Shown piece by piece: positions 1 to 64,000 of a stretch of 64,000 nt of DNA; position 1 is the stretch's first letter, and the number at the start of each line of letters is the position of its first letter. Source of the DNA: Oscillospiraceae bacterium. Its GTDB lineage: Bacteria > Bacillota > Clostridia > Oscillospirales > Oscillospiraceae. The translations under genes and the position numbers were made by a program. The notes beneath the pieces were generated by a model that did not search any database, was not told the origin of the DNA, and was given only the letters and a program-made list of their open reading frames with translations. Location of the stretch: NCBI GenBank assembly GCA_022846075.1, contig AP025582.1, forward strand, positions 1,302,001-1,366,000. Direction: 5' to 3'.

Positions 1-1
1 C

Positions 2-289
2 CGTCTGCTCAACGCCCTTCCTCATGACCTTCAGGATAAAAAATACCAGAAGGAATATCCCCTGATGGAGTGGGGCTGGAGCCGAAAGGACTGCATCCAG
101 GCGATCCGGGATGCCGGCCTTCCCCTGCCGGGCAAGTCTTCCTGCTTCTTCTGCCCCAGCATGAAGCGGTGGGAAATTCGGACATTGTACCACCGCTACC
201 CGGATTTGCTGCGGCGGGCTTTGGCGATTGAAGACGCAGCCATGCCAAACCTCACATCAGTGCGGGGGTTGGGCCGGAACTGGGCCTGA
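2..289 (+). CDS. PAPS-reductase-family protein, C-terminal part (5' end outside window)
   Basis: The frame is open from the window edge. Visible residues include KSSCFFCPSMKRWE followed by a helical segment and GLGRNWA, the C-terminal signature of phosphoadenosine-phosphosulfate-reductase-like proteins common on phages and mobile elements. The ATP-binding N-terminus lies upstream of the window. The family is an adenylyl-sulfate/ATP-pyrophosphatase fold; on mobile elements its substrate is usually unknown, so I infer no specific reaction. The frame ends at TGA (287-289), but the same frame continues open for 37 more codons with protein-like sequence to TAA at 401-403. The TGA therefore probably replaced a Trp codon (GRNWA-W-RDFI) and the gene may be truncated. 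Confidence 0.7.
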   Translation, partial: RLLNALPHDLQDKKYQKEYPLMEWGWSRKDCIQAIRDAGLPLPGKSSCFFCPSMKRWEIRTLYHRYPDLLRRALAIEDAAMPNLTSVRGLGRNWA

Positions 290-421
290 CGGGATTTTAT
301 CTGCGCGGATGAAAATCAGCTGGCGATTCCGGGCGCTTTCTCAGATGAGGATCTGCCCTGTTCCTGCTGTATGAAGGGTGAACTGCCAGCAGCAGATCTA
401 TAAAAGAGAAAGGAAATTCGA

Positions 422-1816
422 ATGAAAAAAATTGAATTGGAGCAGTGGGAGCCGTTCCCGGGAGATCCCCGGAGGATGCAGTATGCCGGTCAGCGCGTCG
501 CACAGGAAGTCTTCGAGGAACTGAAGCACCGTCTGGAAGGTATGGGATATCTTCCGGACGAGTATTTTCTCATGGACCGGGAATGGGAAAATGGCCGGGA
601 GATCCCCAAAGACGCCGACATCTTCTGTACCACCGACTACGGCGGCAACGAGGGCGTCTATTTAGATGTGTACCTGAAGTGGTATGAAGACAGCCGCCCC
701 GTCACCAAAAGTTTCATCACCGGCAAGACGCTGGGCGAAACCGGCGCAGATCTGGACCGGATGTTCCTCATCTCCTCCGCCATCACCAAGGCGTTCCACG
801 GGGACGGCGAAACCTATGCCCGACATCTCCGTCAGGGTGAGCGGGCGGAGCCGGAGGGCATGATCGTCCACCTGAATCCTACGGAGCAGCGCACCATCAT
901 CGAGGCGCTGGTGGAACAGCAGGAACGCCAGGAACAGGCCATGTCCCAGACGGAACAGCTCCTGCGGCGGATGACCGGGAGCATCACCGCCTATATGGAT
1001 GAGGTGGGACGGTACCCCCTGCACATCAGCGACTACGATAAAACCGTGTTGGCCATTCGGGACGGAGAATTTGACGCCTTCAAAAACCTTTATCCCAGGG
1101 TATCAGACCAGACGGATGACCTGCTGATCGAGGTGGCGGGACGCCCCGGTGTCGTGGGAGGAAATATGACCCTGATACTTCTTGCGGCGGTGGAGAGGTT
1201 TTCCCCGGAGGCATATCTCACTGCCTGTAAGCGGGCGGTGGAAACGGGAGACAGTTGGCGGGTACAAACATTGGTGAAGGAATCAGAAGGCCGCCTCTCG
1301 GAGCCGCTCCCCTCCCTCCACGGTGAGGTGATCCTCTATGCCTATACAAATAACTGCCGGAACATCGCCAAAGACCTGATCGCCCAATGCACGCCGGAGC
1401 AGATTGCTTCTGTGCCCCCGAAGCTTCTCCGCTGGGTTGCGGAAAAGCTGGACTTCCAGACCGCGGTGGATCTGGTGGACAAGGGCGTCCGACCGGGCGA
1501 TGAGGTGGCCGGCATCCTGCGCACCCTCACGGGCCAGCATCAGGAGTGGATGGCAGAGAGACTGCTGGAACACGGGATGCCGGTGGAGCCGGACAACTAC
1601 GACGCGCTCTATGCCTGTGTCAGCAATCAGGCGGTCGGAGCCGCCAAGCTCCTGCTGGACCGGGGGATTGATCTGGAGCAGTACCAGCTGTGGGCGGAGC
1701 ATCGGCCCAAAGGCGATGGGTACACGGAAACCATGGAGGAGCTGGCCGCGTACTGGTCTGAACTGCAGACCAGTACGCAGCCAGAGGATTCGCCCATGAA
1801 AGGTATGAACCTATGA
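422..1816 (+). CDS. Unknown ICE protein with ankyrin-like C-terminal helices
   Basis: 464 residues. The start is ATG 422 behind AGAGAAAGGA. The N-terminal ~130 residues resemble ICE proteins that carry a small acidic domain (YGGNEGVYLDVYLKWYE). A polar helix follows (~160-190, rich in Q and E, likely coiled coil). The C-terminal half (~200-440) is made of helical pairs of ankyrin type, for example AERLLEHGMPVEPDNYDALY followed by GAAKLLLDRGIDLEQ. This suggests a protein-interaction role. Its stop overlaps the ATG of the M23 hydrolase gene (ATGA), so the two are translationally coupled. Function is unknown. Confidence 0.75.
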   Translation: MKKIELEQWEPFPGDPRRMQYAGQRVAQEVFEELKHRLEGMGYLPDEYFLMDREWENGREIPKDADIFCTTDYGGNEGVYLDVYLKWYEDSRPVTKSFITGKTLGETGADLDRMFLISSAITKAFHGDGETYARHLRQGERAEPEGMIVHLNPTEQRTIIEALVEQQERQEQAMSQTEQLLRRMTGSITAYMDEVGRYPLHISDYDKTVLAIRDGEFDAFKNLYPRVSDQTDDLLIEVAGRPGVVGGNMTLILLAAVERFSPEAYLTACKRAVETGDSWRVQTLVKESEGRLSEPLPSLHGEVILYAYTNNCRNIAKDLIAQCTPEQIASVPPKLLRWVAEKLDFQTAVDLVDKGVRPGDEVAGILRTLTGQHQEWMAERLLEHGMPVEPDNYDALYACVSNQAVGAAKLLLDRGIDLEQYQLWAEHRPKGDGYTETMEELAAYWSELQTSTQPEDSPMKGMNL

Positions 1817-2895
1817 GTGCCACCGTTGCAGCGGCCGTCAAAGCGGCGATAGTAATTCTTTCCAATGAGGAAGCCCGCAAAAAGGTGGGCTGGGGCATTG
1901 TGGCTATCCTTTCCCCGCTGATCGTTCTGGTGGTTCTGCTTTGCGCCATCCTCTCAGGAACCTCACAGCACAATGTGTCCGCCGTGGAGCTGTGCTTCCA
2001 CGGCGGCTCCATTTCCGCCAGCGCCACGCCGGAGTACCAAAGATACATCGAGGATATGCGGAACAGCTTTGACCAACTGGACGAAGTGATCGCGGAGATC
2101 AATAGTCAATGCGAAGATGGAAAAAGCCTTGACGATACCCGCGTCAAGGCCATTTTTTATGCTCTGTATTTCGCCGCAGAACAGCCAGATACAGATGGCA
2201 TCCATGAGTTTGCGGACTGTTTCGTGGATTATGAGGAGCGAACCCGAACGGTTACCACCACCGACGAAGAAGGCAATGAGGTGGAGACCACAGAAACCTA
2301 CATGGTGGCCGTTCCTATTGAAGACCTGGCTGAAATTTATGAGCGGATCAGCCATGCCATTGGAGTCGAGGTCACCGCGGACCATCAGGCCAACGCTGAC
2401 AGTATCTATCATCTCATCCTTTATGGCAGCCCCAGCGGGGAAAGCGGCGGCTGGTTCCCTGGGGCTGATGTCCCGTTCATTGGGGTGGATGGCTTCTGCT
2501 CTCCCATCGGAGCAGGCTGGGAGTCCGTGGTCACCTCGGAGTTCGGGTATCGCAGCGACCCCTTCACTGGCGAGACACGGGGACACACCGGGATAGATCT
2601 GGCAGTACCCACAGGCACCCCTATCCGGGCCGCACTGCCTGGGACGGTCACAGTTTCCCAATATAGCAGCAGCTATGGTTACTATGTGATAATCGACCAC
2701 GGCAATGGACTATCCACCTTGTATGGCCACAATTCCCGTCTACTGGCCCAGGTTGGCCAGACAGTGGAGGCTGGGGATATCATTTCCCTCTCCGGTTCCA
2801 CTGGGCGGTCTACAGGTCCGCATCTGCATTTTGAAGTGCGGGTCAATGGGGAGCGTACCAATCCCCGCTATTATTTACCGAAGACTGGAGGATGA
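1813..2895 (+). CDS. Membrane-anchored M23 peptidoglycan hydrolase of the conjugation machinery
   Basis: 360 residues. One hydrophobic segment lies near residues 20-48 (WGIVAILSPLIVLVVLLCAI), consistent with a signal anchor. An extracytoplasmic spacer (~50-230) follows. The C-terminal LytM/M23 domain (~238-355) carries the zinc ligands in HTGID (about residue 258) and HLHFE (about residue 337). M23 enzymes are zinc endopeptidases that cut peptide cross-bridges of peptidoglycan. In Gram-positive conjugative elements such hydrolases open the wall for the transfer channel. It starts inside the stop of the preceding gene. Family assignment is firm; the role in transfer is inferred from context. 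Confidence 0.9.
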   Translation: MSATVAAAVKAAIVILSNEEARKKVGWGIVAILSPLIVLVVLLCAILSGTSQHNVSAVELCFHGGSISASATPEYQRYIEDMRNSFDQLDEVIAEINSQCEDGKSLDDTRVKAIFYALYFAAEQPDTDGIHEFADCFVDYEERTRTVTTTDEEGNEVETTETYMVAVPIEDLAEIYERISHAIGVEVTADHQANADSIYHLILYGSPSGESGGWFPGADVPFIGVDGFCSPIGAGWESVVTSEFGYRSDPFTGETRGHTGIDLAVPTGTPIRAALPGTVTVSQYSSSYGYYVIIDHGNGLSTLYGHNSRLLAQVGQTVEAGDIISLSGSTGRSTGPHLHFEVRVNGERTNPRYYLPKTGG

Positions 2896-2899
2896 TATT

Positions 2900-3478
2900 T
2901 TGCGGCTGAAACTTCAATTGCCGGCCAAGGCCGGACGCTTCCACATCTTTGAGTGTGAGGCAGTTCGGCTGGTTACGCTGCCGGACGAGGAATTCCAAGA
3001 CTTTTTGAATGGCCCTCACCAGGATGGCCGCTGGGCTGCAGAGCCGTTCTATGCTGATGAACACGGCAGACGGATCTACCAGGGCGTCCTCGTTTTGGGA
3101 GAGGGGCATAAAGACGGAGTTTTTGCCTATGATGGGGGGAAACACTTTGCCTACTTGCCCGGAGCAAGAGCGGTGGTTGATTCCATTCTGGAGCAGGCAG
3201 TGGAAAAGATCATCAGGGAGGGAGCGGAAAACACCAACGAGGGTAGCTGGTGCTATTATTTCAGTGAGCTTTATGAGCAAATGGGACTGGTGATAGAGGA
3301 CGGGAACGGCTTCGATACCATGCTCCTTGAGAAGCTGGAGCAGCGGCCGGAGGCGGCGGATGTCACCCTGACAGACGAGTGCTTTGATGTCTGCTATTAT
3401 CTGGACTGCTGCAAAAACCTGGCGCCGGAGCAGCCCGCCCCCTCTCTTTCCGCAGAGCGGAAGGAGGAGATCATATAA
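2900..3478 (+). CDS. Unknown ICE protein (192 residues)
   Basis: The open frame extends upstream over the M23 gene, but TTG 2900 has GGAGG (2886-2890) at 9-nt spacing and gives a sensible N-terminus (MRLKLQLPAKAGRFHIFEC). I therefore take it as the start. The protein is soluble and acidic, with no signal peptide or membrane segment. It has alternating strands in the first half and a helical second half with a Cys-rich end (CFDVCYYLDCC). It sits directly behind the hydrolase gene in an accessory gene run of the element. I do not recognise the family with certainty. Confidence 0.65.
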   Translation: MRLKLQLPAKAGRFHIFECEAVRLVTLPDEEFQDFLNGPHQDGRWAAEPFYADEHGRRIYQGVLVLGEGHKDGVFAYDGGKHFAYLPGARAVVDSILEQAVEKIIREGAENTNEGSWCYYFSELYEQMGLVIEDGNGFDTMLLEKLEQRPEAADVTLTDECFDVCYYLDCCKNLAPEQPAPSLSAERKEEII

Positions 3479-3493
3479 GGCATTCTGAACTAT

Positions 3494-4234
3494 ATGGCAG
3501 AGTATTTCGATGACAGCAGCCTCTACGATATCCTTCATAACACATTGGAAATCTGCAACGATGAAATTGGATGCCTCGGCTTCGCTCTGTATGATGAATA
3601 TGTGGACGAGCAGATTGAAGCATCTGAGGTGCAGTCTGACCTTCTCCCAAAATCAGGGAAGCTGGTGAATCTGCTTTCCGCCTATGAAGAATTACAACAG
3701 ATCCCAGATGAGGAACGAATCACCCGCCTGGCTCCAGGGGCTTTCGGTTACTGCCTTGACTCAGATGTGCCGGATGAACGGCTTCATACCGTGTACCAGC
3801 AGGCTCTGTCCGCTCTCGAACTGGAGAGCGATGAAATCCAGGAGGCCGAGAGCTTCACCTCCCGTGATGAAATCATTTCCCGTATGCGGGACTGCCTGTT
3901 AGCTAAGGAGCTGACGGCTGGAGACAAGGTGCTGTTTGTCGCTACCGAGCCATATGGAGGCCCCGGCGATTTCGATCTACGCGGTGGAGTAATAGAGAGC
4001 GTGGATGAAAAGGACAAGACTTGCTCTGTGCGGGGAACTTTTTTCACAATGGAAAAAGTCCCCCTTCACTATGTGCTTGGGCGGTACAACCCAGCGGTTG
4101 GTGAGGAGCACTATGGGGTCCGCGGCATCGTCCCCTTCTTTTGCGAGGACAAAGAACTGGCTGGGTATTACCTGAATGAGGTCCGGATCATGTGGGATGT
4201 GGAGATGGGTGAGGAACAGGATCTCTCTATGTAA
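3494..4234 (+). CDS. Unknown ICE protein (246 residues)
   Basis: This is an acidic soluble protein. The N-terminal ~130 residues are helical (DDSSLYDILHNTLEIC). Residues ~150-205 look like a small beta-barrel (GDKVLFVATEPYGGPGDFDL then GGVIESVDEKDKTCSVRGTF), similar in layout to SH3-like or hypervariable-loop domains. It is co-directional with its neighbours and 15 bp behind the previous stop. No catalytic motif is visible, and I do not recognise a family. Confidence 0.65.
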   Translation: MAEYFDDSSLYDILHNTLEICNDEIGCLGFALYDEYVDEQIEASEVQSDLLPKSGKLVNLLSAYEELQQIPDEERITRLAPGAFGYCLDSDVPDERLHTVYQQALSALELESDEIQEAESFTSRDEIISRMRDCLLAKELTAGDKVLFVATEPYGGPGDFDLRGGVIESVDEKDKTCSVRGTFFTMEKVPLHYVLGRYNPAVGEEHYGVRGIVPFFCEDKELAGYYLNEVRIMWDVEMGEEQDLSM

Positions 4235-4274
4235 AACAGACAGAACACGGTAATAAAACGATGGGAGGGATACT

Positions 4275-5738
4275 ATGGCAGTGCTGTATCAAGTAGAGCA
4301 ACAGGGACGGCAAACCGCTTTTGTAGGCGAGGATGGAACTGGGCTTGTGGGGCTGTATCCACTGTTAGCGCGGGCCGCTGCCATCACGGAAAATGAGAAC
4401 AACAGCTTCGCGGAGGCTCTTTCTCTCGCTGCCGCTGAACGCGGCACTCCACTCAGGCGGGTATTTGCAGATGAAGCGGAGGCCCTGAGCCATGACCTTG
4501 GTCATGGCGGGGCTGCGGAACAGCGGGCGGTCATTGATCTGGACAATGGGCGAATACGGGTGGAATATGACCACCGGGCCGGCAGCCTGCGGGAGAGCTT
4601 GGATGCCCTGGCAAACCATTTTCCAACGGCAGGCGCCAACAGAATCCAGAACAGGCTCATAGCTTTCCTTGCGGAGCATGACGGAAGTGAGGAACTCTAC
4701 AAGACGCTTCACAATGAGTTGGGACTGACTAATCAGGAGATTGAGGCCATGGGCTTCGATCTCGCCCACCGCTATGAGCCTGACTGCGATGACGCATACC
4801 AGGACATCGTGGACTACATTCGCTTTGAGCAGGAAACCTCGAAGATGTGGCCCTGGCTTATCTCCGGCGATGAGATGCTTGCCCAGGAAACGACCCTGCG
4901 GGAGATCGCTGGCCGGCTGACTGCCGCTGGCGAATGGGATACGGAGAGCATCTACGAGAGCTTGACGGAAGCCTTTGGAAACAATCTATCGCTGGATAAA
5001 CAGTCAAAGGATGACACGAAAGAGGAGGAAAGAAACATCAATATTAAACAGGATCAGTTGGATCTGCTTTGGCAGTTGGAGGAGTTCAGAAAGAAACATG
5101 AACATCAGGCAGAGCCGTCCGACTGGGCGATCCGGATGTGTGAGGCGTTTGTTGCCCGAAGTATGGGCTTCACAGACCGGGTACAGTGGACGGAACTGCT
5201 CCGGCAGAAGGGTGAAACTCTCTTCACCTTCGACTGGAAGTCCGGCAGCATCAGCGACCATGTAGTCCAGTGGTGCAAGGAAAATAATCGGAACTGGAGA
5301 TACAGCCATCTTGGGGAGTTGCAGGTTGCCCATGGCGGCGAGTGGAGAAAGGTCGATTATTTCTGCAGGGATGGCAGTGAAACCAGAGTGTATTTTCCAC
5401 CAAAACCTGTGCAGGAACATCAGCTCCAGGCATTGGCGGAAGACCCTGCCATCCATCTGCGGGACCTGCTCATGCTCGGCCTGCCGGATCATGATGTCTA
5501 TTTAGTTCATGCCGCCGAAGATGTTGGCTGGGTGCCCGCAGCGGACCTTCCCCGTCTGACCGCCCAGGGCAAAGAAGAATTCTCGGCTCTTCTGGATGCC
5601 AAGATTGCCGCCATCCGCCCCGGCCCCTATGGAGTGGAGCTGGTTCTGGACGGCGTCAATTCACAGCTTCTGGCACAATACGATGAAACACTTGCCAACA
5701 GTTCCAGGGCAGAACATGCCATGGAACTGTTTCTGTAA
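4275..5738 (+). CDS. Unknown ICE protein (487 residues)
   Basis: Start ATG 4275 follows GGGAGGG. The N-terminal ~90 residues form a beta/alpha domain (MAVLYQVEQQGRQTAFVGED). A helical middle follows (~100-260). A C-terminal half (~265-487) repeats a WxxL-rich layout and ends with a domain containing GPYGVELVLDGV. There is no transmembrane segment. Lengths and composition fit large uncharacterised accessory proteins of clostridial ICEs that sit between the transfer genes and the DUF6103 gene. No enzymatic motif can be named. Confidence 0.65.
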   Translation: MAVLYQVEQQGRQTAFVGEDGTGLVGLYPLLARAAAITENENNSFAEALSLAAAERGTPLRRVFADEAEALSHDLGHGGAAEQRAVIDLDNGRIRVEYDHRAGSLRESLDALANHFPTAGANRIQNRLIAFLAEHDGSEELYKTLHNELGLTNQEIEAMGFDLAHRYEPDCDDAYQDIVDYIRFEQETSKMWPWLISGDEMLAQETTLREIAGRLTAAGEWDTESIYESLTEAFGNNLSLDKQSKDDTKEEERNINIKQDQLDLLWQLEEFRKKHEHQAEPSDWAIRMCEAFVARSMGFTDRVQWTELLRQKGETLFTFDWKSGSISDHVVQWCKENNRNWRYSHLGELQVAHGGEWRKVDYFCRDGSETRVYFPPKPVQEHQLQALAEDPAIHLRDLLMLGLPDHDVYLVHAAEDVGWVPAADLPRLTAQGKEEFSALLDAKIAAIRPGPYGVELVLDGVNSQLLAQYDETLANSSRAEHAMELFL

Positions 5739-5751
5739 TGGAGGGATCACG

Positions 5752-6012
5752 ATGAAAAAAGCCACAGTCACGGTTTCATTTGAGCAGGAAAAACTCAAAG
5801 CCGTCCAGTTCTATGCGGGAAAGAACGGTACCTCTTTAGAGTTGGAACTGGATACGTTCATGGAGAAGCTCTACAAAAAATATGTGCCTTCTCAGACCAG
5901 GGAGTATATTGAAAGCATGGCGGAGCCGGAGGAACAGCCCCGCCCGCGGCCTGCCCGGTCCCCTCGAAGCGCCGCGCCGGATACTTTTGACGAGAAGAAG
6001 GGGGTTGAATAA
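5752..6012 (+). CDS. DUF6103-family protein
   Basis: 86 residues from ATG 5752 (GGAGGGATCACG before it). The sequence MKKATVTVSFEQEKLKAVQF and the following helix ending in LYKKYVPSQTREYIES match the DUF6103 family, small proteins found beside conjugation genes of Clostridia. The N-terminal strand plus helix resembles a ribbon-helix-helix fold, so DNA binding is possible but unproven. The C-terminal 25 residues are Pro/Arg rich and probably disordered. Its TAA shares one base with the ATG of the next gene, so the two are coupled. Confidence 0.75.
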   Translation: MKKATVTVSFEQEKLKAVQFYAGKNGTSLELELDTFMEKLYKKYVPSQTREYIESMAEPEEQPRPRPARSPRSAAPDTFDEKKGVE

Positions 6013-7454
6013 TGGCCGATTCTGTATCTACCGAGGCGTGGCTGGATCAGCGGCGCTGGGCGGCGCTGGAGGAGGCGCTGAAGGCGCAAGGCAGTAATGT
6101 TAAACGGCATCTACAGGATTATTTGATAACGCTGTACAACGAAACTGTTCCATTAGAACGATGGGTACAGATTGAAACAGCTATCACAAAGGAAGAACTG
6201 GAGTCAGCACAGGCAGCGGAAGACCAGAAAGTCTATGCGGCTTTTCATATTCGGGAGAATGGCCATGACAGTATCTTCTCAACGGGTAATGGCGAGGAAT
6301 TTCTGGATGTGGCCATACGGCTACGCCGTTATCTGCAAGGAGGCGCCGAGTCGGTGAAGGGCGATTTCTCCCACCACTTTTATAAGGCACAGCCCATTAC
6401 GCGGGAGCGGTTTGATGAACTGGCCACCCTGCGTATGGAAAACATCGGCAAGGTTTCAGGTGCATTTGAAATCGATATGGACGCCGCCTGGATCTCCAGC
6501 CTGCTCATTATGGATGGCTGGCATACTTTTAAGATCAAGGATGTCTCAGCTGCCGTTTATCACGCCACGCGCAGTTTACATGTGCCACTGGAATACCAGT
6601 GGCACAAGTTTATCAAACACTTGGATGGAAAACAAATCGAGCCGGAGAGCTTTGCCTCTGCTGAGATTGGGGGCCTACGTCCCTTGGAGAAGGGAGATAT
6701 ACTCTGTATTGACGGACCTTTTCCCACAGACCGGGAGTTGAAGTTCCGGCTGGATCTCAGCAGCTATGGGGTCCAGAAAGAGGTGCTGAACCTGATGACG
6801 GACTGCTCAAAGCCGGAGAATTCTTTGGAGATCACCTGCAGTTATGACGCCGCTCGCCAAGGCATCAGCAATAAACTTGACCTAACCCTCCGCCAGAAGA
6901 ATGGGATGGTACGGCACGACTTTTTCTATCCATTGATGGAGGAGGAACGAGCGCACCTCCTTAAAATAGTTGAACAGTTCTGCCAGCAGCAGGCCGGGAA
7001 AACGCTGAACGATTACTATGCGCAGTTGGATATGGAGCGCGAAAACCCGCCTGAACTCACAGCAGGCGTTAAAAGGCTGCCAATAGATACAGTGTCCTTC
7101 AGCGGTGAGATTACAGAGTGCGATGGGAAACTGAACTTTTATATCCCCATAAACTTTGATCCGGACGAGGTATTTGGTACCAATGTTGCCTCCGCCTTCA
7201 ACGATGACTGGCTGAATGTGTACGCCAATTTTGACTGGAAGACCGGGCGGATAGACAGCGCATTGACCGTATGTCTCGTCTGCTCTGACGGTCATGAGTT
7301 TGAGTTTTCCTACCCGCTGACTCCCGCGGAACAGGTCCAGTTGTGGGACCAGATGGACGCCTACTGCCGCCAACAGAGTGGACAGACCTTGGGGGAAACA
7401 AGGACCTCCCTGTTGCGGGAGCAGGCGGAAGAAGGGCTGGAGATTCGGCTGTAG
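6012..7454 (+). CDS. Unknown ICE protein (480 residues)
   Basis: Translation overlaps the preceding DUF6103 stop by one base. The N-terminal ~60 residues resemble the DUF6103 helix (WAALEEALKAQGSNVKRHLQ, then LYNETVPLE), suggesting both proteins derive from a related module. The remainder alternates beta-rich blocks (~210-290 and ~360-450) with FEIDMDAAWIS and FDWKTGRIDSALTVCL-type segments. No signal peptide or membrane helix is seen. It is likely an accessory factor of the element, and no function can be assigned. Confidence 0.65.
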   Translation: MADSVSTEAWLDQRRWAALEEALKAQGSNVKRHLQDYLITLYNETVPLERWVQIETAITKEELESAQAAEDQKVYAAFHIRENGHDSIFSTGNGEEFLDVAIRLRRYLQGGAESVKGDFSHHFYKAQPITRERFDELATLRMENIGKVSGAFEIDMDAAWISSLLIMDGWHTFKIKDVSAAVYHATRSLHVPLEYQWHKFIKHLDGKQIEPESFASAEIGGLRPLEKGDILCIDGPFPTDRELKFRLDLSSYGVQKEVLNLMTDCSKPENSLEITCSYDAARQGISNKLDLTLRQKNGMVRHDFFYPLMEEERAHLLKIVEQFCQQQAGKTLNDYYAQLDMERENPPELTAGVKRLPIDTVSFSGEITECDGKLNFYIPINFDPDEVFGTNVASAFNDDWLNVYANFDWKTGRIDSALTVCLVCSDGHEFEFSYPLTPAEQVQLWDQMDAYCRQQSGQTLGETRTSLLREQAEEGLEIRL

Positions 7455-7619
7455 GAAACGCCGCTCGGTAAATTTTATCGACTTTCCACAGCTTTCCAGG
7501 CCGCTTTTTATTGGCAGTGATGAATGGATTTCTCTTCGGAAGTGTGGCATTGTGTTGTTGCATGGGCAGCAAATCGGCGCCTGAAACAAACCAAAAATCC
7601 GAAGAAAGGGGTTCAACGA

Positions 7620-8075
7620 ATGAAAGCCGAACAAGTATGTAAACTGCAGGAAAATCTCGCAAAGGAGGCCATTGCATACCTTATGCTCTATGGAACAGCC
7701 GTGGATGTAACTCCATATCGAAAGGCTGTGACACAGGTTGGAATGGCATGGGGACTTCCAATACCAGACACACAGCGGTGGCTGGACTTGATCCGTCAGG
7801 AAGAAATCGCAGTTGCCCAAGCAGCCAATCCCGAAAAGGTGAATCATGTGATGGAGGAAAAAGACCTGCCGATAAACGCCAGCGGCCTCCAAACCCTGGA
7901 TAATATCTGGGGCTTGTTCGAGACAGCGGTGGAGCTGAACAGCGCCGCTGGCCGCCGTGAGATGTACGCACTGGCCAGGGAATTGAGCGAATGCCAGAAC
8001 CTGACGGACTGGATCATCAAAAGCCAGACGGAGAACGAGGGGGCCCAGGCGCCCATGGCCTGCACACAGAACTGA
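7620..8075 (+). CDS. Small helical ICE protein (151 residues)
   Basis: The open frame extends upstream, but ATG 7620 is preceded by AAGAAAGGGG and gives a clean start (MKAEQVCKLQENLAKEAIAY). The product is almost fully helical and slightly acidic, without membrane segments. It is the last gene before the candidate origin-of-transfer region and is followed within 30 bp by a terminator. Unknown function. Confidence 0.6.
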   Translation: MKAEQVCKLQENLAKEAIAYLMLYGTAVDVTPYRKAVTQVGMAWGLPIPDTQRWLDLIRQEEIAVAQAANPEKVNHVMEEKDLPINASGLQTLDNIWGLFETAVELNSAAGRREMYALARELSECQNLTDWIIKSQTENEGAQAPMACTQN

Positions 8076-8103
8076 GCAAACCAATAGCCGATGCTCCATG
8101 AAA

Positions 8104-8129
8104 AGCCGTGCGGCAGCACGGCTCTTTTT
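8104..8129 (+). terminator. Intrinsic terminator after the first transfer-accessory gene run
   Basis: Perfect 8-bp stem AGCCGTGC / GCACGGCT (8104-8111, 8116-8123) with a 4-nt loop, followed by CTTTTT. It lies 28 bp behind the stop at 8075 and separates that gene run from the non-coding region in front of mobC. Confidence 0.85.
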
Positions 8130-8132
8130 GTG

Positions 8133-8470
8133 GTGTGGAGCGCATTCCCCCGCCGTTGCCCCCTGTGCGGCCCTGTGTCCCCTTTTCCAAGAGGGGGTGG
8201 CATCCGTACACCTGCCACCCTTCTGGGGGCTTGTGGCGGCTTTGTGCGGGCCGTTCCTAAAATGAGCGGTGACCGTCCTGCGTTGATGGCCTCTCACTTT
8301 CGCCTTTAGCGAGGGTGAACCGAGGGGTCGAAAACAGTGCGGGATAAAGAGCGGGGGTCGCAAAGCGTCCCCCGCTCGGCTCACACCGCCCCGCAATGCG
8401 GGCCGGGGAACGGTTTTGCGGGGGTCACTTTTCAGGGGATGGGATCACACCGGGGGTCACCACGGCTGGA
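8133..8470. other. Candidate origin of transfer (oriT) region
   Basis: 560 bp between 8076 and 8635 hold no credible gene. The GC-rich core carries two strong inverted repeats. GGGTGGCA (8195-8202) pairs with TGCCACCC (8213-8220). GAGCGGGGGTCGC (8349-8361) pairs with GCGTCCCCCGCTC (8365-8377) over a 3-nt loop with one mismatch. The region lies immediately upstream of the MobC-like gene and relaxase gene, where oriT sits in MOBP-type elements. Hairpins beside the nick site are the usual relaxosome recognition structure. The nick site itself cannot be placed from sequence alone. Confidence 0.55.
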
Positions 8471-8589
8471 ATGGCCCATCACTCCAGCGTTTATCCGGCA
8501 TTAAAACAGGGATATGGACAGAAAAAAGGCACAAAATCAAAGTATGGACGGCATCCAGTTTTGAAGTAAAGAAGTCACTCAAAAAGACG

Positions 8590-8621
8590 AATCCCTGACC
8601 ATGCAAAGGTCAGGGATTTTT
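8590..8621 (+). terminator. Terminator-like hairpin directly before the mobC ribosome site
   Basis: The 11-bp perfect stem AATCCCTGACC / GGTCAGGGATT (8590-8600, 8608-8618) with a 7-nt loop is followed by a run of T to 8621. The Shine-Dalgarno GGAGG of the next gene begins at 8626. No promoter can fit between hairpin and ribosome site, so this acts as an attenuator that transcripts must pass. Confidence 0.8.
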
Positions 8622-8635
8622 GATTGGAGGAAAGT

Positions 8636-9043
8636 ATGGCGAGAGAAAAAATCAAGTTCGCTCTGCGTATTGCTCCCGAAACACAGCAACTGGTCAAAGA
8701 ACTCTGTGAAAGGGATAACTGCCAGAGCCAGAACGAGTTTATTGAAAAGGCAATCCGCTTCTATGCCGGCTATGTTTCCGGCAAGGAAGCCACAGCATAT
8801 CTGCCGCCCGCACTGGTGGCAGCCATGCGCGGGACCGTCCAGGACAGTGAGAACCGCATCGCCCGCCTGCTCTTCAAACTGGCGGTGGAGGTCAACATGA
8901 TGATGAATGTACTGGCGGCGGGCATGGAAATCAGTGACGAGGATCTCAAGACACTCCGCGCCCGGTCCGTCCGTGAAGTGAAGCAGACCAATGGGCGCAT
9001 CAGCTTCAAGGACGCCATCGACTACCAGCGGGGCGTGGAGTGA
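8636..9043 (+). CDS. MobC-like relaxosome accessory protein
   Basis: 135 residues from ATG 8636 (GGAGG at 8626-8630). The N-terminal ~45 residues form a ribbon-helix-helix-like unit (KFALRIAPETQQLVKELCER then SQNEFIEKAIRFYAGYVSG), the layout of MobC and related proteins that bind oriT and help the relaxase. The middle (~60-100) is a hydrophobic helix (LLFKLAVEVNMMMNVLAAGM) that may mediate oligomer contacts. It directly precedes the relaxase gene (23-bp gap), as in MOBP modules. Confidence 0.8.
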   Translation: MAREKIKFALRIAPETQQLVKELCERDNCQSQNEFIEKAIRFYAGYVSGKEATAYLPPALVAAMRGTVQDSENRIARLLFKLAVEVNMMMNVLAAGMEISDEDLKTLRARSVREVKQTNGRISFKDAIDYQRGVE

Positions 9044-9065
9044 TGCACAAAGGTGGTGACAGTCT

Positions 9066-12062
9066 GTGCCGCGCCTGATTTTCAAGTGCCCCTACATCAA
9101 GGGCGGTACCTCCTCCGCCACCGCTCATCTTGAAAACTATGTGAAATATATGGCCACACGGAATGGTGTGGAGCGCATCGATCCGGGACGAAGCGGGTGG
9201 CCGGCCACCTCAAAGCAGAAAAAGATGGTGGAACAGATCCTGCGGGACTTCCCGCTCAGCCGTGGGATGTTTGAATACGAGGACTATGCGGCCGAGCCGA
9301 CACGCGCCAACGCATCGGAGTTCATCACTCGCGCTCTGGAGGACAACTATGACCAGATCGCCAAGAAGGATAACTATCTGAAATACATCGCCACCCGCCC
9401 CCGCGCCCAGCGCGTCGGTTCCCATGGATTGTTTACCGGCGAGGAAGATCAGCTCGTACTGGCGCAGGTAGCGGAAGCGGTCGCGGCCCACCCCGGTAAT
9501 GTGTGGCTGCCCATCATCTCTCTGCGGCGGGAAGACGCCGCCCGTCTCGGCTATGACAAGGCGGAAGAATGGAAAGCACTGCTCTCCAAGTATGCCATGG
9601 AAATGGCGGAGGCGATGAAGATCCCTTGGGAGGATTTCCGGTGGTACGCTGCATTCCATGATGAAGCACACCATCCCCATATCCACATGGTCTGCTACAG
9701 CGCCGATCCGTCGAAAGGCTTCCTCACCACGCAGGGCATCGCCCAAATCAAGTCGGGACTGGCAAAAGAGATCTTCCGGCAGGAGCTGACGGAGCTTTAC
9801 CAGAAGCAGACCCAGAGTAGGAACACGCTGAATGAGGACGCCCGCTCTGTGCTGGAGCAGTTGATTGAACAGATGTGGAGCGGCGCCGTGGTCAACCACC
9901 GCATGGAGAAGCTCATGGAGCATCTGGCGGAACGCCTGCGGCACACCGGAGGCCGGAAGCAGTACGGCTACCTCAAGGCTCCGCTGAAGGCTGTGGTGGA
10001 TGAGATTGTGGACGAGCTGACCAAAGAGCCATGTATCGCCGCAGCCTATGCCCTGTGGTATGAACTGCGGGAAGATGTGCTGCGCACCTACAAGGACGAC
10101 CTGCCTCCACGCCTTCCCCTTTCCCAGCAGAAGGAATTCAAGCGGATCAAAAACATCGTCATTGAGGAAGCGGTAACACTGGGGGCGCGCCAGCAGGTTT
10201 TCCATCCAGATGACCAGCAAGACCGTGTCCCTGTGAAGGACCAGGAAGAAGCGCCGCTGCCGGAGGCGCCCCAGCCTGATAACGACTGGAATGATTTCTC
10301 GGAGTCCCCACCGGACGATGTCCCAGACAAAACGGTGTCTGCGCCAGCCAAAGCGCAGATGAACTGGAGCGATGAGTACCGCCTGGCCCGCCGCTGTTTG
10401 TTTGGCGGCAAGGATCAGCCCCAGGATCTTGAGCAGGCGTTTACCCTGTTCCAACAGGAGGCGCAAAAAGGCAATGCGCTGGCCATGCACGATCTGGGCC
10501 GGATGCTTGCGGACGGGCTGGGCCGGAAGATTGATATGCAGGCCGCCCATGTGTGGTACAGCAAGGCGCTGGCCGCTTTCTACGCTGTTGAGAGGCAGAA
10601 GAAAAAACGCTATACGGAGTACCGGATCGGCAAACTGTATGCCGCGGGCCTCGGCTGTGAGCAGGACTATGGTGATGCCGCCCGGTGGCTCCAACTTTCC
10701 GCAGACAAAGGGTACAAGTATGCGCAATATTCCCTTGCCGGCCTGTTTCGCCGTGGACAGGGTGTGGAACAGGACGATGCACGGGCGCTGGAGTTATACA
10801 CAGCCTCTGCACAGCAGGACTTCCCCTATGCCACCTACGAGTTAGGAAAGATGTATCGGGACGGCATTGGCTGTGAGAAGGACGCCGAAGCGTCGGAACG
10901 GTGGTACCGGCAAGCCTTCGCCGGATTTCTCGAATTGGAGCAGCAGAGCCATGACGATAAATTGCAGTACCGCATCGGATGGATGCTCCTCCATGGTGTA
11001 GGGACTGGTAAAGATGAGGCGGCAGCCAGGGAGTGGTTTGAACAGGCGTCCAAACTGGACAATCCCCACGCGCAGTACCAACTGACCCGGATGATTTTCA
11101 ATGATCCATCCTCTACACCGGAGCAGACAGCCCAGGCATTGGAGCGGCTGACAAAGGCGGCGGAAGCCGGCCAGGACTGTGCTCAATACGCGCTCGGCAA
11201 AATCTATCGGGATGGTCAGGGCGTGGAAAAAGACATTCAAAAGGCGGTGGCTCTGTTCACACTTGCGGCAACGAAGGAAAACAGCTTCGCCGCCTTTGCT
11301 CTTGGCAAGCTGTATCTTGCCGGTGACGCAGCCCTGCCCAGAGACCCGGCGGCCGCACTGAAATGGCTCACATACGCTGCGGAACTTGGGAACCAGTTTG
11401 CCCAGTACCGCCTGGGAAAACTACTGCTGAAGGGAGACGACGGTATCCCAAAGGATGTAATAGCCGCCATCCGCTGGCTTACTGCCGCAGCCAAACAGGA
11501 GAACGGGTATGCGGAATACGCCCTGGCTCTGGTCTATCTCACAGGAGAAGATGCACCCAAAGACAGCGTAAAAGCACTAAGTCTGCTGAAGCGGTCAGCA
11601 GGCCGGGGTAATCAGTTTGCGCAGTACCGGCTGGGCAAGCTGCTGCTCCAGGGGGAAGATGCGCCAAAGGATGTGAAAGCCGCCATCCGCTGGCTCACCG
11701 CCGCAGCGGAACAGGGCAATCAATACGCCCAGTATGCCCTCGGCAAGCTCTATCTGCTTGGGAAGGAGGTCCCAAAAGATAGATCCAGTGCGATCAAGTG
11801 GTTCCAGCTGGCAACGGATCAGGGCAATGAATATGCTCAATATTTCCTGGAACACATGGATGATCGCTTGGGCCAGCCTCCTGTGGCGGCCGTCATTTCG
11901 CTGTTCCACCATCTGGCCAACATTTTCCAGGAGCAAAACCAACCACCGCCCTCCGGTGGCGTCCGGGTCGCGGTGGATCGGAAGCTCCTACGAAAAATCA
12001 AGGCGAAGAAGATCGCTCAGGGCCACAAGGCGGATGACCATGAGCCGGAAATGCAGCTATAA
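9066..12062 (+). CDS. MobP-type relaxase fused to Sel1-like repeats
   Basis: 998 residues from GTG 9066. The N-terminal ~330 residues are a HUH relaxase. The metal-binding motif is HDEAHHPHIHMV at about residues 198-209, and a conserved start MPRLIFKCPYIKGG leads to Tyr residues near 25-29 that could be the nicking residue. Relaxases cut oriT and pilot the strand through the coupling protein. A linker rich in Pro/Asp follows (~375-430). The C-terminal ~435-940 is an array of about a dozen Sel1/TPR-like repeats of the type YAQYRLGKLLLxGEDxPKD, probably a protein-interaction scaffold. The last repeats are very similar to each other, indicating recent internal duplication. NCBI-type MobP3 relaxases have this architecture. 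Confidence 0.9.
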   Translation: MPRLIFKCPYIKGGTSSATAHLENYVKYMATRNGVERIDPGRSGWPATSKQKKMVEQILRDFPLSRGMFEYEDYAAEPTRANASEFITRALEDNYDQIAKKDNYLKYIATRPRAQRVGSHGLFTGEEDQLVLAQVAEAVAAHPGNVWLPIISLRREDAARLGYDKAEEWKALLSKYAMEMAEAMKIPWEDFRWYAAFHDEAHHPHIHMVCYSADPSKGFLTTQGIAQIKSGLAKEIFRQELTELYQKQTQSRNTLNEDARSVLEQLIEQMWSGAVVNHRMEKLMEHLAERLRHTGGRKQYGYLKAPLKAVVDEIVDELTKEPCIAAAYALWYELREDVLRTYKDDLPPRLPLSQQKEFKRIKNIVIEEAVTLGARQQVFHPDDQQDRVPVKDQEEAPLPEAPQPDNDWNDFSESPPDDVPDKTVSAPAKAQMNWSDEYRLARRCLFGGKDQPQDLEQAFTLFQQEAQKGNALAMHDLGRMLADGLGRKIDMQAAHVWYSKALAAFYAVERQKKKRYTEYRIGKLYAAGLGCEQDYGDAARWLQLSADKGYKYAQYSLAGLFRRGQGVEQDDARALELYTASAQQDFPYATYELGKMYRDGIGCEKDAEASERWYRQAFAGFLELEQQSHDDKLQYRIGWMLLHGVGTGKDEAAAREWFEQASKLDNPHAQYQLTRMIFNDPSSTPEQTAQALERLTKAAEAGQDCAQYALGKIYRDGQGVEKDIQKAVALFTLAATKENSFAAFALGKLYLAGDAALPRDPAAALKWLTYAAELGNQFAQYRLGKLLLKGDDGIPKDVIAAIRWLTAAAKQENGYAEYALALVYLTGEDAPKDSVKALSLLKRSAGRGNQFAQYRLGKLLLQGEDAPKDVKAAIRWLTAAAEQGNQYAQYALGKLYLLGKEVPKDRSSAIKWFQLATDQGNEYAQYFLEHMDDRLGQPPVAAVISLFHHLANIFQEQNQPPPSGGVRVAVDRKLLRKIKAKKIAQGHKADDHEPEMQL

Positions 12063-12075
12063 GGGAGGTAATCTT

Positions 12076-12210
12076 TTGAAACAGAAAGTGCAGTTTAAAC
12101 AGCAGATTTTATTGGCGCAGCCCAAAGGCATTCAAGGGCTGAAAAGGCAAAAGCCAATCCCGTGCAGACCTGTTCTGTTCCACCGGAAACTCAAGGGAAG
12201 GAATCAGTGA
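12076..12210 (+). CDS. Small basic protein (44 residues)
   Basis: A TTG start at 12076 lies 7 nt behind GGGAGG and 14 bp after the relaxase stop. It encodes a strongly basic peptide (MKQKVQFKQQILLAQPKGIQ...) with many Lys, Gln and Arg residues and no acidic residues. The position and ribosome site argue for a real gene; the size makes this tentative. A nucleic-acid-binding role in the relaxosome is possible but only inferred from charge. Confidence 0.4.
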   Translation: MKQKVQFKQQILLAQPKGIQGLKRQKPIPCRPVLFHRKLKGRNQ

Positions 12211-12411
12211 GAGGCATATGAGGTATGAACCTGCGGACTCCCTTTAATAGCCTCTGGAGCTTCAACAAGAAGTTCTGAAATCTTTTTCTCTTTTTCAGTT
12301 ACCCTTTCAGGCACCTTTCCAGTCACACTACCGCTGTGGTCTATGGGCGTCGGGATCAAGTCCAAGAGCTCCGAAAGATGCCAACCAACCGAATGAATTA
12401 ACACAGATTTG
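12211..12411. other. Intergenic region without a supported gene
   Basis: About 200 bp between the small basic ORF and the attenuator of the primase gene. It is less GC-rich than its flanks, and a minus-strand open frame crosses it. I saw no promoter or repeat that I would defend. It may be the scar of a lost gene. Confidence 0.3.
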
Positions 12412-12439
12412 AGAGGCCGCATACTGCGGTCTCTTTTTT
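12412..12439 (+). terminator. Terminator-like hairpin directly before the primase ribosome site
   Basis: Stem AGAGGCCGCA / TGCGGTCTCT (12412-12421, 12425-12434; one G-U pair) with a 3-nt loop and six T. The Shine-Dalgarno AAGGAGG begins at 12443 and the GTG start is at 12458, so there is no room for a promoter behind it. The arrangement equals that in front of mobC. Confidence 0.8.
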
Positions 12440-12457
12440 GATAAGGAGGGATGTAGC

Positions 12458-13903
12458 GTGCCATATATCCACTTCACAGAGGACCAAAAACTCCGTGCCA
12501 ACTCCGTTGACCTGGTGGAGTTCCTGCGCCGGCAGGGAGAGAAACTCATCTCCTCCGGCCAGGACAAACGCCTCACCTCAGATCACAGTATTACTGTGCA
12601 TGGGAATGAGTGGTATGATCATGCTGCAGAGAGGGGTGGCCATGCAATCTCCTTTGTCCAAAATTTCTATGGCCTGACTTACCCTGAAGCAGTGACCCGT
12701 CTGCTCAACGGTGAACAGGGGGAGGTGTATGTACCGGCGGAGAAAAAAGAAAAAGAGCCGCCAAAGGAATTTGCCCTGCCTCCCTCAAACCAGGCCATGC
12801 GGCGGGTATATGCTTATCTGCTCCAGCAGAGGCACATCAGCCGGGAGGTACTAAGCGCTTTCGCACAGAAGGGACTGATCTATGAGAGCCGGGAATTGTC
12901 CATAGATCAGACAAAGGTGTATCACAACGCCGTGTTCGTAGGATTCGATGAACGCGGCGTTGCCCGTCATGCCCACAAGCGGGGGCTCTATACCCAAGGC
13001 AAAAGCTACCGGGGCAACATAGAGGGCAGTGATCCCCGGTGCAGTTTCCACTGGGTCGGTACCAGCGACCGCCTCTATGTATTCGAGGCCCCCATCGATC
13101 TGCTTGCCTTTCTCACCCTGTACCCGGACGGCTGGCAGCAGCACAGCTATGTGGCTCTCTGTGGTACGGCGGAACATGCTATGCTGTGGATGCTGGAGAA
13201 AAATCCAAATCTGCGGAAAGCCATCCTTTGCCTGGATCACGATGCCGCCGGAATCGAGGCCGCCGGCCGGCTCTCGGATATTCTGCGGGAGCATGGCTAT
13301 TCTCAAATTGCCTCGCTGCAATCCGAACACAAAGACTGGGACGAGGATCTGAAAGCGTGGAATGGACTGGAGGCCCAGCCCGCCGAGGAGCATCCGCAGT
13401 TTGCGGTGGCGGGGCTCGTCTGTCGGCGAATCGGAGCCAGGTGCAAGGAAGTTCAGCCAGACCGGGCGGTTTACCAGTTTCCCGGATTGCTCCTGCGGTA
13501 CCGGAACGACCTCCATTGGGGACGCTTTGACCAGGCGATGGAGCGCATGGAAACCATGGCGGCGCTGGCCCTCTCGGTGGTGCTGCGGGAGTGCAAACAG
13601 ATGGGTACCGCACTGACCACTGAGCAGGGCGTCCGGTTTTTAGAAAGCCACATCCTGCCTCATCAGAACCGGGGTATCCTCAAGAACCGGGCGGATGAGA
13701 TCGCCATGCAATTCCAAAGCGTATTGGCCAAGAACAATTGCCAGGGTATCCGTACCCAGGCAGAGAAAAAAGAGGTGGCCAGCGCATGGCTGGAGCTGGC
13801 CATCTCCTGTGCCAAGGTGCCGGTCAAGTACGAGGCCGACGAGATCAAACGGCGGCAGAAAGAGGAAAAGACCCAGAGGGAAGCTGAGCCAGTGATGGCC
13901 TAA
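12458..13903 (+). CDS. DUF3991/Toprim primase-like protein
   Basis: 481 residues from GTG 12458. The N-terminal ~90 residues resemble the CHC2-like zinc domain without the cysteines (ITVHGNEWYDHAAERGGHAI). DUF3991 follows (~105-190). A Toprim domain has the acidic residues in VFEAPIDLLAF (about 207-217) and ILCLDHDAAGIEAA (about 255-268). The C-terminal 130 residues are helical and basic. Such proteins of conjugative elements are thought to act as primases or topoisomerase-like helpers that convert the transferred single strand to duplex. It lies between relaxase and VirD4 genes. Confidence 0.85.
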   Translation: MPYIHFTEDQKLRANSVDLVEFLRRQGEKLISSGQDKRLTSDHSITVHGNEWYDHAAERGGHAISFVQNFYGLTYPEAVTRLLNGEQGEVYVPAEKKEKEPPKEFALPPSNQAMRRVYAYLLQQRHISREVLSAFAQKGLIYESRELSIDQTKVYHNAVFVGFDERGVARHAHKRGLYTQGKSYRGNIEGSDPRCSFHWVGTSDRLYVFEAPIDLLAFLTLYPDGWQQHSYVALCGTAEHAMLWMLEKNPNLRKAILCLDHDAAGIEAAGRLSDILREHGYSQIASLQSEHKDWDEDLKAWNGLEAQPAEEHPQFAVAGLVCRRIGARCKEVQPDRAVYQFPGLLLRYRNDLHWGRFDQAMERMETMAALALSVVLRECKQMGTALTTEQGVRFLESHILPHQNRGILKNRADEIAMQFQSVLAKNNCQGIRTQAEKKEVASAWLELAISCAKVPVKYEADEIKRRQKEEKTQREAEPVMA

Positions 13904-13908
13904 GCCTG

Positions 13909-13966
13909 AAGCAGCAAAGCGGAGGAATGGCTCAGTCCCACTCCTCCGCTTCTTCCTGGCTGCTTG
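13909..13966. terminator. Convergent terminator between primase and zinc-ribbon genes
   Basis: The perfect stem AAGCGGAGGA / TCCTCCGCTT (13917-13926, 13942-13951) is extended outwards by AAGCAGC / GCTGCTT. Short T- or A-rich tracts flank it. It overlaps the end of the minus-strand gene and can serve both directions. Confidence 0.65.
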
Positions 13967-14099
13967 TTTGTCTGCTGAGATATTCTGCCCGCTCCTGCTT
14001 ATTGGCTGGCCGGGTTGCCTGCTTTCCACAGTCCGGGCATTGCTCCGGCAGTTCCGGCGCCTCAAACAGATAGTAGCAATGGTCACATGCGCAAATCAA
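13932..14099 (-). CDS. Small zinc-ribbon protein
   Basis: About 55 residues. Two CxxC pairs (CACDHC and CPDC) are spaced 20 residues apart, forming a rubredoxin-like zinc ribbon, then an acidic tail. I choose TTG at 14099 because AGGTG lies 5-6 nt upstream; an upstream TTG at 14135 would add 12 residues without a ribosome site. Such mini zinc ribbons are frequent next to virD4 in clostridial ICEs. Function unknown. Confidence 0.55.
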   Translation of the reverse strand: MICACDHCYYLFEAPELPEQCPDCGKQATRPANKQERAEYLSRQTSSQEEAEEWD

Positions 14100-14193
14100 A
14101 GCAATCACCTCATACCAATTTATTATAGCAGACAAAGCGAAAACTGAACATCCCCTTCTGATATTAAGGCGTAGATATCAAAAGGAGGATCAT

Positions 14194-16008
14194 GTGCCAA
14201 CGCAAGTTATAACACTTATCGTGGTAGGCGCCATCATGTTTCTCGTGATCGGCGGTCTCGCGTTTCTCTCCCATTACTATACCCTTGACGGAATCAAATC
14301 CAAGACTGTGGGCGACGGCCAGCACGGAACCGCACGCTGGGCTACCAAACAGGAGATTCGGCAGACCTATGCCCATGTCCCTTTTGAACCAGAGCTGTGG
14401 CGCAAGGGAGAGCATCTGCCGGAAAAGCAGGGCCTTGTCCTTGGCTGCGAAGGGCCCAAAGACCATGTTACAGCTCTGGTGGACACCGATGACATCCACG
14501 CCATGGTCACCGCCGCCAGCGGCGCCGGAAAGACCGCGTTTTTTTTGTACCCCAACATCGAATATGCCCTCGCCAGCGGGATGTCCTTCCTCTGCACGGA
14601 TACCAAGGGCGACCTGTTCCGCAATTATGCCGGTATTGCCAAGGACTGCTACGGATACCAAATCGCCGTGTTGGATCTGCGTAATCCCACCCGCTCGGAC
14701 GGCAACAACCTGCTTCATCTGATCAACAAGTACATGGATATCTATAAGGCCGACCCCAAAAACCTGGCAGCAAAGGCTAAGGCGGAGAAATACTCCAAGA
14801 TCCTCGCCAAGACGCTCATCAACACCAGCGGCGGCGACAGCGCCCAGTATGGGCAAAACGCCTTTTTCTACGATTCCGCCGAGGGCCTGCTGACCGCCAT
14901 GTTCCTGCTGGTGGCCGAGTATCTGCCCACCGAGGACGCGAACGGCAATCCCATTGAAAAGCGCCACATCGTGTCGGTGTTCAAGCTGGTGCAGGAACTG
15001 CTGGCTCCCAGCCGGGTGAAGGGAAAGAATCAGTTCCAGCTTCTGCTGGAAAAGCTCCCGCCTAATCATAAGGCCCGCTGGTTTGCCGGGTCCGCCCTCA
15101 ACACGGCGGAGCAGGCCATGGCCTCCGTGATCTCAACGGTACTGTCCCGCCTAAACGCCTTCCTCGACTCGGAGATGGAGCAGATCCTCTGCTTTGACAC
15201 CGCCATTGACGCGGAGAAGTTTTGCAATGAGAAATCCGCCATCTTTATCGTACTGCCCGAGGAGGACCAGACCAAGTATTTTATGGTCAGCCTGATCCTC
15301 CAAAACCTGTATCGGGAGATCCTCACTGTGGCTGACGAGAACGGCGGCCGGCTCAAGAACCGGGTGGTCTTCTTCGCGGACGAGTTGGGCACCTGCCCGC
15401 CCATTCAGTCGCTGGAACTGATGTTTTCCGCCTCCCGGTCCAGAGGACTCATGCTGGTGCCTATCGTCCAGAGCATTACGGGACAGCTGCAGAAAAACTA
15501 TGGAAAAGAGGGCTCTGAGATCATCGTGGACAACTGCCAGGTCAACCTTTACGGCGGCTTCGCCCCGGCCAGTCAGACCGCGGTGGAACTGTCCAAATCT
15601 TTGGGCAGCCGGACGGTAATGAGCGGCAGTATCTCCCGCGGAAAAAACGATCCCAGCCAGTCCCTCCAGATGATGGAGCGTCCCCTCATGACCCCGGATG
15701 AACTCAAGTCCATGCCCAAGGGCAGCTTTATTGTGGCCAAGACCGGCGTCCACCCAATGAAGGTCAAACTGCGGCTGTTCCTTGACTGGGGCATCCGGTT
15801 CGGCATGCCCTATGAAGTACCGGAGAAGGCCCAGCGGTTCGTTGCCTATGCTGACAAACAGGAGTTGGAGGAGTCCATCATCCGCCGCCACTATGGGACG
15901 ATTGTAATGGATAGTGAGCAGCCGCAGGGAGGCGGCACATCCGCTGGCGGTATGGCTCAGGGAATTCAGGCCGCACCGGATTCCCGCAAAACGGTATTTC
16001 GGCCTTGA
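14194..16008 (+). CDS. VirD4/TraG-type conjugal coupling protein
   Basis: 604 residues from GTG 14194 (AAAGGAGG). One N-terminal membrane helix (~2-26, VITLIVVGAIMFLVIGGLAF). The Walker A motif is AASGAGKT (about 107-114) and the Walker B region is VVFFADELGTCPP (about 390-402). The final ~40 residues are Gly/Gln rich. It is the ATPase that recruits the relaxase-DNA complex to the type IV secretion channel at the inner face of the membrane. It is shorter than classic VirD4 at the N-terminus, as usual in Tn1549-like elements. Confidence 0.95.
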   Translation: MPTQVITLIVVGAIMFLVIGGLAFLSHYYTLDGIKSKTVGDGQHGTARWATKQEIRQTYAHVPFEPELWRKGEHLPEKQGLVLGCEGPKDHVTALVDTDDIHAMVTAASGAGKTAFFLYPNIEYALASGMSFLCTDTKGDLFRNYAGIAKDCYGYQIAVLDLRNPTRSDGNNLLHLINKYMDIYKADPKNLAAKAKAEKYSKILAKTLINTSGGDSAQYGQNAFFYDSAEGLLTAMFLLVAEYLPTEDANGNPIEKRHIVSVFKLVQELLAPSRVKGKNQFQLLLEKLPPNHKARWFAGSALNTAEQAMASVISTVLSRLNAFLDSEMEQILCFDTAIDAEKFCNEKSAIFIVLPEEDQTKYFMVSLILQNLYREILTVADENGGRLKNRVVFFADELGTCPPIQSLELMFSASRSRGLMLVPIVQSITGQLQKNYGKEGSEIIVDNCQVNLYGGFAPASQTAVELSKSLGSRTVMSGSISRGKNDPSQSLQMMERPLMTPDELKSMPKGSFIVAKTGVHPMKVKLRLFLDWGIRFGMPYEVPEKAQRFVAYADKQELEESIIRRHYGTIVMDSEQPQGGGTSAGGMAQGIQAAPDSRKTVFRP

Positions 16009-16022
16009 CGGAGGGAAACAGA

Positions 16023-16277
16023 ATGAACAGCTTTAGAAATATCTACAATTCCAATCTAAGCCACAGAGCCAAGAGCGTCTATATGTACCTCAAGGATCGG
16101 GCAGACAGCGAGGGACGCTGTTGGCCGGCTATCAGAACCATTGCTCTGGAGTTGGGGCTTTCCCGCTCTACGGTCAAGCGGGCACTGGATGATCTCTGCA
16201 GGGCTGGTCTGCTGCAAAAGGACCCACGCTGGCGGGAGAATGGGAGTCTTACTTCCAATCTGTATCATGTGGTATGA
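16023..16277 (+). CDS. Helix-turn-helix protein (84 residues)
   Basis: The ATG at 16023 is preceded by GGAGGG. The body is a winged-helix unit (SVYMYLKDRADSEGRCWPAI then LGLSRSTVKRALDDLCRAGL) as in replication-initiator N-termini and GntR-like regulators. It lies 14 bp behind the VirD4 stop and in the same operon. It likely regulates transfer genes or assists replication of the element; which of the two is not visible. Confidence 0.75.
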   Translation: MNSFRNIYNSNLSHRAKSVYMYLKDRADSEGRCWPAIRTIALELGLSRSTVKRALDDLCRAGLLQKDPRWRENGSLTSNLYHVV

Positions 16278-16289
16278 CGGAGGTGTCCA

Positions 16290-16511
16290 ATGCTGGTTGA
16301 GATCGATCTACTGGATTATTTGGCTTATCAAATGGGATGCGGAATTCTTTCTGATCTTCGGCTGTTCCAGCAAAGTGAACGGCTGCACAGGCTCACTGCC
16401 GCGATCCCTTTAGGTGCATGCAGCGAACAGGAATGGCTGGATGCGGCACAGTATTTGACAGGCCATGACTGCGCATCAGCACTGGAAGCAAGAAACCGTC
16501 TGGTGAGATAG
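16290..16511 (+). CDS. Small unknown ICE protein (73 residues)
   Basis: ATG 16290 has GGAGG nearby and is 12 bp behind the HTH gene. The product is helical (DLLDYLAYQMGCGILSDLRL and EWLDAAQYLTGHDCASALEA). It recurs in this position next to HTH genes in my recollection of such elements, but I cannot name a family. It is probably the last gene of the virD4 transcription unit. Confidence 0.55.
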   Translation: MLVEIDLLDYLAYQMGCGILSDLRLFQQSERLHRLTAAIPLGACSEQEWLDAAQYLTGHDCASALEARNRLVR

Positions 16512-16523
16512 CCTGTAAAAAGC

Positions 16524-16549
16524 AGACCCTCCCGCCAAGGGGAGGGTCT
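16524..16549. terminator. Bidirectional terminator
   Basis: Perfect 10-bp stem AGACCCTCCC / GGGAGGGTCT (16524-16533, 16540-16549). On the minus strand a CTTTTT run follows, so it serves the DUF4317 gene as well as the plus-strand virD4 operon. Confidence 0.75.
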
Positions 16550-16691
16550 ACATATCATGTGAACCGAGTCCCGGTTCATAATGAACCAACCAGAAGCGCC
16601 CACTCTAAGGATTTTATTTAAGACAGAAAATAACAAACAATATCTGGCCTTAAAGGTTATACCGCCTTGCGTTGTGTCCGGCTTTTGAAAT

Positions 16692-17834
16692 TTAATCGTC
16701 TTTCTGTGCAGCTGTAATGCTGACAGCAAAACCGTTGACCTCCACGCCATCTTCAGTAGGGATTAGGAGGTACTTGCGCCCGTTGATAATTTGAGTTTCC
16801 ACCAGGTAACTATACTCTGGATCAGCAGAAATGGTGATCTCAGGTGTCTTGATCTCAAAGCGGCTGCTGTCGATCAGGTTTGCCGGATTCAGGACAACCC
16901 CCGAACCAAACTGCTCGCCGCAGTTTTCCTGGAATGCTGCCACCTGTTCATCCGCAATCCCGCAGCTTTGAAGGATTTGCCCTATTTCTGAGGCACTCAT
17001 CTCCAGAGGTTCCGAACTCCTGCTCTCCCTGTGCTCCTTGATTTTCTCACGCAGCTGTTCATGAACAGTCTGCATCACTTCCAGACTGCAGTCAAACGCA
17101 TCGCTCAGAGCTGACTGGAATGCTTCCTTCTGCTCAACGGCAGACATCGGCGCTTCCACATGGAAGATCGCGTCAATGAACTCCTGGTGAATTTCATTGG
17201 CCTTCCTGCTGTAAAAGAGAGCGTTATAGATATTTGCTGCCCGGTCATCAAATGCCGGGAACAGAAAGCCAAGTTCCGGAGAAGCGACGGTTTGCCCAGC
17301 AGCGCAGTGGAATTCATTATCACCGGGGAAGTATCCCAGTTCCACCTTGCCCTCCTTGATGGGGCACACCACACAGACGATGTAGGTGAACACCTCATCC
17401 GAGGCATCCGCTTGCAGGGAATCATCCTTGCCCCGATGGGGGACATCGTAGCTGTCACAGGCCAGGAGCAGCAGGTAACTGCTGTCCCCCATGTCCAGAC
17501 TATTGATCACCTTGCGGTAAAAGGTCTGGCGGGCCTCGTTGTCCTTAAGCTGGGAATCCCGAAGTGTGGTGAGCAGGCGGTGTCCCTCACTATCCGCCAC
17601 CTGCTGGGTGGAGAAGACGATGTCGATGAGGTTTTTCCCCAGGGAACCGGACAGTCCCTTCTTCAAAAGGCTCAAATACTTCTCGGACTCCTCCTGCGGC
17701 ATCATGCCCAGGGATTCGTCCAGATCGGAAACGATCTCTTTACTGCTGTTGACATAGCATCCATAAACACGGCTGATGGTGCTTTTTTCCGGGCGAAAAC
17801 GGCGCCGCAGCTCATTGATTTCTTTTTGGTTCAT
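16692..17834 (-). CDS. DUF4317 protein
   Basis: 380 residues. The start MNQKEINELRRRFRPEKSTI and the following VYGCYVNSSKEIVSDLDES are characteristic of DUF4317, which is common in Clostridia and often on mobile elements. An alpha/beta N-terminal region (~1-200) is followed by helices and a C-terminal beta-sandwich (~290-375). No membrane segment or catalytic motif can be assigned. It faces the VirD4 operon and is probably transcribed from its own promoter. Confidence 0.85.
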   Translation of the reverse strand: MNQKEINELRRRFRPEKSTISRVYGCYVNSSKEIVSDLDESLGMMPQEESEKYLSLLKKGLSGSLGKNLIDIVFSTQQVADSEGHRLLTTLRDSQLKDNEARQTFYRKVINSLDMGDSSYLLLLACDSYDVPHRGKDDSLQADASDEVFTYIVCVVCPIKEGKVELGYFPGDNEFHCAAGQTVASPELGFLFPAFDDRAANIYNALFYSRKANEIHQEFIDAIFHVEAPMSAVEQKEAFQSALSDAFDCSLEVMQTVHEQLREKIKEHRESRSSEPLEMSASEIGQILQSCGIADEQVAAFQENCGEQFGSGVVLNPANLIDSSRFEIKTPEITISADPEYSYLVETQIINGRKYLLIPTEDGVEVNGFAVSITAAQKDD

Positions 17835-17944
17835 TTTTTCCTACCTCGCTTTGTAATCGGAACGGTTGATAACAGACGATGAAATCCATTTTAGTGGAAA
17901 GAGCTTGAAATTTCAATAGCCGGAAGCTCTTTCCCCCAAGAGCG

Positions 17945-17994
17945 CAAAAAAAGAAACCGCCCATGTCAGAAACTATCAGAAACTGACTGAGCGG
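17945..17994 (-). terminator. Terminator of the Xre regulator gene
   Basis: Read on the minus strand: GCCGC-TCA-GTCAG, loop, CTGAC-ATGG-GCGG, followed by TTTC and seven T. It lies 33 bp behind the stop of the minus-strand Xre gene. Confidence 0.7.
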
Positions 17995-18027
17995 CATATT
18001 TTTCATGTCAAACGCCAGTAGGAGTGG

Positions 18028-18351
18028 TTATTTTCTGATCCAGTCCAGAAAAACAGCTACTTTCTCCAAGTCTTCATCCGGCAGGGCAAGCAGCTTCTTG
18101 CCTATGATCCCACGCAGGGAATCCGGATCGTCCATAGGAGCAAAGAAAAGAGTTGGCGTCAAATCAAAGTATTCCATGATGTTGAACAGCTCCCGGAGAG
18201 AGGGCATAGAAATTCCATTGGTGATGCTTCTGATGTAGGAGCCGCTCTTTCCAAGCTCCAGGCTCATCCGATGCTCAGAAACGCCTTTCTGTTCCCGCAG
18301 CTCTGTGATGCGGTTCCGCACAAACGCTTCATAGCGGCGGTTATCGTCCAT
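18028..18351 (-). CDS. Xre-family transcriptional regulator
   Basis: 107 residues. The Xre/Cro helix-turn-helix spans about residues 14-65 (ITELREQKGVSEHRMSLELG followed by GSYIRSITNGISMPSL). A C-terminal helix (DEDLEKVAVFLDWIRK) likely dimerises. It is divergent from the SLOG gene and the immunity array, with a 190-bp shared regulatory region. It is a reasonable candidate for controlling those promoters, which is an inference from position. Confidence 0.85.
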   Translation of the reverse strand: MDDNRRYEAFVRNRITELREQKGVSEHRMSLELGKSGSYIRSITNGISMPSLRELFNIMEYFDLTPTLFFAPMDDPDSLRGIIGKKLLALPDEDLEKVAVFLDWIRK

Positions 18352-18431
18352 GATCCTCTCCCTCCAATCTCTACTTATTATTTTAATATAAGGGAGCGTC
18401 GCGGGTTCGCACTTAAATCATCAACTTTTGC

Positions 18432-18460
18432 TTCACACAACGAATAATTAGTGATATAAT
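18432..18460 (+). promoter_or_regulatory. Promoter of the SLOG gene
   Basis: -35 TTCACA (18432-18437), 17-bp spacer, extended -10 TGaTATAAT (TG at 18452-18453, TATAAT 18455-18460). It is a near-consensus sigma-A promoter in the AT-rich divergent region. Confidence 0.75.
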
Positions 18461-18544
18461 TATTAAAATAGGCGTTGGCTTTATAGTTCTATTATGAATC
18501 ACAATCAATAAAATATGACTGCGACTGTGTATGAGGGCTGTCAG

Positions 18545-19033
18545 ATGGGAAGCTGCTTCTTTATAGGGCATAGGGAGACACCAGATCGGGTGTACCCAAC
18601 CCTGCTTGAAACCATAGAGCGCCATATCACGGAATATGGCGTATCTGAATTTGTGGTGGGGCGGTATGGCAACTTCGACCGTCTGGTGATCCGGGCACTG
18701 TCGCAGGCCAAGCGAGCGCACCCGGATATTACGCTGATGCTGATGACCCCATATTACCCAGTCAACAGAAAGGTGGATCTGCCAGAGGCGTTCGACGCTC
18801 TGTTCTATCCGCCGGATCTGGAAACGGTCCCCAAACGGCTTGCCATCGTCCGCGCAAACCGATATATGGTGGAGCGCAGCGATTTTCTCATCGCCTATGT
18901 GCGGCATCCGGCCAGCAATGCCAGAGAACTGCTGGAGTATGCCGGGACAGGAAAGAGAAAGGGAAAAATCCACATCACAAATTTGGCTGAGGAGCAAATC
19001 TCTCTTCCAAAGAAAACAGATGATGTGATATAA
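18545..19033 (+). CDS. SLOG-family nucleotide-binding protein
   Basis: 162 residues. ATG 18545 with GAGGG upstream gives the typical start MGSCFFIGHRETPDRVYPTL; the longer open frame is not preceded by a ribosome site. It has a Rossmann-like fold with FFIGHRE near the N-terminus and the acidic/Gly patch of the SLOG superfamily (YpsA/DUF1273-like, related to LOG and DprA). SLOG proteins bind nucleotide or nucleotide-derived signals and often occur in conflict systems. Its stop codon overlaps the -10 box of the promoter of the immunity array, so it stands just in front of that array. Confidence 0.75.
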   Translation: MGSCFFIGHRETPDRVYPTLLETIERHITEYGVSEFVVGRYGNFDRLVIRALSQAKRAHPDITLMLMTPYYPVNRKVDLPEAFDALFYPPDLETVPKRLAIVRANRYMVERSDFLIAYVRHPASNARELLEYAGTGKRKGKIHITNLAEEQISLPKKTDDVI

Positions 19034-19034
19034 T
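19005..19034 (+). promoter_or_regulatory. Promoter of the polyimmunity operon
   Basis: An extended -10 TGaTATAAT (TG 19026-19027, TATAAT 19029-19034) has a weak -35 TTCCAA (19005-19010, 18-bp spacer). It shares GTGATATAAT and a following AAAATAG with the SLOG promoter at 18432-18460. It overlaps the end of the SLOG gene. It is the only convincing promoter that I see in front of 37 kb of co-directional genes. Confidence 0.6.
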
Positions 19035-19083
19035 AAAATAGTAAAGTATACCCATTTAGAAATTTGTAACCCGAGGTCTTGCT

Positions 19084-19257
19084 ATGGAAGAAAAACTGGG
19101 ACAGTCCACGGCTGTTCTGTTCAAATATGAAAAATTGATTTTGGCTGAAGAAGAAACCACATCCGCTGGTGGATGTGGCGTCTCCCTTGCGGCCTTTTCA
19201 TGCCCTGCGTCAGCCTGTCCAAGTGACAGGGTGTCGCGGGGATTTTTTATTGTCTAA
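19084..19257 (+). CDS. Possible leader peptide of the immunity operon (57 codons)
   Basis: ATG 19084 has GAGG at 7-nt spacing. The frame encodes MEEKLGQSTAVLFKYEKLIL, then a Ser/Ala/Cys-rich tail with three Cys codons, and ends at TAA 19257, just before the ribosome site (19261) of the first array gene. Both hairpins of the leader (19157-19178 and 19203-19250) lie inside it. Translation of this frame would therefore interfere with terminator folding. It may be a leader peptide, or simply an open frame across a structured leader. Confidence 0.35.
   Translation: MEEKLGQSTAVLFKYEKLILAEEETTSAGGCGVSLAAFSCPASACPSDRVSRGFFIV
19157..19250 (+). terminator. Leader hairpin and intrinsic terminator (attenuator) of the immunity operon
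   Basis: The first hairpin is CCACATCC / GGATGTGG (19157-19164, 19171-19178). The second is two-part: CCCTGCG pairs with CGCGGGG and, inside, CCTGTC pairs with GACAGG, followed by ATTTTTT. It ends 11 nt before the Shine-Dalgarno GAGGTGAT (19261), so the array cannot be transcribed without passing it. Confidence 0.75.
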
Positions 19258-19273
19258 ACAGAGGTGATCAAGC

Positions 19274-20656
19274 ATGAGCTTACCAAAGCGCGATGGTGTA
19301 AATGACCGTTATTATCTGATACATAAACCGGACACTTCACCAGAAGTACTGGCGGAGGCGGATCTCTGCATTCAGGATGTGCTGAACGGCACCGCCCGTG
19401 AAAATCACTCCGCCTACCCGACCGTGGTGCGAAACCACAACGGGACGCCATTTCTCCCTGATCAGCTGCTGGAGCGGTATCTGACCGAGCTGCCGTTGAA
19501 AGGATTTCCCTGTGAGGATGCTGTCTCTCTCTGCGACGCCATGCGGCGGCTGGTGGGCTGGCAGGAGATCCGCTATACATTGGAGAAGTATATAGAAAAG
19601 CAGGTGCAGGAGCGGTATTTTGAGGTCGGAGAGAAAGAGGATTACTTTTCGCCTTTTCCCCCCTGCACGGTGTGGCCGGAATTGCGCCCGGAGAATGTGG
19701 ACGAAAACCTGCTGCGCTTTGCCTGCTATGTGGCTATCTGCCATACCGTGTACGGGCAGAGTTTTGAATCCCTTACCACCGAACACATCCTCGGCCTGGT
19801 TTCCCAGATTCGTCCTGACATGGTAAAGGAACTGAAAGCCAATGGCAGCGGCAAATTGCCGCCTAATATCCAGAAGCGGAAAACAAAGCACCTGACCGCC
19901 TCGGCCAACGACGCTTTCGCCACCATCCGCATTACCGCCAGGGACTGCGGCGAGGGGGCCTGTGAGGAGGCTCTCAGCTATCTGATTGAGATTTTGGAGC
20001 AGCCGGAGTTCCCCCGCAGCTACTCCATCGAGTTTCGCGGACCGGAGAAGATCTACCTGCCCATCCCCGGCCTGCCCAAGAAGGGTGTCCATCAGCTTTT
20101 TGCCTGTGCGGTGCGGTATCCCCGTCTCCATGTCCGGATGGAGAATTATGCTCGGCTGGCCATGCAGGAGGACGAGTGGTACAACAACCTCTCTGATGAG
20201 TCCTGCGCCATGCCTGGCACCTTTGCCGTGTTTGCCCTGGGACTGGAAGGGCCGAAGTGGTGGCGGCTGGTGTGCGATTACCTGGATCGCTGTGATGACG
20301 AGCACTCCTCTTTGCAAGAAAAGTTTATTCACACCTTTTTTAAGAAGTACGGGTTTACTGCTCAGTCCCTGCCGGTGTTGGTCCACGGTGTCCAGTCCAT
20401 GCAGAATCTGAAGCCCGCAAAGGAGTTCCGCACCCTGATCGCCAATGAGGAGAGCCTGGATGCTCTGATGGAGATCAAAGGGCATTTGGAATATTACCTG
20501 CCGGAAGAATCCGGCAATGACAAAAGGGCGCTGGCCTACCTGTGGCGTGATGTGCTCTGGGCCATCTGGGGCACAGCCTCTGAAAACGGCGGCAGCAAGG
20601 TCATCAAGACGGCGCCCAAGGAACTGAAAGAGAAATACCAGCAGGTATTTGCGTAA
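19274..20656 (+). CDS. First gene of the immunity array; possible DUF6138-like protein
   Basis: 460 residues from ATG 19274 (GAGGTGAT). It is a largely helical soluble protein. The N-terminus (SLPKRDGVNDRYYLIHKPDT) is followed by HEAT-like helices and a C-terminal ~200 residues with KGVHQLFACAVRYPRLHVRM. Its length and pattern remind me of DUF6138, but this is a weak match. Genes of this kind recur in polyimmunity loci of Firmicutes. No toxin or enzyme motif is visible. Confidence 0.55.
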   Translation: MSLPKRDGVNDRYYLIHKPDTSPEVLAEADLCIQDVLNGTARENHSAYPTVVRNHNGTPFLPDQLLERYLTELPLKGFPCEDAVSLCDAMRRLVGWQEIRYTLEKYIEKQVQERYFEVGEKEDYFSPFPPCTVWPELRPENVDENLLRFACYVAICHTVYGQSFESLTTEHILGLVSQIRPDMVKELKANGSGKLPPNIQKRKTKHLTASANDAFATIRITARDCGEGACEEALSYLIEILEQPEFPRSYSIEFRGPEKIYLPIPGLPKKGVHQLFACAVRYPRLHVRMENYARLAMQEDEWYNNLSDESCAMPGTFAVFALGLEGPKWWRLVCDYLDRCDDEHSSLQEKFIHTFFKKYGFTAQSLPVLVHGVQSMQNLKPAKEFRTLIANEESLDALMEIKGHLEYYLPEESGNDKRALAYLWRDVLWAIWGTASENGGSKVIKTAPKELKEKYQQVFA

Positions 20657-20666
20657 GGAGAACGCC

Positions 20667-21509
20667 ATGAAAAAGAGAACGGTCAAGGACTTTATTGCCC
20701 TGTACGCCCCGGAAGATGAGGAAAAACTGGTACTGATCCAGGACGGTGTCAGCGCAGACAAAACCTTTCTGGATACCTACTGGGCGGCGCATACCCATGC
20801 CCTCGCCATGGCGGATGCCCAGACCGGACAGGTGATCTCCGGTCGATGCTACCTGAGCTGGCCGCTGACGGACAAGGAACGGGATGCCGGCGACTATTCC
20901 AAGCGGTTTACCAAGGGCCAGATCTACCGGATCAAAGCCCGCGGCTGGAAAGGTGATGCCCTCTACGAACCTCAGTGGTATGTCACTGAGGTACTGGAGG
21001 AAGGCGTACCCTGTCCGGCACTGGAGGAGATTTGGGCGGAATACACAAAGCCCATTCTTCTGGAGGACGAAGTGCTGGGAACCCTCACGCTGGATCGTGA
21101 GATGAGCATATTCGAGGGGACCTGTAAGTGGATGGGAAAAGAAGTCCGGATCTCGTTGGATGTGGAGATTGAAAAGAAAGCGTCCTGGACCCGTGTCACC
21201 AATGTGATGAAGAAACTGGTGGCAGATCAGGAGGTGTGGGACAAGTCCCTGCGGGCGATGGCTGCCCAGAAGCTCACCGCTCAGGCCAACGAGTGGCTGG
21301 CGGACAATGACCAGACCGACCGGGAAGCGGAGAAAGACCCCATCACCGAAGATGAGTTCGCCCGGCGCATCCTGCTCACCGAGTTTACAGTATCTCCCGG
21401 CGGCCGTTTTACCGCCTGGTACGAGGACGACGATATGTTCTGGGGCCATGTGATCACTGTGGATGGAACGCTGAAAAAAGGCCCCGTTGACGCTGATATA
21501 CAGGGCTGA
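20667..21509 (+). CDS. DUF2262 immunity-like protein (copy 1)
   Basis: 280 residues; ATG 20667 follows AAGGAG. The C-terminal ~130 residues carry the DUF2262 pattern: ITEDEFARRILLTEFTVSPG, then FTAWYEDDDMFWGH and GTLKKGPVDADIQG. The N-terminal half is a DUF7021-like alpha/beta domain. DUF2262 proteins are common beside polymorphic-toxin loci and in defence against contact-dependent toxins. A paralogue with the same architecture lies at 24266-25105. Confidence 0.75.
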   Translation: MKKRTVKDFIALYAPEDEEKLVLIQDGVSADKTFLDTYWAAHTHALAMADAQTGQVISGRCYLSWPLTDKERDAGDYSKRFTKGQIYRIKARGWKGDALYEPQWYVTEVLEEGVPCPALEEIWAEYTKPILLEDEVLGTLTLDREMSIFEGTCKWMGKEVRISLDVEIEKKASWTRVTNVMKKLVADQEVWDKSLRAMAAQKLTAQANEWLADNDQTDREAEKDPITEDEFARRILLTEFTVSPGGRFTAWYEDDDMFWGHVITVDGTLKKGPVDADIQG

Positions 21510-21540
21510 CAACAACCGTTTACAGGAGGAGGCATCCATT

Positions 21541-21819
21541 ATGTGCGAGCACTGCCGAAACATTCAAATATGGAGAAAATTTGATGCCCCAAAGGACTAC
21601 CTGGCCTGTATTGCCTATATCCAGCAGTTGGTGAAACAAGGTGAATTTGAACTGATAGCAGAGGAATCCACCTGTCCGCTGGAGAAGGTAAAGACTGAGG
21701 ATGGATGGGCAGACGAAATTATGGCTCACATGATTAGGTGCAAGCACTGCGGTCAGATATTCACCTGCGTAGTCAACACCTGGCGAGGCAGCGGACACTT
21801 CAAAAAAGGCAAAGGATGA
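21541..21819 (+). CDS. Small zinc-binding immunity-like protein
   Basis: 92 residues from ATG 21541 (GGAGGAGG upstream). Two Cys pairs (MCEHC at the N-terminus and CKHCGQIFTC near residue 70) should form one zinc site across a helical core (LACIAYIQQLVKQGEFELIA). The family recurs among predicted immunity genes. No catalytic residues are apparent. Confidence 0.65.
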   Translation: MCEHCRNIQIWRKFDAPKDYLACIAYIQQLVKQGEFELIAEESTCPLEKVKTEDGWADEIMAHMIRCKHCGQIFTCVVNTWRGSGHFKKGKG

Positions 21820-21838
21820 CTGGAAGGAGGAAACCTAA

Positions 21839-22072
21839 ATGAACAGCGAGCAGATTACAGCATTTTTGCAAGAGCATTGGTACATTGCCTCGGTGCTCAT
21901 CGGGGCCGTGATTTTGATTGGAGCGATCCGCAACTGGAACTGGCTCTGCGACCCCACTGGTACGCGGGATGCCCACCGCCACAGCAGAGGATACCGGCGG
22001 GTGGTGTTCTTCCTGCTGGGTGTCCTCCTGATCGTAGTGAGCATCTGGGGATTTGTGCTGAAGTTGAAATAG
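21839..22072 (+). CDS. Imm17-like two-helix membrane immunity protein
   Basis: 77 residues with two membrane helices (~15-32, IASVLIGAVILIGAI, and ~52-74, VVFFLLGVLLIVVSIWGFVL). A short loop with NWNWLCDPTGTRDAHRHSRG lies between them. Length, the NWxW motif after helix 1 and the Arg-rich loop fit the Imm17 family, predicted inner-membrane immunity proteins of polymorphic-toxin systems. A target toxin acting at the membrane is the usual inference. Confidence 0.65.
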   Translation: MNSEQITAFLQEHWYIASVLIGAVILIGAIRNWNWLCDPTGTRDAHRHSRGYRRVVFFLLGVLLIVVSIWGFVLKLK

Positions 22073-22085
22073 GAGGAGCAATCCC

Positions 22086-22298
22086 ATGACCCAAGAAGAA
22101 CAGATCCGACTCTATCGGCTGATGGAAAAACTCAACTGGTTTTTCCACCAAGAGATGCACTACCTGAATAGAGATATTGCGGAAAAGACCGCACGGGAGT
22201 GTTACCCGGAGATCCGGGATTTTACATACGATATTTTGTGGAATGACCTGCCCAAAGAGGTGCAGGAGCAGCTCATGGACGAGGAGGAATCCATATGA
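22086..22298 (+). CDS. Small helical unknown protein (70 residues)
   Basis: ATG 22086 has GGAGGAGC upstream. It is all helical and acidic (EEQIRLYRLMEKLNWFFHQE). Its TGA overlaps the ATG of the next gene, indicating coupling. Family unknown; its setting in the array suggests an immunity role or partner. Confidence 0.55.
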   Translation: MTQEEQIRLYRLMEKLNWFFHQEMHYLNRDIAEKTARECYPEIRDFTYDILWNDLPKEVQEQLMDEEESI

Positions 22299-22690
22299 GT
22301 ACGCTGATTGGCTCTTTTGATGGTCTGCACGACAACAGAGTCCTGTGCTACTGCGCTGACTTTGAAGCCCATACCCTGCACATGGATACCCAGACCGAGT
22401 CCGGAGAGAAAGTATCCGTTCACTTCACCGGCCTGCTGGCCCACTGGTTTGAGAATGTGATCCAGGACAACATCCTCTTTGGCATGGACGAGATCACCGT
22501 GGACGCTTTTTTTGAACAGTACAAAGACCTGCTGGGCGGGACCATCTCTTACGGATTTCCCGCCTGCTGCAGCATTGAGGAACTGCGGGAGCGCATGGAA
22601 CGGGAGCACATCCGGGTATTTGTCATCGACTCTTCCCTTGGACTGTGCGGGTTTGTACTGGCTCAGGAGGTGAAACTGCAATGTCCATAA
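22295..22690 (+). CDS. Immunity-like protein (131 residues)
   Basis: It starts inside the preceding stop codon. It is an alpha/beta protein with a beta-rich N-terminal half (LHTLHMDTQTESGEK-like strand region) and FFEQYKDLLGGTISYGFPAC in the middle. Cys residues cluster near 90-92 but do not form a clear metal site. I do not recognise the family. Its stop overlaps the next start by a few codons. Confidence 0.55.
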   Translation: MSTLIGSFDGLHDNRVLCYCADFEAHTLHMDTQTESGEKVSVHFTGLLAHWFENVIQDNILFGMDEITVDAFFEQYKDLLGGTISYGFPACCSIEELRERMEREHIRVFVIDSSLGLCGFVLAQEVKLQCP

Positions 22691-23268
22691 CTGCCTATAA
22701 AGTGGAAGCCGTCGGTCATGACCGAACCGGAGAAGATTATGGCTATGTAAATATCATGTACCGCTATGGCAACAAGCAGTCCTGTCCTCAGCCAGATCAA
22801 TGTGAAAAGATGGAGGTCATGTGGGCGGACGAGAGCGTCTATGGGCCGCCTGCTCCTGGCAGCAAGGTGGGCGACTTTATACAGACATGGCTGATGGGCT
22901 CCTGGGACTGCGGAGTATTTACCCACCGGGAGATTGCCCAACGGCTGATGGATACCTTCACCGGTCTGAAGCTCAAGGAGCTGGCGTGGTTTGAGAACCC
23001 CAGGGAAAAGACTCTGAAAAACGGAAAGCCCCGTGTACGCCGGGTCAAGTGGCTGCCGGAGCGGGAGGTGGATCTGGTGTATCTCTACTCCGACCACTAT
23101 CGTGACGCAAGAAATCCGGTTCCCGCTGAAACCAACTTTTTCACGGTCACAAGGTCGGACGCCTGGGGCGTAAGCACCTGGTTCATGTGTACCCCGGAGG
23201 CCGCCGAGAAGCTGATTGCCATGGATTACGACAATCTGGCCGTCGTGGAGACCACTATTGTGGGATAG
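22681..23268 (+). CDS. Immunity-like protein (195 residues)
   Basis: The start at 22681 has CAGGAGGTGAAA upstream, and the gene overlaps the preceding one by 10 nt. It is soluble, with strands at both ends (YGYVNIMYRYGNKQSC; NFFTVTRSDAWGVSTWFMC) and a basic centre (KNGKPRVRRVKWLPEREVDL). No known catalytic signature is seen. Family not recognised. Confidence 0.55.
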   Translation: MSITAYKVEAVGHDRTGEDYGYVNIMYRYGNKQSCPQPDQCEKMEVMWADESVYGPPAPGSKVGDFIQTWLMGSWDCGVFTHREIAQRLMDTFTGLKLKELAWFENPREKTLKNGKPRVRRVKWLPEREVDLVYLYSDHYRDARNPVPAETNFFTVTRSDAWGVSTWFMCTPEAAEKLIAMDYDNLAVVETTIVG

Positions 23269-23280
23269 GAGTGATACAGC

Positions 23281-23625
23281 ATGATTGGAACAGATGAAAA
23301 CCGGGCGGTGCTCCATGTGGAGGTCATCTTCTGGGGCGGCAAGAGAAAGGCTCCCCCCAGCCTGGTCAGTGGAAAGTATCGTCCCCATTTTGTTGTCACA
23401 GGAACCAATGAATATCTGGGTGTGTGCTTCCTGGATGGAACGGAGCGTTGTGCATTTGATGAAACGGCTTTGGGGAATGCTCAGCCCCTCTACCCGGACA
23501 CTGTGGACTACGGCCCGCTGGAAAACAATGCAGAATTTTTGATCTATGAGGGAGCCAATGCCGTTGGCAAGGGCCGGGTACTGGGCCGGACCATACCCTA
23601 TCAAGTAAAGCAGCAGAAAAAGTAG
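23281..23625 (+). CDS. EF-Tu C-terminal-domain-like small protein
   Basis: 114 residues. The strand pattern HVEVIFWGGKRKAPPSLVSG, YRPHFVV and ANAVGKGRVLGR resembles the beta-barrel of EF-Tu domain III found as free-standing proteins in Firmicutes. It could mimic or shield EF-Tu, a known target or receptor of several contact-dependent toxins; that functional link is only an inference. It is preceded by GATAGGAGTG. Confidence 0.55.
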   Translation: MIGTDENRAVLHVEVIFWGGKRKAPPSLVSGKYRPHFVVTGTNEYLGVCFLDGTERCAFDETALGNAQPLYPDTVDYGPLENNAEFLIYEGANAVGKGRVLGRTIPYQVKQQKK

Positions 23626-23660
23626 ATGCCATCTCTTAAGGGGAGAAGGAGGACAACAAC

Positions 23661-24251
23661 ATGACAGAAGAAAACAGAACCTATATTACTCAACTCAAGA
23701 TCACAGATGTCCCGTGGCACCGGCTCACCACCGCCTATGGCCGGGGGACGGATTTTCCCGCACACCTGACAGTGCTGGAGCAGATGCGTGATTTGGCGTC
23801 CGTCAAAGAGTCCCTCTATGAGCTCACCACCAACATGGAGCACCAGAGTACCCTGTGGCACGCCACCCCCTTCGGCATGGTGTTTTTGAGCCGGATTCTG
23901 GAGAAGGCCCTCCAGGAGAGCGGGCAGAACCCTGTGGCCCATTTCCTGGTCGGGGAGCTGCTGGACTTCTTTGCCTGCATCCTCCAGTGCTTCCACGATG
24001 GGAATGAGATGGAACACGCCGAGGCGCTGCCACTGTTCTCCGATTTGTTGAAGGAAGAATATCTGTGGTCGGAGGAATACGACGAGGAAGAAGATGAGAT
24101 GCGCTATGAGGAGGACGAGGTGTTCCCAGACGACCTGTTTTACAGCTTCTATTACGACTCCTGGCAGGCGGTGAAAGCCTACCAGGATGTATTGGAGCAA
24201 GTCCCGGCAGAGTTTGCCAAGCCCGCTACCGAGGTGCTGAAACTGCTGTAA
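23661..24251 (+). CDS. Helical immunity-like protein with acidic C-terminus
   Basis: 196 residues; ATG 23661 has AAGGAGG. It is helical throughout, with a strongly acidic stretch near residues 130-155 (EEYDEEEDEMRYEEDEVFPD) that could mimic nucleic acid. Such acidic patches are common in immunity proteins against nucleases. Family unknown. Confidence 0.55.
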   Translation: MTEENRTYITQLKITDVPWHRLTTAYGRGTDFPAHLTVLEQMRDLASVKESLYELTTNMEHQSTLWHATPFGMVFLSRILEKALQESGQNPVAHFLVGELLDFFACILQCFHDGNEMEHAEALPLFSDLLKEEYLWSEEYDEEEDEMRYEEDEVFPDDLFYSFYYDSWQAVKAYQDVLEQVPAEFAKPATEVLKLL

Positions 24252-24265
24252 AGGAGGCTACACCG

Positions 24266-25105
24266 ATGTTTGAAGAATTCTATGAGATGTACGAGCCCGA
24301 GGAGCAGGAAGTGGTCGCGCTGATCAATCGCTGCATTGGGGGCGGATATAACTGGAAAGGCAAGTTTTGGGAAATGACCGTTGTGACGCTGGGCATGGTG
24401 TTCTGTGACACCGGCAAGGTCAGTACCAAGGAGGAGCGGTTGGATTGGCCGGTCACCGACGAGGAGCGCAACAGTGAAAAGGGCTGGGGACGCTTTCATA
24501 ACGAGCAGATCTGCCGCCTGAAGATCCGCCGAATGAAGGAAGAATGGGCAAAGGATCTGGTGGCGTGGCCCTGGTGTATCTCCGAGATAGTTAATGCCCA
24601 TGAGGACTGCCCGGAACTTCAGACCGTTCTGGACGAGTACCACAAGCCGGTGGTGATCCAGGACGAGGTGCTGGGTGAGCTGAAGCTGGACAAGGACTAT
24701 AACACCTTTGAGGGTGAGATCCAGTGGTGCGGAACGGATGTGTACCTGTCTCTGGAGGTCAATGCGGAGAGCAAGCCCTCCTGGACCCGTGCCCGCAGTG
24801 CCGCCAAGAAGCTGCTGGCCGACTGCGAGACCTGGGACAAGGCCATGCGGGAGCTTGCGGCAAAGAACCTGACCGGGCTGGCCAACGACTGGCTCTCCCA
24901 GGATGAGGAAAACCCCCGTGACCCGGAAACAGACCCCATCACAGAGGAAGAACTTGCCCGGCGGATCAGCATGACGAGCCTGTCCGTCACCTCCGGCGGC
25001 AGCTTCACCGCCTGGTTTGACTGCGACGAGATGTTCACCGACCATGCGGTGACGGTCTACGGCTCCTTGAAAAAGGGCCTCAAAGCTGCCAACATTGAGG
25101 GGTAA
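24266..25105 (+). CDS. DUF2262 immunity-like protein (copy 2)
   Basis: 279 residues; GGAGG precedes ATG 24266. It has the same architecture as the product of 20667-21509. Segments such as LLADCETWDKAMRELAAKNL correspond to LVADQEVWDKSLRAMAAQKL in copy 1. The C-terminal DUF2262 pattern ITEEELARRISMTSLSVTSG and GSLKKGLKAANIEG is present. The two copies are diverged, which suggests separate toxin specificities rather than a recent duplication. Confidence 0.75.
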   Translation: MFEEFYEMYEPEEQEVVALINRCIGGGYNWKGKFWEMTVVTLGMVFCDTGKVSTKEERLDWPVTDEERNSEKGWGRFHNEQICRLKIRRMKEEWAKDLVAWPWCISEIVNAHEDCPELQTVLDEYHKPVVIQDEVLGELKLDKDYNTFEGEIQWCGTDVYLSLEVNAESKPSWTRARSAAKKLLADCETWDKAMRELAAKNLTGLANDWLSQDEENPRDPETDPITEEELARRISMTSLSVTSGGSFTAWFDCDEMFTDHAVTVYGSLKKGLKAANIEG

Positions 25106-25115
25106 GGAGGCGCCT

Positions 25116-25478
25116 ATGAAACTGTATGAGTATTGGCTTGGGTTGTATCCCCTTGATTGGGAATTTTGCTTTATGCCAGTCCAAACCTATAAAAACTTCA
25201 TCACAGAGCAGTATCATAAAAACCCCGCTTTTTACAACATATCAGCGGGTTCTATTGAGAAGGTATTGGCACACATTGACGCCATTTTATCTGCGGCCAT
25301 GGAGGACTGGAATAAAACCACGAACCATGCTGCCCTGCGTTGCCCCCCAATGATCTTTCCTCTCCCAAAGGGACAGGAGAGCAATGTGGCGGAATTTGCT
25401 GTCATTCTCAAGATGGATCATGATGGAGATACAGTAGTCTATTCGCCAATTCCATTACCCCATCTGGAAAACCAATGA
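25116..25478 (+). CDS. Unknown immunity-like protein (120 residues)
   Basis: ATG 25116 follows AAGGAGG. It is a mixed alpha/beta protein with aromatic N-terminus (LYEYWLGLYPLDWEFCFM) and a C-terminal strand pair (AEFAVILKMDHDGDTVVYSP). Codon use is slightly more AT-rich than in the neighbouring DUF2262 gene. Family not recognised. Confidence 0.55.
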   Translation: MKLYEYWLGLYPLDWEFCFMPVQTYKNFITEQYHKNPAFYNISAGSIEKVLAHIDAILSAAMEDWNKTTNHAALRCPPMIFPLPKGQESNVAEFAVILKMDHDGDTVVYSPIPLPHLENQ

Positions 25479-25490
25479 GGAGGCATCCCT

Positions 25491-25994
25491 GTGAAGCTGA
25501 ACTGTAAACGCATTGATTTTACATATACACCCGGCGAGGAGATATTCAACTTTCCCGAGGAATCGGGGCTGCCCTTTCTCTTCGATGTAGAGGAAGAACT
25601 GACATCTGATCCTGTTGCCATGGATGCGGTGGGTGAAATGCTGGATGGGGCGGAGAAATTGGCGGAGAAGGCCAAAGCCGCCATCAAAACGGCGCTGGCG
25701 GATGAGGACAGCCGCTACCATAGCGTTGTGACATTTTTCATGGAGTTCCACCGGGACGATGTAGGCCCGGATATTGCGGCGGAACTTTTTCCGGGAACCG
25801 ACCCATCCAAGCTGTCCTTTCCCGAGATGGTGGACTTTTTGCGGCTCAAGCGGTTTGGCAGCCTGATAGATAGCGAGATGAACCAGCAAGTCTTTATTCT
25901 GGATCTGTCCTTTAACCCGGAGATTACCGACGAGCTGATGGTAATCTACTTTGACTTGAACAAGGAGATTTTCTGTATCACCCATGAAAGCTGA
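25491..25994 (+). CDS. DUF2004-like immunity protein
   Basis: 167 residues from GTG 25491 (GAGG nearby). The N-terminal strand and central helix (EKLAEKAKAAIKTALADEDS) followed by YHSVVTFFMEFHRDDVGPDI resemble DUF2004, a family linked to predicted immunity proteins; the match is moderate. The C-terminus is a strand pair (ELMVIYFDLNKEIFCITHES). The gene overlaps the next start. Confidence 0.5.
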   Translation: MKLNCKRIDFTYTPGEEIFNFPEESGLPFLFDVEEELTSDPVAMDAVGEMLDGAEKLAEKAKAAIKTALADEDSRYHSVVTFFMEFHRDDVGPDIAAELFPGTDPSKLSFPEMVDFLRLKRFGSLIDSEMNQQVFILDLSFNPEITDELMVIYFDLNKEIFCITHES

Positions 25995-26583
25995 GGAAAG
26001 AAAAAGAGAAAAATATCTGCCCACACTTCTGGTTCAGCAGATCCGCCTGCAATGGTATAAAGACTGCCGGGGCGGAAACGCCGCCGCACAACGGAACCAG
26101 TATCCCAGAGCGATGCGGCTGCCGAAAGACTTCTTCTCTTATTATTCCTTTGGCCTGCCTACTCACTTTGCATCTATCATACAGAGGCCCGATGAATTTC
26201 AGATCGATAGGGACTGTCGTAGGCTGATGGAATGGAAGCCCAATGGCACAATGCGGCTTCCCCCTTTTGAACTGATTCAGCAGGAGCCCGGAATCCATGT
26301 GCGCTACCGCAATGATTGGCACATCGGTGCGATGCCGGAGCGATATACCTACGATAAGGCCGGGCAAAAACAGCCCCTCAATGAGCTGGCACTGGATTTG
26401 ATTCCTGGTGATTATGGTCGGGCTGTCTGCAATGGGCGGTTCCGGGACTGGGATACCGGGATCTGGTATTATGTGCTGGATATTTTGAATGTGATGCCGC
26501 TTACGGAGCCCACCGACTCATTGACCAGTTTTACGGACAGAGAACCGAATAAGATATATACCCAGATGGACCGGCTGTGGTGA
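25984..26583 (+). CDS. Unknown immunity-like protein (199 residues)
   Basis: It starts 11 nt before the previous stop. Basic N-terminal helix (KAEERKREKYLPTLLVQQIR), then beta-rich domain with RLPKDFFSYYSFGLPTHFAS and RYRNDWHIGAMPERYTYDK. No known motif is seen. Its position and size fit the immunity array. Confidence 0.5.
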   Translation: MKAEERKREKYLPTLLVQQIRLQWYKDCRGGNAAAQRNQYPRAMRLPKDFFSYYSFGLPTHFASIIQRPDEFQIDRDCRRLMEWKPNGTMRLPPFELIQQEPGIHVRYRNDWHIGAMPERYTYDKAGQKQPLNELALDLIPGDYGRAVCNGRFRDWDTGIWYYVLDILNVMPLTEPTDSLTSFTDREPNKIYTQMDRLW

Positions 26584-26605
26584 GGAAAGACAGGAGGAAA
26601 GCCAC

Positions 26606-27241
26606 ATGATTTCAACAAAAGATTTATCTGGCCTGCCCAATGCGGAGCGCCTGAAAAAATTCTGCAAAGGGCTGGCGGCTCTGGACATCATCATGCTGGA
26701 GGAGGAATGGAACTTCATCCGCCACTATACCTACAACCCCGTATGGCGAAAAGGCAAGGAGGCATTCTTTGCCACCGATGGCAGTGACCAGAGCATGATC
26801 GTCCTATTCGCGCCGGAAGGCTGTGTGATCAACGGTGTGGATTCCGAACTCTACGACTGGGAGGAAAAGCTTCCCCACATCGAAGACCTGATAGCGGGGA
26901 TGCCGCCCGCTCTGCAAAAGCTTATGACCAGCCGTGAGGTCAAAAAGATGAAAAGCACCTTCTGCGTCTGGACGGAAGATGGCACCACATGGCACTGCAA
27001 TCCCATGGACGGCGAGGATGCATCCAAGGATCTGCTCCCCACGATTGATGGCAATCCACAGACCTATGTGGAGTATGGAAAGTGGTTTTACCCAGCAGAC
27101 CTGCCTTTGGAGGCTGTGCGCCAGCTTGCTGACGGGGTACCAGTGACAAAAGAACTGGTCGCTGCGTTGAACCCTAAGCGCAATGAATGGGAAGAAATCA
27201 AGGCGGGCCTGGACAAGATAGGGTATCCAAACGAACTTTGA
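26606..27241 (+). CDS. Unknown immunity-like protein (211 residues)
   Basis: ATG 26606 follows AGGAGG. The N-terminal helices (LPNAERLKKFCKGLAALDII) lead to a central beta sheet that includes GKEAFFATDGSDQSMIVLF. A helical end carries basic residues. The order resembles predicted immunity proteins that bind their toxin through a mixed sheet. Family not recognised. Confidence 0.55.
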   Translation: MISTKDLSGLPNAERLKKFCKGLAALDIIMLEEEWNFIRHYTYNPVWRKGKEAFFATDGSDQSMIVLFAPEGCVINGVDSELYDWEEKLPHIEDLIAGMPPALQKLMTSREVKKMKSTFCVWTEDGTTWHCNPMDGEDASKDLLPTIDGNPQTYVEYGKWFYPADLPLEAVRQLADGVPVTKELVAALNPKRNEWEEIKAGLDKIGYPNEL

Positions 27242-27267
27242 TTCGCAGCAGACAGGAGATGATTTGA

Positions 27268-27822
27268 ATGATCAAAGAACGCATTCCAATCTCCGGCGAT
27301 CTCAAAAGCAAGGTCAAGCAGCTGATGGAGTACGCCGGGTGGCAGGAAAGCCGCAGTGTGGATATTTCCATTGCGGAGCAGTATTACGCCGATCATGGCG
27401 CCCCGATAATGAAGTCCACCCAGCGGTTTTACCGCAAGTATTTCGGCCTGTGCTGTCAGTGGTACTTGGCACAGAAAAAGTTGAACTGGGCAGCGGACTT
27501 TGAATTCGCTCTGTTCCCTTACCTGGTCAACGGGATCAAAAACCATTTGGAGGACGCCTATTTCCGGGATATGTCCGGCTGTAAGCTGGCGGAGATCGAG
27601 CAGGCAGCTGGTCAGAAGTGCCAACCCATCGGTCATATCGGCTACTACTACCCGGCGGAGGTTTGGATCTCCGAGTACGGGAAACTGTATGCGAAATATG
27701 AGTACCAGGATGAAATTGAGTGCTTTCCCGATGTGTTTGCCCTGATCGAGCGGGAACTGCGGGCATGTAAATTTGATTCCGCCGCCATGAAAACTGTGGA
27801 GGCGCTGGACGGAAAGCTGTGA
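27268..27822 (+). CDS. SUKH-3-like immunity protein
   Basis: 184 residues. C-terminal motif CQPIGHIGYYYPAEVWISEY then GKLYAKYEYQDEIECFPDVF matches the SUKH-3 pattern (an I/PIG strand, then 'GxxYxx' and a closing helix). SUKH proteins are immunity proteins that neutralise diverse toxins, often nucleases or deaminases. The N-terminal helical part holds SVDISIAEQYYADHGAPIM, typical of the family lead-in. Confidence 0.65.
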   Translation: MIKERIPISGDLKSKVKQLMEYAGWQESRSVDISIAEQYYADHGAPIMKSTQRFYRKYFGLCCQWYLAQKKLNWAADFEFALFPYLVNGIKNHLEDAYFRDMSGCKLAEIEQAAGQKCQPIGHIGYYYPAEVWISEYGKLYAKYEYQDEIECFPDVFALIERELRACKFDSAAMKTVEALDGKL

Positions 27823-27845
27823 GGACGCATCAAGGAGGAACTGAC

Positions 27846-28694
27846 ATGAGCATAAAAGAAAAACTGGAGTCGTTGGGCAGAAACAGCATTCAGCTGAAAA
27901 TTGCCAGAAAAGAAACATACAAGCTGGGCGCCACCCGCTTCGGCGGAAAGCCGGATGTGCCCCCGGACTTCGTTTGGCCTACTTATGAGGGCGAGAGCTA
28001 TGACCATGTGGTAAAAGATCGTCCTCTCACTTTCCTGGCCCAGTTCAACTGTGAGGAGCTGGCCCAGTTTGACAAAGAGCATCTTCTGCCCGATCACGGT
28101 CTGCTCTCCTTCTTCTATGAGACGGATACCCAGTGCTGGGGCTATGACCCCAAGAATCAGGGCTGTGCCCGTGTCTACTGGTTTGAGGACATGTCCGCGC
28201 TGTCTGCCGCTGACTTCCCGGCAGATATGGGAGAGGATTTCAAGTTTCCCATGGTCAAGATCAAGCTGGATGCCAAGACCTCCTATCCTTCCTGGCAGGA
28301 CTTCAGCGAGATGTTCCCGGATGAAAAGGATGACGACGCTTTCAACGATGCTTTGGATGAACTGACTGGCGAGGACCCCGAGAACCCGGATGATCGCTCC
28401 CAGCTGCTGGGCTGGCCCGATGTGATCCAGAACAGCATGTTTGACGAGTGCGACCTGGTGACTCAGGGCTACTATCTGGGCAACGGCTGGCTCAATATCC
28501 CCAAGGAGGTCCGTCAGCGGGCGGAAGAAACGGCCCGTGACCGCTGGATGCTGCTGTTCCAGCTGGATATCGTGGAGCTTGGCGACTTTGAGCTGATGTT
28601 CGGAGACTGCGGGCACATCTATTTCTACATTACCAAAGAGCACCTGGCCGCCCGCCGCTTTGACCGGATCTGGCTGATCCTCCAGTGCTATTAA
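27846..28694 (+). CDS. DUF1963 (YwqG-like) protein
   Basis: 282 residues; ATG 27846 has GGAGGAAC. Diagnostic blocks are TRFGGKPDVPPDFVWPTYEG, PLTFLAQFNCEEL, GLLSFFYETDTQCWGYDPK and LLLFQLDIVELGDFELMFGD followed by GHIYFYI. This is the complete DUF1963 layout (B. subtilis YwqG type). YwqG homologues sit beside LXG/polymorphic toxin loci and are treated as immunity-like. The family assignment is firm, the biochemical role unknown. Confidence 0.85.
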   Translation: MSIKEKLESLGRNSIQLKIARKETYKLGATRFGGKPDVPPDFVWPTYEGESYDHVVKDRPLTFLAQFNCEELAQFDKEHLLPDHGLLSFFYETDTQCWGYDPKNQGCARVYWFEDMSALSAADFPADMGEDFKFPMVKIKLDAKTSYPSWQDFSEMFPDEKDDDAFNDALDELTGEDPENPDDRSQLLGWPDVIQNSMFDECDLVTQGYYLGNGWLNIPKEVRQRAEETARDRWMLLFQLDIVELGDFELMFGDCGHIYFYITKEHLAARRFDRIWLILQCY

Positions 28695-28698
28695 AACT

Positions 28699-29703
28699 AT
28701 GAAACAGGACTTTACGATTTGGCGCAATCAAATATTGCAGAATCCACGGGACATTTCACCGCTGAAATTCGGGATGTCACAGGATGAGGTCATAGAAATC
28801 TTCGGGAATCCCGATGCCGTTTCCACCATGAGAAGCGACGGGAAACCTTTGATCCTCAAATACCATGACATTGAACTGCATTTCGATAGAAAGGCCCCTC
28901 ATGGGCTCTACTTAATTTACAGCGACGATGAGATCGAGTTGAGCATGACTGCCGAGCACGAAGAAACGCTGCAACCAATCACCAACACAGAGCCAGTGGA
29001 CAACGAATTTTTCCTTCGGGATGGAGCGGTCTATTTCTCCGGCCTATATGAAAACGGTCTGCTTAAAGGTGTTGTGCCCAAAGACTTCTGCTGCTGGCAT
29101 TACTGGGGCAAGTCCTCTGCGGCCTGCTTTCTCGGCGGGATTCGCCTTCGTGGAGCAGACCCGGTATCGTTTAGGGTGTTAAACTATGCCTACGCGATGG
29201 ACAAAACAGCCGTCTACACCACCAGCGGGAGAATCCCAGATGTAGAGCTGGCAGCCTTCCAGGTGTTGGACAATGGCCAGAACGATTCGGGCGCGCCACA
29301 GGGATATGCAAAGGACAGCCGGCAAGTCTACTTCCACAACGGAGACGGCAAGGTGAAGATCATCAAAGACGCGGAAGTTTCCTCTTTCCGCTCGTTGGGC
29401 GATACCTATTTTGCCAGGGATGAGAAACGGATCTATGCCTACGGCAAACAGCTTCCCAAAGCAGAGCTGACTTCCTGGGAACTGCTTAGGCACTGGTATT
29501 CCCGCGATGCCAGGCGGGTGTATTACCTCAACCGGGAGATCAAGGGGGCGGATCGGGACAGTTTTGCGGTATGTACCCCGTTGGACGCACCTCCGCTTGC
29601 CGACCATCTGGCCCGCGACAAAGACCATTTTTACCAAAATGATGAGATAATGGAAGAAACACAGTGGCTGGAACAGCTGCGTAAAATGACCCAAGAACCG
29701 TAA
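28699..29703 (+). CDS. DKNYY-domain protein
   Basis: 334 residues. The C-terminal two thirds contain repeats of the type YAKDSRQVYFHNGDGKVKI and YSRDARRVYYLNREIKGADR, characteristic of the DKNYY family (repeats that follow displayed D-x-x-x-VYY units). The N-terminal ~110 residues form a separate small domain (MSQDEVIEIFGNPDAVSTMR). No strong ribosome site precedes ATG 28699, so coupling to the DUF1963 gene (4-nt gap) is likely. DKNYY proteins occur in immunity loci. Confidence 0.75.
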   Translation: MKQDFTIWRNQILQNPRDISPLKFGMSQDEVIEIFGNPDAVSTMRSDGKPLILKYHDIELHFDRKAPHGLYLIYSDDEIELSMTAEHEETLQPITNTEPVDNEFFLRDGAVYFSGLYENGLLKGVVPKDFCCWHYWGKSSAACFLGGIRLRGADPVSFRVLNYAYAMDKTAVYTTSGRIPDVELAAFQVLDNGQNDSGAPQGYAKDSRQVYFHNGDGKVKIIKDAEVSSFRSLGDTYFARDEKRIYAYGKQLPKAELTSWELLRHWYSRDARRVYYLNREIKGADRDSFAVCTPLDAPPLADHLARDKDHFYQNDEIMEETQWLEQLRKMTQEP

Positions 29704-29719
29704 ACGGAGGAAAACGGCT

Positions 29720-30265
29720 ATGGACTATTTGAAGATATTGCATGAAAACCCTGATTTAGCGGATGAATTTGATTTGCTGTTTGACTTCTTCCTGCTGGAT
29801 GAGTTATCCCCGCGGGATGACGCAGAAGGCCGATGCACCTTCTCCCTGCCCGGTATGGCCTTTGCCAGAGATGGCTCCGGCGGAGAATACCACCTGTTGG
29901 AAGATGGCTCCATCGGCTATTACAGCAGTGAAGGTGAGGCGGGCCGTCTGGCTGAGAGCATGGCCGACCTCTTTTCCCTGCTTGTGAATTGTATCTGCTG
30001 GCACGACTGCTGTGACACAAAGCAGTATGTGGATTCCAAAACATTGGAGGAGTATGGGCAGAGACAGCGCAACTGTAACTTAGAAGATATGGATATGGAC
30101 AGCTTGCGGCGGGTGTCTGATGCCCTCGGCATCCCTACTGATGAGCCGCTGGCTCCTGTTCTGGAGCGGTTCCGCAAAGCAACCCAGCGTGAGCCTCTGT
30201 ATCAGTGTATATTTCACGAGGACGACGGTAGCCTGACCGAATCATACGGTTTGATGTTTGAATGA
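29720..30265 (+). CDS. Immunity-like protein (181 residues)
   Basis: ATG 29720 follows ACGGAGG. A SMI1/SUKH-like surface pattern is seen: GMAFARDGSGGEYHLLEDGS, then GYYSSEGEAGRLAESMADLF, that is a strand ending in a Gly-rich turn followed by a closing helix. It may be a divergent SUKH-type protein. Confidence in the fold is low. Confidence 0.55.
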   Translation: MDYLKILHENPDLADEFDLLFDFFLLDELSPRDDAEGRCTFSLPGMAFARDGSGGEYHLLEDGSIGYYSSEGEAGRLAESMADLFSLLVNCICWHDCCDTKQYVDSKTLEEYGQRQRNCNLEDMDMDSLRRVSDALGIPTDEPLAPVLERFRKATQREPLYQCIFHEDDGSLTESYGLMFE

Positions 30266-30281
30266 GAAAGGAGCAATCCCT

Positions 30282-30608
30282 ATGAAAGCATTTGACCCCA
30301 ATTACAAGCTGCTGGACGAGATGTATCAGGACGATTACTATCCTGCTTTTCTGGTGGACAAGGTAAAAGACGAGCTTCAGAAGGTCATCGACCTGCTGGA
30401 GAGCGGCGAAACCGACACCGAAGTGGTGCAGGAGACACTGGACGAGGCGGTCTGCGGCATCAATGATCTCCAGGAGGAGTTTGACGAGAACGACAGTGAG
30501 ATCGAAACGGTGGCGCGGGAATGTATCGCAGCAACCGTGGCCTACATTCTGGCATGGTTTGACATCCCCATTGATACCGAGGAGGCCATCCGGGAACGGG
30601 ACTGGTGA
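30282..30608 (+). CDS. DUF5713 protein
   Basis: 108 residues from ATG 30282 (AAAGGAGC). The blocks FDPNYKLLDEMYQDDYYPAF, DLQEEFDENDSEIETVAREC and AWFDIPIDTEEAIRERDW are typical of DUF5713, a small acidic helical family. It is found among predicted immunity genes of Firmicutes and Bacteroidetes. Its acidic surface may mimic nucleic acid. Confidence 0.8.
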   Translation: MKAFDPNYKLLDEMYQDDYYPAFLVDKVKDELQKVIDLLESGETDTEVVQETLDEAVCGINDLQEEFDENDSEIETVARECIAATVAYILAWFDIPIDTEEAIRERDW

Positions 30609-30613
30609 TCCCT

Positions 30614-30820
30614 ATGGCAGAAAAAGAACTGGCCCTTTGTGATGAGTGCGGCAGCCTGTTTTTCAAAGGCTCATCGAAGATGATGGGGCTGTGCCCGGAA
30701 TGTGCCCATATTCTCTATGGCTACCCAAATTGTGACCATCATTTTCAGAATGGCCGGTGTGTGAACTGCTACTGGGACGGCTCGGAGAGCGCGTACATCA
30801 AGTCACTGAAAAGGAATTGA
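30614..30820 (+). CDS. Small zinc-ribbon protein (68 residues)
   Basis: ATG 30614 has GGGAC at ~10 nt; an earlier GTG overlaps the previous stop. It holds six Cys in CDEC, CPEC, CDHH and CVNC arrangements (ALCDECGSLFF, GLCPECAHILYGY, CVNCYWDG), probably two zinc sites. Unknown function; it co-occurs with DUF5713 here. Confidence 0.6.
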   Translation: MAEKELALCDECGSLFFKGSSKMMGLCPECAHILYGYPNCDHHFQNGRCVNCYWDGSESAYIKSLKRN

Positions 30821-30824
30821 AAAC

Positions 30825-31061
30825 ATGGATTGGAAATATGAAACCTTTGGCCCAGACGGTCAATGCAAATTGTTCGGTGTGAACATCTTTGACTATGACT
30901 GGAAAACCACCGGCAAGCGGGTAAAAGTCCAAGACCCGATCTATCACCAGGACCATACTTTCGAGGTCTGGCAGGTAGAGATTGACGGGCAGCTCCACCG
31001 CTTTGCCGCCGGAGAGTTTTCCAACTGCGTGTGGGGATTTTATTTAGAGAAAGACGGATGA
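30825..31061 (+). CDS. Small beta-rich immunity-like protein (78 residues)
   Basis: It starts 5 nt after the previous stop. The sequence (YETFGPDGQCKLFGVNIFDY then VWQVEIDGQLHRFAAGEFSN) forms a compact beta barrel ending in CVWGFYL. The pattern is familiar from predicted immunity proteins of Firmicutes, but I cannot name the family. Confidence 0.55.
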   Translation: MDWKYETFGPDGQCKLFGVNIFDYDWKTTGKRVKVQDPIYHQDHTFEVWQVEIDGQLHRFAAGEFSNCVWGFYLEKDG

Positions 31062-31076
31062 GAGGAGCGTGGTGCC

Positions 31077-32558
31077 ATGAAAGCCAATGCCGGAGAGGTC
31101 TATACGGTCTACAACCAATATCTGAAACGCTACACCGCCTGTCAGGTGGCCTATATTGCGCCGCCGGACATGGTGAGCAAAGAGTCTTGGGCGGTGATCC
31201 TCTCTCTGGACTGGGTGGGGGACGCCCCTCTGACTGCGGAGGAACTGCCTCATCTCCGCCCGCTCTACATGGATTTCATGTACTGGTCCCGTGACCTTCA
31301 TCTGCTGCGGGTGCCGTTGGAGATCCCGCCCCAGTACACGCTGGTGGGCACACTTCCGCCCTTCACCGACCAGCCCTGCTACTCCTACGGCGGCTGGAGT
31401 GACGGCCATGATGTGTACCTCCAGATCCGGTGGCAAGCCATCCCGGAGGAACGGCGGCGGGCCTTCAAGAAGGCCATGGAGAGCGACGAGCAAACGGAGA
31501 TCGGCGGCATCCCGCTGAAGGTCAGCAGCCATCGGGTGATGGACCAATACGCACCATTTGATTCGGCGCTGGAACTGGCGGTGCTGCCCTGCCTCTCCGA
31601 ACTCATCTGCGAGCAATGGCACCCGGATCTGCTGGAGTTTTTGCGGGGCAATCCCTTCATCCGTGAACTCACCCTGCTGAACCACAGCCAGAGGACACTT
31701 GATCTGCGGGGCACCAGCATCAGAAAGCTGATGCTGGACATGACCGGCCTTCAGGAACTGTGGCTGGGTGAGGGAACGGAGCAGCTCCTGTTCCAGAACA
31801 AGGGGCCGGACGCCTGTACCATCCATGCCCCCGAAGATGGCAGCGGTCTGACCCTCCAATTTATCGGGGAATACCGCCCGCACACGGAACTGCCGAACCT
31901 ATGGGGGCTGCATGGCATCCAGCTGAAGGACTTTGATCTGACCGGGCTGGCTGCGGTTCATCCCCATCTGAAGGAACTGCGGCTCTGGGGCGCGCCGGGA
32001 AACCTGGGGAACTTCTCCGCCGTGGGAGGGTTCCGGGAACTGACGAACCTCTCCACTTTCGACCTGTTCGGCTTCGGGGCGGACGACATCCCCACCCCGG
32101 AACAGATGTCGGAGCTTCGCTGGTTCTGGATGACCAGCCTGCCGGAGACGGCGGCAAAAGCGGCAAAGCAACTCTGGAAAAGAAAGCCGGGAATGGACCT
32201 GCGGATCACCAAACCCCGGAAACCGGAGTGGCTGGCGCAAAACCTGGACAATTCCTTCCGAGGCTGGGACGGTGCGGAGCATATCCCTGCCGCTGCTGCG
32301 AAAAAGGCAGCCAATCAATACCGCAAGACCCGTTCCCAGCTGATGAAGCTGGCCGCCGAGCCGGGCGGGGACGCCCAGGCCCAGGCGCTGGAGGCGGTGG
32401 CAGCCTATACCCAGACCTTCAACAAGATGGGCTTCATCGAAACCGAGGAGCGGGATGAGATCTATATGGCCCTGCGGGGTATTCTGGATGCCCTGCCGGG
32501 AGATATGCTCCAGAAAGATGCCCTGATTGAGAAGTTTGAAGAACTAAGAGATTTTTGA
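31077..32558 (+). CDS. Imm26-like N-terminus plus leucine-rich-repeat-like protein
   Basis: 493 residues. The first ~60 residues (GEVYTVYNQYLKRYTACQVA, then WAVILSLDWVGD) resemble Imm26-type domains. Residues ~155-340 are leucine-rich-repeat-like strands, for example FLRGNPFIRELTLLNHSQRT, SIRKLMLDMTGLQELWLGEG and LKELRLWGAPGNLGNFSAVG. The C-terminal ~110 residues are helical. LRR-like proteins with WGR/Imm26 neighbours occur in polyimmunity loci. The repeats are probably a ligand-binding surface. Confidence 0.65.
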   Translation: MKANAGEVYTVYNQYLKRYTACQVAYIAPPDMVSKESWAVILSLDWVGDAPLTAEELPHLRPLYMDFMYWSRDLHLLRVPLEIPPQYTLVGTLPPFTDQPCYSYGGWSDGHDVYLQIRWQAIPEERRRAFKKAMESDEQTEIGGIPLKVSSHRVMDQYAPFDSALELAVLPCLSELICEQWHPDLLEFLRGNPFIRELTLLNHSQRTLDLRGTSIRKLMLDMTGLQELWLGEGTEQLLFQNKGPDACTIHAPEDGSGLTLQFIGEYRPHTELPNLWGLHGIQLKDFDLTGLAAVHPHLKELRLWGAPGNLGNFSAVGGFRELTNLSTFDLFGFGADDIPTPEQMSELRWFWMTSLPETAAKAAKQLWKRKPGMDLRITKPRKPEWLAQNLDNSFRGWDGAEHIPAAAAKKAANQYRKTRSQLMKLAAEPGGDAQAQALEAVAAYTQTFNKMGFIETEERDEIYMALRGILDALPGDMLQKDALIEKFEELRDF

Positions 32559-32570
32559 GGATATGAGTTT

Positions 32571-33161
32571 ATGAGCCGAATCGTCGATGAACCCTGCTTT
32601 ACATATAGCGCCTTCACCACCGGCATCCAGGTAAAATGCCCCAAGTGTCACGGCGCAGGTATTGTAACAGCGGATGAGGATAACGCCTATTTCCGCTGCC
32701 TGAGCTGCGGCCACCGGATGACGCAGGATCGGACGATCTACCGTTATGATGTCCATAACCAATGCAAAAACTGCGGCAGGTACTACCGAGTGGATATTGA
32801 AGATACGGCAAAGCAGCGCTTTCCCGTCCTCCATGTGGCCTGTCCCTACTGTGGGACAACCATGCCGGGCGAGGTACACAAGACGGCGGAGGCTTTCTCC
32901 TATGGTGCGGAGATTCAGGGCGGCAAGGACCCCTGGTTCGGCCTGGAACTGTGGTTTTTGACCTCATTCCAGGGTAAGCCGGTCTGGGTCCTCAACCGGG
33001 AGTACCTCGCCTATCTGATCGGCTATCTCAGCGCCGACCTGCGGGAAAAGCCATCGGGAAGCCAGAAAAAGACCCAGGCCGACCATCTCCCCACCTTCAT
33101 GAAAACCGCCAAGAACCGGGGGCGGATCGTGAAGCTGCTGAAGAAGCTACAGGAGGGATGA
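32571..33161 (+). CDS. Multi-zinc-ribbon protein (196 residues)
   Basis: Three Cys pairs: CPKCHGAG, CLSCGHRM and CKNCGRYY, plus CPYCGTTM, in the first ~110 residues, consistent with two zinc ribbons. A conserved FGLELWFLTSFQGKPVWVLN strand-helix follows, then a basic C-terminus. It occurs in similar arrays; nucleic-acid binding is possible. The stop region overlaps the reading frame of the next gene, whose ribosome site lies inside this one. Confidence 0.65.
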   Translation: MSRIVDEPCFTYSAFTTGIQVKCPKCHGAGIVTADEDNAYFRCLSCGHRMTQDRTIYRYDVHNQCKNCGRYYRVDIEDTAKQRFPVLHVACPYCGTTMPGEVHKTAEAFSYGAEIQGGKDPWFGLELWFLTSFQGKPVWVLNREYLAYLIGYLSADLREKPSGSQKKTQADHLPTFMKTAKNRGRIVKLLKKLQEG

Positions 33162-33163
33162 GG

Positions 33164-34294
33164 ATGGATCAGAATGTCCTTTATCGTGGTCAGCGTCTTA
33201 CCCTGACGCGGTTTTGGGCGACGGGAGAGCCTTGCCTGTGGATCACCGACCCGGAGCAGATCGGGATGCCTAAAATGGAATTTGTGGGAGGCCACCCGGA
33301 CGAATACTGCATTTTCCTGAAAAATCTGACTGAAACAGAGCTGGCACAGATCACATCCCTGGACGGCGCTCCGCTGGATGTAAAAAAAGAACTTCGACAG
33401 TTTCTAACAGGAAAGGACAACCCTATGGCACTACAAGATAAGAAAATCATGCCTCCCCCTTGGCTGGCCCACCGGGAGATCGAGCGATACTCCATTGGCT
33501 GGCGCATGGGCTATGGGGAGGATTACATAGACCGATTTGGCGATTGGCTGGACACCCTTTCCCCGGAGGAGCGGACGGAATACCGCACTCTCTTTCCCGA
33601 GCCGGTGACCTGGAAGGGCTGGTGGGATGACGAGGACAGGGTTGAGGTGCTGACGCACGGCGACTTCCTGGTGGAGGCGTGGCAGCCGGAGGGCAGGCCC
33701 AAGTACACCCGCCAGTGGTTCCAGCAGGAGTTTACCGCGGGACGGAAGCGGGAGCTGTGCCTGTTCTGGGGGCATCAGCCTGCCCAGGACGGCCAGCTGA
33801 CAAAAAGCTGCCTCAGCCAGTGGTGGATGGAGGACTTCTATACGACGGCTGACTCCTACCTCTGCATGGAGCAGTACATGATGGCTGCCAAGGCCGAGCT
33901 GTTCGGCGACAAAGAGATCCGGGACCAGATTTTGAAATGCAGCGACCAAAAGCAGATCAAGGCCCTGGGCCGCAAGGTGCGGGGCTTTGATCAGAAGGTA
34001 TGGGACAAGTTCAAGTACGCCATTGTGCTACTTGGCAACTGGCACAAATTCAGCCAGAACCGCGAACTGCGGGAGTTTTTGCTTTCCACCGGGGACAGCG
34101 TGCTGGTGGAGGCCAGCCCCTACGATGCCATCTGGGGCATCCGCCTCGCGGCCTGTTCACCGGAAGCCCAGGACCCGATAAAGTGGCGCGGACAAAACCT
34201 GCTGGGCTTTGCGCTGATGGAGGTGCGGGACGAGCTGCGCCGAGTGACACAGAATGAAATGCTTTGCGATTGGAGTACAGTATGGCAACAATGA
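33164..34294 (+). CDS. NADAR-domain protein (ADP-ribose N-glycosidase family)
   Basis: 376 residues. ATG 33164 is chosen because AGGAGGG sits 6 nt upstream; ATG 33158 directly touches it. The C-terminal ~190-360 is a NADAR (YbiA-like) domain: FWGHQP, then LSQWWMEDF, AEQ-type EQYMMAAKAELFGD, KALGRKVRGFDQKVWDKFK and LVEASPYDAIWGIRL with GQNLLGFALMEVRDEL. NADAR enzymes remove ADP-ribose from nucleobases such as guanine and act as antidotes to ADP-ribosylating toxins (established for several). The N-terminal ~130 residues are a separate unknown domain. Its place in the array supports a detoxification role. Confidence 0.85.
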   Translation: MDQNVLYRGQRLTLTRFWATGEPCLWITDPEQIGMPKMEFVGGHPDEYCIFLKNLTETELAQITSLDGAPLDVKKELRQFLTGKDNPMALQDKKIMPPPWLAHREIERYSIGWRMGYGEDYIDRFGDWLDTLSPEERTEYRTLFPEPVTWKGWWDDEDRVEVLTHGDFLVEAWQPEGRPKYTRQWFQQEFTAGRKRELCLFWGHQPAQDGQLTKSCLSQWWMEDFYTTADSYLCMEQYMMAAKAELFGDKEIRDQILKCSDQKQIKALGRKVRGFDQKVWDKFKYAIVLLGNWHKFSQNRELREFLLSTGDSVLVEASPYDAIWGIRLAACSPEAQDPIKWRGQNLLGFALMEVRDELRRVTQNEMLCDWSTVWQQ

Positions 34295-34740
34295 AACTCT
34301 ATGAACTGGTCAACCACTACCACATCGGCACGGAACTGACCTGCGCCGAGGCGATGTTCATGGCCTGCAATGAATATTACCATCTGAATTTGTCCGAGGA
34401 GACCCGGAAGATGTTCTCCGTCATGGGTCTTGGGATGCAGACGGAGCAGTCCTGCTGCGGTGCTTTCACTGTGGCAGTGGGGATCATTGGGCTGATGACC
34501 GCCAAAGAGGGTCAGACCGATGTGAACAACATGGAGGGCTACCGGATGATTGCTGAATTGACGGACTTCATGCTGGGCTTCTATGGAACGCTCCACTGTG
34601 TCGAGCTGCAAAAGCTGGAAATCATGGGTTATGAAAACCCTTGCCACGCCATTGTGGAGGCTCTGGCCAAGAAGTTGGAGGAGCTGCTGGCGGGTCGCAA
34701 GATCTTCCGCCCGGCAAATGCAGGACAGATCGGTTCCTGA
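34282..34740 (+). CDS. C-GCAxxG-C-C family protein
   Basis: 152 residues; ATG 34282 with TTGGAG 6 nt before. It begins within the end of the NADAR gene (13-nt overlap). The conserved Cys are in LTCAEAMFMACNEYY, QSCCGAFTVAVG, and later C residues (TLHCVELQKLE; NPCHAIVEAL). This is the C-GCAxxG-C-C family of probable metal or redox centre proteins. It is widespread in Firmicutes; a role in this array is unknown. Confidence 0.75.
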   Translation: MATMKLYELVNHYHIGTELTCAEAMFMACNEYYHLNLSEETRKMFSVMGLGMQTEQSCCGAFTVAVGIIGLMTAKEGQTDVNNMEGYRMIAELTDFMLGFYGTLHCVELQKLEIMGYENPCHAIVEALAKKLEELLAGRKIFRPANAGQIGS

Positions 34741-34763
34741 TATGCTGGAAAGCGAGGAAATAC

Positions 34764-35480
34764 ATGAGAGACTTTAGCCAATACGGAAATAGACGGGATG
34801 ACCAATGGGAGATTCTGCCCTGGATACCCGATCCGCGCCCGCCTTTCAAAATCTGGGTGAAGCCAGAGCAGATCGCGCCGTTCTTTTTCATCCCCCACCA
34901 CCCCTATGCGCTCTCCCTGCTGCTGAAGATCAGTGACGGATTCCGGGCAGAAGAATTCTGCCGGCTGGGACTGACCGGCAGCAGCGGAGACTGGGAACGG
35001 CTGGTCCGGGGCGTGATCCGGGAGTTCGAAGAAAACAATAGTGGTGAGGATCTGTTTCACTTCGACTCCGACGAGGATGTGTTCTGCGTGTACTCCCAAT
35101 ACATCGATGATTTGATGATGCTGGCCAAAATGATTCGGGCTGCCTGTGCCGATGAAAAAACGATGGGGGCTTATCTGGGCAGGTCCGAGTACATCAAGCT
35201 CTTTTGGGAGGGCGCACCGGAGGGTGAACCATCGGTCATCCTCTATGAAGTGAATACCGTAAATGATCGGCTGGCCCTGCGCTCCATTGACATCTCTGCG
35301 GATGGCCGCACCCGCAACATCCCTGACCTTTACGACGGCGCCATCGAGATCACGCCGATCCCCACCGTGGAGGAATTGAACGCCCATGTCTGGGGCGAGG
35401 AGTTCCACGCCTGCTTGATGGAGAAAGCGGAATTTGAGGCCATCTGGGAAAGCCACACCTATGATGGAGCGTTAAAGTAG
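34764..35480 (+). CDS. DUF6881-like immunity protein
   Basis: 238 residues from ATG 34764 (GCGAGGAAA). The C-terminal ~100 residues (YIKLFWEGAPEGEPSVILYE, RSIDISADGRTR, IEITPIPTVEELNAHVWGEE then FHACLMEKAEFEAIWES) fit the DUF6881 pattern of small beta/alpha immunity-associated domains. The N-terminal ~130 residues form a separate domain with a hydrophobic core (SLLLKISDGFRAEEFCRLGL). Moderate confidence in the domain. Confidence 0.65.
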   Translation: MRDFSQYGNRRDDQWEILPWIPDPRPPFKIWVKPEQIAPFFFIPHHPYALSLLLKISDGFRAEEFCRLGLTGSSGDWERLVRGVIREFEENNSGEDLFHFDSDEDVFCVYSQYIDDLMMLAKMIRAACADEKTMGAYLGRSEYIKLFWEGAPEGEPSVILYEVNTVNDRLALRSIDISADGRTRNIPDLYDGAIEITPIPTVEELNAHVWGEEFHACLMEKAEFEAIWESHTYDGALK

Positions 35481-35495
35481 CCAGGAGGAGACACT

Positions 35496-36446
35496 ATGAA
35501 CAAACCTATAAAAGCCCAAAATCTGCCGTTGTTCTCCATCGTTGACCTGGACCAGCTACGCCGGAAAAACCATCTGGAGGGCACAGAAGTGACAGACTTT
35601 TTCACGGCAAGGGATGGAAAAGTCTATCTTCTCATAGAACAGCCGTCCGAAACACAGGGTAAGGACTGGCTCAGTACTCCTTCCACCTATACCGCAGTAG
35701 AAATCCAGCTGGATTGGGCGGAACAGCGGGTGCTGGAAACGACGCTGTTTCCTCTTGGCCTCTTGAAGTTCCAGTTCCATTATTTGCGGCCTGCAGGTGA
35801 ACACTTCCTCCTGCTGGGAGCAAGATGCGCCTATCGGGAAAACGGCCCCGACCAGAACGCCTGGATCGTCAGCCGGGACGGAGCTGTGCTGTCCCGTTTC
35901 TGCCTGGGGGATGGCATTCAAGACTGCGTGGTAAAAAAAGATGGCACCATCATTACCAGCTACTTTGACGAAGGTGTATTTGGTAATTACGGTTGGGACG
36001 AACCTCTGGGCGCTTGCGGCCTAATTGCATGGACATCGGAAGGAACTCCTCTCTGGAAGAATGAGAAGTATTCCATCTATGACTGCTATGCCATCAGCCT
36101 GGACGAAGAAGAAAACCTGTGGTTTTATTATTATGATGAATTCCGGCTGGTGCGGACGAACTTCAAAGAGGATCTTGTGTTTGAACTGCCAATCGAAGGA
36201 AGCGGAGCTTTTTCTGTTGCCCCGTCCGGCAATACCTTCCTGTTTCAAGGCGGATACCAGCAACGGGATAAATTCTACTTCCTTACCGCTCATGGTGATC
36301 ACCTTGGGAAAAAACAGGAGGCTATTCCCACCTGTGACGGAAACAAGGTCGCTGTGGAGCAGTGCAGCCTGCTTCGCAGCCGGATGTTGTTCCTTGGAAA
36401 AGATGGTGTGCTCTATGGAGGTATTTGGGGGAGCGATGGCCAATGA
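35496..36446 (+). CDS. Beta-propeller-like protein (316 residues)
   Basis: ATG 35496 follows AGGAGGAG. Repeated four-stranded units such as DGKVYLLIEQPSETQGKDWL, DQNAWIVSRDGAVLSRFCLG, VKKDGTIITSYFDEGVFGNY and DEEENLWFYYYDEFRLVRTN suggest a six- or seven-bladed propeller. YFDEGVFGN is a recurrent motif in such orphan propellers of Firmicutes. It overlaps the next gene (ATGA). A binding role is likely; the target is unknown. Confidence 0.65.
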   Translation: MNKPIKAQNLPLFSIVDLDQLRRKNHLEGTEVTDFFTARDGKVYLLIEQPSETQGKDWLSTPSTYTAVEIQLDWAEQRVLETTLFPLGLLKFQFHYLRPAGEHFLLLGARCAYRENGPDQNAWIVSRDGAVLSRFCLGDGIQDCVVKKDGTIITSYFDEGVFGNYGWDEPLGACGLIAWTSEGTPLWKNEKYSIYDCYAISLDEEENLWFYYYDEFRLVRTNFKEDLVFELPIEGSGAFSVAPSGNTFLFQGGYQQRDKFYFLTAHGDHLGKKQEAIPTCDGNKVAVEQCSLLRSRMLFLGKDGVLYGGIWGSDGQ

Positions 36447-36853
36447 AACAGTCTGATATTTATACCGAGGCTCTGACCTGTCTGCGCTCCATCCTTCTGG
36501 CAGACCATCCAGAGTTCCAAAACTGGATCGACTGGTTGGAGCGGGACATTCAGGACTGGAACCAGCGGCGGGAGGTTGCCCACCATCTTCGGGCATACGG
36601 AGGTATGGGCTCGTTCAACGACCTGCCCAGTATGCGTGGAAATCACGACTATATTTTCGACTTTCTCAAGTCCGTGTGCTATGCCTTCGGCCATCTTTAT
36701 GGCAAACGGGAAGGCATTTCTCCGGAGGCATTGATGGAGGAGTGCCTGCACGATGTAGAGCAGGCAGCCTATCACCCCCATAAGGTACTGAACCAAGCCA
36801 TTGCCCAGCACTTGATGCAGGGCGATTTGCAGGAAAACCTGGATAGGCTGTAG
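36443..36853 (+). CDS. DUF6966-like immunity protein
   Basis: 136 residues, starting inside the preceding stop. The motif GGMGSFNDLP near residue 55 preceded by HHLRAYGG is typical of a small immunity-associated family (DUF6966-like), with helices on both sides (LTCLRSILLADHPEFQNWID). I am confident of the recurrent family, less of its number. Confidence 0.6.
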   Translation: MKQSDIYTEALTCLRSILLADHPEFQNWIDWLERDIQDWNQRREVAHHLRAYGGMGSFNDLPSMRGNHDYIFDFLKSVCYAFGHLYGKREGISPEALMEECLHDVEQAAYHPHKVLNQAIAQHLMQGDLQENLDRL

Positions 36854-36864
36854 GAGGACTTGTT

Positions 36865-37842
36865 ATGAACGAAAGACTATTCCGCACCCAATTCAATCAA
36901 ATGGACACCACCGAGAAGCAGGCGCTGATGGAAAGCCTGGCTGCTCGTTATGATATGACCTTTCTCGGTCTACATACCTTTGACCGCTGGGGCCAGAACT
37001 GCACCACCGGCATCTTCAAGAAAGATGGCCGGGAGTTCGTCTTTGTCCCCGGCGATACCGTCACCCTGGGCTGGGAGCAGTTTGCCGTGGGACTGAATCA
37101 GGAGAGCCGGGAGGAATTAGAGTATCTGTTCCGGGAATGGGAAATGGAACCGCAGAACCCGGAGGAGATGATCCGGGAAAGTATGGCTCCCGTTCGGCAG
37201 GCGGCCATTGGCCCCATGCTGGTGGGCCGGGAGCTGGAGGAACTCTGCTGGGAGCCAGTCAAGATGGACGATCCCAGGCTGACCGCCCACCCTGACTGGC
37301 TGAAGGAATTTCGTGATTTTGCCTGGAGTGACAGCAGCAGTCTTACCTTGCATCAGTCGGCCCGCATTGAGCGGACGGAAAAGGGCTTTCAGATCTGCAT
37401 CTATAACCGCACAGACTACGATGCGCTTCTTGCCGGGCTGGAAAAGCAGGGGCTTTCGCTGCCTACGGCGGACGAGTGGTCCTACCTGTGTGGCGGCGGG
37501 TGTCGGACCCTGTTCCCGTGGGGAGATGGGTTAGACTACTCCATGCGTCTGCGCTGGTTTGAGGACATGGGTGAGGATGAGAACCGGCCCTATGACATGG
37601 AGGAACCCAACTTCTTCGGCCTGTCCATCGCCTACGATCCCTATATGCGGGAAGTGGTGCAGGCTGATAGACTTACCACCTGCGGCGGTGATGGCGGGCG
37701 CAGCATCTGCGGCGGACTTGGAATCTTCCTCGGTTTCCTTCCCTGTTCGCCCCACTGTAAGCCGGAAGTGCAGGAGGACAATGAACTAAACGGAGATTAT
37801 GACTTTTATCGGCCTATCATTCGGCTGGAGAACCATGATTGA
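36865..37842 (+). CDS. Formylglycine-generating-enzyme-like protein
   Basis: 325 residues; ATG 36865 follows AGGAGG. The C-terminal ~170 residues contain LPTADEWSYLCGGGCRTLFP followed by WGDG and GGDGGRSICGGLG, the sulfatase-modifying-factor (FGE-like, DUF323/PF03781) pattern. The catalytic Cys pair of true FGE is not evident, so an enzymatic role is doubtful. Such FGE-fold proteins are also used as binding modules. The N-terminal ~160 residues are helical and unassigned. Confidence 0.65.
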   Translation: MNERLFRTQFNQMDTTEKQALMESLAARYDMTFLGLHTFDRWGQNCTTGIFKKDGREFVFVPGDTVTLGWEQFAVGLNQESREELEYLFREWEMEPQNPEEMIRESMAPVRQAAIGPMLVGRELEELCWEPVKMDDPRLTAHPDWLKEFRDFAWSDSSSLTLHQSARIERTEKGFQICIYNRTDYDALLAGLEKQGLSLPTADEWSYLCGGGCRTLFPWGDGLDYSMRLRWFEDMGEDENRPYDMEEPNFFGLSIAYDPYMREVVQADRLTTCGGDGGRSICGGLGIFLGFLPCSPHCKPEVQEDNELNGDYDFYRPIIRLENHD

Positions 37843-37884
37843 CAATAGAAGCTTGATACAAAATAAAGAAAGAGAGGTGCCGAC

Positions 37885-38355
37885 ATGGGAGCATGGGGCA
37901 TAAAAGCATTAGAGCGTGACGAAGGGCTGGATGTACTGGACATCCTCAAAAATGAATATGTACCGGAGCATCCGGTAATGGATCTGGGCGAGATGATCGA
38001 ACTGATGAAAGAGGAAGTCATGCTGGGAGCTGACTCCTCACAAATCGACTTCCTCTTTGACAATACTGCGATGGCTCTGGCGGAGCTGTATTTCCAATGG
38101 AAGGATAATGGCAAGCTGGACTACGATTATGAAGAAGCTATATGGGATAAAGTCACCGGTTTCACAGCATCCAAAGAAGCCCTTGCTTTCCTGCTGCGGC
38201 AGCTCACCGACATCAAAAACGAGGTGCCGGACGAGGACGGCATCCGTGAGATTGTGGATCTTTGGAAGAACGAGGACAGCGGTGAGATCGCTCCTGTGTG
38301 GTCAGAGCATTTGGACTGGCTCATCAAGCGGCTGATCTCGGAACAGGAGGCATGA
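37885..38355 (+). CDS. DUF4259 protein
   Basis: 156 residues; GAGAGG precedes ATG 37885. The N-terminal MGAWGIKALERDEGLDVLDI is the characteristic DUF4259 start (MGAWGxxxFExDxxxD). It is an all-helical acidic family frequent beside contact-dependent-inhibition and LXG loci, regarded as immunity-like. It directly precedes the giant polyimmunity gene with a 3-nt gap. Confidence 0.8.
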   Translation: MGAWGIKALERDEGLDVLDILKNEYVPEHPVMDLGEMIELMKEEVMLGADSSQIDFLFDNTAMALAELYFQWKDNGKLDYDYEEAIWDKVTGFTASKEALAFLLRQLTDIKNEVPDEDGIREIVDLWKNEDSGEIAPVWSEHLDWLIKRLISEQEA

Positions 38356-38358
38356 CGC

Positions 38359-41300
38359 ATGTATATCAAAAAATACTGGGGCAACTTTATCGGAGGCTCG
38401 GACGACAGCCTGAACCTTGTGGCATTTTTGGAGGATCAGAAACAAGAGGAGATCCCCCTCAGCGAGATTTTCGCCAAGATTGGTCTGGACAAGCAGAACT
38501 GGGACTTCCGCCAGACCGTGGAGTATCTGGAGTTCACCCATTCGGACGGCGTGGAGATGGACTTCCACTTCGCCATTGATGTGGTCACCGACCTGGCCGC
38601 CATCCTGCTGGAGTGCAGCGTCAGTGGCAGTGTAAACCTTCAGGATCTGGACGAGTACAACACCCCCGCCCGCCGTATCCGCATCACTGCTACGCCGGAG
38701 GAGCACGAGGCCATGGACAAGGCCCTGGCGGACTTTGTCCATGCCCCGCTGGAATACGACATCAGCGAGATGATGGGCGAGGATGAAATCACGGATATGG
38801 CTTCTCAGGTGGAGATGCTGCGGAAGGAGCTGTACGAAGCCTCTGGCCGCAACCGGAACTACCATGTAAAGGCGGAAGATGTAAAAGATCTGCTCCCCGA
38901 CTGGGAGGGTGCCGATGGCTGTATCGCCACCAACCGCATCACAGTGGAGGGCTGCAAGGTTGGCTACTGCTGCAGGGAGAAGCCGGACGGCGGCTGGGAC
39001 AGCGGCTGGCGCTTCACCGCTGGTGACGAGAGCGAGGCGTACATGGACGACCCCAACAACGCCGGGATTTACAAGCTGAACACAATTTGCAACGACGATC
39101 CCGACATCATTCCTCTGCTGAACACCCCCGCCCCCTGCGCCTTTGAGCGGGATGAGAACGGTGTGTTCCAGCAGATCAAAGACTGGAAACCGGATGAGGA
39201 CGAGGAGGACCCTGATATGGACATTTTGAAGCAGTGCCAGAAGTGGCATGAGGAGAGCAAACAACATAAAATTATTGATGCGCTGGAGGCCATCCCCGCC
39301 GAGGAGCGTACCCCTGAGATGGACAGCGAGTTGGCCCGTGCCTATAACAATCTGGCAGACCCACATAAGCCAACTTGCAAAGAAATGCTCAAAAAGGCCC
39401 TCGCTCTGCTAAAGCCCCATGAGGAATACTTCGAGGACGATTATTACTGGAACTTCCGCATGGGTTACTCCTACTTTTATCTGGATCAGGAGGGCCGGGC
39501 TCTGCGATATTTTGAAAAGGCATTGGAAGCTCGACCTGGTGACGAGGACACCAAAGAGTTTATCGACCGGTGCAAAAAGGGTATTTCTCTGCCGCAGTTC
39601 TGGGAGTGCTTCCGGGAGCGGACAGAGAACTGGTGGGAAACCTTTGCCGAGATGGAAGCAGAATTGCGCCAGATGATGGATGAGGACAAAGATCACACCC
39701 GCGGCGCAGAACTCGTGGCCCAAATGGAAGGGGCTTTGAACCAGGCGTTTGACGAAATCTCCTTCGAGATGGGCTTCAATGGCGAAAAGCATGAGTTGAT
39801 CCTCACCCCGGAGGGCGACAAGGTCAAGCTGTTTGAGCTGATTTACTTCCAGAAGCACGCCCCCAAGGAGGTGCTGGAGCACTGGAACATCCTTGTGGGC
39901 CGTCAGCCCCTCCAGAACATCGGTCTGCGTACTGAGAATGGCTGGGACATCTCCGGGGATGATGTGCAGATCTGGCTGGAGGAGGAGGGTGAAAACAGCT
40001 TCGCCATCTCCGCCTACTGTGAAAAGCTGCTGCCTATGCTCCGGGATGAGGAAGGCCGGGCCTGGTGGATGCTCACCACCCTCACCGACCAAGTGCTGGG
40101 CGAGATCCCCCACATGAGGTACATAGACAGCTTTGATGTGCTGGAGGAACCCAAGGCAGAGCCGTCCATTCTTATGTCCCAGCTTCCCGACGCTCTGAAG
40201 GAGCGGGGGCTGGAGCTCTCCACCGATCCGGAAGCCTATCTGGAGAGCTACCTTGGATACAAAATGGAACCCAACCAGGACCCGGATGCCGACTGGCGGC
40301 TGGACACCATGGTGGGCTCCACCTGCTGTGTGCCGCTCATCAACGGCTACCTGAACGCCGACAATGACTTCATGGACGATCTCCATGCTGACGGCGCAGT
40401 AGCGGGCTTCTTCTGCTATCCTCTGGATACCCTGCGGGAGGAGGAAGGCAGTCAGAAGATCTTTGACTTCCGGGACAAGCTGGAAGAAGTGTTTACCACT
40501 GATGAAGGATCGGAAGTGCTCACTCTCACCGGCGGGGCTACCGGCCTCTACTGTGGCTATGTGGACTTCATCGCCTGGGACATCCAAGAGGCGCTGAACA
40601 TGGCGAAAGAGTTCTTTGAAGGCACGGACATCCCATGGGCCATCTTCCACACCTTCCGCCGTGAAGCCGGTTCTGTATCCCTAAAGCAACAAGATGATGG
40701 GACAGAAACTGAGAATCAGGATGACGAGTTGGACGAAACGCTGACGGGCATGGACTATATTCCTTACACCCAACAGAACGCCGAAGCATTCTTCGCTCAG
40801 CTGGAGCAGTGGAACGACGAAGACGAGTACACCCGCTGTATCCAGGCACTGAATGCCATCCCGGAGAACTGGAGGAACTACCGCACCGCCTACGCCCTGG
40901 CCCGTGCACTGGAGAACTACGCCATCATCGGGGACCATGACGAAGGTACTTTGAAATCCAAGGGAGACAAAGCCCTTCTGAGGGCCATTGAGGTTCTGGT
41001 GTCCGTCCGGGAGGAAGGCCAGAACAAGGCCCAGTGGAATATGCGGATGGCCTATGGCTATCAGTATCTCTACGGCCAGGAGGAAAAGGCCATTCCCTAC
41101 GCCGAGCGGTGGGCGGAGCTGGACCCGGAGGATGAAAATGCTCCGGCGGTAATTCGGGAGTGTAAGGCGGAGATCCGGAAACGCCAGCGCAGCCGGAAGA
41201 AGAAGGCCAAATTCGTGCCCGGTGATACCCCATTTGAGGGCTTCGACCTCACCAACTTCTGGGATGATAATTGGTATGCACTGAAAGAATATGTCAGTGA

Positions 41301-44300
41301 TCCGCCTTCCGATGAGCTGATTGCCAGCGTGGAGGAGGAACTGGGCTACAAGCTGCCCGCCGCCTACATTTGGCTGATGAAGCAGCACAACGGCGGCATT
41401 CCGGTGAACACCTGCTATCCCTGCGATGAGCCTACCTGTTGGTCAGATGATCATGTGGCCATCACCGGCATTTTCGGAATCGGACGGGAAAAGAGCTGCT
41501 CCCTCTGTGGAGAGCTGGGCAGCCAGTTTATGATCGATGAGTGGGAGTATCCTGCCATCGGTGTGGCCATCTGCGACTGTCCAAGCGCCGGACACGATAT
41601 GATTTTCCTGGACTACCGGGCTTGCGGTCCCCAGGGAGAGCCTGCGGTAGTCCATGTGGATCAGGAAAATGACTATAAAATTACCCATCTGGCAGATAGC
41701 TTTGAGGAATTTATCCGCGGACTGGAGCATGAATCCCTCTATGATCCGGATGAAGATGCAGAGGGTCTTGAGGATGACGCCGACGAGGAGGAAACCGACC
41801 ATAAGGGTTCCTTTGCCGGATCTGTGCTCCTCTCCAAAGCAGAGTGGGACAAGGAGCAGTTGATTCGAGATCTGCGGGAAGAATGGGGTATCGTAGATGA
41901 GGAGCCGGATGAGGGCGACGAAGATGTTGAGAACAGCGATGACGCTGTGGTAATGCGGGTCGGCAATATGATGCTGATCGTGACACTATTCCACGGTCAC
42001 ATCCCTGACAATGAAGCAGAGATCAACGCCGAAAACAACTATATGTGGCCAGAGGCCGTAGAAGTGGCCAAAACGCACAAGGCCCATATCATGGTGGCTG
42101 TGTTGGGCGAGGAGGAAAAACTGCTGGAACGGGGTAAGCTGTTCACTAAGGCGATGGCAGTGTGCTGCAAGCAGAAATATGCCACCGGTGTCTACACCAG
42201 CGGCGTGGTATTTGAGCCTCGTTTCTATGAGGGCCTTGCCGATATGCTCAAAGAGGACGAACTGCCCATCTTCAACTGGGTTTGGTTCGGCCTGTACCGG
42301 AGCGAGGGGGGCCTAAACGGCTACACCTACGGCATGGATGTGTTTGGCAAGGAGGAAATGGAGGTGTTGAACACCGACGCTGAGCCGGAGGAACTGCGGG
42401 ACTTTTTGGCCAGCCTTGCCTCCTATGTGCTGGCGTGTGATGTCACACTGAAAGATGGCGAGACCATCGGTTTTGATGCAGATGATAAGCACACCATCAC
42501 CCGCAGCTCTGGCGTCGGACTGCCGGAGGAGCAGATGACTCTGAAAATCTCCTGGGCGTCATCAGACGATGACCCTGACGATGACGGTGATGACCCGGAC
42601 GGCGAAATGCCCGAGGATGAAGAAGCCGGTGTTCCCGAGGTCTACACCGGGGAGGAGATGGAGGCCGTCGAGGGGCACATTGAGCAGTATTTCGGCGAGG
42701 TCGAGAATGTGTTCCACGAGATCGTTTCCCCCGACATCCATGTGGACATCTGCATCGTGCCGCCCACTGAGGAGCGGGACTATTACACCCTGGTCACCAT
42801 GGGCATGGGCGCCCACCGGATGAATGTGCCGGAGGAACTGGCGGAATACAAGCTGGAGCGGGCGGAGCTGGCCATTGCACTGCCTGCGGACTGGAAGCTG
42901 GATCGGCAATCCATGCAGGACGAGCGGTGGTACTGGCCCATCCGCCTGCTGAAGGTTCTGGCCCGCCTGCCCATTGCCAGCGATACCTGGCTGGGCTTCG
43001 GTCATACCATGGACAATGAGGAGGACTTTGCGGAAAATACGAAGCTGTGTGCCGCCATTCTCACCGGCCCCCAGAGTACAGAGGAGGGCGGCGAGGTCGG
43101 CACACTCCCAGGCGGCGAGGAGGTCAACTTCTATCAGGTGATCCCCCTCTACCGGGATGAATTGGAATATAAAATGGAGCATGATGCAGATGCCCTGTTG
43201 GACAAAATGAACGGCATCAGCTTTGTGGTCAATCCCACCCGCCAGAATGCTATCACCCGTAGCACCCTTTCCAATGATGATTTTGACGGCGAGATGGACG
43301 ACGCTTCCTATCACCTTGAGAGCATTGAGGAGAAGGAACTGCCTATTGACCCCATCAATGCTTATAACCACATGGCCATCTACTTGCGCTGGTGCATGGA
43401 GCACGACCTGATGGGTGAAGAATTCCTTGCAGAGTACGGAGAGGTGGCAGAAAAGGTCAAGGCTGATCCTGCCAGTGTGGATCTGCGGGCGTTTATCCGG
43501 GATGAGCTGGACGGCTGTCTGTTCTCTGTGCTGTTCAATCAGCAAGGCCGTGCCTTTGCAGGCTATTACTACGGAGAGGGCGACAGCCCCTACTATCCTG
43601 CCGATGTTGACGACAACGCACTCCGCTTCTTCGGCCCGGAGCGGTATCACTCCGATGAGTTCCAGGATGAAGCCTACCTGTTCATCCCCTTTGAAGAGGA
43701 CTACTATCAGGCTATGGCAGAGGTGATCGAAGAACGCTTTGAAAACTGGCAGGGACAGGACTTCGACGAGGACACGCTGGAGCCCTCCGAGGTGGCTCAG
43801 GCCATCATGGAGTATCTGGACTGCGAGTGTACCTATTTCCCATCCATGGCAGACGATGACCCCATCATGTCGGCATACAGCTATGCCAAACGGGAAAGCA
43901 TCCAAGAGGGCTTTGTTCCCGTGCTCATCAAGGCGGATGACGAGACGCTGTTGGAGTGTCTGGTAATGAACGCCGACCCGGAGCACGATGCGGACTTCTA
44001 TGAATTTGACCTCAAAACGGTAACGGAGTATCGAAAGAAGATGCTCTCCGCTCCCGTCAAGGACGGAAAGGCGGTTTTGGAGGAATTGACCGGCCAGCGT
44101 AAGGAAGAAGCCGAGGACGATGATCTGAACTGGGAGGAGGAAGTCCTGGGCGAGATGGAGGGCGGCTATGACAACGACCGCTTCTCCTGCTACTGGGACT
44201 CGGACAGTCACATGACATATCCGCTCATTTTGGCTAAAATTCCGGTAAAGAACCCCTGGGAGATCTTCGCCTATCTGCCCTTTGGAAATTGGAATGAGTG

Positions 44301-44556
44301 TCCCGACACCCCGGAGCTGATGGCGGTGGCAAAATACTGGTTCCAGCGGTATGGCGCCATCCCTGCCGCCATGAGCCACGATGAGTTGGAGTTCCTGCTC
44401 CCGGCCCCTGTTTCTAAAGAGATGGCCATGGAGGTTGCCACAGAGCAGTACGGCTTCTGCCCGGACATCGTGGATCAGGAGCAGGATGACCCCACTGTGG
44501 GCAATCTGGCAGATGTTCTGTGGCAGTCCACCGTCTGGTATTTCTGGTGGGATTGA
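38359..44556 (+). CDS. Giant polyimmunity protein (2,065 residues; Imm51-like, DUF2185, TPR, SUKH, DUF4261, SUFU, DUF4253)
   Basis: Domains in order: ~1-140 Imm51-like (YWGNFIGGSDDSLNLVAFL). ~167-270 DUF2185/Imm33-like (SGWRFTAGDESEAYMDDPNN, IYKLNTICNDDPDIIPLL). ~287-410 TPR-like helices. ~412-770 unassigned. ~808-936 second TPR-like block. ~963-1122 SMI1/KNR4 (SUKH) (LGYKLPAAYIWLMKQHNGGI). ~1150-1399 DUF4261 (SVLLSKAEWDKEQLIRDLRE). ~1428-1636 SUFU. ~1668-1830 unassigned (AYNHMAIYLRWCMEHDLMGE). ~1850-2065 DUF4253 (KNPWEIFAYLPFGNWNECPD). Acidic linkers (~1123-1145, ~1400-1425) separate domains. No signal peptide, no toxin domain and no membrane helix. Single proteins with several immunity domains are known as polyimmunity proteins; this one is exceptionally long. 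It lies 3 nt after the DUF4259 stop. Confidence 0.85.
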   Translation: MYIKKYWGNFIGGSDDSLNLVAFLEDQKQEEIPLSEIFAKIGLDKQNWDFRQTVEYLEFTHSDGVEMDFHFAIDVVTDLAAILLECSVSGSVNLQDLDEYNTPARRIRITATPEEHEAMDKALADFVHAPLEYDISEMMGEDEITDMASQVEMLRKELYEASGRNRNYHVKAEDVKDLLPDWEGADGCIATNRITVEGCKVGYCCREKPDGGWDSGWRFTAGDESEAYMDDPNNAGIYKLNTICNDDPDIIPLLNTPAPCAFERDENGVFQQIKDWKPDEDEEDPDMDILKQCQKWHEESKQHKIIDALEAIPAEERTPEMDSELARAYNNLADPHKPTCKEMLKKALALLKPHEEYFEDDYYWNFRMGYSYFYLDQEGRALRYFEKALEARPGDEDTKEFIDRCKKGISLPQFWECFRERTENWWETFAEMEAELRQMMDEDKDHTRGAELVAQMEGALNQAFDEISFEMGFNGEKHELILTPEGDKVKLFELIYFQKHAPKEVLEHWNILVGRQPLQNIGLRTENGWDISGDDVQIWLEEEGENSFAISAYCEKLLPMLRDEEGRAWWMLTTLTDQVLGEIPHMRYIDSFDVLEEPKAEPSILMSQLPDALKERGLELSTDPEAYLESYLGYKMEPNQDPDADWRLDTMVGSTCCVPLINGYLNADNDFMDDLHADGAVAGFFCYPLDTLREEEGSQKIFDFRDKLEEVFTTDEGSEVLTLTGGATGLYCGYVDFIAWDIQEALNMAKEFFEGTDIPWAIFHTFRREAGSVSLKQQDDGTETENQDDELDETLTGMDYIPYTQQNAEAFFAQLEQWNDEDEYTRCIQALNAIPENWRNYRTAYALARALENYAIIGDHDEGTLKSKGDKALLRAIEVLVSVREEGQNKAQWNMRMAYGYQYLYGQEEKAIPYAERWAELDPEDENAPAVIRECKAEIRKRQRSRKKKAKFVPGDTPFEGFDLTNFWDDNWYALKEYVSDPPSDELIASVEEELGYKLPAAYIWLMKQHNGGIPVNTCYPCDEPTCWSDDHVAITGIFGIGREKSCSLCGELGSQFMIDEWEYPAIGVAICDCPSAGHDMIFLDYRACGPQGEPAVVHVDQENDYKITHLADSFEEFIRGLEHESLYDPDEDAEGLEDDADEEETDHKGSFAGSVLLSKAEWDKEQLIRDLREEWGIVDEEPDEGDEDVENSDDAVVMRVGNMMLIVTLFHGHIPDNEAEINAENNYMWPEAVEVAKTHKAHIMVAVLGEEEKLLERGKLFTKAMAVCCKQKYATGVYTSGVVFEPRFYEGLADMLKEDELPIFNWVWFGLYRSEGGLNGYTYGMDVFGKEEMEVLNTDAEPEELRDFLASLASYVLACDVTLKDGETIGFDADDKHTITRSSGVGLPEEQMTLKISWASSDDDPDDDGDDPDGEMPEDEEAGVPEVYTGEEMEAVEGHIEQYFGEVENVFHEIVSPDIHVDICIVPPTEERDYYTLVTMGMGAHRMNVPEELAEYKLERAELAIALPADWKLDRQSMQDERWYWPIRLLKVLARLPIASDTWLGFGHTMDNEEDFAENTKLCAAILTGPQSTEEGGEVGTLPGGEEVNFYQVIPLYRDELEYKMEHDADALLDKMNGISFVVNPTRQNAITRSTLSNDDFDGEMDDASYHLESIEEKELPIDPINAYNHMAIYLRWCMEHDLMGEEFLAEYGEVAEKVKADPASVDLRAFIRDELDGCLFSVLFNQQGRAFAGYYYGEGDSPYYPADVDDNALRFFGPERYHSDEFQDEAYLFIPFEEDYYQAMAEVIEERFENWQGQDFDEDTLEPSEVAQAIMEYLDCECTYFPSMADDDPIMSAYSYAKRESIQEGFVPVLIKADDETLLECLVMNADPEHDADFYEFDLKTVTEYRKKMLSAPVKDGKAVLEELTGQRKEEAEDDDLNWEEEVLGEMEGGYDNDRFSCYWDSDSHMTYPLILAKIPVKNPWEIFAYLPFGNWNECPDTPELMAVAKYWFQRYGAIPAAMSHDELEFLLPAPVSKEMAMEVATEQYGFCPDIVDQEQDDPTVGNLADVLWQSTVWYFWWD

Positions 44557-44571
44557 TGGGAGGTTGTGACC

Positions 44572-45435
44572 ATGAACGAATACCTAAAGCAATATATTGA
44601 ACTCCAAAAGCAGTTTCGGGAGACAGAAGGAGATCCGGACAGTGTCCGTGCTCTCTATGCCTTCAAGGAGAAACTGGAGCAGAGTGAGGATCAGCAGGCC
44701 AAGGCGGTGCTGGTGGATGTGTATGATCTGCTGGACTTCAAGAAGGATGCCTACGAACTGCTCTGCCAAATCGGAAATCGTTCCGATAAAAAGACCCTCA
44801 AGCGGCTGGGCGTCTTGAAGGACTATGCGGAAAACTGGGGCAATCATTACGCCCTCCCCAAGCCCAAAACGCCGGAGGAAAAGCAGAACGAGAAGGAGCG
44901 GCAGGCCCAGCTGGGTCTGCCCACCTTCCAGTATCACCCCAATCCGCTGGAAACTGGCACTTTTGAGGAGTCCGCGGATGGCGTTGCCTGCGACTGCTGC
45001 GGCAGGATGACCCACATTTTCTATACAGGTCCCTTTTACTCAGTGGAGGATGTTGAACATCTGTGCCCGGAGTGTATCTCCAGCGGTGAGGCGGCCCGGA
45101 AATATGACGGCAGTTTTCAGGATGATTACGCTGTGGATGATGGTGTGGACGATCCGGAGAAGCTGGACGAGCTGATCCACCGCACCCCCGGCTACTCCGG
45201 CTGGCAGCAGGAATACTGGCGCGCCCACTGCGGCGACTTCTGCGCCTTTTTGGGCTATGTGGGCGCCAGAGAACTGCGGGCACTGGGTGTGCTGGAGGAT
45301 GTGCTGGACGATCCCATGTGGGACGAGGAGCAAAAAGAAATGATCCAGGAATCTGTCAATGGCGGGCATCTGCAATGCTATCTGTTCCAGTGCCTCCACT
45401 GCGGAAAGCACCTGGTCTGGATGGATTTTGATTGA
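44572..45435 (+). CDS. CbrC-family (UPF0167) protein
   Basis: 287 residues; ATG 44572 lies 8 nt behind GGGAGG, while an in-frame GTG at 44566 is too close. The C-terminal ~175 residues match CbrC: LPTFQYHPNPLETGTFEESA, then ACDCCGRMTHIFYTGPFYS, HLCPECISSGEAARKYDGSF and CLHCGKHLVWMDFD (zinc-binding Cys pairs). In E. coli CbrC gives tolerance to colicin E2, a DNase bacteriocin. The N-terminal ~110 residues are a helical extension. This fits the defensive theme of the array. Confidence 0.85.
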   Translation: MNEYLKQYIELQKQFRETEGDPDSVRALYAFKEKLEQSEDQQAKAVLVDVYDLLDFKKDAYELLCQIGNRSDKKTLKRLGVLKDYAENWGNHYALPKPKTPEEKQNEKERQAQLGLPTFQYHPNPLETGTFEESADGVACDCCGRMTHIFYTGPFYSVEDVEHLCPECISSGEAARKYDGSFQDDYAVDDGVDDPEKLDELIHRTPGYSGWQQEYWRAHCGDFCAFLGYVGARELRALGVLEDVLDDPMWDEEQKEMIQESVNGGHLQCYLFQCLHCGKHLVWMDFD

Positions 45436-45462
45436 GGAGTTTTCAAAAGGTGGATACAAACG

Positions 45463-45741
45463 ATGAAAACCAAAACACTGACCATTCAACTGAATGATGC
45501 ACGACTGCCCATCCTACCGTTAGAACCGGAAGCCCACCTCTCCTTTACTACTCATGATGATGGAAATGAATTGGAGTTAACGGGAAACCGGGCTGGGCTG
45601 CTCCTATTGGCGAAAGCCGCGCTGGGTATGGCGGAAACCATTCGTGAGGATGGATTTCATATCCATTTGGATGACCTGTATGACATCAACGCCGAGGGGA
45701 AAAGCATCCTGATCCGAAAGGAGGAACGGTCAAAACCATGA
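45463..45741 (+). CDS. Imm32-like immunity protein
   Basis: 92 residues. The pattern LELTGNRAGLLLLAKAALGM then HIHLDDLYDINAEGKSILIR matches Imm32-type small immunity proteins (a TGN-x-GL-x-x-LA helix followed by H-x-HL strand). It is slightly overlapped by the start of the next gene. No membrane segment. Confidence 0.65.
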   Translation: MKTKTLTIQLNDARLPILPLEPEAHLSFTTHDDGNELELTGNRAGLLLLAKAALGMAETIREDGFHIHLDDLYDINAEGKSILIRKEERSKP

Positions 45742-46850
45742 TTGAAAAAACCTTCCTCAACTCCGCCACAAACAAGCAGTGGCGGATTGAAATTGACGGA
45801 CATACCATCCGAACTTGCTTGAATGGTGGGAAGGTCAAGGAGATCCTGTGCGACTCCGCCTTCCAGGTCAAGAGCAAGGCGGCCAGCGCCATGATGGGCC
45901 AGATGCGGAAAGGATTTGTCTATCAGAATCCGGATGCCGCCGTTGGCGAAGCGCGGTGCCATCGGTTTATTGGAAAGGACAGCAACGGCTTTATGCCCTT
46001 AGCCACCACCCTCACACGGGATGACTTCTTCCTGACGCGGGTGGTAGGCGATTTTGAGGACGAGATCCTCTATCACTTCAATGGCAGCGGGGAGAGCCTT
46101 GAAACGGTCTCTCTGGGTGCCAAGCGGATGACCTATGAGCAGGTCCTCTGCTCCAATGACACCCTTCTTCTGAACAACAGCTATCTTCTCCAGCAGTTCT
46201 CGCTCCGCACCCATGAGGTCACGCCCTTTGCCAACAAGAAAAACAGCATGAAGACCATGCTGGATGCCAGTGGCGACCTGGCCCTGTGGTACACGGGCGA
46301 GGAGATCGTCGTCTTTGCCTTTGGCAGCAACACGAAAGTGTGGCGGGAAACGGTAAAATGCAAGAAGTCAAAAGATCCGAATTTTGCCTATTACTGCTTT
46401 GGAATGCTCTCTCCCCGGCAGAGCAAAGCGGCCTACCGCGTCACCGAGGGTGAGTATGTGCTGGTCGATTTGAAGTCCGCAAAAAAAGTAGTGATTCCCA
46501 ATGAGGGCTGGCATCCCTTCTTCTCTCCGGATGACCAATGCTTCTCGGTGGGCGGCAAGTTCTATTTGACCCAGACCGGAGAGGAGATAGCCAATCCGTT
46601 CCCGTTTTCCGTCCGGCAGGGGCTAAGTTTTTCGGATACCTGCGTGGTGCGGACAAGGGGCAGCCTGATGGCTGTTCAGCAGGATCGTGGCAGCTCCCCC
46701 ATAGAGCTGTGGGATACCGGCAGCGGCCAACTGCTGGCCACCATCGACGACCACTTTGTGGTGCGGCAGGTGAATTTTGCGTTCACCAAGAGCGCACTTG
46801 TCCTGCACACCGATTACGGGGCCATGAGCATCTATTCCTGCGCCCTCTGA
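45738..46850 (+). CDS. WGR-domain plus beta-propeller-like protein
   Basis: 370 residues, overlapping the previous stop by 4 nt. The N-terminal ~65 residues (KTFLNSATNKQWRIEIDGHT, followed by KVKEILCDSAFQVKSKAASA) resemble a WGR domain. The remaining ~300 residues carry propeller-like repeats (SLRTHEVTPFANKKNSMKTM; DASGDLALWYTGEEIVVFAF). WGR domains bind nucleic acid or proteins in PARP-type contexts and also occur in bacterial immunity loci, which fits the neighbouring NADAR enzyme, though a functional link is only inferred. Confidence 0.7.
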   Translation: MIEKTFLNSATNKQWRIEIDGHTIRTCLNGGKVKEILCDSAFQVKSKAASAMMGQMRKGFVYQNPDAAVGEARCHRFIGKDSNGFMPLATTLTRDDFFLTRVVGDFEDEILYHFNGSGESLETVSLGAKRMTYEQVLCSNDTLLLNNSYLLQQFSLRTHEVTPFANKKNSMKTMLDASGDLALWYTGEEIVVFAFGSNTKVWRETVKCKKSKDPNFAYYCFGMLSPRQSKAAYRVTEGEYVLVDLKSAKKVVIPNEGWHPFFSPDDQCFSVGGKFYLTQTGEEIANPFPFSVRQGLSFSDTCVVRTRGSLMAVQQDRGSSPIELWDTGSGQLLATIDDHFVVRQVNFAFTKSALVLHTDYGAMSIYSCAL

Positions 46851-46906
46851 AACGGAGAAGTGAACGATTATATTCATTTTTGCGATGGAAAAATAGTGGG
46901 GGTACC

Positions 46907-47296
46907 ATGAACTTTAACGAAGCAATGCAAATGCTTGGAAGCAAGCTGCAAGGAAAGTACGGACATTTAGGCTTTAAGTATAAAAAATCCGACAAAACAC
47001 TTACGAGGCACAGTAAAAATTTCACCTATATGATTGCTTTTTCCTCATTCGGCGGGAACACAAAGGATAACATAGGTATAGAGGTTTGCTATATCATCAA
47101 CACCCGTCCATACGACCCTTATGGTTATGCCAAACCAGACATCAACACACAACCACTGTTTTACAGTTTAAGAGACAATGAAATATATCTTGATATAGGA
47201 AATGAAGAAAAAATTGACAATGCCTTTGAGATTGTTTGTCAGTGGATGGATCAATTACTGATTCCAAAAATGAATGAGCTTTGTGCTATTGAGTAA
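46907..47296 (+). CDS. DUF4304-like immunity protein, AT-rich insertion
   Basis: 129 residues; start ATG 46907 with GGGGG upstream. The sequence LQGKYGHLGFKYKKSDKTLT then RHSKNFTYMIAFSSFGGNTK fits the DUF4304 pattern (a 'GFxxK' strand, then 'Rxxx' and a long amphipathic strand). The gene is visibly AT-richer than both neighbours, with A-ending codons, suggesting recent acquisition from a different donor. Confidence 0.6.
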   Translation: MNFNEAMQMLGSKLQGKYGHLGFKYKKSDKTLTRHSKNFTYMIAFSSFGGNTKDNIGIEVCYIINTRPYDPYGYAKPDINTQPLFYSLRDNEIYLDIGNEEKIDNAFEIVCQWMDQLLIPKMNELCAIE

Positions 47297-47332
47297 TGTG
47301 GAAGTAATGGCAGAGAAAGAGCGTGGGCACCT

Positions 47333-48082
47333 ATGAACAAAGAATCATTGACTGCGAAACTCCTGGACTTGGCTGAGGGACGGGAAACACCTGAAACCTG
47401 GCAGAACTGGTGGGACGAACATGAGACGGAGCTGGAAGCCCTGCTGAGTCGTGGTGAATTTTTGAAACTGAAGCCCCGCCGACATGGTTTTCAGTGGGTC
47501 CCGGTATTGGGCAGCCAAAAGGGAGCCATCGCCATTCTGGAAAAGAGCGGCACAGCATTTGAGGCCAGCAATCTCTACCAGGAGCAGTATCTGGCCGAGC
47601 TGGACGCTTTCTGCAAGGAGCAGGAGCGAGTGCAGCGGGAAAAGCAAAAGGAATTCAAGACCAACAACCCGGAGTTGTTTGGCCGATACCCCAAGTTCTC
47701 CAAGGCGTTGGCAAAGGGGCTTGACCCCTCTGACGAGATCCAGCCTGCCGCCACGGAGGAGCAGATCAGGAATCAAGAAAGCGTGCTGGACTTCACGCTC
47801 CCGTCCCAGGTGCGGGAGTTCTTCCTACTGACCGCAGGCATCAATGTATCCACAGGCGTAATCGTTGAACTCTCTGGAACATTTCATCTGACCATCCATG
47901 GAGAGCGGTATTGTGTGCTGGGCGAGTTCTGGAAAGAAGCGGACGGCGACCAACTTCTGCTCCGCCCCGGCGAGGAAACCATCTGGTACTACGCCCATGA
48001 GCAGGACAAGGTAAAGCGCCTCTGCAATGATATGACAGAACTGCTGGAGAAGAAATTGGCGAGGTATCTCAATGAGCACTGA
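47333..48082 (+). CDS. SMI1/KNR4 (SUKH) family protein with N-terminal extension
   Basis: 249 residues. The C-terminal ~125 residues carry the SUKH core: ATEEQIRNQESVLDFTLPSQ, then VREFFLLTAGINVSTGVIVE and the final TELLEKKLARYL helix. The N-terminal ~110 residues are a helical domain with a Trp-rich start (ETWQNWWDEHETELEALLSR). SUKH proteins bind and neutralise diverse toxins. It overlaps the next gene. Confidence 0.75.
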   Translation: MNKESLTAKLLDLAEGRETPETWQNWWDEHETELEALLSRGEFLKLKPRRHGFQWVPVLGSQKGAIAILEKSGTAFEASNLYQEQYLAELDAFCKEQERVQREKQKEFKTNNPELFGRYPKFSKALAKGLDPSDEIQPAATEEQIRNQESVLDFTLPSQVREFFLLTAGINVSTGVIVELSGTFHLTIHGERYCVLGEFWKEADGDQLLLRPGEETIWYYAHEQDKVKRLCNDMTELLEKKLARYLNEH

Positions 48083-48827
48083 AAACATCGCCCATGAAAA
48101 GCGCTATCGAGACTGGCTGGCGCAGTATGATGCTATGTTTGCACCGGAGAACCGATCTCCTCAGCAAGACGAGCAGTTTCCGCTGACGGATGGATACTCC
48201 ATCCGCTCCAAAGCCTACATCTATGACGGCGATCTGCATCTCTGCGGCAGCGAGAGCGAACTGCTGGACAATGAGGGCAAGGTGCGGTATGCTTGGCGTA
48301 ATCTGGACACGGATGGTGAATTCTGCTCCCTGTTTCGTCACCGCAACGGAAAGCACTATCTGATTTTCCGTACAGAACTGTATGGATACAGCGTCCTGGA
48401 GGTGGAGAGCGGACAGGAGATGCACTATGTCCCTGCCTGTGTCCACCCAGAGGAGGGTCAGAAGACCGAGGAAGTGTTCATCTGGACCGGCGCGGACTAT
48501 GACCCTGGCACGGATCTGCTGGCTGTCACCGGCTGCATCTGGGCCTGTCCCTACTCCACTATCGTGCTGGACTTTTCCTGCCCACTCCAGCCACAGCTCC
48601 CGGAGCGTTGGCTGGATCTGCGGCACATCGTTGACCCGGATGATACCCGGTTTGACGATATTGAGTTTGTCCGCTGGGACAGCGACAGCTTGCTTCTTCG
48701 TGGCTGCGACACAGAGGATGACCGGTGGAAAGAAATAGCCATTCAAATAGGACAGATTCAACAATCCCTGATGGAAAGGCAAAAGTGTCTGCCATGCGAA
48801 AAGGATTTATGGCATAAGGAAGAATGA
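48072..48827 (+). CDS. Unknown immunity-like protein (251 residues)
   Basis: It starts 11 nt before the previous stop. Predominantly beta, for example AYIYDGDLHLCGSESELLDN, KHYLIFRTELYGYSVLEVES and WDSDSLLLRGCDTEDDRWKE, possibly a small propeller or sandwich. Family not recognised. Confidence 0.55.
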   Translation: MSTENIAHEKRYRDWLAQYDAMFAPENRSPQQDEQFPLTDGYSIRSKAYIYDGDLHLCGSESELLDNEGKVRYAWRNLDTDGEFCSLFRHRNGKHYLIFRTELYGYSVLEVESGQEMHYVPACVHPEEGQKTEEVFIWTGADYDPGTDLLAVTGCIWACPYSTIVLDFSCPLQPQLPERWLDLRHIVDPDDTRFDDIEFVRWDSDSLLLRGCDTEDDRWKEIAIQIGQIQQSLMERQKCLPCEKDLWHKEE

Positions 48828-49180
48828 AAATGACATTAGAAGAAATGTTCTGTGATCTCTATGATAAATATGGTAACGATTTTAACTGGTATATGATCCC
48901 CTTCGCACAGGCAGACGGGGCATTTGTTGCTGAACTAAACAAAGAAATGGGACAAGACCACTTCTTATACGGCAAAAAAATCTGGGCGGCTGCGAAGTGT
49001 GAATCCAATGATGATGTGTTATATGTTCTCAGAAACGGAATGGGACGGGACATTTACTATCTGGTCCATTTGACTTACTCAGCACATAATGCGGACGGAT
49101 TTCCCCAGTATGAGGAGTTTGCAGATCTATTTGCAGTAAAAGAATTTATAGAACGATCCTATATTGAGGGTTATATGTGA
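48824..49180 (+). CDS. Unknown immunity-like protein (118 residues)
   Basis: It overlaps the previous stop (ATGA-type). Helix/strand mixture with FAQADGAFVAELNKEMGQDH and YYLVHLTYSAHNADGFPQYE. The family pattern 'LVHLTYS...N..G.P.Y..F' recurs in predicted immunity proteins. It is somewhat more AT-rich than the neighbours, hinting at separate origin. Confidence 0.55.
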   Translation: MKMTLEEMFCDLYDKYGNDFNWYMIPFAQADGAFVAELNKEMGQDHFLYGKKIWAAAKCESNDDVLYVLRNGMGRDIYYLVHLTYSAHNADGFPQYEEFADLFAVKEFIERSYIEGYM

Positions 49181-49247
49181 TCTTCAAATTTTAATTTGTG
49201 AGGAATCTACCCTTGCCCACAATGGCATCAGAAAGGAGGCGGCCACT

Positions 49248-49763
49248 ATGTCAACCTGGAGCGGAATCCGGAACAAATTAGAGAATGACTACCTGTGTCC
49301 GGCACTCCGGGGCCACATCCAGTATTTTGCCACCAGTTACAGCAAAAGTGCTGACCATGAGGGCCGGGCGGCCATTCGCATGGACGGCGTGGAGGTGCTG
49401 CGGAGCAACTACTACACCTATTTTGAGAATGTGTGGACGAAATTTCATCACTTGCGGTCCACAACGCTAAAAGATTGCGACTCTGCAAAAGAGGCCATTA
49501 ACCAGGCTCATGCCTTTGCGCTGGAGCAGGGCACCTTTGACCAAAAGGTGTTCTATGAGGCGTTTGGTATCTTTGACAACCAGATCATCGAGAAAAGCCT
49601 TGTCAGCGAGAATCCTCTTGTCCGCATCTTTGCCCTTCTGGACCGCAGGCTGGGAAAGCGCCGCCTGCTGGCTTTGGAGGAATCCATGGAGCAGGAGCTG
49701 GACTGGGTGCGGGCCTTCTATGTGATCCGGATGCAGGCAGAAGGGCTGATGGAAAAAGAATAA
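49248..49763 (+). CDS. SF0329-family protein
   Basis: 171 residues; ATG 49248 follows AAAGGAGG. MSTWSGIRNKLENDYLCPAL then RGHIQYFATSYSKSADHEGR is the recurrent start of the SF0329 family, small helical proteins found in enterobacteria and Firmicutes, commonly in defence/immunity contexts. A C-terminal helix carries LLDRRLGKRRLLALEESMEQ. No catalytic motif. Confidence 0.7.
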   Translation: MSTWSGIRNKLENDYLCPALRGHIQYFATSYSKSADHEGRAAIRMDGVEVLRSNYYTYFENVWTKFHHLRSTTLKDCDSAKEAINQAHAFALEQGTFDQKVFYEAFGIFDNQIIEKSLVSENPLVRIFALLDRRLGKRRLLALEESMEQELDWVRAFYVIRMQAEGLMEKE

Positions 49764-49781
49764 CATTCAGGAGGAATTGCC

Positions 49782-50141
49782 ATGTCACAGATCGCATCCT
49801 TTTACCTTCTCAAAGACGGCCGGCGGCAGGAACTGTCCAACGGCGACTGCTCTGGCGCGGTCTATATGGCCATCTGGGACTGGTGTGAGAGCGAACTGGA
49901 TCTGGATGTCCGTTTTCCTGCTCCCCAGACGGAGGACACCCTGGACTGCGCTCTGCTGGAGGGAGAGCTGGCGTCTCAACTGCTGTCAGCTCTGCGGGAG
50001 CAGGACCTCCCGGAGCTGGCCGCTGAAATTGCCCCGGACTGGGATCTGCCCACCGAGGCGGTGCAAAGCGGGCTTGAAACGCTGCGCTCCCATCTGGAAC
50101 TGGTGCAGGGCGACGCTGCCCTGCTGTATGAGATGACTTGA
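49782..50141 (+). CDS. Small acidic immunity-like protein (119 residues)
   Basis: AGGAGG precedes ATG 49782. Strongly acidic, helical protein with aromatic N-terminus (SQIASFYLLKDGRRQELSNG; VYMAIWDWCESELDLDVRFP). No recognised family. The acidic character and position make a toxin-mimicking immunity role plausible but unproven. Confidence 0.5.
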   Translation: MSQIASFYLLKDGRRQELSNGDCSGAVYMAIWDWCESELDLDVRFPAPQTEDTLDCALLEGELASQLLSALREQDLPELAAEIAPDWDLPTEAVQSGLETLRSHLELVQGDAALLYEMT

Positions 50142-50176
50142 CGGGGCCATGCCCCATAGAATATTGCGAGGAAATT

Positions 50177-51385
50177 ATGATCGAAATCAAAGGAAAATAC
50201 AATGAGGCCAAGATCTTCACCGATGTGGTGGACAGCGCCTCCATCGCACAGGTTCAGGAACTGTGCAATCAGGAATTTACGGCGGGTAGCCGCATCCGGC
50301 TCATGCCCGACATTCACGCCGGGGCGGGCTGTACTATCGGCACCACCATGACCATCACCGACAAGGTGGTGCCCAATCTGGTGGGTGTGGACATCGGGTG
50401 CGGCATGGAGACCACCCGCATCCGGGAGGGGCGGCTGGAGCTTCAAAAGCTGGACAAGCTGATTTATGAAAAGATCCCCTCCGGCTTCTCCATCCGGGAT
50501 AAGGCCCACCGCTACCTCAATGAGATCGACCTGAGTGAGTTGTGCTGTGCCCGCCATGTGGATCTCCTCCGGGCGGAAAAAAGCATCGGTACGCTGGGTG
50601 GTGGGAACCACTTCATTGAGGTGGACAAGGACGACGAGGGAAATCTCTACATCGTGGTCCACTCCGGCAGCCGTCACTTGGGTGTGGAGGTGGCCAGCTA
50701 TTACCAGGAGGCGGGCTATAAGGTGCTCAACCGCACTGACGATGCCTCCATCGAGGCGCTGATTGCCCGAATGAAAGCGGAGGGCCGGGAGAAGGAGATC
50801 CAGAAAGAACTGAAGAAACTGAAAAACCTCAAGCAAACCAACATCCCCAAGGCCCTGGCCTATGTGTCCGGAGAGTTGTTTGAGCAGTATATCCACGACA
50901 TGAAGATCGTCCAGCACTTCGCCATGCTCAACCGGCAGGCCATGATGGACGAGATCGTCAAAGGCATGAAGCTCCATGTGGAGGAGCAGTTCACCACCAT
51001 CCACAACTATATCGATACCGACGCCATGATCCTGCGGAAAGGAGCTGTGTCCGCCAAAGAGGGCGAGCGACTGCTCATCCCCATCAATATGCGGGACGGG
51101 AGCCTGCTCTGCGTGGGCAAGGGTAACGAGGATTGGAACTGCTCTGCTCCCCACGGCGCCGGCCGCCTGATGAGCCGGGCGGACGCCAAACAGTCCTTCA
51201 CGGTGTCTGAATTCAAAAAGCAGATGGCAGAGGTCTACACCACCTCGGTGAGCAAGGCCACCCTGGATGAGTGCCCCATGGCCTACAAGGGGATGCAGGA
51301 CATTCTGGATAATATCGGCCCTACGGCGGATGTGGTAAAGATCATCCGCCCTATCTACAACTTCAAGGCCGGGGACGAGGATTGA
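50177..51385 (+). CDS. rtcB: RtcB-family RNA ligase
   Basis: 402 residues from ATG 50177 (GCGAGGAAA). The Mn-binding block is GVDIGCGMETTR (about 69-81), then GGGNHFIEVDKD (about 141), HSGSRHLGV (about 162) and HGAGRLMS (about 326, bearing the guanylylated His). RtcB joins 2',3'-cyclic phosphate ends to 5'-OH ends, repairing RNA such as tRNA cut by ribonuclease toxins. In E. coli-like operons it is paired with RtcA; here it stands alone in the immunity array, so repair of toxin-cleaved RNA is the natural inference. Confidence 0.9.
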   Translation: MIEIKGKYNEAKIFTDVVDSASIAQVQELCNQEFTAGSRIRLMPDIHAGAGCTIGTTMTITDKVVPNLVGVDIGCGMETTRIREGRLELQKLDKLIYEKIPSGFSIRDKAHRYLNEIDLSELCCARHVDLLRAEKSIGTLGGGNHFIEVDKDDEGNLYIVVHSGSRHLGVEVASYYQEAGYKVLNRTDDASIEALIARMKAEGREKEIQKELKKLKNLKQTNIPKALAYVSGELFEQYIHDMKIVQHFAMLNRQAMMDEIVKGMKLHVEEQFTTIHNYIDTDAMILRKGAVSAKEGERLLIPINMRDGSLLCVGKGNEDWNCSAPHGAGRLMSRADAKQSFTVSEFKKQMAEVYTTSVSKATLDECPMAYKGMQDILDNIGPTADVVKIIRPIYNFKAGDED

Positions 51386-51394
51386 CGAAGCAGT

Positions 51395-52039
51395 ATGCTG
51401 GCAGGAAAATTTCAAAAAGCAATTACCGGCCTTGGCATGGAGCGGCTGGAGCATCCATTGTTCTACCATGCGCCGGTGGGCATTCGTTTTGAGATCGGCG
51501 GGGAGGAACCAATCTATCTGGACAGGCGTGCGGCGAAGCTGAAAACCAACCCCGCTTATGTTCAGGGGGCGCTGGACCGAGCCGCCGCGATCTATCGGGC
51601 ACTTCCGGCGGTGCCGGACCTTCTGCGGATCGACGGGTATCCCGATGAAGAACCCGCCGAGTCCCTGCTGACCGTTATCCGGCAGCGAGTGGGACTCCCA
51701 GTTCCCGATGAGCAACTTCCAGCCACAGAGCTGGACGAAGATGGGGATACCCATGCACAAGTGCAGTTTTACTGGGATCTCAGCAAGATCAGATTTCAAC
51801 CAGAGCTGCTTCTGCGGGAAATCATTCTGGGGGGCATCGGCGGCTGGAACGGCTTTGTGTCCAGCGTCTATCTGACAGGGCCGGGACCGTTCCTCTACCA
51901 CTTGTACGATGACCGTGGGCTGGATGTGCTGGGCGGCTCACAGAAGCTGCTATTGCCGCTCTATCATCAATTTCATGACTGGATCTTGGAATACGACCTG
52001 GAGAAGATTGACCAGATGTTCGCTCCAGCAAAAGAATGA
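51395..52039 (+). CDS. DUF3885-domain protein
   Basis: 214 residues. The C-terminal ~60 residues (FLYHLYDDRGLDVLGGSQKL, then YHQFHDWILEYDLEKIDQMF) are the DUF3885 pattern of small immunity-associated proteins. The N-terminal half holds FRIEIG-like strands (PVGIRFEIGGEEPIYLDRRA). It starts 9 nt behind the RtcB stop. No active-site motif. Confidence 0.7.
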   Translation: MLAGKFQKAITGLGMERLEHPLFYHAPVGIRFEIGGEEPIYLDRRAAKLKTNPAYVQGALDRAAAIYRALPAVPDLLRIDGYPDEEPAESLLTVIRQRVGLPVPDEQLPATELDEDGDTHAQVQFYWDLSKIRFQPELLLREIILGGIGGWNGFVSSVYLTGPGPFLYHLYDDRGLDVLGGSQKLLLPLYHQFHDWILEYDLEKIDQMFAPAKE

Positions 52040-52066
52040 CCGCATAACAGAAAAGGAGGCATTGCT

Positions 52067-52846
52067 ATGGGACTTGACATCTACGCCGGGACGCTGACCC
52101 GGTACTATTCTCACAACTGGAAAACTGTTGTTCAGCAGTGGGCGGAGGAAAACGGATATGCCTTCAACCGGATCACGCCGGATGGAGAACCCGCCGACAA
52201 CGAGGAGGAGCTGTCCCCGGCTGAGGTTCAGGCGGCGGTGGAGAACTGGCGGGATCAGATCCTGGCCGCCATTTCCCAGCCGGACCAGCCACCCTACACT
52301 CCCTGGCCGGAGGACAACGAGCGGCCCTATTACACCGACAAGCCGGATTGGGATACCTTCGGCGCTATGCTGCTGGTGGCTGCCTGCCATACATACGGGG
52401 AATCAGTGCCTCCCACCGTGGAGAAGGACTGGAACTTCGGGGAGCATCCCCTGATTGCCCGCCTTGCATCGGACGAGGAGCGGGTGTGGTCCCTGCTTCG
52501 GGGCGCGACTTGGTGGCTTCCCCTCACCGACAGCTTTCTATTCCAAGGCCCTCTGCCTACCGATGATCAGACGATGATCGCCACTTTGGTCGGTCTGCGG
52601 AAGGAGTTGGAAAAGCTGAACCATCTGGCATGGCAGGCCGATGAGGACACCATCCTTGGCTGGGCCGACACGGAGGGCTACCCGGTAGACGGAACCGTAG
52701 ACTCAGATGGACAGTACAGCAAGGCGGACATCCCGGAGCACACCCAGTATGACACCCAGTCCCTTGCCAAGTTCGCCTTCTCCATGTTCTGGCGGGCCAT
52801 GCGGTTTGCCGAGGAACAGCAGGTGCCTATCTTGCTTGATTACTAA
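52067..52846 (+). CDS. Conserved immunity-array protein (MGLDIYAG family)
   Basis: 259 residues; AAAGGAGG precedes ATG 52067. The start MGLDIYAGTLTRYYSHNWKT is a recurrent, well conserved N-terminus in predicted immunity loci of Firmicutes. The C-terminal helices hold AKFAFSMFWRAMRFAEEQQV. The family is familiar to me by sequence but has no assigned function. Confidence 0.6.
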   Translation: MGLDIYAGTLTRYYSHNWKTVVQQWAEENGYAFNRITPDGEPADNEEELSPAEVQAAVENWRDQILAAISQPDQPPYTPWPEDNERPYYTDKPDWDTFGAMLLVAACHTYGESVPPTVEKDWNFGEHPLIARLASDEERVWSLLRGATWWLPLTDSFLFQGPLPTDDQTMIATLVGLRKELEKLNHLAWQADEDTILGWADTEGYPVDGTVDSDGQYSKADIPEHTQYDTQSLAKFAFSMFWRAMRFAEEQQVPILLDY

Positions 52847-52857
52847 GGAGGACTTTT

Positions 52858-53571
52858 ATGGGATACGATGTAAGTTTTCACCCGATCTCGCCAGACGAAA
52901 TACAGGAATGGCATTTTACTCCCCTAACCTGGATACAGCAGGGACAGGAAGAAAAGGTTCTGGCCCTTGCCATGCAGCATGGAATCGAGGATTTCTATGC
53001 AGAAAAGTATCTGGACACCCTGCGGGTTGGGGCAGAGACAGAACCGGACGAGCTGTTTGATAAAAGCCATGGCTTTTACATTGCGGTGATCCAGGGCTTT
53101 TTCCGGGACTACTATTACACCCGGGGGAGTGCCTTTTCCTTTCTGGCGGAGGAGAAGCCGGAATATGCCCGGTACTTCACCCCCTGGGCGCAGGTGGTGC
53201 CCACTGCCTTACCCAACCCGGCAAAGAACCAGATCATTGAAAACTACTGCTCCGGCGTGTACCTGTCTCCAAATCAGGTTTTGCAGATTCTCCGGGATCT
53301 GGAGCAGGAACCAAAGGTACTGGAAGATCTGGAGAAACATTGGAGCGATGGGCAGTTTGCTGTTCTGAAAAAGGCTCTTACTGCTGCGGCTGAACTGGGC
53401 ACTGGTCTTCTGGAAGCCACCGAAGTAGTGGAACCGAATCCCCTTCACCCGAACGAAAGCACATGTTACTCCAACCTGTTCCACTGTGATCGTGATGGGG
53501 TGTATCTCTATATCGACATGGCTATGAAACAGATCGCCCAAGCAATGGAGCAAAATAAGTCCGACCCGTGA
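52858..53571 (+). CDS. Conserved immunity-array protein (MGYDVSFHPIS family)
   Basis: 237 residues; AAGGAGG precedes ATG 52858. The N-terminal MGYDVSFHPISPDEIQEWHF is a recurrent start in such arrays. A helical core follows, and a GVYLYIDMAMKQIAQAMEQN end. No catalytic residue can be named. It stands next to the MGLDIYAG gene, which suggests a conserved pair. Confidence 0.6.
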   Translation: MGYDVSFHPISPDEIQEWHFTPLTWIQQGQEEKVLALAMQHGIEDFYAEKYLDTLRVGAETEPDELFDKSHGFYIAVIQGFFRDYYYTRGSAFSFLAEEKPEYARYFTPWAQVVPTALPNPAKNQIIENYCSGVYLSPNQVLQILRDLEQEPKVLEDLEKHWSDGQFAVLKKALTAAAELGTGLLEATEVVEPNPLHPNESTCYSNLFHCDRDGVYLYIDMAMKQIAQAMEQNKSDP

Positions 53572-53685
53572 CGGCAGAAAATGAATCGGGAATGAGATGG
53601 TTTGTGCCTCTGTTTCCCTGCTCCATATTTGATTTGCAAATGACCGCTGAATCCCAGAAAAAGTTTTTGCAAGGAGGTGGAGACT

Positions 53686-54561
53686 ATGGAACAAAAACGC
53701 CCAGCAGATATATTTCAAGAGCTTCTGGACTATCTATGGAACGGCCTGGGGCTGGAGGAAAAGGGCTGGAAGCGTCTGAAAAAGGGCGACTTCAAAAAGA
53801 AAATGAAAAACGGGCTGACCTATCAGATCTGGTTTGACCGGAGCCGCTACAACTACATAGACTACGAAATCGGTCATGGAAATGTGGAGGTAGGCTTCAG
53901 CTGTATCATAAAGCAGGGAGATGACTACCTCTACTCTTTCAGAATTGAACCGACAACAGGCGGTTCATTCTTTCGGATGCTGACAGATGACCTGCGGCTG
54001 AACACCGGGCTGCTGGACACCTTTCTGCCCCTAATCAAAGCCCACTACCTCGACTTCATCGACCGCTTCGAGGCAGACCCCGTGGAGGCATTACAGCCGG
54101 TCTGCGCTCCCTTCACCGAGGCGGAGGACTACAGCTGGTTCATCTATGTGCGGGAGCAGATGGTGGAACAGTACGGAACGGCGGAGCAGATGGAGGAGTA
54201 CCGCCGTCAGGCAGAATTGCGCGGAACGCCGGAGTGCAAGGCGAAGACCCATACCGGAAAGTTGCTGTTCTACCAGTCCCATGCCAAGGATGTGGATCAT
54301 GCCTGGGCTTCAAGCCGCACCAAAGAGGAACTGGACCAGGTGGTGGAACCCTTTGTGCAGGCCAAGCGGCAGGCAGGACAGTGGACACAGGAGGATGAGG
54401 CGGGCTATCAGCTCTACCGGCAGGAAACAGACCCGGAGAAGCGCACCTTTCGGGTATGGTATCTCATCGCCAACCCCCGCAGCCTGCCGAAAGAGTTTGT
54501 CCAGAAAGAGTTGGAGTTCCGGTGGAAGCTGTTCCCGGAGAAGAAGGAGGAAACCAAATGA
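53686..54561 (+). CDS. Unknown immunity-array protein (291 residues)
   Basis: ATG 53686 is used (AAGGAGG 9 nt upstream); an in-frame GTG 53677 overlaps that site. The N-terminal ~130 residues are a DUF4304-like beta/alpha region (GWKRLKKGDFKKKMKNGLTY; WFDRSRYNYIDYEIGHGN). A helical segment with RIEPTTGGSFFRM follows. Its stop overlaps the ATG of the DUF4261 gene. Confidence 0.55.
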   Translation: MEQKRPADIFQELLDYLWNGLGLEEKGWKRLKKGDFKKKMKNGLTYQIWFDRSRYNYIDYEIGHGNVEVGFSCIIKQGDDYLYSFRIEPTTGGSFFRMLTDDLRLNTGLLDTFLPLIKAHYLDFIDRFEADPVEALQPVCAPFTEAEDYSWFIYVREQMVEQYGTAEQMEEYRRQAELRGTPECKAKTHTGKLLFYQSHAKDVDHAWASSRTKEELDQVVEPFVQAKRQAGQWTQEDEAGYQLYRQETDPEKRTFRVWYLIANPRSLPKEFVQKELEFRWKLFPEKKEETK

Positions 54562-55436
54562 GCAATCAACTTTTCCAGCAAAACCTGGATGATAAAAAGG
54601 GTCCCCAGCCCGGAGGCCCCTATCTCATTCAGATGTTGTTTAAAGAACCGGTGGACATGCCGGACAAAGAAACCATGACCGCTGTGATAGAGAAACACAT
54701 CGGATCAACAGAGTGCTTCTGTTATGATAAGCAAATGACCGGCTTTGCCGCACAGGAGCATATCGCGGAATTCAAGGACGGCAAATGCCCGGTACAGCTG
54801 ATGGTGATGAAATGCGACAGGTTCAAGGGCAAAGGCTTCGACGCCTTCCTCATGAGCCAGATGTGGGACTGCCAGGAGGACCGGGACCGGATCTTCCGGG
54901 AGTGCAAATATCAGGTGGTGGCCACCGATATGCTGGCTGCGGCGCTTCCGGCGTTGGAGCGTGCCAACCTGGATGCCGACTTTCTGGAGGCTCTGGCGGA
55001 GCTGTACCCCACCTGTGAGGCGTTCTATTTCCAGAATTGCGGCAAGCTGTTTCTGGCGGAGGATGTGCGCTCCCATCAGATCAAAGGCTCGGATCGGTTC
55101 ATCCGCTTCGGGGTCAATGTCCGCTTCTTCAACATCGAGGGCACCGAGGATATGCTCATCGACACGGTGGGCATGAGCACCCTGTTCCTGCCCGACCTCC
55201 AGTACCACTTCCACGGCATGGACCCCAACTGGGTGGTAAACCACGCCTACAATGTGGCATCGTACATATTGGAGCATGATAACCCCATTCAGGATGGGGA
55301 AACCATAGACGGCGTGGCGGATGGCCAGATGTGCCGGGAGATCCAGTGGAAGTGCCAGTATGAGGACGCCCTGATCCAGCCGCCCAGAGAGGTGCTGGAC
55401 ATCCACATGGGGAACTATGCCTCGGGAGGCCGCTGA
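54558..55436 (+). CDS. DUF4261 immunity-like protein (second copy)
   Basis: 292 residues, starting within the previous stop. DUF4261 blocks: LIQMLFKEPVDMPDKETMTA near the start, and C-terminal FHGMDPNWVVNHAYNVASYI, NPIQDGETIDGV and WKCQYEDALIQPPREVLDIH. The same family is present inside the giant protein at ~1150-1399. DUF4261 proteins are recurrent in polymorphic-toxin loci. Confidence 0.8.
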   Translation: MSNQLFQQNLDDKKGPQPGGPYLIQMLFKEPVDMPDKETMTAVIEKHIGSTECFCYDKQMTGFAAQEHIAEFKDGKCPVQLMVMKCDRFKGKGFDAFLMSQMWDCQEDRDRIFRECKYQVVATDMLAAALPALERANLDADFLEALAELYPTCEAFYFQNCGKLFLAEDVRSHQIKGSDRFIRFGVNVRFFNIEGTEDMLIDTVGMSTLFLPDLQYHFHGMDPNWVVNHAYNVASYILEHDNPIQDGETIDGVADGQMCREIQWKCQYEDALIQPPREVLDIHMGNYASGGR

Positions 55437-55577
55437 ATGAACGGCGTTGTGCTCCTGGTGGGCGGGCTGCTGCTTGTGGCGGTAATCAAGCTGATTATGG
55501 ATCGAAATTGGATTGGACTGCTTCTCTGTGCTGTTGCCCTGTTTCTGGTCTTTGGGACTGGTCACCAGACAAAATAG
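55437..55577 (+). CDS. Small membrane protein at the end of the array (46 residues)
   Basis: ATG 55437 follows the preceding stop with no gap; a ribosome site (GGGAGG) lies within that gene's end. It encodes two short hydrophobic helices (VVLLVGGLLLVAVIKLI and IGLLLCAVALFLVFG) joined by a MDRNW turn. It is reminiscent in layout of the Imm17-like gene at 21839 but much shorter. Confidence 0.5.
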   Translation: MNGVVLLVGGLLLVAVIKLIMDRNWIGLLLCAVALFLVFGTGHQTK

Positions 55578-55605
55578 GCCATTTCGAAAATCGAGGAGGT
55601 GAAGT

Positions 55606-56568
55606 ATGCAGAATTCAACAAATATGCGGATACTGGAATTGCTCCGGTTTCTCTATGAGCGGACCGATGAAAACCATCCCGCCACAGTATCTGACATCAT
55701 TGCCCATCTGAATGGAAAAGGAATTCAGGCAGTGCGGCAGACTGTTTACGCGGATACCAATGCTCTGATCGATGCAGGAATTGATATTGTGGTGGTCAAG
55801 AGTACCCAAAACCAATATTTTATGGGAAGCCGCCTGTTTGAGTATCCAGAACTGAAAATGCTGACAGACGCAGTAGCATCCTCGAAGATCATTTCTGCCA
55901 AGAAATCTGAGGAACTGGTACAGAAATTATGCCGTCTGACCAGCACACATCAGGCAGAGCAGCTTCGGCAGCTCGCCGGCCTGTCCAGCCGGGTGAAACC
56001 GGACAATGAGCAAGTCTATTACATCATTGATGCCATCCAAACGGCGATCTTGGAAAAGCGACAGATCCAGTTCCAGTATTATGAATATACGCCCGAGAAA
56101 AAACGAGTTCTCAAACATGGCGGTTATCTCTATAAACTGGACCCTTACGCTTTGGAATGGAAGAATGACCACTATTACCTGATCGGCTTTTCTCACAAAC
56201 ACCAGCGGATGGCTCATTTCCGAGTAGACCGCCTGTCAGGGATCAAGATACTTCCCTCCGGCTTTACCCCCGATGAAGACTTTGATGTGGCGGGCTACAC
56301 CAACAAGATCGTTGATATGTTTGCTGCTGACCGCACAGTTTCTGTTGAACTGCTCTGTGAGAACAAGCTGATGAAAACCATCATAGACCACTATGGAGAA
56401 GCTGTGCCAACCCGTACATATGACGAGGAACACTTTACGGCAAACATTGAAGTCGACCCAAGCGGCACCTTTTACGGCTGGGTATTCAAATTTATGGGTG
56501 GGATTCAGATCATAGCACCCCAAGAGTGTATAGAAGAAATGAAGCGGATCGCCCACAGGTTTCTCTAA
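55606..56568 (+). CDS. WYL-domain transcriptional regulator
   Basis: 320 residues. The N-terminal winged helix-turn-helix (~8-60, RILELLRFLYERTDENHPAT) is followed by a WYL domain (~140-230; LDPYALEWKNDHYYLIGFSH is the characteristic stretch) and a C-terminal WCX-like region. WYL regulators bind ligands, often nucleic acid or nucleotides, and control defence islands including phage-defence and CRISPR loci. It closes the immunity operon with no terminator before it, so it is probably co-transcribed and autoregulatory. Confidence 0.85.
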   Translation: MQNSTNMRILELLRFLYERTDENHPATVSDIIAHLNGKGIQAVRQTVYADTNALIDAGIDIVVVKSTQNQYFMGSRLFEYPELKMLTDAVASSKIISAKKSEELVQKLCRLTSTHQAEQLRQLAGLSSRVKPDNEQVYYIIDAIQTAILEKRQIQFQYYEYTPEKKRVLKHGGYLYKLDPYALEWKNDHYYLIGFSHKHQRMAHFRVDRLSGIKILPSGFTPDEDFDVAGYTNKIVDMFAADRTVSVELLCENKLMKTIIDHYGEAVPTRTYDEEHFTANIEVDPSGTFYGWVFKFMGGIQIIAPQECIEEMKRIAHRFL

Positions 56569-56570
56569 AA

Positions 56571-56620
56571 CAGGGACCAGGTGTTATGGAATTTTAACAC
56601 CTGGCCCCTGCTTTCTTTTT
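56571..56620 (+). terminator. Strong terminator of the immunity operon and WYL gene
   Basis: The long stem CAGGG-A-CCAGGTGTTA / TAACACCTGG-C-CCCTG (core arms 56577-56586 and 56595-56604) is followed by CTTTCTTTTTT. This is the first terminator that I find after the leader at 19.2 kb, about 37 kb upstream. Confidence 0.85.
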
Positions 56621-56625
56621 TGCCC

Positions 56626-56654
56626 TTGTATCGAACGGATGTGCCAGTTATAAT
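56626..56654 (+). promoter_or_regulatory. Promoter of the ImmR-like regulator
   Basis: -35 TTGTAT (56626-56631), 17-bp spacer, -10 TATAAT (56649-56654). The operator at 56666-56683 lies just downstream of the expected start point, as expected for an autoregulated gene. Confidence 0.75.
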
Positions 56655-56665
56655 ATAAACAAGAT

Positions 56666-56683
56666 GTTCGCAAACCAGCGAAA
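56666..56683 (+). promoter_or_regulatory. Operator GTTCGC-N6-GCGAAa (copy 1)
   Basis: Inverted repeat GTTCGC AAACCA GCGAAA placed between promoter and start of the Xre-family gene. Copy 2 with perfect arms is at 57769-57786. Position and repetition suggest binding by the regulator encoded at 56705. Confidence 0.65.
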
Positions 56684-56704
56684 CTCTATGAAGGAGGGAG
56701 ACCA

Positions 56705-57064
56705 GTGACCTTTGGAGCTTTCATCAGCACACGGCGCAAAGAGGCCAAATTAAATCTCCGGGATACCGCGAAACACCTCGGTATCTCCAATGGGTACCTG
56801 TGTGATATTGAGCAGGGTCGCCGGCCAGCGCCAGAGGGAGCGTTTGTAGAGCGGATCTCTTCTTTTCTGGAATTGGATAAGCAGGAGCATGAAATGCTGC
56901 TGGATCTGGCCGCAGATTCCAGGCAGACAGTTCCGGCCGATCTGCCTGACTATATCCGCCAGCATGACATCGTCCGCGCAGCATTGAGAGTGGCAAAGGA
57001 AGTAGATGCTACCGATGAGGAATGGAAAGCATTTATGGAAATGCTGCAGAACCGCCAGAACTAA
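56705..57064 (+). CDS. ImmR-like Xre-family repressor
   Basis: 119 residues from GTG 56705 (GGAGGGAG). Xre helix-turn-helix at about residues 5-60 (FISTRRKEAKLNLRDTAKHL, then GISNGYLCDIEQGRRPAPEG). A helical C-terminus ends in DEEWKAFMEMLQN. It is followed within 12 bp by an ImmA-type protease gene. In ICEBs1-like systems ImmR represses the excision/transfer genes and is cut by ImmA when the element is induced. That pairing is inferred here from gene order. Confidence 0.8.
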   Translation: MTFGAFISTRRKEAKLNLRDTAKHLGISNGYLCDIEQGRRPAPEGAFVERISSFLELDKQEHEMLLDLAADSRQTVPADLPDYIRQHDIVRAALRVAKEVDATDEEWKAFMEMLQNRQN

Positions 57065-57076
57065 GGAGGGATTTTC

Positions 57077-57691
57077 TTGTCTGTACCAAAGTATCGATTG
57101 GACGCAATTGAAACCATTGGACGGAAGATCCTGCAAGAGTATGATCCCGTTTTGTTGGACGGGCCTCCCCAGGCAGTTCCCATTGAAACTATCATAGAGA
57201 CCAAGTTTGATCTAACTCTGGAATATCATTGCCTACGCAAAAACGGGAGCATCCTTGGGGAAACGATTTTTGATGAAGGAGCGGCCATTTTATATGACCA
57301 AGATGAAAAACGCTACCGCCTGATTGCAGTCAAGGCCGGAACGATCTTGGTGGAGGAGCGGCTTTGTGTGGACAGGCTCCTCGGCAGGCTGCGGTTCACC
57401 TGTGCTCACGAATTGGGGCACTGGGTCCTGCACCAGAAGCTGTACTCCGGCACAGGCGATGTGGCTGCCTATGAAGGAAAAACATCTTTGGATGAAAGCC
57501 ATGGTCTGGTCGAATGGCAGGCGGATGCTTTGGCTACTGCTCTCCTCATGCCCCTGCCGCAAATCAAAAGAAGTTTTTACCGGTTGCGTGCAGGCAGAAG
57601 CAATGAGCAGCTGGTTGCGGAAATGGCTCAGATCTTCCAAGTCTCCAAGCAGGCCATGCGTATTCGGTTGGAAACACGCAATCTCATATAA
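57077..57691 (+). CDS. ImmA/IrrE-family metallopeptidase
   Basis: 204 residues from TTG 57077 (AAGGAGGG). The zinc-metallopeptidase motif HELGHWVLHQ lies at about residues 110-119, with a further acidic residue in SLDESHGLVEWQADALATALL as the third ligand. ImmA-type enzymes cleave the ImmR repressor to derepress the element. Together with the upstream gene it forms the usual anti-repressor pair. It lies 114 bp before the next gene. Confidence 0.85.
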   Translation: MSVPKYRLDAIETIGRKILQEYDPVLLDGPPQAVPIETIIETKFDLTLEYHCLRKNGSILGETIFDEGAAILYDQDEKRYRLIAVKAGTILVEERLCVDRLLGRLRFTCAHELGHWVLHQKLYSGTGDVAAYEGKTSLDESHGLVEWQADALATALLMPLPQIKRSFYRLRAGRSNEQLVAEMAQIFQVSKQAMRIRLETRNLI

Positions 57692-57708
57692 GTTTGGTAC
57701 GGCAAGCC

Positions 57709-57726
57709 CCCCTCCTGAGAGAGGGG
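57709..57726 (+). terminator. Short GC-rich hairpin after the ImmA-like gene
   Basis: CCCCTC / GAGGGG (57709-57714, 57721-57726) with a 6-nt loop, 18 bp behind the stop. A U-tract is lacking, so termination is uncertain. Confidence 0.4.
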
Positions 57727-57768
57727 CGCAGCCGCACCAATGTTCACAGGCTTTGTTATATGCATTTT

Positions 57769-57786
57769 GTTCGCAGTTTAGCGAAC
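57769..57786 (+). promoter_or_regulatory. Operator GTTCGC-N6-GCGAAC (copy 2)
   Basis: A perfect inverted repeat directly in front of the regulator gene at 57806. Same arms and same spacer length as copy 1 at 56666, so the same protein should bind both. It would let the repressor control the downstream activator gene. Confidence 0.65.
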
Positions 57787-57805
57787 ATGGGAGGAGGAGA
57801 ATGGC

Positions 57806-58348
57806 ATGAGAAAAGAAAGCTCCACTGTGCAGAAATGTAAAAGGCAGATGGCGACCCTTGGATTTGACAGCCAGCTGGCCTATCACCGCGTAAAGCTGAT
57901 TTTGAAAATCTACCGGGATGTGGTGTGGGTCCTCAGTGAGCGGGTGGAGGAACTGCATGAGTATGCCTGGGAGCTGGGCGCTCAGGACGCTGATACCGGG
58001 CTTATCTATCTGCAAAGCTTCGCCCCGGATATGGATCTGCAGGAGTTTGAGGAACGGGTCTGCTGTGTGATGGAAAACCGGATGCTGGTGGATGTGATCG
58101 ACCGTGCCCTTCTCCGCTTGAAACGATACCCTGACCGGGGTGAACTTTACTATGAGATCCTGACCAAACAATTTATCCACCGTTTCAACAGCACAGAAAA
58201 GGAACTGCTGGATGAGCTGAATATGGAGCGAAGCGTATTCTATGACCGAAAGCGCGAGGCGATCTTCTTATTGTCCCTCTGCCTTTTTGGTTATGCTGTG
58301 CCGGAACTTCAGGAAGAATTGGAGATGCCCCGACTTTATCCCGACTGA
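57806..58348 (+). CDS. ArpU/sigma-region-4-like regulator
   Basis: 180 residues from ATG 57806 (GGGAGGAGG). All-helical; the C-terminal part (FNSTEKELLDELNMERSVFY then DRKREAIFLLSLCLFGYAVP) resembles the DNA-binding end of ArpU-type phage regulators and sigma region 4. Such proteins activate late or transfer genes. It lies directly upstream of six 11-bp direct repeats (58330-58395) that overlap its own 3' end and a promoter; a regulatory link is inferred. Confidence 0.65.
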   Translation: MRKESSTVQKCKRQMATLGFDSQLAYHRVKLILKIYRDVVWVLSERVEELHEYAWELGAQDADTGLIYLQSFAPDMDLQEFEERVCCVMENRMLVDVIDRALLRLKRYPDRGELYYEILTKQFIHRFNSTEKELLDELNMERSVFYDRKREAIFLLSLCLFGYAVPELQEELEMPRLYPD

Positions 58349-58395
58349 TTCCCGATGAAAAACCGACGAAATCCCTACTCTCTTCCGACTTTGCC
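58330..58395 (+). repeat. Six 11-bp direct repeats (CCGAC family) in front of a promoter
   Basis: Units start at 58330, 58341, 58352, 58363, 58374 and 58385, always 11 bp apart. All keep CC at positions 1-2; five keep CCGA, and four CCGAC. The last unit lies about 9 bp before a TATACT -10 box. Regular helical spacing and position over the -35 region indicate a protein-binding array. Confidence 0.8.
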
Positions 58396-58400
58396 TCTGC

Positions 58401-58406
58401 TATACT
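58401..58406 (+). promoter_or_regulatory. -10 box TATACT of the sigma-like operon
   Basis: A good -10 without a recognisable -35. The -35 position is occupied by the 11-bp repeats, which suggests a promoter that needs an activator bound there. Confidence 0.6.
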
Positions 58407-58453
58407 CAGTACAGTGGCAGGTATGCGCAAAAATGAATAGGACCAGCTGACAA

Positions 58454-58554
58454 GGGCCGGGACGCTGTAAAGTGTCCCGGCCCGCTGTATTCCTGCCGCA
58501 ATATGGCGGCAGGGATCAGCCGGGGATGCAGAAATGCGTCCCCGGCTATTTTTC
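58454..58554 (+). ncRNA. Structured leader: two hairpins and an intrinsic terminator
   Basis: Hairpin 1: GGGCCGGGAC / GTCCCGGCCC (58454-58463, 58474-58483). Hairpin 2: CCTGCCGC / GCGGCAGG (58492-58499, 58506-58513). Hairpin 3: AGCCGGGGA / TCCCCGGCT (58518-58526, 58539-58547) followed by ATTTTT, a typical terminator. All lie between the -10 box at 58401 and the coding region at 58665, so transcription of the gene needs antitermination. Confidence 0.7.
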
Positions 58555-58577
58555 TGCCCGGCACTGGGAGGGCCGGC

Positions 58578-58613
58578 ATGGGCTGGGAGGCTTATATCGC
58601 CAAGTACCCCTGA
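58578..58613 (+). CDS. Putative 11-residue leader peptide
   Basis: ATG 58578 has GGGAGGG 5 nt upstream. Product MGWEAYIAKYP, stop TGA 58611-58613. The stop sits at the base of the 16-bp hairpin that precedes the next ribosome site. A translational-coupling or attenuation role is possible. Confidence 0.4.
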   Translation: MGWEAYIAKYP

Positions 58614-58649
58614 TTTCAAGATTTTGATTCGCCATCAAAATCTTGAAAT
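58613..58649 (+). promoter_or_regulatory. 16-bp AT-rich hairpin before the sigma-like gene
   Basis: Perfect arms ATTTCAAGATTTTGAT / ATCAAAATCTTGAAAT with a 5-nt loop. It ends three nucleotides before the Shine-Dalgarno GGAGG (58652-58656) and could hide or expose it depending on ribosome movement on the short upstream frame. Confidence 0.7.
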
Positions 58650-58664
58650 TTGGAGGAAAGGCAC

Positions 58665-59105
58665 ATGGAATCCAACGGGAAGTTTACCCTTATTGTTTTT
58701 AACACCTGCACTCAGGAATATGAGGAAGTCATAGTGACAGAGGAGGTCTATCGTACTTACTGCAGAACACGGTGGAATATCAAGGACAACGATCAGAGCT
58801 TTTTTGACCATGAGATCCAGACGAGTGGGATGATCGGAAGTCAGGATGGCGCCTATGAAAATTTCCGGGAGTTTATTGACGCTATCAACACCCCGGAACA
58901 CATCATCCTTGAACAAATGAAGAAAGAGGCCCTGTACCAAGCGATCTCAGCGTTGCCTGCTGCGGATCAGGCATTGGTACAGGGGTTGTTTTTTAAGGGA
59001 CAAAGTGAACTTGACTATGCAAGAGAGATTGGCGTTTCACAGCCTGCAGTGCATAAACGGAAAGTCCGTATTCTCAAGTCTTTGAAAAAACTTTTAGAAA
59101 ATTGA
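58665..59105 (+). CDS. Sigma-70-like (region 4) regulator
   Basis: 146 residues; ATG 58665 with GGAGG. The N-terminal ~60 residues are a small domain with TFVIFNTC-like strand (KFTLIVFNTCTQEYEEVIVT). The C-terminal part (LPAADQALVQGLFFKGQSEL then DYAREIGVSQPAVHKRKVRI) is a sigma region-4 helix-turn-helix. Such short factors on ICEs and phages direct RNA polymerase to element promoters. Confidence 0.8.
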   Translation: MESNGKFTLIVFNTCTQEYEEVIVTEEVYRTYCRTRWNIKDNDQSFFDHEIQTSGMIGSQDGAYENFREFIDAINTPEHIILEQMKKEALYQAISALPAADQALVQGLFFKGQSELDYAREIGVSQPAVHKRKVRILKSLKKLLEN

Positions 59106-59123
59106 AATTGGAGGGTTATTAAA

Positions 59124-59180
59124 ATGCCGACATCTTCCCCTATACAAGCGAGAAGGAAATGCTTCTCACTTGTTCCTTGA
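59124..59180 (+). CDS. Very short ORF with good ribosome site (18 residues)
   Basis: ATG 59124 lies 8 nt behind GGAGGG. Product MPTSSPIQARRKCFSLVP, basic. It overlaps a small hairpin GAGAAG/CTTCTC. The good ribosome site and the position at the head of a 600-nt non-coding stretch suggest a leader peptide; it is too short to be sure. Confidence 0.35.
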   Translation: MPTSSPIQARRKCFSLVP

Positions 59181-59815
59181 AAACCGAATATCCGATTGTC
59201 TGAATACTTTCCTGACGGGGCCCCTGCTGGACAGGGGCAAGCGACGCTGGAGGATGCGCGAAAACCACCTGTAGAGGTTCTGGTACAGGCTGCAAACGAA
59301 GTCACCTATACATTTTTGTTCGGTTATGACAGCCTGCCGGATTTCCCCTCTATCAACGACGGCCAAATAAGGTGCCAAGCGGGTCCATCCGTCCAAAAAA
59401 CAGCCTGTGGCAAGCTGTATCGCAATGACTCCGCCAGGGATAATGATACTTCCGTCCAGTCACAGCCCCCACCGAAATGGGGATCAAGCAATGAGGGCGG
59501 CCGACAGAGATCCTGCCGGGGGTGAGAGTCCCATGACGCGGTGAAGCCAGCCGCGGTTCAGATGGTCGCCCTACGGAGCCAGCGCCAGTGGCGCAGGCTT
59601 TTGCGCTTGGGGAAGTAGTGTCGAATACGAGCGCAGCAGAAGACAACACAAATGTGGAGTCTTAATATCAGAAGCTATGGGGATCGCTTCTGTCCAAAAC
59701 CCGTTTACTGACCGGAACATGCCGTATGAGCAGCCATTCCAACCAGATGCGGGAGATGCGGAGGCGGTCCCTATTTTTGTGATATTAAGCCCAATATGCT
59801 GAGGAGGTGTATTCT
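59181..59815. other. Long non-coding region with many hairpins (candidate structured RNA)
   Basis: About 630 bp without a convincing gene. Hairpins include CCCCTG / CAGGGG (59221-59226, 59232-59237), and a GC-rich core around 59510-59620 with GGGTGAGAGTCCC, CCGCGG and CAGCGCC/GGCGC-type pairings. An inverted pair CTTAATATCA / TGATATTAAG (59661-59670, 59780-59789) brackets the last 130 bp before the MazF gene. I see no known riboswitch signature. Confidence 0.45.
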
Positions 59816-60190
59816 GTGAAAACATATTGCAGACAGGAAATCAGCCGTGGTGACATTTACTATGCTGACCTGCGGCCAGTCATCGGGTCTGAGCAAGGTG
59901 GTATCCGTCCGGTACTCATTCTGCAGAACAATGTGGGCAACCGCCACAGCCCCACAGTGATCGCAGCCCCCATCACCAGCAAGATGGGAAAACCGCGGCT
60001 GCCTACACATGTTTGTTTGAATAGGCAAGCGAATGGATTGAGCTGTGGTTCCGTTATCCTTTTGGAGCAACTTCGCACTATTGATAAGTCCAGGCTCAGA
60101 GAGCGCGTTGGAGCATTGGACACCTCCGAGATGAAACAGATTGACTGGGCGCTTGGGGTCAGCGTCGGTCTGGCGGAAGGATATCGGTAG
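59816..60190 (+). CDS. mazF: MazF/PemK-family toxin
   Basis: 124 residues. GTG 59816 is chosen (GAGGAGG 8 nt upstream); an earlier GTG 59807 overlaps that site. Family blocks: ISRGDIYYADLRPVIGSEQG, GIRPVLILQNNVGN, HSPTVIAAPITSKMGKPRLP, and DKSRLRERVGAL. MazF enzymes are mRNA interferases; ICEs carry them for stability. No antitoxin gene is adjacent in the expected position, so an antitoxin may be lacking or unrecognised. Confidence 0.85.
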   Translation: MKTYCRQEISRGDIYYADLRPVIGSEQGGIRPVLILQNNVGNRHSPTVIAAPITSKMGKPRLPTHVCLNRQANGLSCGSVILLEQLRTIDKSRLRERVGALDTSEMKQIDWALGVSVGLAEGYR

Positions 60191-60305
60191 AATAGGTCAA
60201 TTTATGAACATTTATTCTGTTGGTATTGGTGAATAGATGTTGCCGCCTTACTTGTGGTATTGTTTGAAAAAGCACTTGGGAATAGGAAAACGAGGTGAAG
60301 CAAGA

Positions 60306-60947
60306 GTGGAGTACCGAAAAGTTTACTTCCGGATTCGCAGCCGCTATCAGTTCGATTCCGGCTGGCCGGCTGAGACTGACGCCGCCAAATTTCATGAAGA
60401 AAGCCGCAGCCTGTTCCAGAGTGCGGGCTGGGATCTACAGCCCGGTGGGGACAGCACATCTGATACCGTTACGAAAGGCTGGCAGGAGTTATACCTGCAT
60501 CCGATGAACTTTAGTGGTATTATAGAGATGGACGAGATCCCAGCCATCCAAGAACTGCTGAAGGATGCGAAATCGTTCTGCTGCTATGGCTTCGACTGCT
60601 ACGAGAGGTATTGGGATATTACTGATGAGGAATATCTGGCACAGTTGGAGACCAAGCGCGAGGAGATCACACATGAAATCCTGGAACGGTGCCGGACAAA
60701 ACGGAAAAACCTGTATATCACAGGCCCGGTTGCTTTAAATGTCGCTCAAAAGTTCTCTGTACACAGGCTCTGTGATAAAGAAGGCAAGCATAATCTTGCC
60801 AACCGCTTCGTGGGCGAACTGATGGAGCAGCTTGTTCAAGATGGCCTGCTGGTGACAAGGAAAACCAGAAACGGTCCTGGTGTCCGCACGGCAACCGATG
60901 CAGAAATTAGCTCCCCACTACCAGGGCAGCAGCAAATGACCCTGTAA
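60306..60947 (+). CDS. Unknown protein (213 residues)
   Basis: GTG 60306 has GAGGTGAAG upstream; the longer open frame lacks a ribosome site. The first ~60 residues (VYFRIRSRYQFDSGWPAETD) are beta-rich, the rest helical with a C-terminal helix-turn-helix-like GELMEQLVQDGLLVTRKTRN. It is common next to mazF on such elements by my recollection; function unknown. Confidence 0.6.
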   Translation: MEYRKVYFRIRSRYQFDSGWPAETDAAKFHEESRSLFQSAGWDLQPGGDSTSDTVTKGWQELYLHPMNFSGIIEMDEIPAIQELLKDAKSFCCYGFDCYERYWDITDEEYLAQLETKREEITHEILERCRTKRKNLYITGPVALNVAQKFSVHRLCDKEGKHNLANRFVGELMEQLVQDGLLVTRKTRNGPGVRTATDAEISSPLPGQQQMTL

Positions 60948-60963
60948 ATCGAGGTGCGATGGA

Positions 60964-61713
60964 ATGGCAATTTATATTACGGGTGATAGTCACGGCGACT
61001 TCCAACGCTTTGGGAGCAAATACTTCCCACAGCAGAAGGGGATGAGCCGGGAGGACTATGTGGTCATCGCGGGTGATTTTGGAGGACTGTGGGATGGAAG
61101 CCAGAAAGATCAATATTGGTTGGACTGGCTGAACAAGAAGCCCTTCACCACCCTGTTCGTGGATGGGAACCATGAGAATTTTGACTTGCTGAACACTCTA
61201 CCAGAAAAAGAATGGAATGGCGGACGGGTCCATGTGGTGCGGGAGCATATCCTGCACCTTATGCGGGGACAGGTCTTCGACTTCGGCGGCCTCACCTGGT
61301 TCACAATGGGCGGTGCGGCCTCCCATGATATTCAGGATGGAGTTCTCGATCCAGCCGCTCCGGACTTCGAACACCGGTATTGGCTGATGCGCCGGATGCG
61401 GTCCATGTTTCGGGTAAAGGGGGTAAGCTGGTGGGCCGAGGAAATGCCCAGCCAAGCGGAATACCAAGAAGCCCTGGCAAACTTGGAACGAGTCAACTGG
61501 ACGGTAGACTGTGTTCTCACCCACTGCGCTCCCAGCGGTGTGGTGCAGAAGATCAATCCATCCTATGGAACGGATGAACTGACGGACTTTCTTGAAATGG
61601 TCAGCCAGCGGTGTAAATTCGCCTACTGGTTTTTCGGCCATTACCATGAGAATCGAATCATAGATCAGAAATACATCCTCCAGTGGGAGAAGATATCTGA
61701 ACTGGGTTTTTAA
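60964..61713 (+). CDS. Calcineurin-like metallophosphoesterase
   Basis: 249 residues; GAGGTGCG precedes ATG 60964. Metallophosphoesterase motifs: ITGDSHGDFQ (about 5-14), IAGDFGGLWDG, VDGNHENFD, THCAPS and FFGHYHENR in the correct order. Such enzymes hydrolyse phosphodiesters or nucleotides with two metals. A partial degraded copy lies at 62364-62513. The role on the element is unknown. Confidence 0.9.
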   Translation: MAIYITGDSHGDFQRFGSKYFPQQKGMSREDYVVIAGDFGGLWDGSQKDQYWLDWLNKKPFTTLFVDGNHENFDLLNTLPEKEWNGGRVHVVREHILHLMRGQVFDFGGLTWFTMGGAASHDIQDGVLDPAAPDFEHRYWLMRRMRSMFRVKGVSWWAEEMPSQAEYQEALANLERVNWTVDCVLTHCAPSGVVQKINPSYGTDELTDFLEMVSQRCKFAYWFFGHYHENRIIDQKYILQWEKISELGF

Positions 61714-61721
61714 TCGCAATG

Positions 61722-61759
61722 GATCAGGGAGTGGGTAACCAGCATTCCCTGGTCTTTTA
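61722..61759 (+). terminator. Terminator after the metallophosphoesterase gene
   Basis: Stem GATCAGGGA / TCCCTGGTC (61722-61730, 61745-61753; one G-U pair) followed by TTTTAT. Confidence 0.7.
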
Positions 61760-61874
61760 TTCTGAACGGATTGGAAGACGCCAAAAGAGCAAAGAGATAG
61801 GCTACACAAAGGGGAAAAAGCGATTTTACATATATGGTAGAGCATAGGTGATATTTTGTTATCAGGAGGAAAAA

Positions 61875-62342
61875 ATGACATTTGAAATTAAAGATTATTT
61901 TGAGACACCCATTATATTGGAGCCGAGGGTGGAATTGTACACGGTTTATGATTTTATGGGCAAAGAACTGCCTGGCCTTGCGATTGTTCTTGATATGCCT
62001 ATCCAAGGAGCAGATGAGAAAGAACAGTTCGCTATTCTTACAAAATCTTTTGGAGAATTTATTGGCTTGAAAAACAGTGCATATGTCGATATAAACAACT
62101 GTCCCTTTGCGCCGCAGCTGCTCAATCGTGGATTTGCTAAAGATACTGGGCTCTACAAAGAAAGTGGGTTCTGCTCCTACCCTTTATGGACATTTGATGA
62201 AACCGTTCTGAAAGAAACCGGCGGTGAGAAGTACGAGAGATACGCACGGGCTTATGACGAGTATATGGAGTCCTCTTTTATAGGAATGATGGGTGCGGAA
62301 GATGAAACAGGCGAAGAAATATGTACAGGAATGATGATGTAA
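61875..62342 (+). CDS. DUF4313 protein
   Basis: 155 residues; ATG 61875 follows AGGAGGA. VELYTVYDFMGKELPGLAIV, then LTKSFGEFIGLKNSAYVDIN, NNCPFAPQLLNRGFAKDTGL and CSYPLWTFDETVLKETGGEK are the typical DUF4313 blocks, a family of clostridial mobile elements. The gene and its upstream region are visibly AT-richer than the neighbours, suggesting separate acquisition. No catalytic motif. Confidence 0.8.
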   Translation: MTFEIKDYFETPIILEPRVELYTVYDFMGKELPGLAIVLDMPIQGADEKEQFAILTKSFGEFIGLKNSAYVDINNCPFAPQLLNRGFAKDTGLYKESGFCSYPLWTFDETVLKETGGEKYERYARAYDEYMESSFIGMMGAEDETGEEICTGMMM

Positions 62343-62363
62343 TAAGTCCATAATACAGTCCGT

Positions 62364-62513
62364 GGCTGGACTGAGGAATACCAAAAGGCTCTGGTGAACT
62401 CGGAATGGGTCAACTGGACAGCGGACTGCGTTCTCGCCCACTGCGCTCCCAGCAGCGGAGTAATGACGCATACGGAGTGGCCCGATGTATATCCCGGAAT
62501 GATTGTGGAATAG
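62364..62513 (+). pseudogene. Degraded partial copy of the metallophosphoesterase gene
   Basis: The frame from about 62364 encodes EEYQKALVNSEWVNWTADCV then LAHCAPSSGV. This corresponds to AEYQEALANLERVNWTVDCV and LTHCAPSGVV of the intact gene (DNA near 61455-61550). It then runs into unrelated MTHTEWPDVYPGMIVE and stops at 62511. It has neither start nor N-terminus, so it is a remnant. Confidence 0.75.
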
Positions 62514-62539
62514 ACGAACAGCCCGTCCTGTGATATGAT
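62511..62539 (+). promoter_or_regulatory. Promoter of the DUF6429/RhuM pair
   Basis: -35 TAGACG (62511-62516), 17-bp spacer, extended -10 TGaTATGAT (TG 62531-62532, TATGAT 62534-62539). It lies 33 bp before the next start. Confidence 0.5.
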
Positions 62540-62572
62540 GGTAGTAAGTCAAAAAGATTGGAGGACAGGCTA

Positions 62573-62890
62573 ATGCCGGAAAAACAGAAGAAAACCATTC
62601 GGGAATTGACCCTCATGCTGATGTACCTGACCTCCTGGGAGGAACGGGATACACCGGAAATGCGGGCGGTCAAGAAGAAGGAACTGGAAAAGTATCCCCT
62701 TGTCCGCCGATGCTGGAAGGGCTATGACCACGACCTGCTGGACAAACTTTCAGAGGAAGGGCTGATCAACGCTGCCGGGCGAACCTATCCCGCCCTCATC
62801 ACACCGGAGGGAGAAGCCGAAGCTCGGAAACTGCTGGCCCAATATGGAATTGATACAGAAGAAAGAAGGCGTCGCAGTGCGGAACGATAA
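62573..62890 (+). CDS. DUF6429 protein
   Basis: 105 residues; GGAGG precedes ATG 62573. Blocks ELTLMLMYLTSWEERDTPEM and RRCWKGYDHDLLDKLSEEGL, then ITPEGEAEARKLLAQYG match DUF6429, a small helical family common in Clostridia, often on mobile elements. It overlaps the RhuM gene by 14 nt. Function unknown. Confidence 0.8.
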   Translation: MPEKQKKTIRELTLMLMYLTSWEERDTPEMRAVKKKELEKYPLVRRCWKGYDHDLLDKLSEEGLINAAGRTYPALITPEGEAEARKLLAQYGIDTEERRRRSAER

Positions 62891-63929
62891 ACAAGAACAG
62901 GCGATCCGATCCAGCGCAGCGGAATACCTGACCTTTGTGGCCGCTACCGGTGACAGTACAGAGAGCATGGAAATGCGCTATGAGGATGAGAATATCTGGC
63001 TGACCCAGAAGATGATGTCGGCCCTCTATGATGTGGATGTTCGGACAATCAATGAGCACATCCAGAAGATCTATGAGGATGGTGAGCTGACAGATGAGGC
63101 AACTATCCGGAATTTCCGGATAGTTCAAACTGAGGGCTCCCGTCAGGTTAGCCGCCAGGTGAAGCACTACAATCTGCAGATGATCATTGCGGTTGGATTC
63201 AAGGTCAACAATGACCGGGCGGTCCAGTTCCGCAAGTGGGCCAATACCATCGTTAAGGACTACACTATTCAGGGCTGGGCCATGGACAGTGACCGGTTGA
63301 AAAACGGGGGTAGTGTACTTACCAAGGAATACTTCGACCACCTTCTGGAGCAGATCCGGGAGATTCGGATGTCTGAACGCAAGTTCTACCAAAAGATCAC
63401 CGACATCTACGCCACGGCTCTGGATTATGATAAATCAGCCAAAACCACACGCCTGTTTTTTTCCGAGGTACAGAACAAACTCCACTGGGCGATCCACCGT
63501 CATACTGCGGCGGAGTTGATCGTGGAGCGAGCCAACGCTGAAAAACCTCACATGGGCTTAACTTCCTGGGAGCAGTATCCAAACGGAAAAATACAGAAGT
63601 ATGATGTGTCCATTGCTAAAAACTATCTTTCCAGAGAGGAACTGCAGGCGCTGGAACGCATTGTGACCATGTACCTGGACTATGCGGAATACCAGGCAGG
63701 CCGCCATATCCCTATGACCATGCAGGACTGGTCACAGCGGCTGAATCGCTTCCTGGAATTCAATGAGCATGAGATCCTCCACGACACCGGCCGGGTGACG
63801 CATGAGATCGCCAAAGCCTTCGCAGAGAGCGAGTTTGAAAAATACCGGATTGTGCAGGATCGCATGTTTGAAAGCGACTTCGACCATTTCCTTGCCTTGG
63901 AGGAACAAGCAGAGAGAAAGAATGACTGA
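62877..63929 (+). CDS. RhuM-family protein
   Basis: 350 residues from GTG 62877 (AAGAAGGCG upstream); ATG 62844 would add 11 residues without a ribosome site. RhuM signature: MRYEDENIWLTQKMMSALYD then VDVRTINEHIQKIYEDGELT, RKWANTIVKDYTIQGWAMDS and a helical C-terminus. RhuM proteins are frequent on pathogenicity islands, prophages and ICEs; they have a DNA-binding N-terminus and unknown activity. The gene ends at a strong terminator. Confidence 0.85.
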   Translation: MRNDKQEQAIRSSAAEYLTFVAATGDSTESMEMRYEDENIWLTQKMMSALYDVDVRTINEHIQKIYEDGELTDEATIRNFRIVQTEGSRQVSRQVKHYNLQMIIAVGFKVNNDRAVQFRKWANTIVKDYTIQGWAMDSDRLKNGGSVLTKEYFDHLLEQIREIRMSERKFYQKITDIYATALDYDKSAKTTRLFFSEVQNKLHWAIHRHTAAELIVERANAEKPHMGLTSWEQYPNGKIQKYDVSIAKNYLSREELQALERIVTMYLDYAEYQAGRHIPMTMQDWSQRLNRFLEFNEHEILHDTGRVTHEIAKAFAESEFEKYRIVQDRMFESDFDHFLALEEQAERKND

Positions 63930-63930
63930 C

Positions 63931-63970
63931 AAAAGAGAGCCGCCGGTTTCCAGACTGGCGGCTCTCTTTT
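63931..63970 (+). terminator. Strong intrinsic terminator
   Basis: 17-bp stem AAAAGAGAGCCGCCGGT / ACTGGCGGCTCTCTTTT (63931-63947, 63954-63970; one G-U) with a 6-nt loop, 1 bp behind the RhuM stop. The symmetric A/T flanks make it bidirectional. Confidence 0.9.
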
Positions 63971-64000
63971 ACAGTTGCGGCAGAAAGATGGAGGCATATC

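Follow-up and report, generated by a model that had tools for sequence, protein, structure and literature searches.

The window analysed here is a 64,000-nucleotide stretch (bases 1302001–1366000) of the complete 3.23-Mb genome of an Oscillospiraceae bacterium, and the relatives with which we compared it belong to the same family. Four genes in this window follow a hairpin that lies next to their Shine–Dalgarno (SD) site. On the forward strand, a mobC-like gene for a relaxosome accessory protein of 135 aa (8636–9043, ATG at 8636; SD GGAGG at 8626–8630) is preceded by a hairpin at 8590–8618 with an 11-bp stem (−19.4 kcal/mol) and a T-rich tail on both strands. The Toprim/DUF3991 gene (12458–13903, forward strand, start codon GTG at 12458; SD at 12443–12449) stands behind a terminator-like forward-strand hairpin at 12411–12435 (−16.7 kcal/mol, T-rich tail) at the end of a cargo slot. 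A long array of immunity genes begins with a DUF6138 gene (19274–20656, forward strand, ATG at 19274; SD at 19260–19266). The hairpin ahead of this gene (19203–19241, forward strand, −27.2 kcal/mol) is followed by six T residues (19243–19248), and the ribosome site of the array lies 12–15 nt past this T tract. Finally, a sigma-like gene (SD at 58652–58656, ATG at 58665) is preceded by an AT-rich perfect palindrome at 58613–58649.

An initial annotation had placed these four hairpins and their ribosome sites correctly. It had interpreted them as terminators of unrelated sequence that serve one common design, a general read-through control of the modules of the mobile element, perhaps exerted by a NusG-like antiterminator encoded elsewhere on the element. 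By stem energy and T tract, the hairpins before mobC, the Toprim gene and the immunity array do resemble intrinsic terminators. The hairpin before the sigma-like gene does not: the 17-bp palindrome would fold into a stem and is followed by TTGGAGGA, but it has no U tract and occurs once in the genome. We therefore rejected 58613–58649 as a terminator or repeated element. Near the same gene, a hairpin at 58517–58546 (GCCGGGGATGC...GCGTCCCCGGC, followed by TATTTTT) is a better terminator candidate than the AT-rich palindrome. Just downstream of the sigma-like gene, a pemK RNA motif (Rfam RF02913, 64 bits) at 59440–59536 lies upstream of a PemK/MazF-like toxin gene (59807–60190).

The frequency of the layout was determined with one simple home-made gene caller, applied to the window, to a single 340-kb sample of the same chromosome as host background, and to 43 related loci. 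We counted compact hairpins of −12 kcal/mol or lower with at least 80% of the arm bases paired and a T-rich tail ending no more than 45 nt from an SD-bearing start. With these criteria, the layout precedes 3 of 48 SD-bearing genes in the window; the chromosome sample gives 12 of 204 (Fisher p = 1). Restricting the comparison to co-directional genes with gaps of 30 nt or more gives 3/20 and 7/88, respectively (p = 0.39). An enrichment of the hairpin–SD layout in the window over the 340-kb chromosome sample was not found. Since the layout is no commoner here than in the host, it is not a hallmark of the element as such.

We also inspected the leaders of orthologous genes in related elements, taken from one genome per species and partly non-independent as loci. 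A terminator is present in 15 of 29 Toprim leaders, in 10 of 38 mobC leaders and in 3 of 27 leaders of an HTH gene, compared with none in the control leaders of the relaxase (0/32), VirD4 (0/24) and M23 peptidase genes (0/24). When near-identical hairpins are grouped by hand, the Toprim terminators represent six unrelated hairpin lineages and those of mobC represent five. Because relaxase and VirD4 genes usually have scant upstream space, it is fairer to compare with host leaders that have gaps. Against these, the lineage counts amount to about 6/18 for Toprim (p approximately 0.009) and about 5/27 for mobC (p = 0.15). The occurrence of unrelated hairpins in Toprim leaders, but of none before relaxase and VirD4 genes, therefore indicates a positional recurrence without conservation of sequence. 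This expectation of the initial annotation is firmly borne out for Toprim, with 15/29 leaders and six lineages, and the data for mobC are suggestive but weak. It does not extend to a general rule, as related elements without a Toprim terminator exist (loci L055, L056, L057, L063 and L064), an outcome that the initial annotation had itself named as refuting its proposal.

The surroundings of the Toprim gene point to a possible origin of its terminator. The upstream MobL relaxase gene (9066–12062, forward strand) is fused to Sel1 repeats; the protein of 998 aa contains at least nine of these at its C-terminus, and the repeat part is shorter or longer in relatives. An ORF of 44 codons (12077–12210) separates this gene from a variable cargo slot (12213–12410) that extends towards the Toprim gene and in the window holds a non-coding relic carrying an antisense open frame. 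In L056, which encodes a 95% identical Toprim protein, the segment 12213–12458 is missing and the terminator is absent. In L058 and L059/L065 the slot contains other genes that end 58–78 nt before the Toprim gene, with the terminator located within that gap, and the slots of L063 and L070 contain an antisense toxin–antitoxin-like pair and another antisense gene, respectively. On the simplest reading of these arrangements, the terminator is part of the cargo, which brings it up against the Toprim ribosome site. It would then be the 3' end of a variable slot inserted between the relaxase and Toprim genes. A search of viral contigs with the Toprim protein returned no relatives. The record MT835654.1 (L032), labelled "Bacteriophage sp.", is 98% identical to the element over positions 1–18685 of the window, including the relaxase region, so this record is probably a fragment of an integrative conjugative element and not a phage.

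Upstream of mobC, the preceding genes end at 8075, and a separate terminator-like hairpin (8104–8123, forward strand) appears to end these upstream transfer genes. It is followed by a conserved intergenic block with inverted repeats (8143–8528, e.g. CCGCCCCGCAATGCGGGCCGGGG), which is 84% identical in L056 and has related repeats upstream of mobC in other relatives; we presume that this block is the oriT region. The mobC-like protein has relatives in 31 of 150 family genomes and matched no Pfam family. A search of plasmid records found no sequence resembling the mobC leader; only the immunity region was matched, in OY725843. The mobC hairpin would sit between the presumed oriT and mobC. As it adjoins the repeat-rich block, and many relatives carry hairpins without T tracts upstream of mobC, it might not be a terminator but belong to oriT, as an inverted repeat close to nic. 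We consider this assignment unlikely, since the conserved repeats sit further upstream, the hairpin in the window has T-rich tails on both strands, and L056 has a different sequence in place of the hairpin segment. In this locus the flanks are homologous, with the same TTTGATTGGAGGAAAG, but 8529–8612 has given way to a shorter stretch that contains an unrelated hairpin. Either 8124–8590 contains a promoter of an unrecognised type, in which case the hairpin would be an attenuator, or mobC depends on read-through transcription.

As sequence-unrelated structures that recur at module joints, the Toprim and mobC terminators are probably insulators, so the downstream transfer genes would need read-through or an unrecognised promoter. 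There are precedents for read-through in Gram-positive conjugative elements. Internal terminators are passed by conAn processive antitermination on pLS20 (PMC8955417) and by canT processive antitermination on Tn916 (PMC11658703). The transfer region described here also contains multiple internal terminator-like hairpins (8104–8123, 8590–8618 and 12411–12435), as do those of relatives. The mobC and Toprim joints resemble the pLS20 conjugation operon with its many internal intrinsic terminators (PMC8955417), although just a few joint terminators are seen here. In Tn916, the terminators T1–T3 insulate transfer genes, and their sequences vary from one related element to another (PMC11658703), as those of the hairpins do here. 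By analogy with these two elements, terminator insulation combined with processive antitermination is plausible for the Toprim and mobC joints, and RNA-based or bipartite systems such as canT or conAn could possibly suit them.

The entire genome contains one gene with a NusG domain (PF02357), at 2015935, outside both the element and the window. The proposed NusG-like antiterminator on the element was thus not found, and control of the LoaP or RfaH type is unlikely. This leaves the idea of one long transfer transcript with module-joint terminators that are bypassed by processive antitermination of the element's own, either by a canT-like RNA or by a conAn-like bipartite system. Such a mechanism fits the finding that unrelated terminators recur ahead of Toprim (15/29) and mobC (10/38), with none preceding relaxase, VirD4 or M23 genes. 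It also fits the precedents cited above (PMC8955417, PMC11658703) and a distance between hairpin and SD that is too short for a promoter. Several observations weigh on the other side: an antiterminator was not identified, and the lone NusG-domain gene is outside the element; the layout is as frequent in the window as in the host background; a cargo insert that brings a terminator at its end would likewise place one near the SD; and some relatives lack the terminator. We regard this mechanism as conceivable but doubtful. Of the general read-through control proposed initially, the recurrence of unrelated terminators at Toprim, and weakly at mobC, still speaks in favour, but the NusG-like factor and the common design are not supported.

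The leader of the immunity array (19026–19274) contains a larger set of recognisable parts, all on the forward strand. It begins with an extended −10 element, TGATATAAT (19026–19034). Comparable −10 boxes are found in many relatives: about half of the loci have an extended −10 or TATAAT-like box 90–140 nt before the conserved motif, and in the L116/L117 lineage TTGATA-17-TATGAT lies at a greater distance upstream. An upstream ORF (uORF) of 57 aa (19084–19257, product MEEKLGQSTAVLFKYEKLILAEEETTSAGGCGVSLAAFSCPASACPSDRVSRGFFIV) with its own SD (GAGG, 19073–19076) runs through the terminator hairpin and T tract at 19203–19248. Inside the uORF, TGCGGCCTTTTC separates a first hairpin (CCACATCC/GGATGTGG, 19157–19178; hairpin 1) from the terminator. 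Hairpin 1 is conserved and followed by TTTTC upstream of the terminator; it is a candidate pause hairpin. A uORF spanning the hairpin was not found in the mobC or Toprim leaders. With this arrangement absent at mobC and Toprim, and with a hairpin lacking a U tract before the sigma-like gene, the four sites do not share one design.

Searching with the DNA segment 19130–19275 gave matches in 13 of 250 family genomes, and in the best of these the homology stops directly after the T tract. When 19248–19274 is compared with L099 and L055, the homology of the arrays ends after the leader T tract and the first genes differ, as if new immunity genes enter beside the leader. We built a covariance model (R1) from 14 sequences. 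This model matches the window at 19148–19250 (forward strand) with 113.5 bits, and it has matches in 22 of 400 family genomes and seven more in the order (families f13, f16, f23 and f26, with the f16 match being weak, E 2.7e-4). A class-wide sample yielded one further match, which is weak. In a model-fitted alignment of 37 loci, which leans towards structure, 93.9% of the cells are paired, and 16 of 32 pairs have changed on both sides. These include all six pairs of hairpin 1, whose sequence varies among relatives. None of 500 shuffles reached the observed value, and slid controls were 40–59% paired. The 37 loci are related sequences, and locus counts therefore exceed the number of independent events. 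The claim that the hairpins are unrelated in sequence thus holds within the window, but among relatives the hairpin of the immunity array is strongly conserved.

No credible Rfam match was obtained at the immunity leader, with none above the gathering score, and viral contigs contained no exact match to the leader motif. A few copies of the leader (L126, L129, L134 and L141) precede other genes or none. The genome of Anaerotruncus colihominis (CP102255.1) carries three related elements (L054, L056 and L074), each with an immunity-array leader. From these comparisons we conclude that the sequence is a widespread and previously unlisted RNA leader. It probably controls the 38-kb array of genes for immunity to toxins, which is carried by a mobile element of gut bacteria.

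Across the leaders the uORF is 57–64 codons long. An SD with a start codon lies at −64 to −43 from the beginning of the motif, and the frame that it opens continues past the terminator loop, in about 32 of 37 loci; the other frames across the uORF contain stops in most loci. For codons 10–24 the pN/pS ratio is 0.53 in frame versus 0.81 and 0.90 out of frame, which suggests modest purifying selection on the peptide. In several loci the stop codon of the uORF and the ATG of the first gene share bases (ATGA). Two loci, L138 and L140, have a frameshifted uORF, and that of L138 still reads into the terminator. The in-frame selection, weak as it is, the conserved Y..(I/L)L and ETTS..CG positions and the translational coupling to the next gene could also mean that the uORF functions as a small gene in its own right, the first of the array, with hairpins that merely stop read-through or tune relative expression. 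We find this quite improbable, because the peptide and its frame across the terminator differ between lineages (e.g. L134, L149, L150 and L154) while the RNA pairing is kept. Among distant members, the peptide and even the frame in which the terminator is read have changed in this way, so it is translation through the terminator, and not the peptide, that seems to be retained.

The anatomy of the immunity leader, its conservation, the covariation of its stems and the frame that is open through the terminator are well established at the level of sequence comparison. From these features we infer that 19026–19274 is a conserved cis-regulatory attenuator, probably a translation-coupled one similar to those of pyrBI and vmlR. 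Transcription would start at the extended −10 promoter, the uORF would be translated from its own SD, and hairpin 1 would be a probable pause hairpin. RNA polymerase would normally outrun the ribosome and stop at the terminator. A ribosome on the uORF close behind the polymerase, for example when the latter is paused or slowed, would block folding of the terminator. The 38-kb array would then be transcribed, with its first gene often translationally coupled to the uORF.

A close parallel is the UTP-sensing pyrBI leader of E. coli, in which the terminator lies within the leader-peptide gene and a pause lets the ribosome catch up with the polymerase and suppress termination (PMC4824070). As in pyrBI, a leader ORF with a ribosome site spans a terminator that stands before a structural gene. 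This terminator is recognised by covariation and T tract, and its termination is predicted; in both systems a hairpin and a T-rich stretch lie ahead of it. The immunity leader differs from pyrBI in the phylum and in the regulated genes, and in many cases its uORF reaches or overlaps the beginning of the following gene; the response to UTP is a feature of pyrBI. In Bacillus subtilis, RNA polymerase outruns ribosomes (PMC9226507), which makes antitermination by a following ribosome less likely in Firmicutes unless the polymerase pauses. For this reason our confidence in suppression by the ribosome is moderate.

The vmlR leader of B. subtilis, likewise a Firmicute leader, offers a different solution with the same order of parts, namely a uORF, a pause hairpin and an intrinsic terminator before the SD of the gene (PMC9226507). 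If the immunity leader were of this vmlR or trp type, a ribosome stalled on the uORF would shift the upstream pairing such that an antiterminator replaces the terminator, and the immunity genes would be induced when translation is disturbed. Hairpin 1 is conserved, and in some members it is followed by TTCTTT, which resembles the NusG pause motif TTNTTT. In vmlR the uORF is a tripeptide inside the anti-antiterminator and the leader needs an antiterminator, whereas the uORF described here has 57–64 codons and passes through the terminator instead of ending before it. In addition, the 5' arm of the terminator has no stable conserved upstream partner: we found no conserved antiterminator in the immunity leader, and the candidates are no more stable than those of shuffled sequences. 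An antiterminator switch of this type therefore appears improbable, and the absence of a conserved competitor structure favours a model in which the ribosome itself directly suppresses the terminator.

The genes behind the leader form a bona fide immunity array, judging from their families. In relatives the first gene encodes a MSLKYTCPGCGTPLGYEGLC protein in about 21 cases, an MSLPKRD/MNLPKRN protein (DUF6138-like) in about eight and an MCEHCRN-type protein in one. The genes further downstream belong to the immunity families Imm17, Imm33, Imm68, SUKH, SUFU, DUF1963, DUF2262 and DUF4261. Within the array of the window, 38359–44556 encodes a poly-immunity protein of 2065 aa with Imm68, Imm33, SUKH, SUFU, DUF4261, DUF7832 and DUF4253 domains, and 50177–51385 encodes a homologue of the RNA ligase RtcB that perhaps repairs toxin-cut RNA. 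Long arrays and fusions of immunity domains are known from the poly-immunity loci of polymorphic toxin systems (PMC3482391), as found here. The text searched does not mention a leader, attenuation or a terminator, and the open-access literature yielded no description of how immunity arrays are switched on.

Taken together, it is probable that the four hairpins are several different things and not one design: an attenuator in the immunity leader, insulators at the mobC and Toprim joints, and a palindrome before the sigma-like gene that is no terminator. The census thereby splits two questions that had been merged, terminator insulation of conjugation modules, which is a known theme, and attenuation of immunity cargo. 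One might speculate that the leader common to mobile immunity arrays in Oscillospirales senses the closeness of ribosome and polymerase and responds to disturbances of transcription or translation, caused by incoming toxins or by nucleotide depletion, by switching on whole immunity banks, but we consider this proposal a long shot. Arrays of immunity genes protect gut bacteria from interbacterial toxins, and a conserved leader with all its parts visible makes the switching of these arrays testable.

Follow-up and report, generated by a model that had tools for sequence, protein, structure and literature searches.

A putative ribosome-gated transcription attenuator as a conserved leader of polyimmunity arrays in Clostridia

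An array of immunity genes of approximately 39 kb, found in a 64-kb window (the whole stretch of Oscillospiraceae DNA analysed, 64,000 nucleotides), is preceded by a short leader in which an intrinsic terminator is enclosed by an open reading frame (ORF) of 57 codons. In total, about 45 copies of this leader were found in gut bacteria from many Clostridia, and all but one decayed copy sit before the same kind of array. Judged from the layout, the leader is fairly likely to be a coupling-type transcription attenuator gated by the ribosome, like those of pyrBI and bmrB, and the ribosome would probably determine if transcription enters the 39-kb cluster at all. Ribosome-gated attenuation is already known, and what is new is its place as a constant, mobile head on shuffled polyimmunity arrays. 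Large orphan immunity arrays take up tens of kilobases and yet have to be in place ahead of an attack. With a conserved gate at the array head, the way in which they are expressed becomes testable with small reporter constructs.

The polyimmunity array

The array lies on a single strand (19274-58348, + strand). Its first gene codes for a DUF6138 protein (PF19635; 19274-20656, +), and further inside there is a gene for a multidomain polyimmunity protein of 2065 aa (38359-44556, +) carrying Imm68, Imm33, SUKH, DUF4261, SUFU, DUF7832 and DUF4253 domains (Pfam). Single genes of the array belong to the NADAR, RtcB, UPF0167, DUF1963, DUF2262, DUF3885, DUF4259 and DKNYY families (Pfam). Polyimmunity loci are described as heterogeneous arrays on one strand, in which immunity genes stand together with multidomain polyimmunity proteins and which are thought to be polycistronic (PMC3482391). 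With its tandem same-strand genes from several immunity superfamilies, the array fits such a heterogeneous polyimmunity locus. The NADAR and RtcB genes (33158-34294 and 50138-51385) possibly provide immunity functions related to NAD/ADP-ribose and RNA repair.

Architecture of the leader and extent of the transcription unit

The leader comprises, in this order, an extended -10 element, a GAGGT ribosome site, the 57-codon ORF, an upstream hairpin (P1), the terminator and the DUF6138 gene's own ribosome site. The terminator, presumably active in vivo, consists of a stem-loop (19203-19241, +; CCCTGCGTCAGCCTGTC-CAAGT-GACAGGGTGTCGCGGGG) followed by a T-run (19243-19248), and was identified by folding, a covariance model and covariation. 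Its minimum free energy is -28.5 kcal/mol (z -5.7 against dinucleotide shuffles), and the covariance model scores 74.2 bits at 19203-19248 and no more than 12.9 bits anywhere else in the window. The first array gene starts with an ATG at 19274 and its ribosome site (AGAGGTGA, 19260-19267, +) follows the T-run after a gap of 11 nt, which leaves no room for a promoter downstream of the terminator. This tight spacing and its coordinates had been correctly noted in the original prediction, as had a frame with a ribosome site running through both hairpins. The latter corresponds to the ORF at 19084-19257 (+; ATG at 19084, TAA at 19255-19257), which spans P1, the terminator and the T-run and is preceded by GAGGT at 19073-19077 (+), and which is presumably translated. 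P1 occupies 19143-19194 (+) with a core stem formed by CCACATCC (19157-19164) and GGATGTGG (19171-19178). In the leader, no leader or riboswitch family reached the gathering score in an Rfam search.

A promoter that had gone unmentioned in the original prediction is predicted just upstream (TTCCAA-18-TATAAT, 19005-19034, +), with transcription expected to start near 19041. Its extended -10 element (TGATATAAT, 19026-19034) overlaps the stop codon of the preceding gene (18515-19033, +), which codes for a protein of 172 aa that was assigned as SLOG-like by eye and has no Pfam or NCBIfam match. The SLOG-like gene has a predicted promoter of its own with the same extended -10 element (TTCACA-17-TATAAT, 18432-18460, +; -10 at 18452-18460), and these two TGNTATAAT sites are the only ones on the + strand of the 64 kb. 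Within the array, no extended -10 site was found on the + strand, and the promoter-like matches there are few, all weak and none of promoter quality. The lack of room for a promoter behind the terminator and the weak matches inside the array make it likely that all transcription into the array passes the terminator, as had been claimed. The length of the array had been given as 37 kb; the first strong + strand terminator after the leader is located only at 58518-58547 (+), the likely end of the transcription unit, so that the unit measures approximately 39 kb.

Distribution of the leader

A related leader with its array was found by DNA search on a Subdoligranulum plasmid, and a scan of genome contigs with two leader peptides revealed 26 further loci in Anaerotruncus, Flavonifractor, Oscillibacter, Enterocloster, Eisenbergiella, Faecalibacterium, Holdemania, Hungatella and others. 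All of these except one sit at the head of the same kind of array. The exception, a Flavonifractor locus (L009), is a decayed copy: its T-run is damaged, and downstream of it the 3.4-kb scaffold was found to contain no array gene. Profile and gene searches of whole genomes added the divergent leader types C to F. In addition, a terminator-only covariance model was run on 394 genomes, in which full-length members scored at least 45 bits and ordinary terminators approximately 40 bits or less, the exception being type C, whose members have a longer 5' arm. This model contributed eleven more leaders, one of them a second copy in locus L020, and two of the leaders precede arrays that open with SUFU or SUKH genes. 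No matching leader was detected in the phage records and IMG/VR contigs searched.

Among the loci of the contig scan, the first array gene varies and codes for a 460-aa DUF6138 protein, a 371-aa zinc-ribbon protein or a 77-aa protein. The 5' end of the array, right behind the terminator, is a site of gene gain and loss. In five loci (L010, L011, L014, L025 and L030) compared with the window, the leader stays and the first array gene is swapped. Several genomes have two or three leaders (L007/L008, L014/L016 and L011/L018; G650, G781 and G802), Anaerotruncus colihominis DSM 17241 has two, and in L020 the second leader is of the TetR type and lies on the opposite strand, approximately 5.8 kb from the first.

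Features shared by the leaders

The terminator is conserved as a structure. Pairing is kept in 85.6% of the cells (22 distinct sequences), and nine of the 19 pairs changed on both sides compared with 4.1 in shuffles (0/500). The signal was lost when the pairing partners were slid, and covariation of the terminator was also seen in the first 11 sequences.

The second shared feature is the ORF. In all leaders examined, an ORF starting with ATG about 100-140 nt upstream of the terminator is open through the terminator 5' arm. Among test leaders chosen by the terminator model alone, such an ORF, with its start at 95-140 nt, was present in ten out of ten (1.4 expected, P ~2e-9), and in a coarser test set in seven out of seven (P 8e-7); both values ignore kinship, related sequences inflate the leader counts, and the start window of -140 to -95 was fixed after leaders had been inspected. 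A point against the coupling reading is that a recognisable ribosome site precedes the ATG in only about half of the test leaders (5/10, still P 2e-6). The first shuffle test, which demanded an ORF of at least 35 codons together with a ribosome site, was passed by seven of the eight leaders and failed by L038 because its ATG is without a good ribosome site. In every intact type the ORF enters or crosses the terminator, and across the types it is read in each of the three frames with respect to the terminator, which means that it is no by-product of one conserved frame; on the other side of the balance, the GC-rich terminator itself is often open in more than one frame. This layout, found in every intact type and in the independent test set, and the covariation of the terminator together argue well for the ribosome-controlled attenuation that had been proposed from the window sequence.

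In most types the ORF stops less than approximately 20 nt from the start of gene 1 or overlaps it, an arrangement that would also suit an unregulated brake. Here the terminator would hold the expression of the costly 39-kb operon constantly low with no signal sensed, and the ORF would only keep the terminator leaky or raise the translation of gene 1 by reinitiation. The variable peptide and the lack of a conserved alternative structure described below would also be in line with such a brake. In types E and F and in the equivalent ORF of L038, however, the stop codon falls within the 3' arm of the hairpin, at least 39 nt from gene 1, so that reinitiation cannot cover all cases, and the start distance of the ORF is kept at 95-140 nt. 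Altogether, we regard the brake as rather unlikely.

The promoter, the upstream neighbours, the ORF sequence and the first immunity gene all vary across the leaders. Types A, B, C, E and F carry an extended -10 element that lies 41-118 nt ahead of the ORF, and type D follows a TetR-like gene and has no clear promoter of its own. An XRE/SLOG-like pair is the kind of neighbour found before type B1, TetR before type D and XRE before type F. Intrinsic terminators commonly sit after genes, and the structure could in principle merely end the SLOG-like transcript, with the array driven by unseen internal promoters. We find this scarcely conceivable: the terminator goes with the head of the array and not with the upstream gene, which changes between types, a promoter intervenes between that gene and the terminator in the five types with the -10 element, and the + strand of the array is without an extended -10 site.

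Peptide, RNA and protein candidates

The leader peptide is hardly under selection. Its dN/dS values (0.82 for types A-B, 0.67 for A-C and 0.65 for B-C) resemble those of the other frames in the same pairs (0.64-1.07), and its N-termini are wholly different between types. A conserved stalling peptide was rejected on these grounds, and such low constraint suits a coupling gate better than a stalling peptide. A trp/his-type amino-acid attenuator was also dismissed, as the peptides contain no regulatory codon run and there are no alternative hairpins.

Mutually exclusive RNA structures, a check suggested along with the original prediction, were not found: once the terminator is forbidden, even the best fold loses 13-28 kcal/mol in stability, and the pairings replacing the terminator differ between types. 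An RNA antiterminator was consequently rejected as unlikely, and with no conserved mutually exclusive structure the ribosome itself is likely to be the gate. The same results bear on a stall-responsive attenuator of the bmrB/vmlR kind, in which an antibiotic or a translation-blocking toxin would hold the ribosome in the ORF, so that an RNA antiterminator forms and the array is turned on. Many polymorphic toxins are RNases, and a translation sensor would thus suit an immunity array. The bmrB leader, moreover, has the same layout in a Gram-positive host, a 54-codon leader gene enclosing the terminator (PMC4191407). Against this stand the energy gap with its type-specific pairings and the lack of a conserved stall peptide, which make the stall-responsive reading improbable.

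The antitermination factor that had been offered as an alternative to ribosome control found no support. The genome contains a single, housekeeping NusG gene, in secE-nusG-rplK; no paralog is present, which rules out a LoaP-type factor for this host. More generally, a processive antiterminator, either a protein or an RNA (LoaP-, EAR- or put-like), could modify the polymerase at the leader, with P1 as the recruiting element. A 39-kb operon with no clear internal promoters would benefit from such a factor, and most types have a hairpin immediately before the terminator. P1, however, is strong in types A and C and weak in B and D (z -1.5 to +0.2; types A-D were scored), and its sequence is not common to the types; as a universal structured element it was upheld only in part. 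Together with the lone NusG and the absence of an Rfam match, this renders processive antitermination highly improbable.

Proposed mechanism

The one feature common to all types is that a ribosome would be carried onto the terminator 5' arm, which favours the coupling-type attenuator. In this model, the polymerase would start from the extended -10 promoter at 19026-19034 and produce a leader RNA of approximately 200 nt, and a ribosome would load on the short ORF, which begins some 115 nt ahead of the terminator. If this ribosome followed the polymerase closely enough to sit on the 5' arm, it would block the hairpin, and the predicted translation-driven read-through would lead to transcription of the 39-kb array. 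With no ribosome on the 5' arm, the RNA would end at 19243-19250. The peptide would be a vehicle only.

As to the controlling condition and its direction, termination may be the default, relieved by a slowing of the polymerase or by a ribosome kept on the 5' arm. Bacillota are classed as bacteria with runaway transcription (PMC13323073), which makes default termination plausible. The same property speaks against a coupling gate, as a trailing ribosome may rarely be near enough unless the polymerase pauses, and a NusG pause motif (TTNTTT) was not found conserved upstream of the terminator, the leader having only a short TTTT in GCGGCCTTTTC.

Comparison with known systems

The two general features of ribosome-dependent attenuators, a conserved leader terminator before the first gene and an ORF that would bring the ribosome onto it, are both recognisable in the sequences. 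In E. coli, ribosomes near a terminator suppress termination, and the pyrBI terminator lies within the leader peptide gene (PMC4824070, citing Roland 1988). The present leader resembles pyrBI in that the ORF encloses the terminator, no antiterminator is needed and the peptide sequence is free. In pyrBI the peptide sequence is unimportant and UTP is sensed via U-rich pause sites. No U-rich pause tract was identified in the leader described here, which would control a mobile polyimmunity array of Clostridia and not, as pyrBI does, a biosynthetic operon in Proteobacteria. Types E, F and L038 differ further, as their ORF stops inside the terminator 3' arm and not beyond it.

Within the Bacillota, the closest layout is that of the bmrB leader of bmrCD, where the terminator also lies inside a leader gene directly upstream of the controlled gene; in Bacillus subtilis this gene has 162 nt and 54 codons, and read-through is ribosome-dependent (PMC4191407). 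The bmrB leader has a predicted antiterminator and anti-antiterminator and responds to ribosome-targeting drugs, whereas the present leader is without a conserved antiterminator. In layout, the leader also resembles that of Tn916 tet(M). There, a short leader ORF and terminators are found on a Gram-positive mobile element with drug-resistance cargo. The array itself is similar to the one-strand heterogeneous loci of Zhang et al. 2012, to which the conserved leader is an added element; the accessible part of the main polyimmunity paper makes no mention of an attenuator or terminator (PMC3482391).

If the proposed mechanism is true, ribosome-gated attenuation, known from drug-resistance and biosynthetic genes, also serves interbacterial immunity on mobile elements. 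Tentatively, and with some doubt, the leader might be seen as a dedicated, horizontally shared expression head, in which the attenuator is kept while the promoter, neighbours and first gene are swapped. The state of the translation machinery would then switch a reservoir of immunity genes, and a toxin attack could itself change immunity expression. As a practical matter, a 54-base tag locates array heads in genomes.

Genomic surroundings of the array

In the window, the array is preceded by a conjugative element with a MobP3 relaxase and a VirD4-like coupling protein. The relaxase (9066-12062) is fused to a long stretch resembling repeat-rich (Sel1/TPR-like) families. An XRE-type regulator (18028-18351, -), divergent from the SLOG-like gene (18515-19033, +), precedes the leader. 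Just past the likely end of the array, a pemK RNA motif (Rfam RF02913, 64 bits) is located at 59440-59536.

Follow-up and report, generated by a model that had tools for sequence, protein, structure and literature searches.

Repressor-protease pairs are common on gut mobile elements, and few of their binding sites are known. The locus described here, from contig AP025582.1 of an Oscillospiraceae bacterium (positions 1,302,001 to 1,366,000, a 64,000-nucleotide stretch hereafter called the window, in whose numbering coordinates are given), raises the question of where such a repressor acts and what it holds in check. We consider it highly probable that the locus is a lysogeny-type switch of an integrative mobile element, in which a repressor would act on two palindromes and an ArpU-like protein would form the next step. 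The first-pass annotation had proposed a circuit of this kind; its interpretation is partly supported, and comparison with relatives would extend it to a general rule of paired, coevolving operators. The ImmR/ImmA-like pair that it recognized agrees with Pfam, which finds an XRE repressor (HTH_31) followed by an M78 metallopeptidase with a HELGH motif. The features of the switch, all on the plus strand except for the two strandless palindromes, are as follows.

55606-56568, + strand: gene for a WYL/WCX-domain regulator, upstream of the switch (Pfam WYL, 9e-15; WCX, 2e-5)
56626-56654, + strand: sigma-A-like promoter of the XRE-ImmA operon, TTGTAT-17-TATAAT (from sequence; matrix score 10.9)
56666-56683, no strand: op1, GTTCGC-N6-GCGAAa, sequence GTTCGCAAACCAGCGAAA
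56705-57064, + strand: XRE repressor, 119 aa, GTG start, Asp34 in the recognition helix (Pfam HTH_31, 2.1e-9)
57077-57691, + strand: ImmA-like metallopeptidase, 204 aa, HELGH motif (Pfam Peptidase_M78, 1.9e-12)
57752-57760, + strand: T-rich stretch 17 to 9 bp before op2, degenerate here and a clear T-tract in most relatives
57769-57786, no strand: op2, GTTCGC-N6-GCGAAC, sequence GTTCGCAGTTTAGCGAAC
57806-58348, + strand: ArpU-like regulator, 180 aa (phrog_1558, 2.2e-7; phrog_248, 1.3e-4)

The repressor also matches Pfam HTH_3 (4e-5), and HExxH is present in 84 of 88 matches to ImmA homologs, one of the four misses being too short to hold the motif. The name "ArpU-like", by comparison, is a weak label, used in the first-pass annotation, for a protein that has PHROG matches only (phrog_1558, and phrog_248, "transcriptional activator"); the protein has no Pfam or NCBIfam match at E 0.01, and its AlphaFold prediction, from an alignment of 9 rows, has a mean pLDDT of 56. 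The hexamers of the repressor promoter (TTGTAT, 56626-56631; TATAAT, 56649-56654) are separated by a 17-bp spacer, and its matrix score is equaled by a fraction of 0.01 of shuffles; this promoter is absent from the list of a stricter built-in promoter scan. A homolog of the WYL/WCX regulator is found upstream of the XRE gene in most close relatives. A second palindrome, GAAC-N4-GTT[C/T], occurs in or near the spacer between the -35 and -10 elements of the XRE promoter in L006-L010, L035, L039, L050, and L011, mostly in loci with a WYL gene upstream, and is a candidate site for the WYL regulator; the copy in the window (56632-56648 region) is degenerate, with only half kept.

The placement of op1 downstream of the ImmR-like promoter and of op2 upstream of the next regulator gene, as initially proposed, is correct in the sequence. 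Both sites are 18-bp palindromes; op1 lies directly downstream of the XRE promoter, since it starts 17 bp past the first base of TATAAT (56649), and op2 ends 19 bp before the ATG (57806) of the next gene. In the whole genome (3,230,334 bases), GTTCGC-N6-GCGAA gives three strand matches, only at 56666 and 57769, and the reversed-pattern control gives none, so that no further copies of GTTCGC-N6-GCGAAC beyond op1 and op2 exist in this genome at that stringency. Counting sites in the window was discarded as evidence, as it is uninformative alone: with up to two mismatches allowed, 2 sites are found versus 1.97 expected. What goes beyond chance is the position of the two sites and their conservation, the counts alone not being strong. 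In the whole genomes of three GTTCGC-type relatives (G209, G200, and G567) and of three GTTCTC-type relatives (G118, G078, and G253), all perfect palindromes fall inside the switch locus, and a further GTTCTC-type genome (G333) has one perfect palindrome outside it. Comparison thus indicates near-exclusiveness of the perfect palindromes to the switch locus, and the regulon of the XRE repressor therefore seems to consist of op1 and op2.

We compared 102 loci with the XRE gene, including the window's own copy (L005, which was kept or represents its group); the window copies L001-L003 were excluded from all locus counts. A recognizable ImmA follows the XRE gene in 82 of the 102 loci, and the 20 loci without one by tblastn were left out of the operator counts. 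A next gene with 70% or more identity to the ArpU-like gene is present in 27 loci, L005 included, and in all of them op2 is exact and op1 has at most two mismatches; this count leaves out loci without an ArpU-like gene or with one below 70% identity (L026). Both sites are thus kept in close relatives with the same next gene. For wider comparisons, redundancy was removed at roughly 90% repressor identity, with a slightly different measure for each of two sets, of 53 and 43 loci. In 31 of the 53 loci, the region behind ImmA and that of the repressor promoter have one palindrome in common, with a score of 14 or more (14 being the 99th percentile for dinucleotide shuffles), and the other 22, among them L026 (ArpU-like identity 53%), have no shared palindrome at this threshold. 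The shared letters vary by locus, being GTTCGC, GTTCTC, GTTCAG, GTTCCC, GTTAGC, GTAAGC, TTACGC, or TTATGC. In the 43-locus set, the true pairing of the two places scores 580 versus 508 for the best random pairing, a value matched by none of 20,000 permutations, and it also beats all permutations among the 37 loci without an ArpU-like gene and among the 29 with repressor identity below 45%. We take these sequence comparisons to establish the site pair. Op2 exceeds op1 in palindromic symmetry (12 versus 4), but the difference is not significant (p 0.08).

This joint pairing with permutation replaced an earlier ranking test, in which the best palindrome behind ImmA was compared with its own and with foreign promoters. 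That test was weak (at most two foreign promoters were as good for only 7 of 19 perfect palindromes, with a median of 4) because it selected unrelated hairpins, terminators among them, and because half-site letters are common among relatives.

The identity of the protein that reads the palindromes is suggested by covariation. Mutual information, computed over 28 loci between the six half-site positions and those repressor alignment columns that have no more than 3 gaps, singles out residue 34 and base 5 as the top covarying pair (z of 12.7 versus 8.3 for the next). Asp34 goes with G at base 5 in 18 of 18 loci and Asn34 goes without G in 10 of 10; for op1 alone, the counts are 15 of 18 and 10 of 10. 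A second run, which added L067 and L084 (pair score 12), gave 19 of 19 for Asp with G and 11 of 11 for Asn without G, L067 having Asp34 within an Asn clade. Three loci (L107, L055, and L019), in which the register is unsure or the residue is neither Asp nor Asn, were left out of these counts and of the 28-locus hexamer and hairpin counts given below. The link rests on 2 to 4 changes in the tree, and an independent-pairs test yields only 1 or 2 supported pairs, too few to reach significance, so we regard it as a strong hint, not proof, that residue 34 sets base 5. By sequence match to the PDB, residue 34 aligns with residue 33 of SinR, and a hydrogen bond accepted by Asp34 from the cytosine opposite G5 would be chemically plausible. 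Residue 33 of SinR lies in the recognition helix and is suspected by the authors of that work of altering specificity (PMC3163267).

One locus, L007, has an N-type repressor and an ImmA about 53-54% identical to those of the window and an ArpU-like protein 88% identical, and its sites are mixed (op1, GTTCTC/GTTCCC; op2, GTTCGC). It looks like a natural chimera, as if op2 had moved with the ArpU-like gene.

Since the sites change together with the recognition helix of this XRE protein, op1 and op2 are both very probably bound by it. One rival explanation is that another protein, for example the WYL regulator, binds both palindromes and that the XRE protein uses other sites. The WYL gene does adjoin the switch, and several loci with a WYL gene have GAAC-N4-GTTY within their XRE promoter; the paired palindromes nevertheless persist without a visible upstream WYL homolog (L013, L014, L024, and L027), and the covariation, computed for XRE residues, is with the XRE helix, so that we consider this explanation very improbable. 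Even less credible to us is the idea that the palindromes function as RNA hairpins in 5' leaders and not as DNA operators. Both sites stand in transcribed leaders before ribosome binding sites and the palindrome is maintained through base changes, but op1 is often imperfect as a hairpin (L004, L035, and L039), and in any one genome the two places have the same letters, which covary with a residue that recognizes DNA.

If the XRE protein occupies both sites, it may act differently at each. Op1 is preceded by a sigma-A promoter, whose -10 element usually begins 14-17 bp before the site. The promoter score is higher at op1 than at op2 in 23 of 24 loci (means of 12.3 and 5.4; Wilcoxon, 6e-5), and a TATAAT-like hexamer is present near op1 in 21 of 28 loci and near op2 in 1 of 28. 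For op2, no recognizable sigma-A promoter was found by the promoter scan, by our own matrix, or by a hexamer search, the silence of the built-in scan saying little because the same scan missed the op1 promoter. What does precede op2 is a T-tract at 16 to 10 bp before the site (mean T of 0.71 across 31 loci, a value reached by none of 5000 random shifts); in L004, near-identical to the window, 6 of the 9 positions of the T-rich stretch are T. A DNA-bound protein such as EcoRI Q111 halts RNA polymerase some 14 bp upstream, a distance that would place the active site of a polymerase halted at op2 within the T-tract. Precedents for DNA-bound regulators that halt elongation are described for mycobacteriophage stoperators (PMC9283540) and for C.Kpn2I (PMC6237814). 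The working hypothesis that we favor, at somewhat less than an even chance, is that op2 is a roadblock, where the repressor would stop readthrough polymerase from the repressor promoter near the T-tract. On our reading, most op2 sites would lack a promoter of their own and polymerase would arrive from the repressor promoter. That op2 is a repressor-dependent terminator across many XRE-ImmA modules, with one promoter for silence and induction alike through autorepression at op1 and gated readthrough at op2, and with a residue-34 code (Asp or Asn) for each module, is a tentative and rather doubtful generalization.

Two other explanations of op2 have to be weighed against the roadblock. Op2 could be an ordinary operator over a weak, activator-dependent, or noncanonical promoter of the ArpU-like gene, the T-tract being part of that promoter or of the ImmA terminator. 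The T-tract indeed stands nearly where the -10 box stands before op1, some TANNNT lies nearby in 24 of 28 loci, and a few loci have acceptable scores before op2 (L007, 7.9, reached by 0.02 of shuffles; L005, 6.8, by 0.06); set against this are the low mean score and the single TATAAT-like hexamer at op2 reported above, as well as the mere 19 bp from the end of op2 to the start codon in the window. We hold this to be nearly as probable as the roadblock, although short of an even chance. It bears on the initial proposal that the repressor controls both itself and the ArpU-like regulator, of which the action of the XRE protein at both sites stands and the repression of an ArpU-like promoter is unproven, because op2 has no recognizable sigma-A promoter; blocking of readthrough at op2 is at least as likely. 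The T-tract could also be nothing other than the U-tract of the XRE-ImmA operon terminator, held at a fixed distance by compact packing. A significant hairpin does precede the tract in 11 of 28 loci, for example L064, L065, and L027, but most op2 regions are not plain terminators because such a hairpin is limited to these 11; the tract is retained without a significant hairpin in L008, L011, L013, and L014, and its alignment at -16 to -10 exceeds 5000 of 5000 random shifts. We therefore consider the U-tract explanation unlikely.

Beyond op2, the region that would carry the signal onward contains the following features.

58330-58389, + strand: array of CCGAC-like units with 11-bp phasing; overlaps the ArpU-like gene at its end (from sequence)
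58398-58406, + strand: extended -10, TGCTATACT, behind the array, with no -35 (from sequence)
58518-58547, + strand: intrinsic terminator, after the array promoter and ahead of the sigma-like gene (13-pair stem, T run)
58578-58613, + strand: leader peptide of 11 codons, MGWEAYIAKYP and stop, conserved across loci
58614-58648, + strand: hairpin directly following the stop codon of the leader, shortly before the Shine-Dalgarno sequence (z of -4.3, read in L032)
58665-59105, + strand: small sigma-region-4-like protein (TIGR02937, 1.6e-9, below the curated cut-off; Sigma70_r4_2, 1.7e-4)

In each of the seven loci inspected, one of which is L026 (ArpU-like identity 53%), six phased 11-bp units begin inside the ArpU-like gene, 19 bases from its end, and TGnTA[T/C]ACT is retained in the ArpU-type loci inspected. 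At least 5 array units are present in 27 of 27 loci with an ArpU-like gene and in 0 of 27 without one, which reach 2 units at most; only loci with 750 bases or more of sequence behind ImmA entered this count. That the ArpU-like protein acts on the 11-bp repeats, as first proposed, is thus strongly indicated by the linkage of array and gene across loci, and the arrangement is one that an activator of this origin would require. The number of units varies between near-identical elements, L039 having one more than L042. The further assumption that the array promoter simply switches on the sigma-like gene needs revision, as the terminator and the leader peptide with its hairpin intervene. The hairpin has z values of -3.1 to -7.4 over 17 distinct sequences, and the sigma-like protein differs between elements.

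The leader consensus ...W-x-x-YIA[K/R/Q]YP-stop precedes sigma-region-4-like genes that are small and highly diverse, and the same leader is found in L031-L035, L037-L053, L008-L010, L012-L014, L021, L065, L068, L070, L101, and the viral contigs L117-L121. The hairpin starts within a few bases of the leader stop and mostly pairs with part of the Shine-Dalgarno sequence. Leader peptide and hairpin look like a translational attenuator with a ribosome-arrest peptide, which is possibly more interesting than the paired operators; a literature search for "YIAKYP" found no paper. A pemK RNA motif (RF02913, E 8.5e-10; 59440-59536) follows the sigma-like gene, ahead of a MazF/PemK-like gene at 59807.

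The surroundings of the switch are those of a mobile element. The window holds a MobL relaxase (9066-12062; 9.5e-34) and a T4SS coupling protein (14194-16008; 2e-42), and a large serine recombinase is found just beyond its right edge, at L114:5979-7649 (about 69,979-71,649 in window numbering), about 13 kb from the switch, with apparently chromosomal genes farther on. Relaxase, coupling protein, and recombinase fit an integrative mobile element, as judged from genes. Near the right end of the element is a gene for a Y-family DNA polymerase (impB/mucB/samB; L114:141-1649), which would be compatible with a DNA-damage link. A 2065-aa protein of immunity domains (38359-44556; Imm68, Imm33, SUKH, DUF4261, SUFU, DUF7832, and DUF4253) and further immunity-type genes (DUF2262 and Imm51; 19274-21563, 24266-25105, 34641-35480, and 47333-48082) make up a predicted polyimmunity cargo island on the element. 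Near-identical switches occur in Oscillibacter sp. ER4, Flavonifractor plautii, and Anaerotruncus colihominis (two copies), and a version about 73% identical occurs in Faecalibacterium longum, Hungatella, Eisenbergiella, Emergencia, and Holdemania, among others. In viral contigs, a homology search confirmed no ImmA relative and the pattern of op2 plus ribosome binding site was not found; two of these contigs (L120 and L121), reached through the leader-peptide pattern, do carry this XRE-ImmA pair. In the distant relatives L011, L013, L052, and L065, the gene behind op2 encodes a small protein with CxxC zinc-ribbon motifs, not an ArpU-like protein.

Based on these observations, we suggest the following mechanism. 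The XRE protein would bind both 18-bp palindromes; at op1, which covers about +5 to +22 of its own promoter, it would limit its own operon, and at op2 it would prevent expression of the ArpU-like gene. In the roadblock version, bound XRE protein would stop readthrough polymerase with the active site in or near the T-tract. Inactivation of the repressor by the ImmA-like protease would free both sites, and the ArpU-like protein would then be made, bind the 11-bp array that overlaps the end of its gene, and activate the extended -10 promoter behind. Cleavage by ImmA and induction by DNA damage are proposed by analogy with ICEBs1. The same switch appears to drive exchangeable first genes, and, as both sites change together with one repressor residue in many relatives, each element appears to possess a private on/off switch. 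Since each locus labels its own site twice, such sites may be readable from sequence alone, specificity may be linked to residues, and cross-immunity between elements may become predictable. If op2 is a repressor-gated stop, a mobile element would be silenced from one promoter, unlike the textbook arrangement with two.

A literature search on ImmR/ImmA operators, stoperators, ArpU, and leader peptides found no description of this locus among the papers listed, and several known systems resemble parts of it. The ICEBs1 arrangement is divergent, with several ImmR sites; here, in contrast, the controlled gene is codirectional and lies behind the protease gene, there is one palindrome per place, and the target is an ArpU-like protein, or a zinc-ribbon protein in other relatives. 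The likeness to ImmR/ImmA lies in the combination of an XRE-type repressor with an ImmA metalloprotease on an integrative element (PMC6540685). In ICEBs1 of Bacillus subtilis, the repressor is described as keeping the excision and transfer genes off and ImmA as inactivating the repressor (PMC6540685). CapP ("CapP toxin", 7t5t, 2.5e-5) is the sole PDB match of the ImmA-like protein and the only solved relative found for it. In CBASS, CapP cuts its XRE partner, CapH; no CBASS genes were recognized among the proteins scanned here.

By sequence, SinR/SlrR is the closest named natural regulator with a solved structure, and the DNA-binding domains are homologous: the PDB matches of the repressor (5tn0, 3qq6, and 1b0n, SinR) have E values of 0.001-0.002 and cover residues 4-63 only, and the match to TransRegSlrRBacil reaches 24 bits with a cut-off of 250. 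We know of no link of SinR/SlrR to a protease gene. The operator sequence, called new in the first-pass annotation, is less foreign than it seemed, since the SinR consensus GTTCTYT (PMC3163267) resembles the GTTCTC of the N-type relatives. In B. subtilis, the SinR motif is reported to occur in variable numbers and orientations (PMC3163267), versus two sites here. Palindromes upstream of XRE genes have been predicted in a survey in which 9 of 10 tested were bound (PMC12565409), and motifs of the op1 type may already be contained in its motif tables. The available text of that survey deals with upstream sequences only, unlike the paired-site analysis presented here, and describes neither a second site behind a protease gene nor a coupling of residue and base (PMC12565409). 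As in our model, the stoperator system of cluster A mycobacteriophages is reported to combine one repressor with sites at the promoter and intergenic sites proposed to halt elongation (PMC9283540). Stoperators comprise more than 20 asymmetric, orientation-dependent sites (PMC9283540), whereas op1 and op2 are palindromic and just two, the second behind a T-tract.
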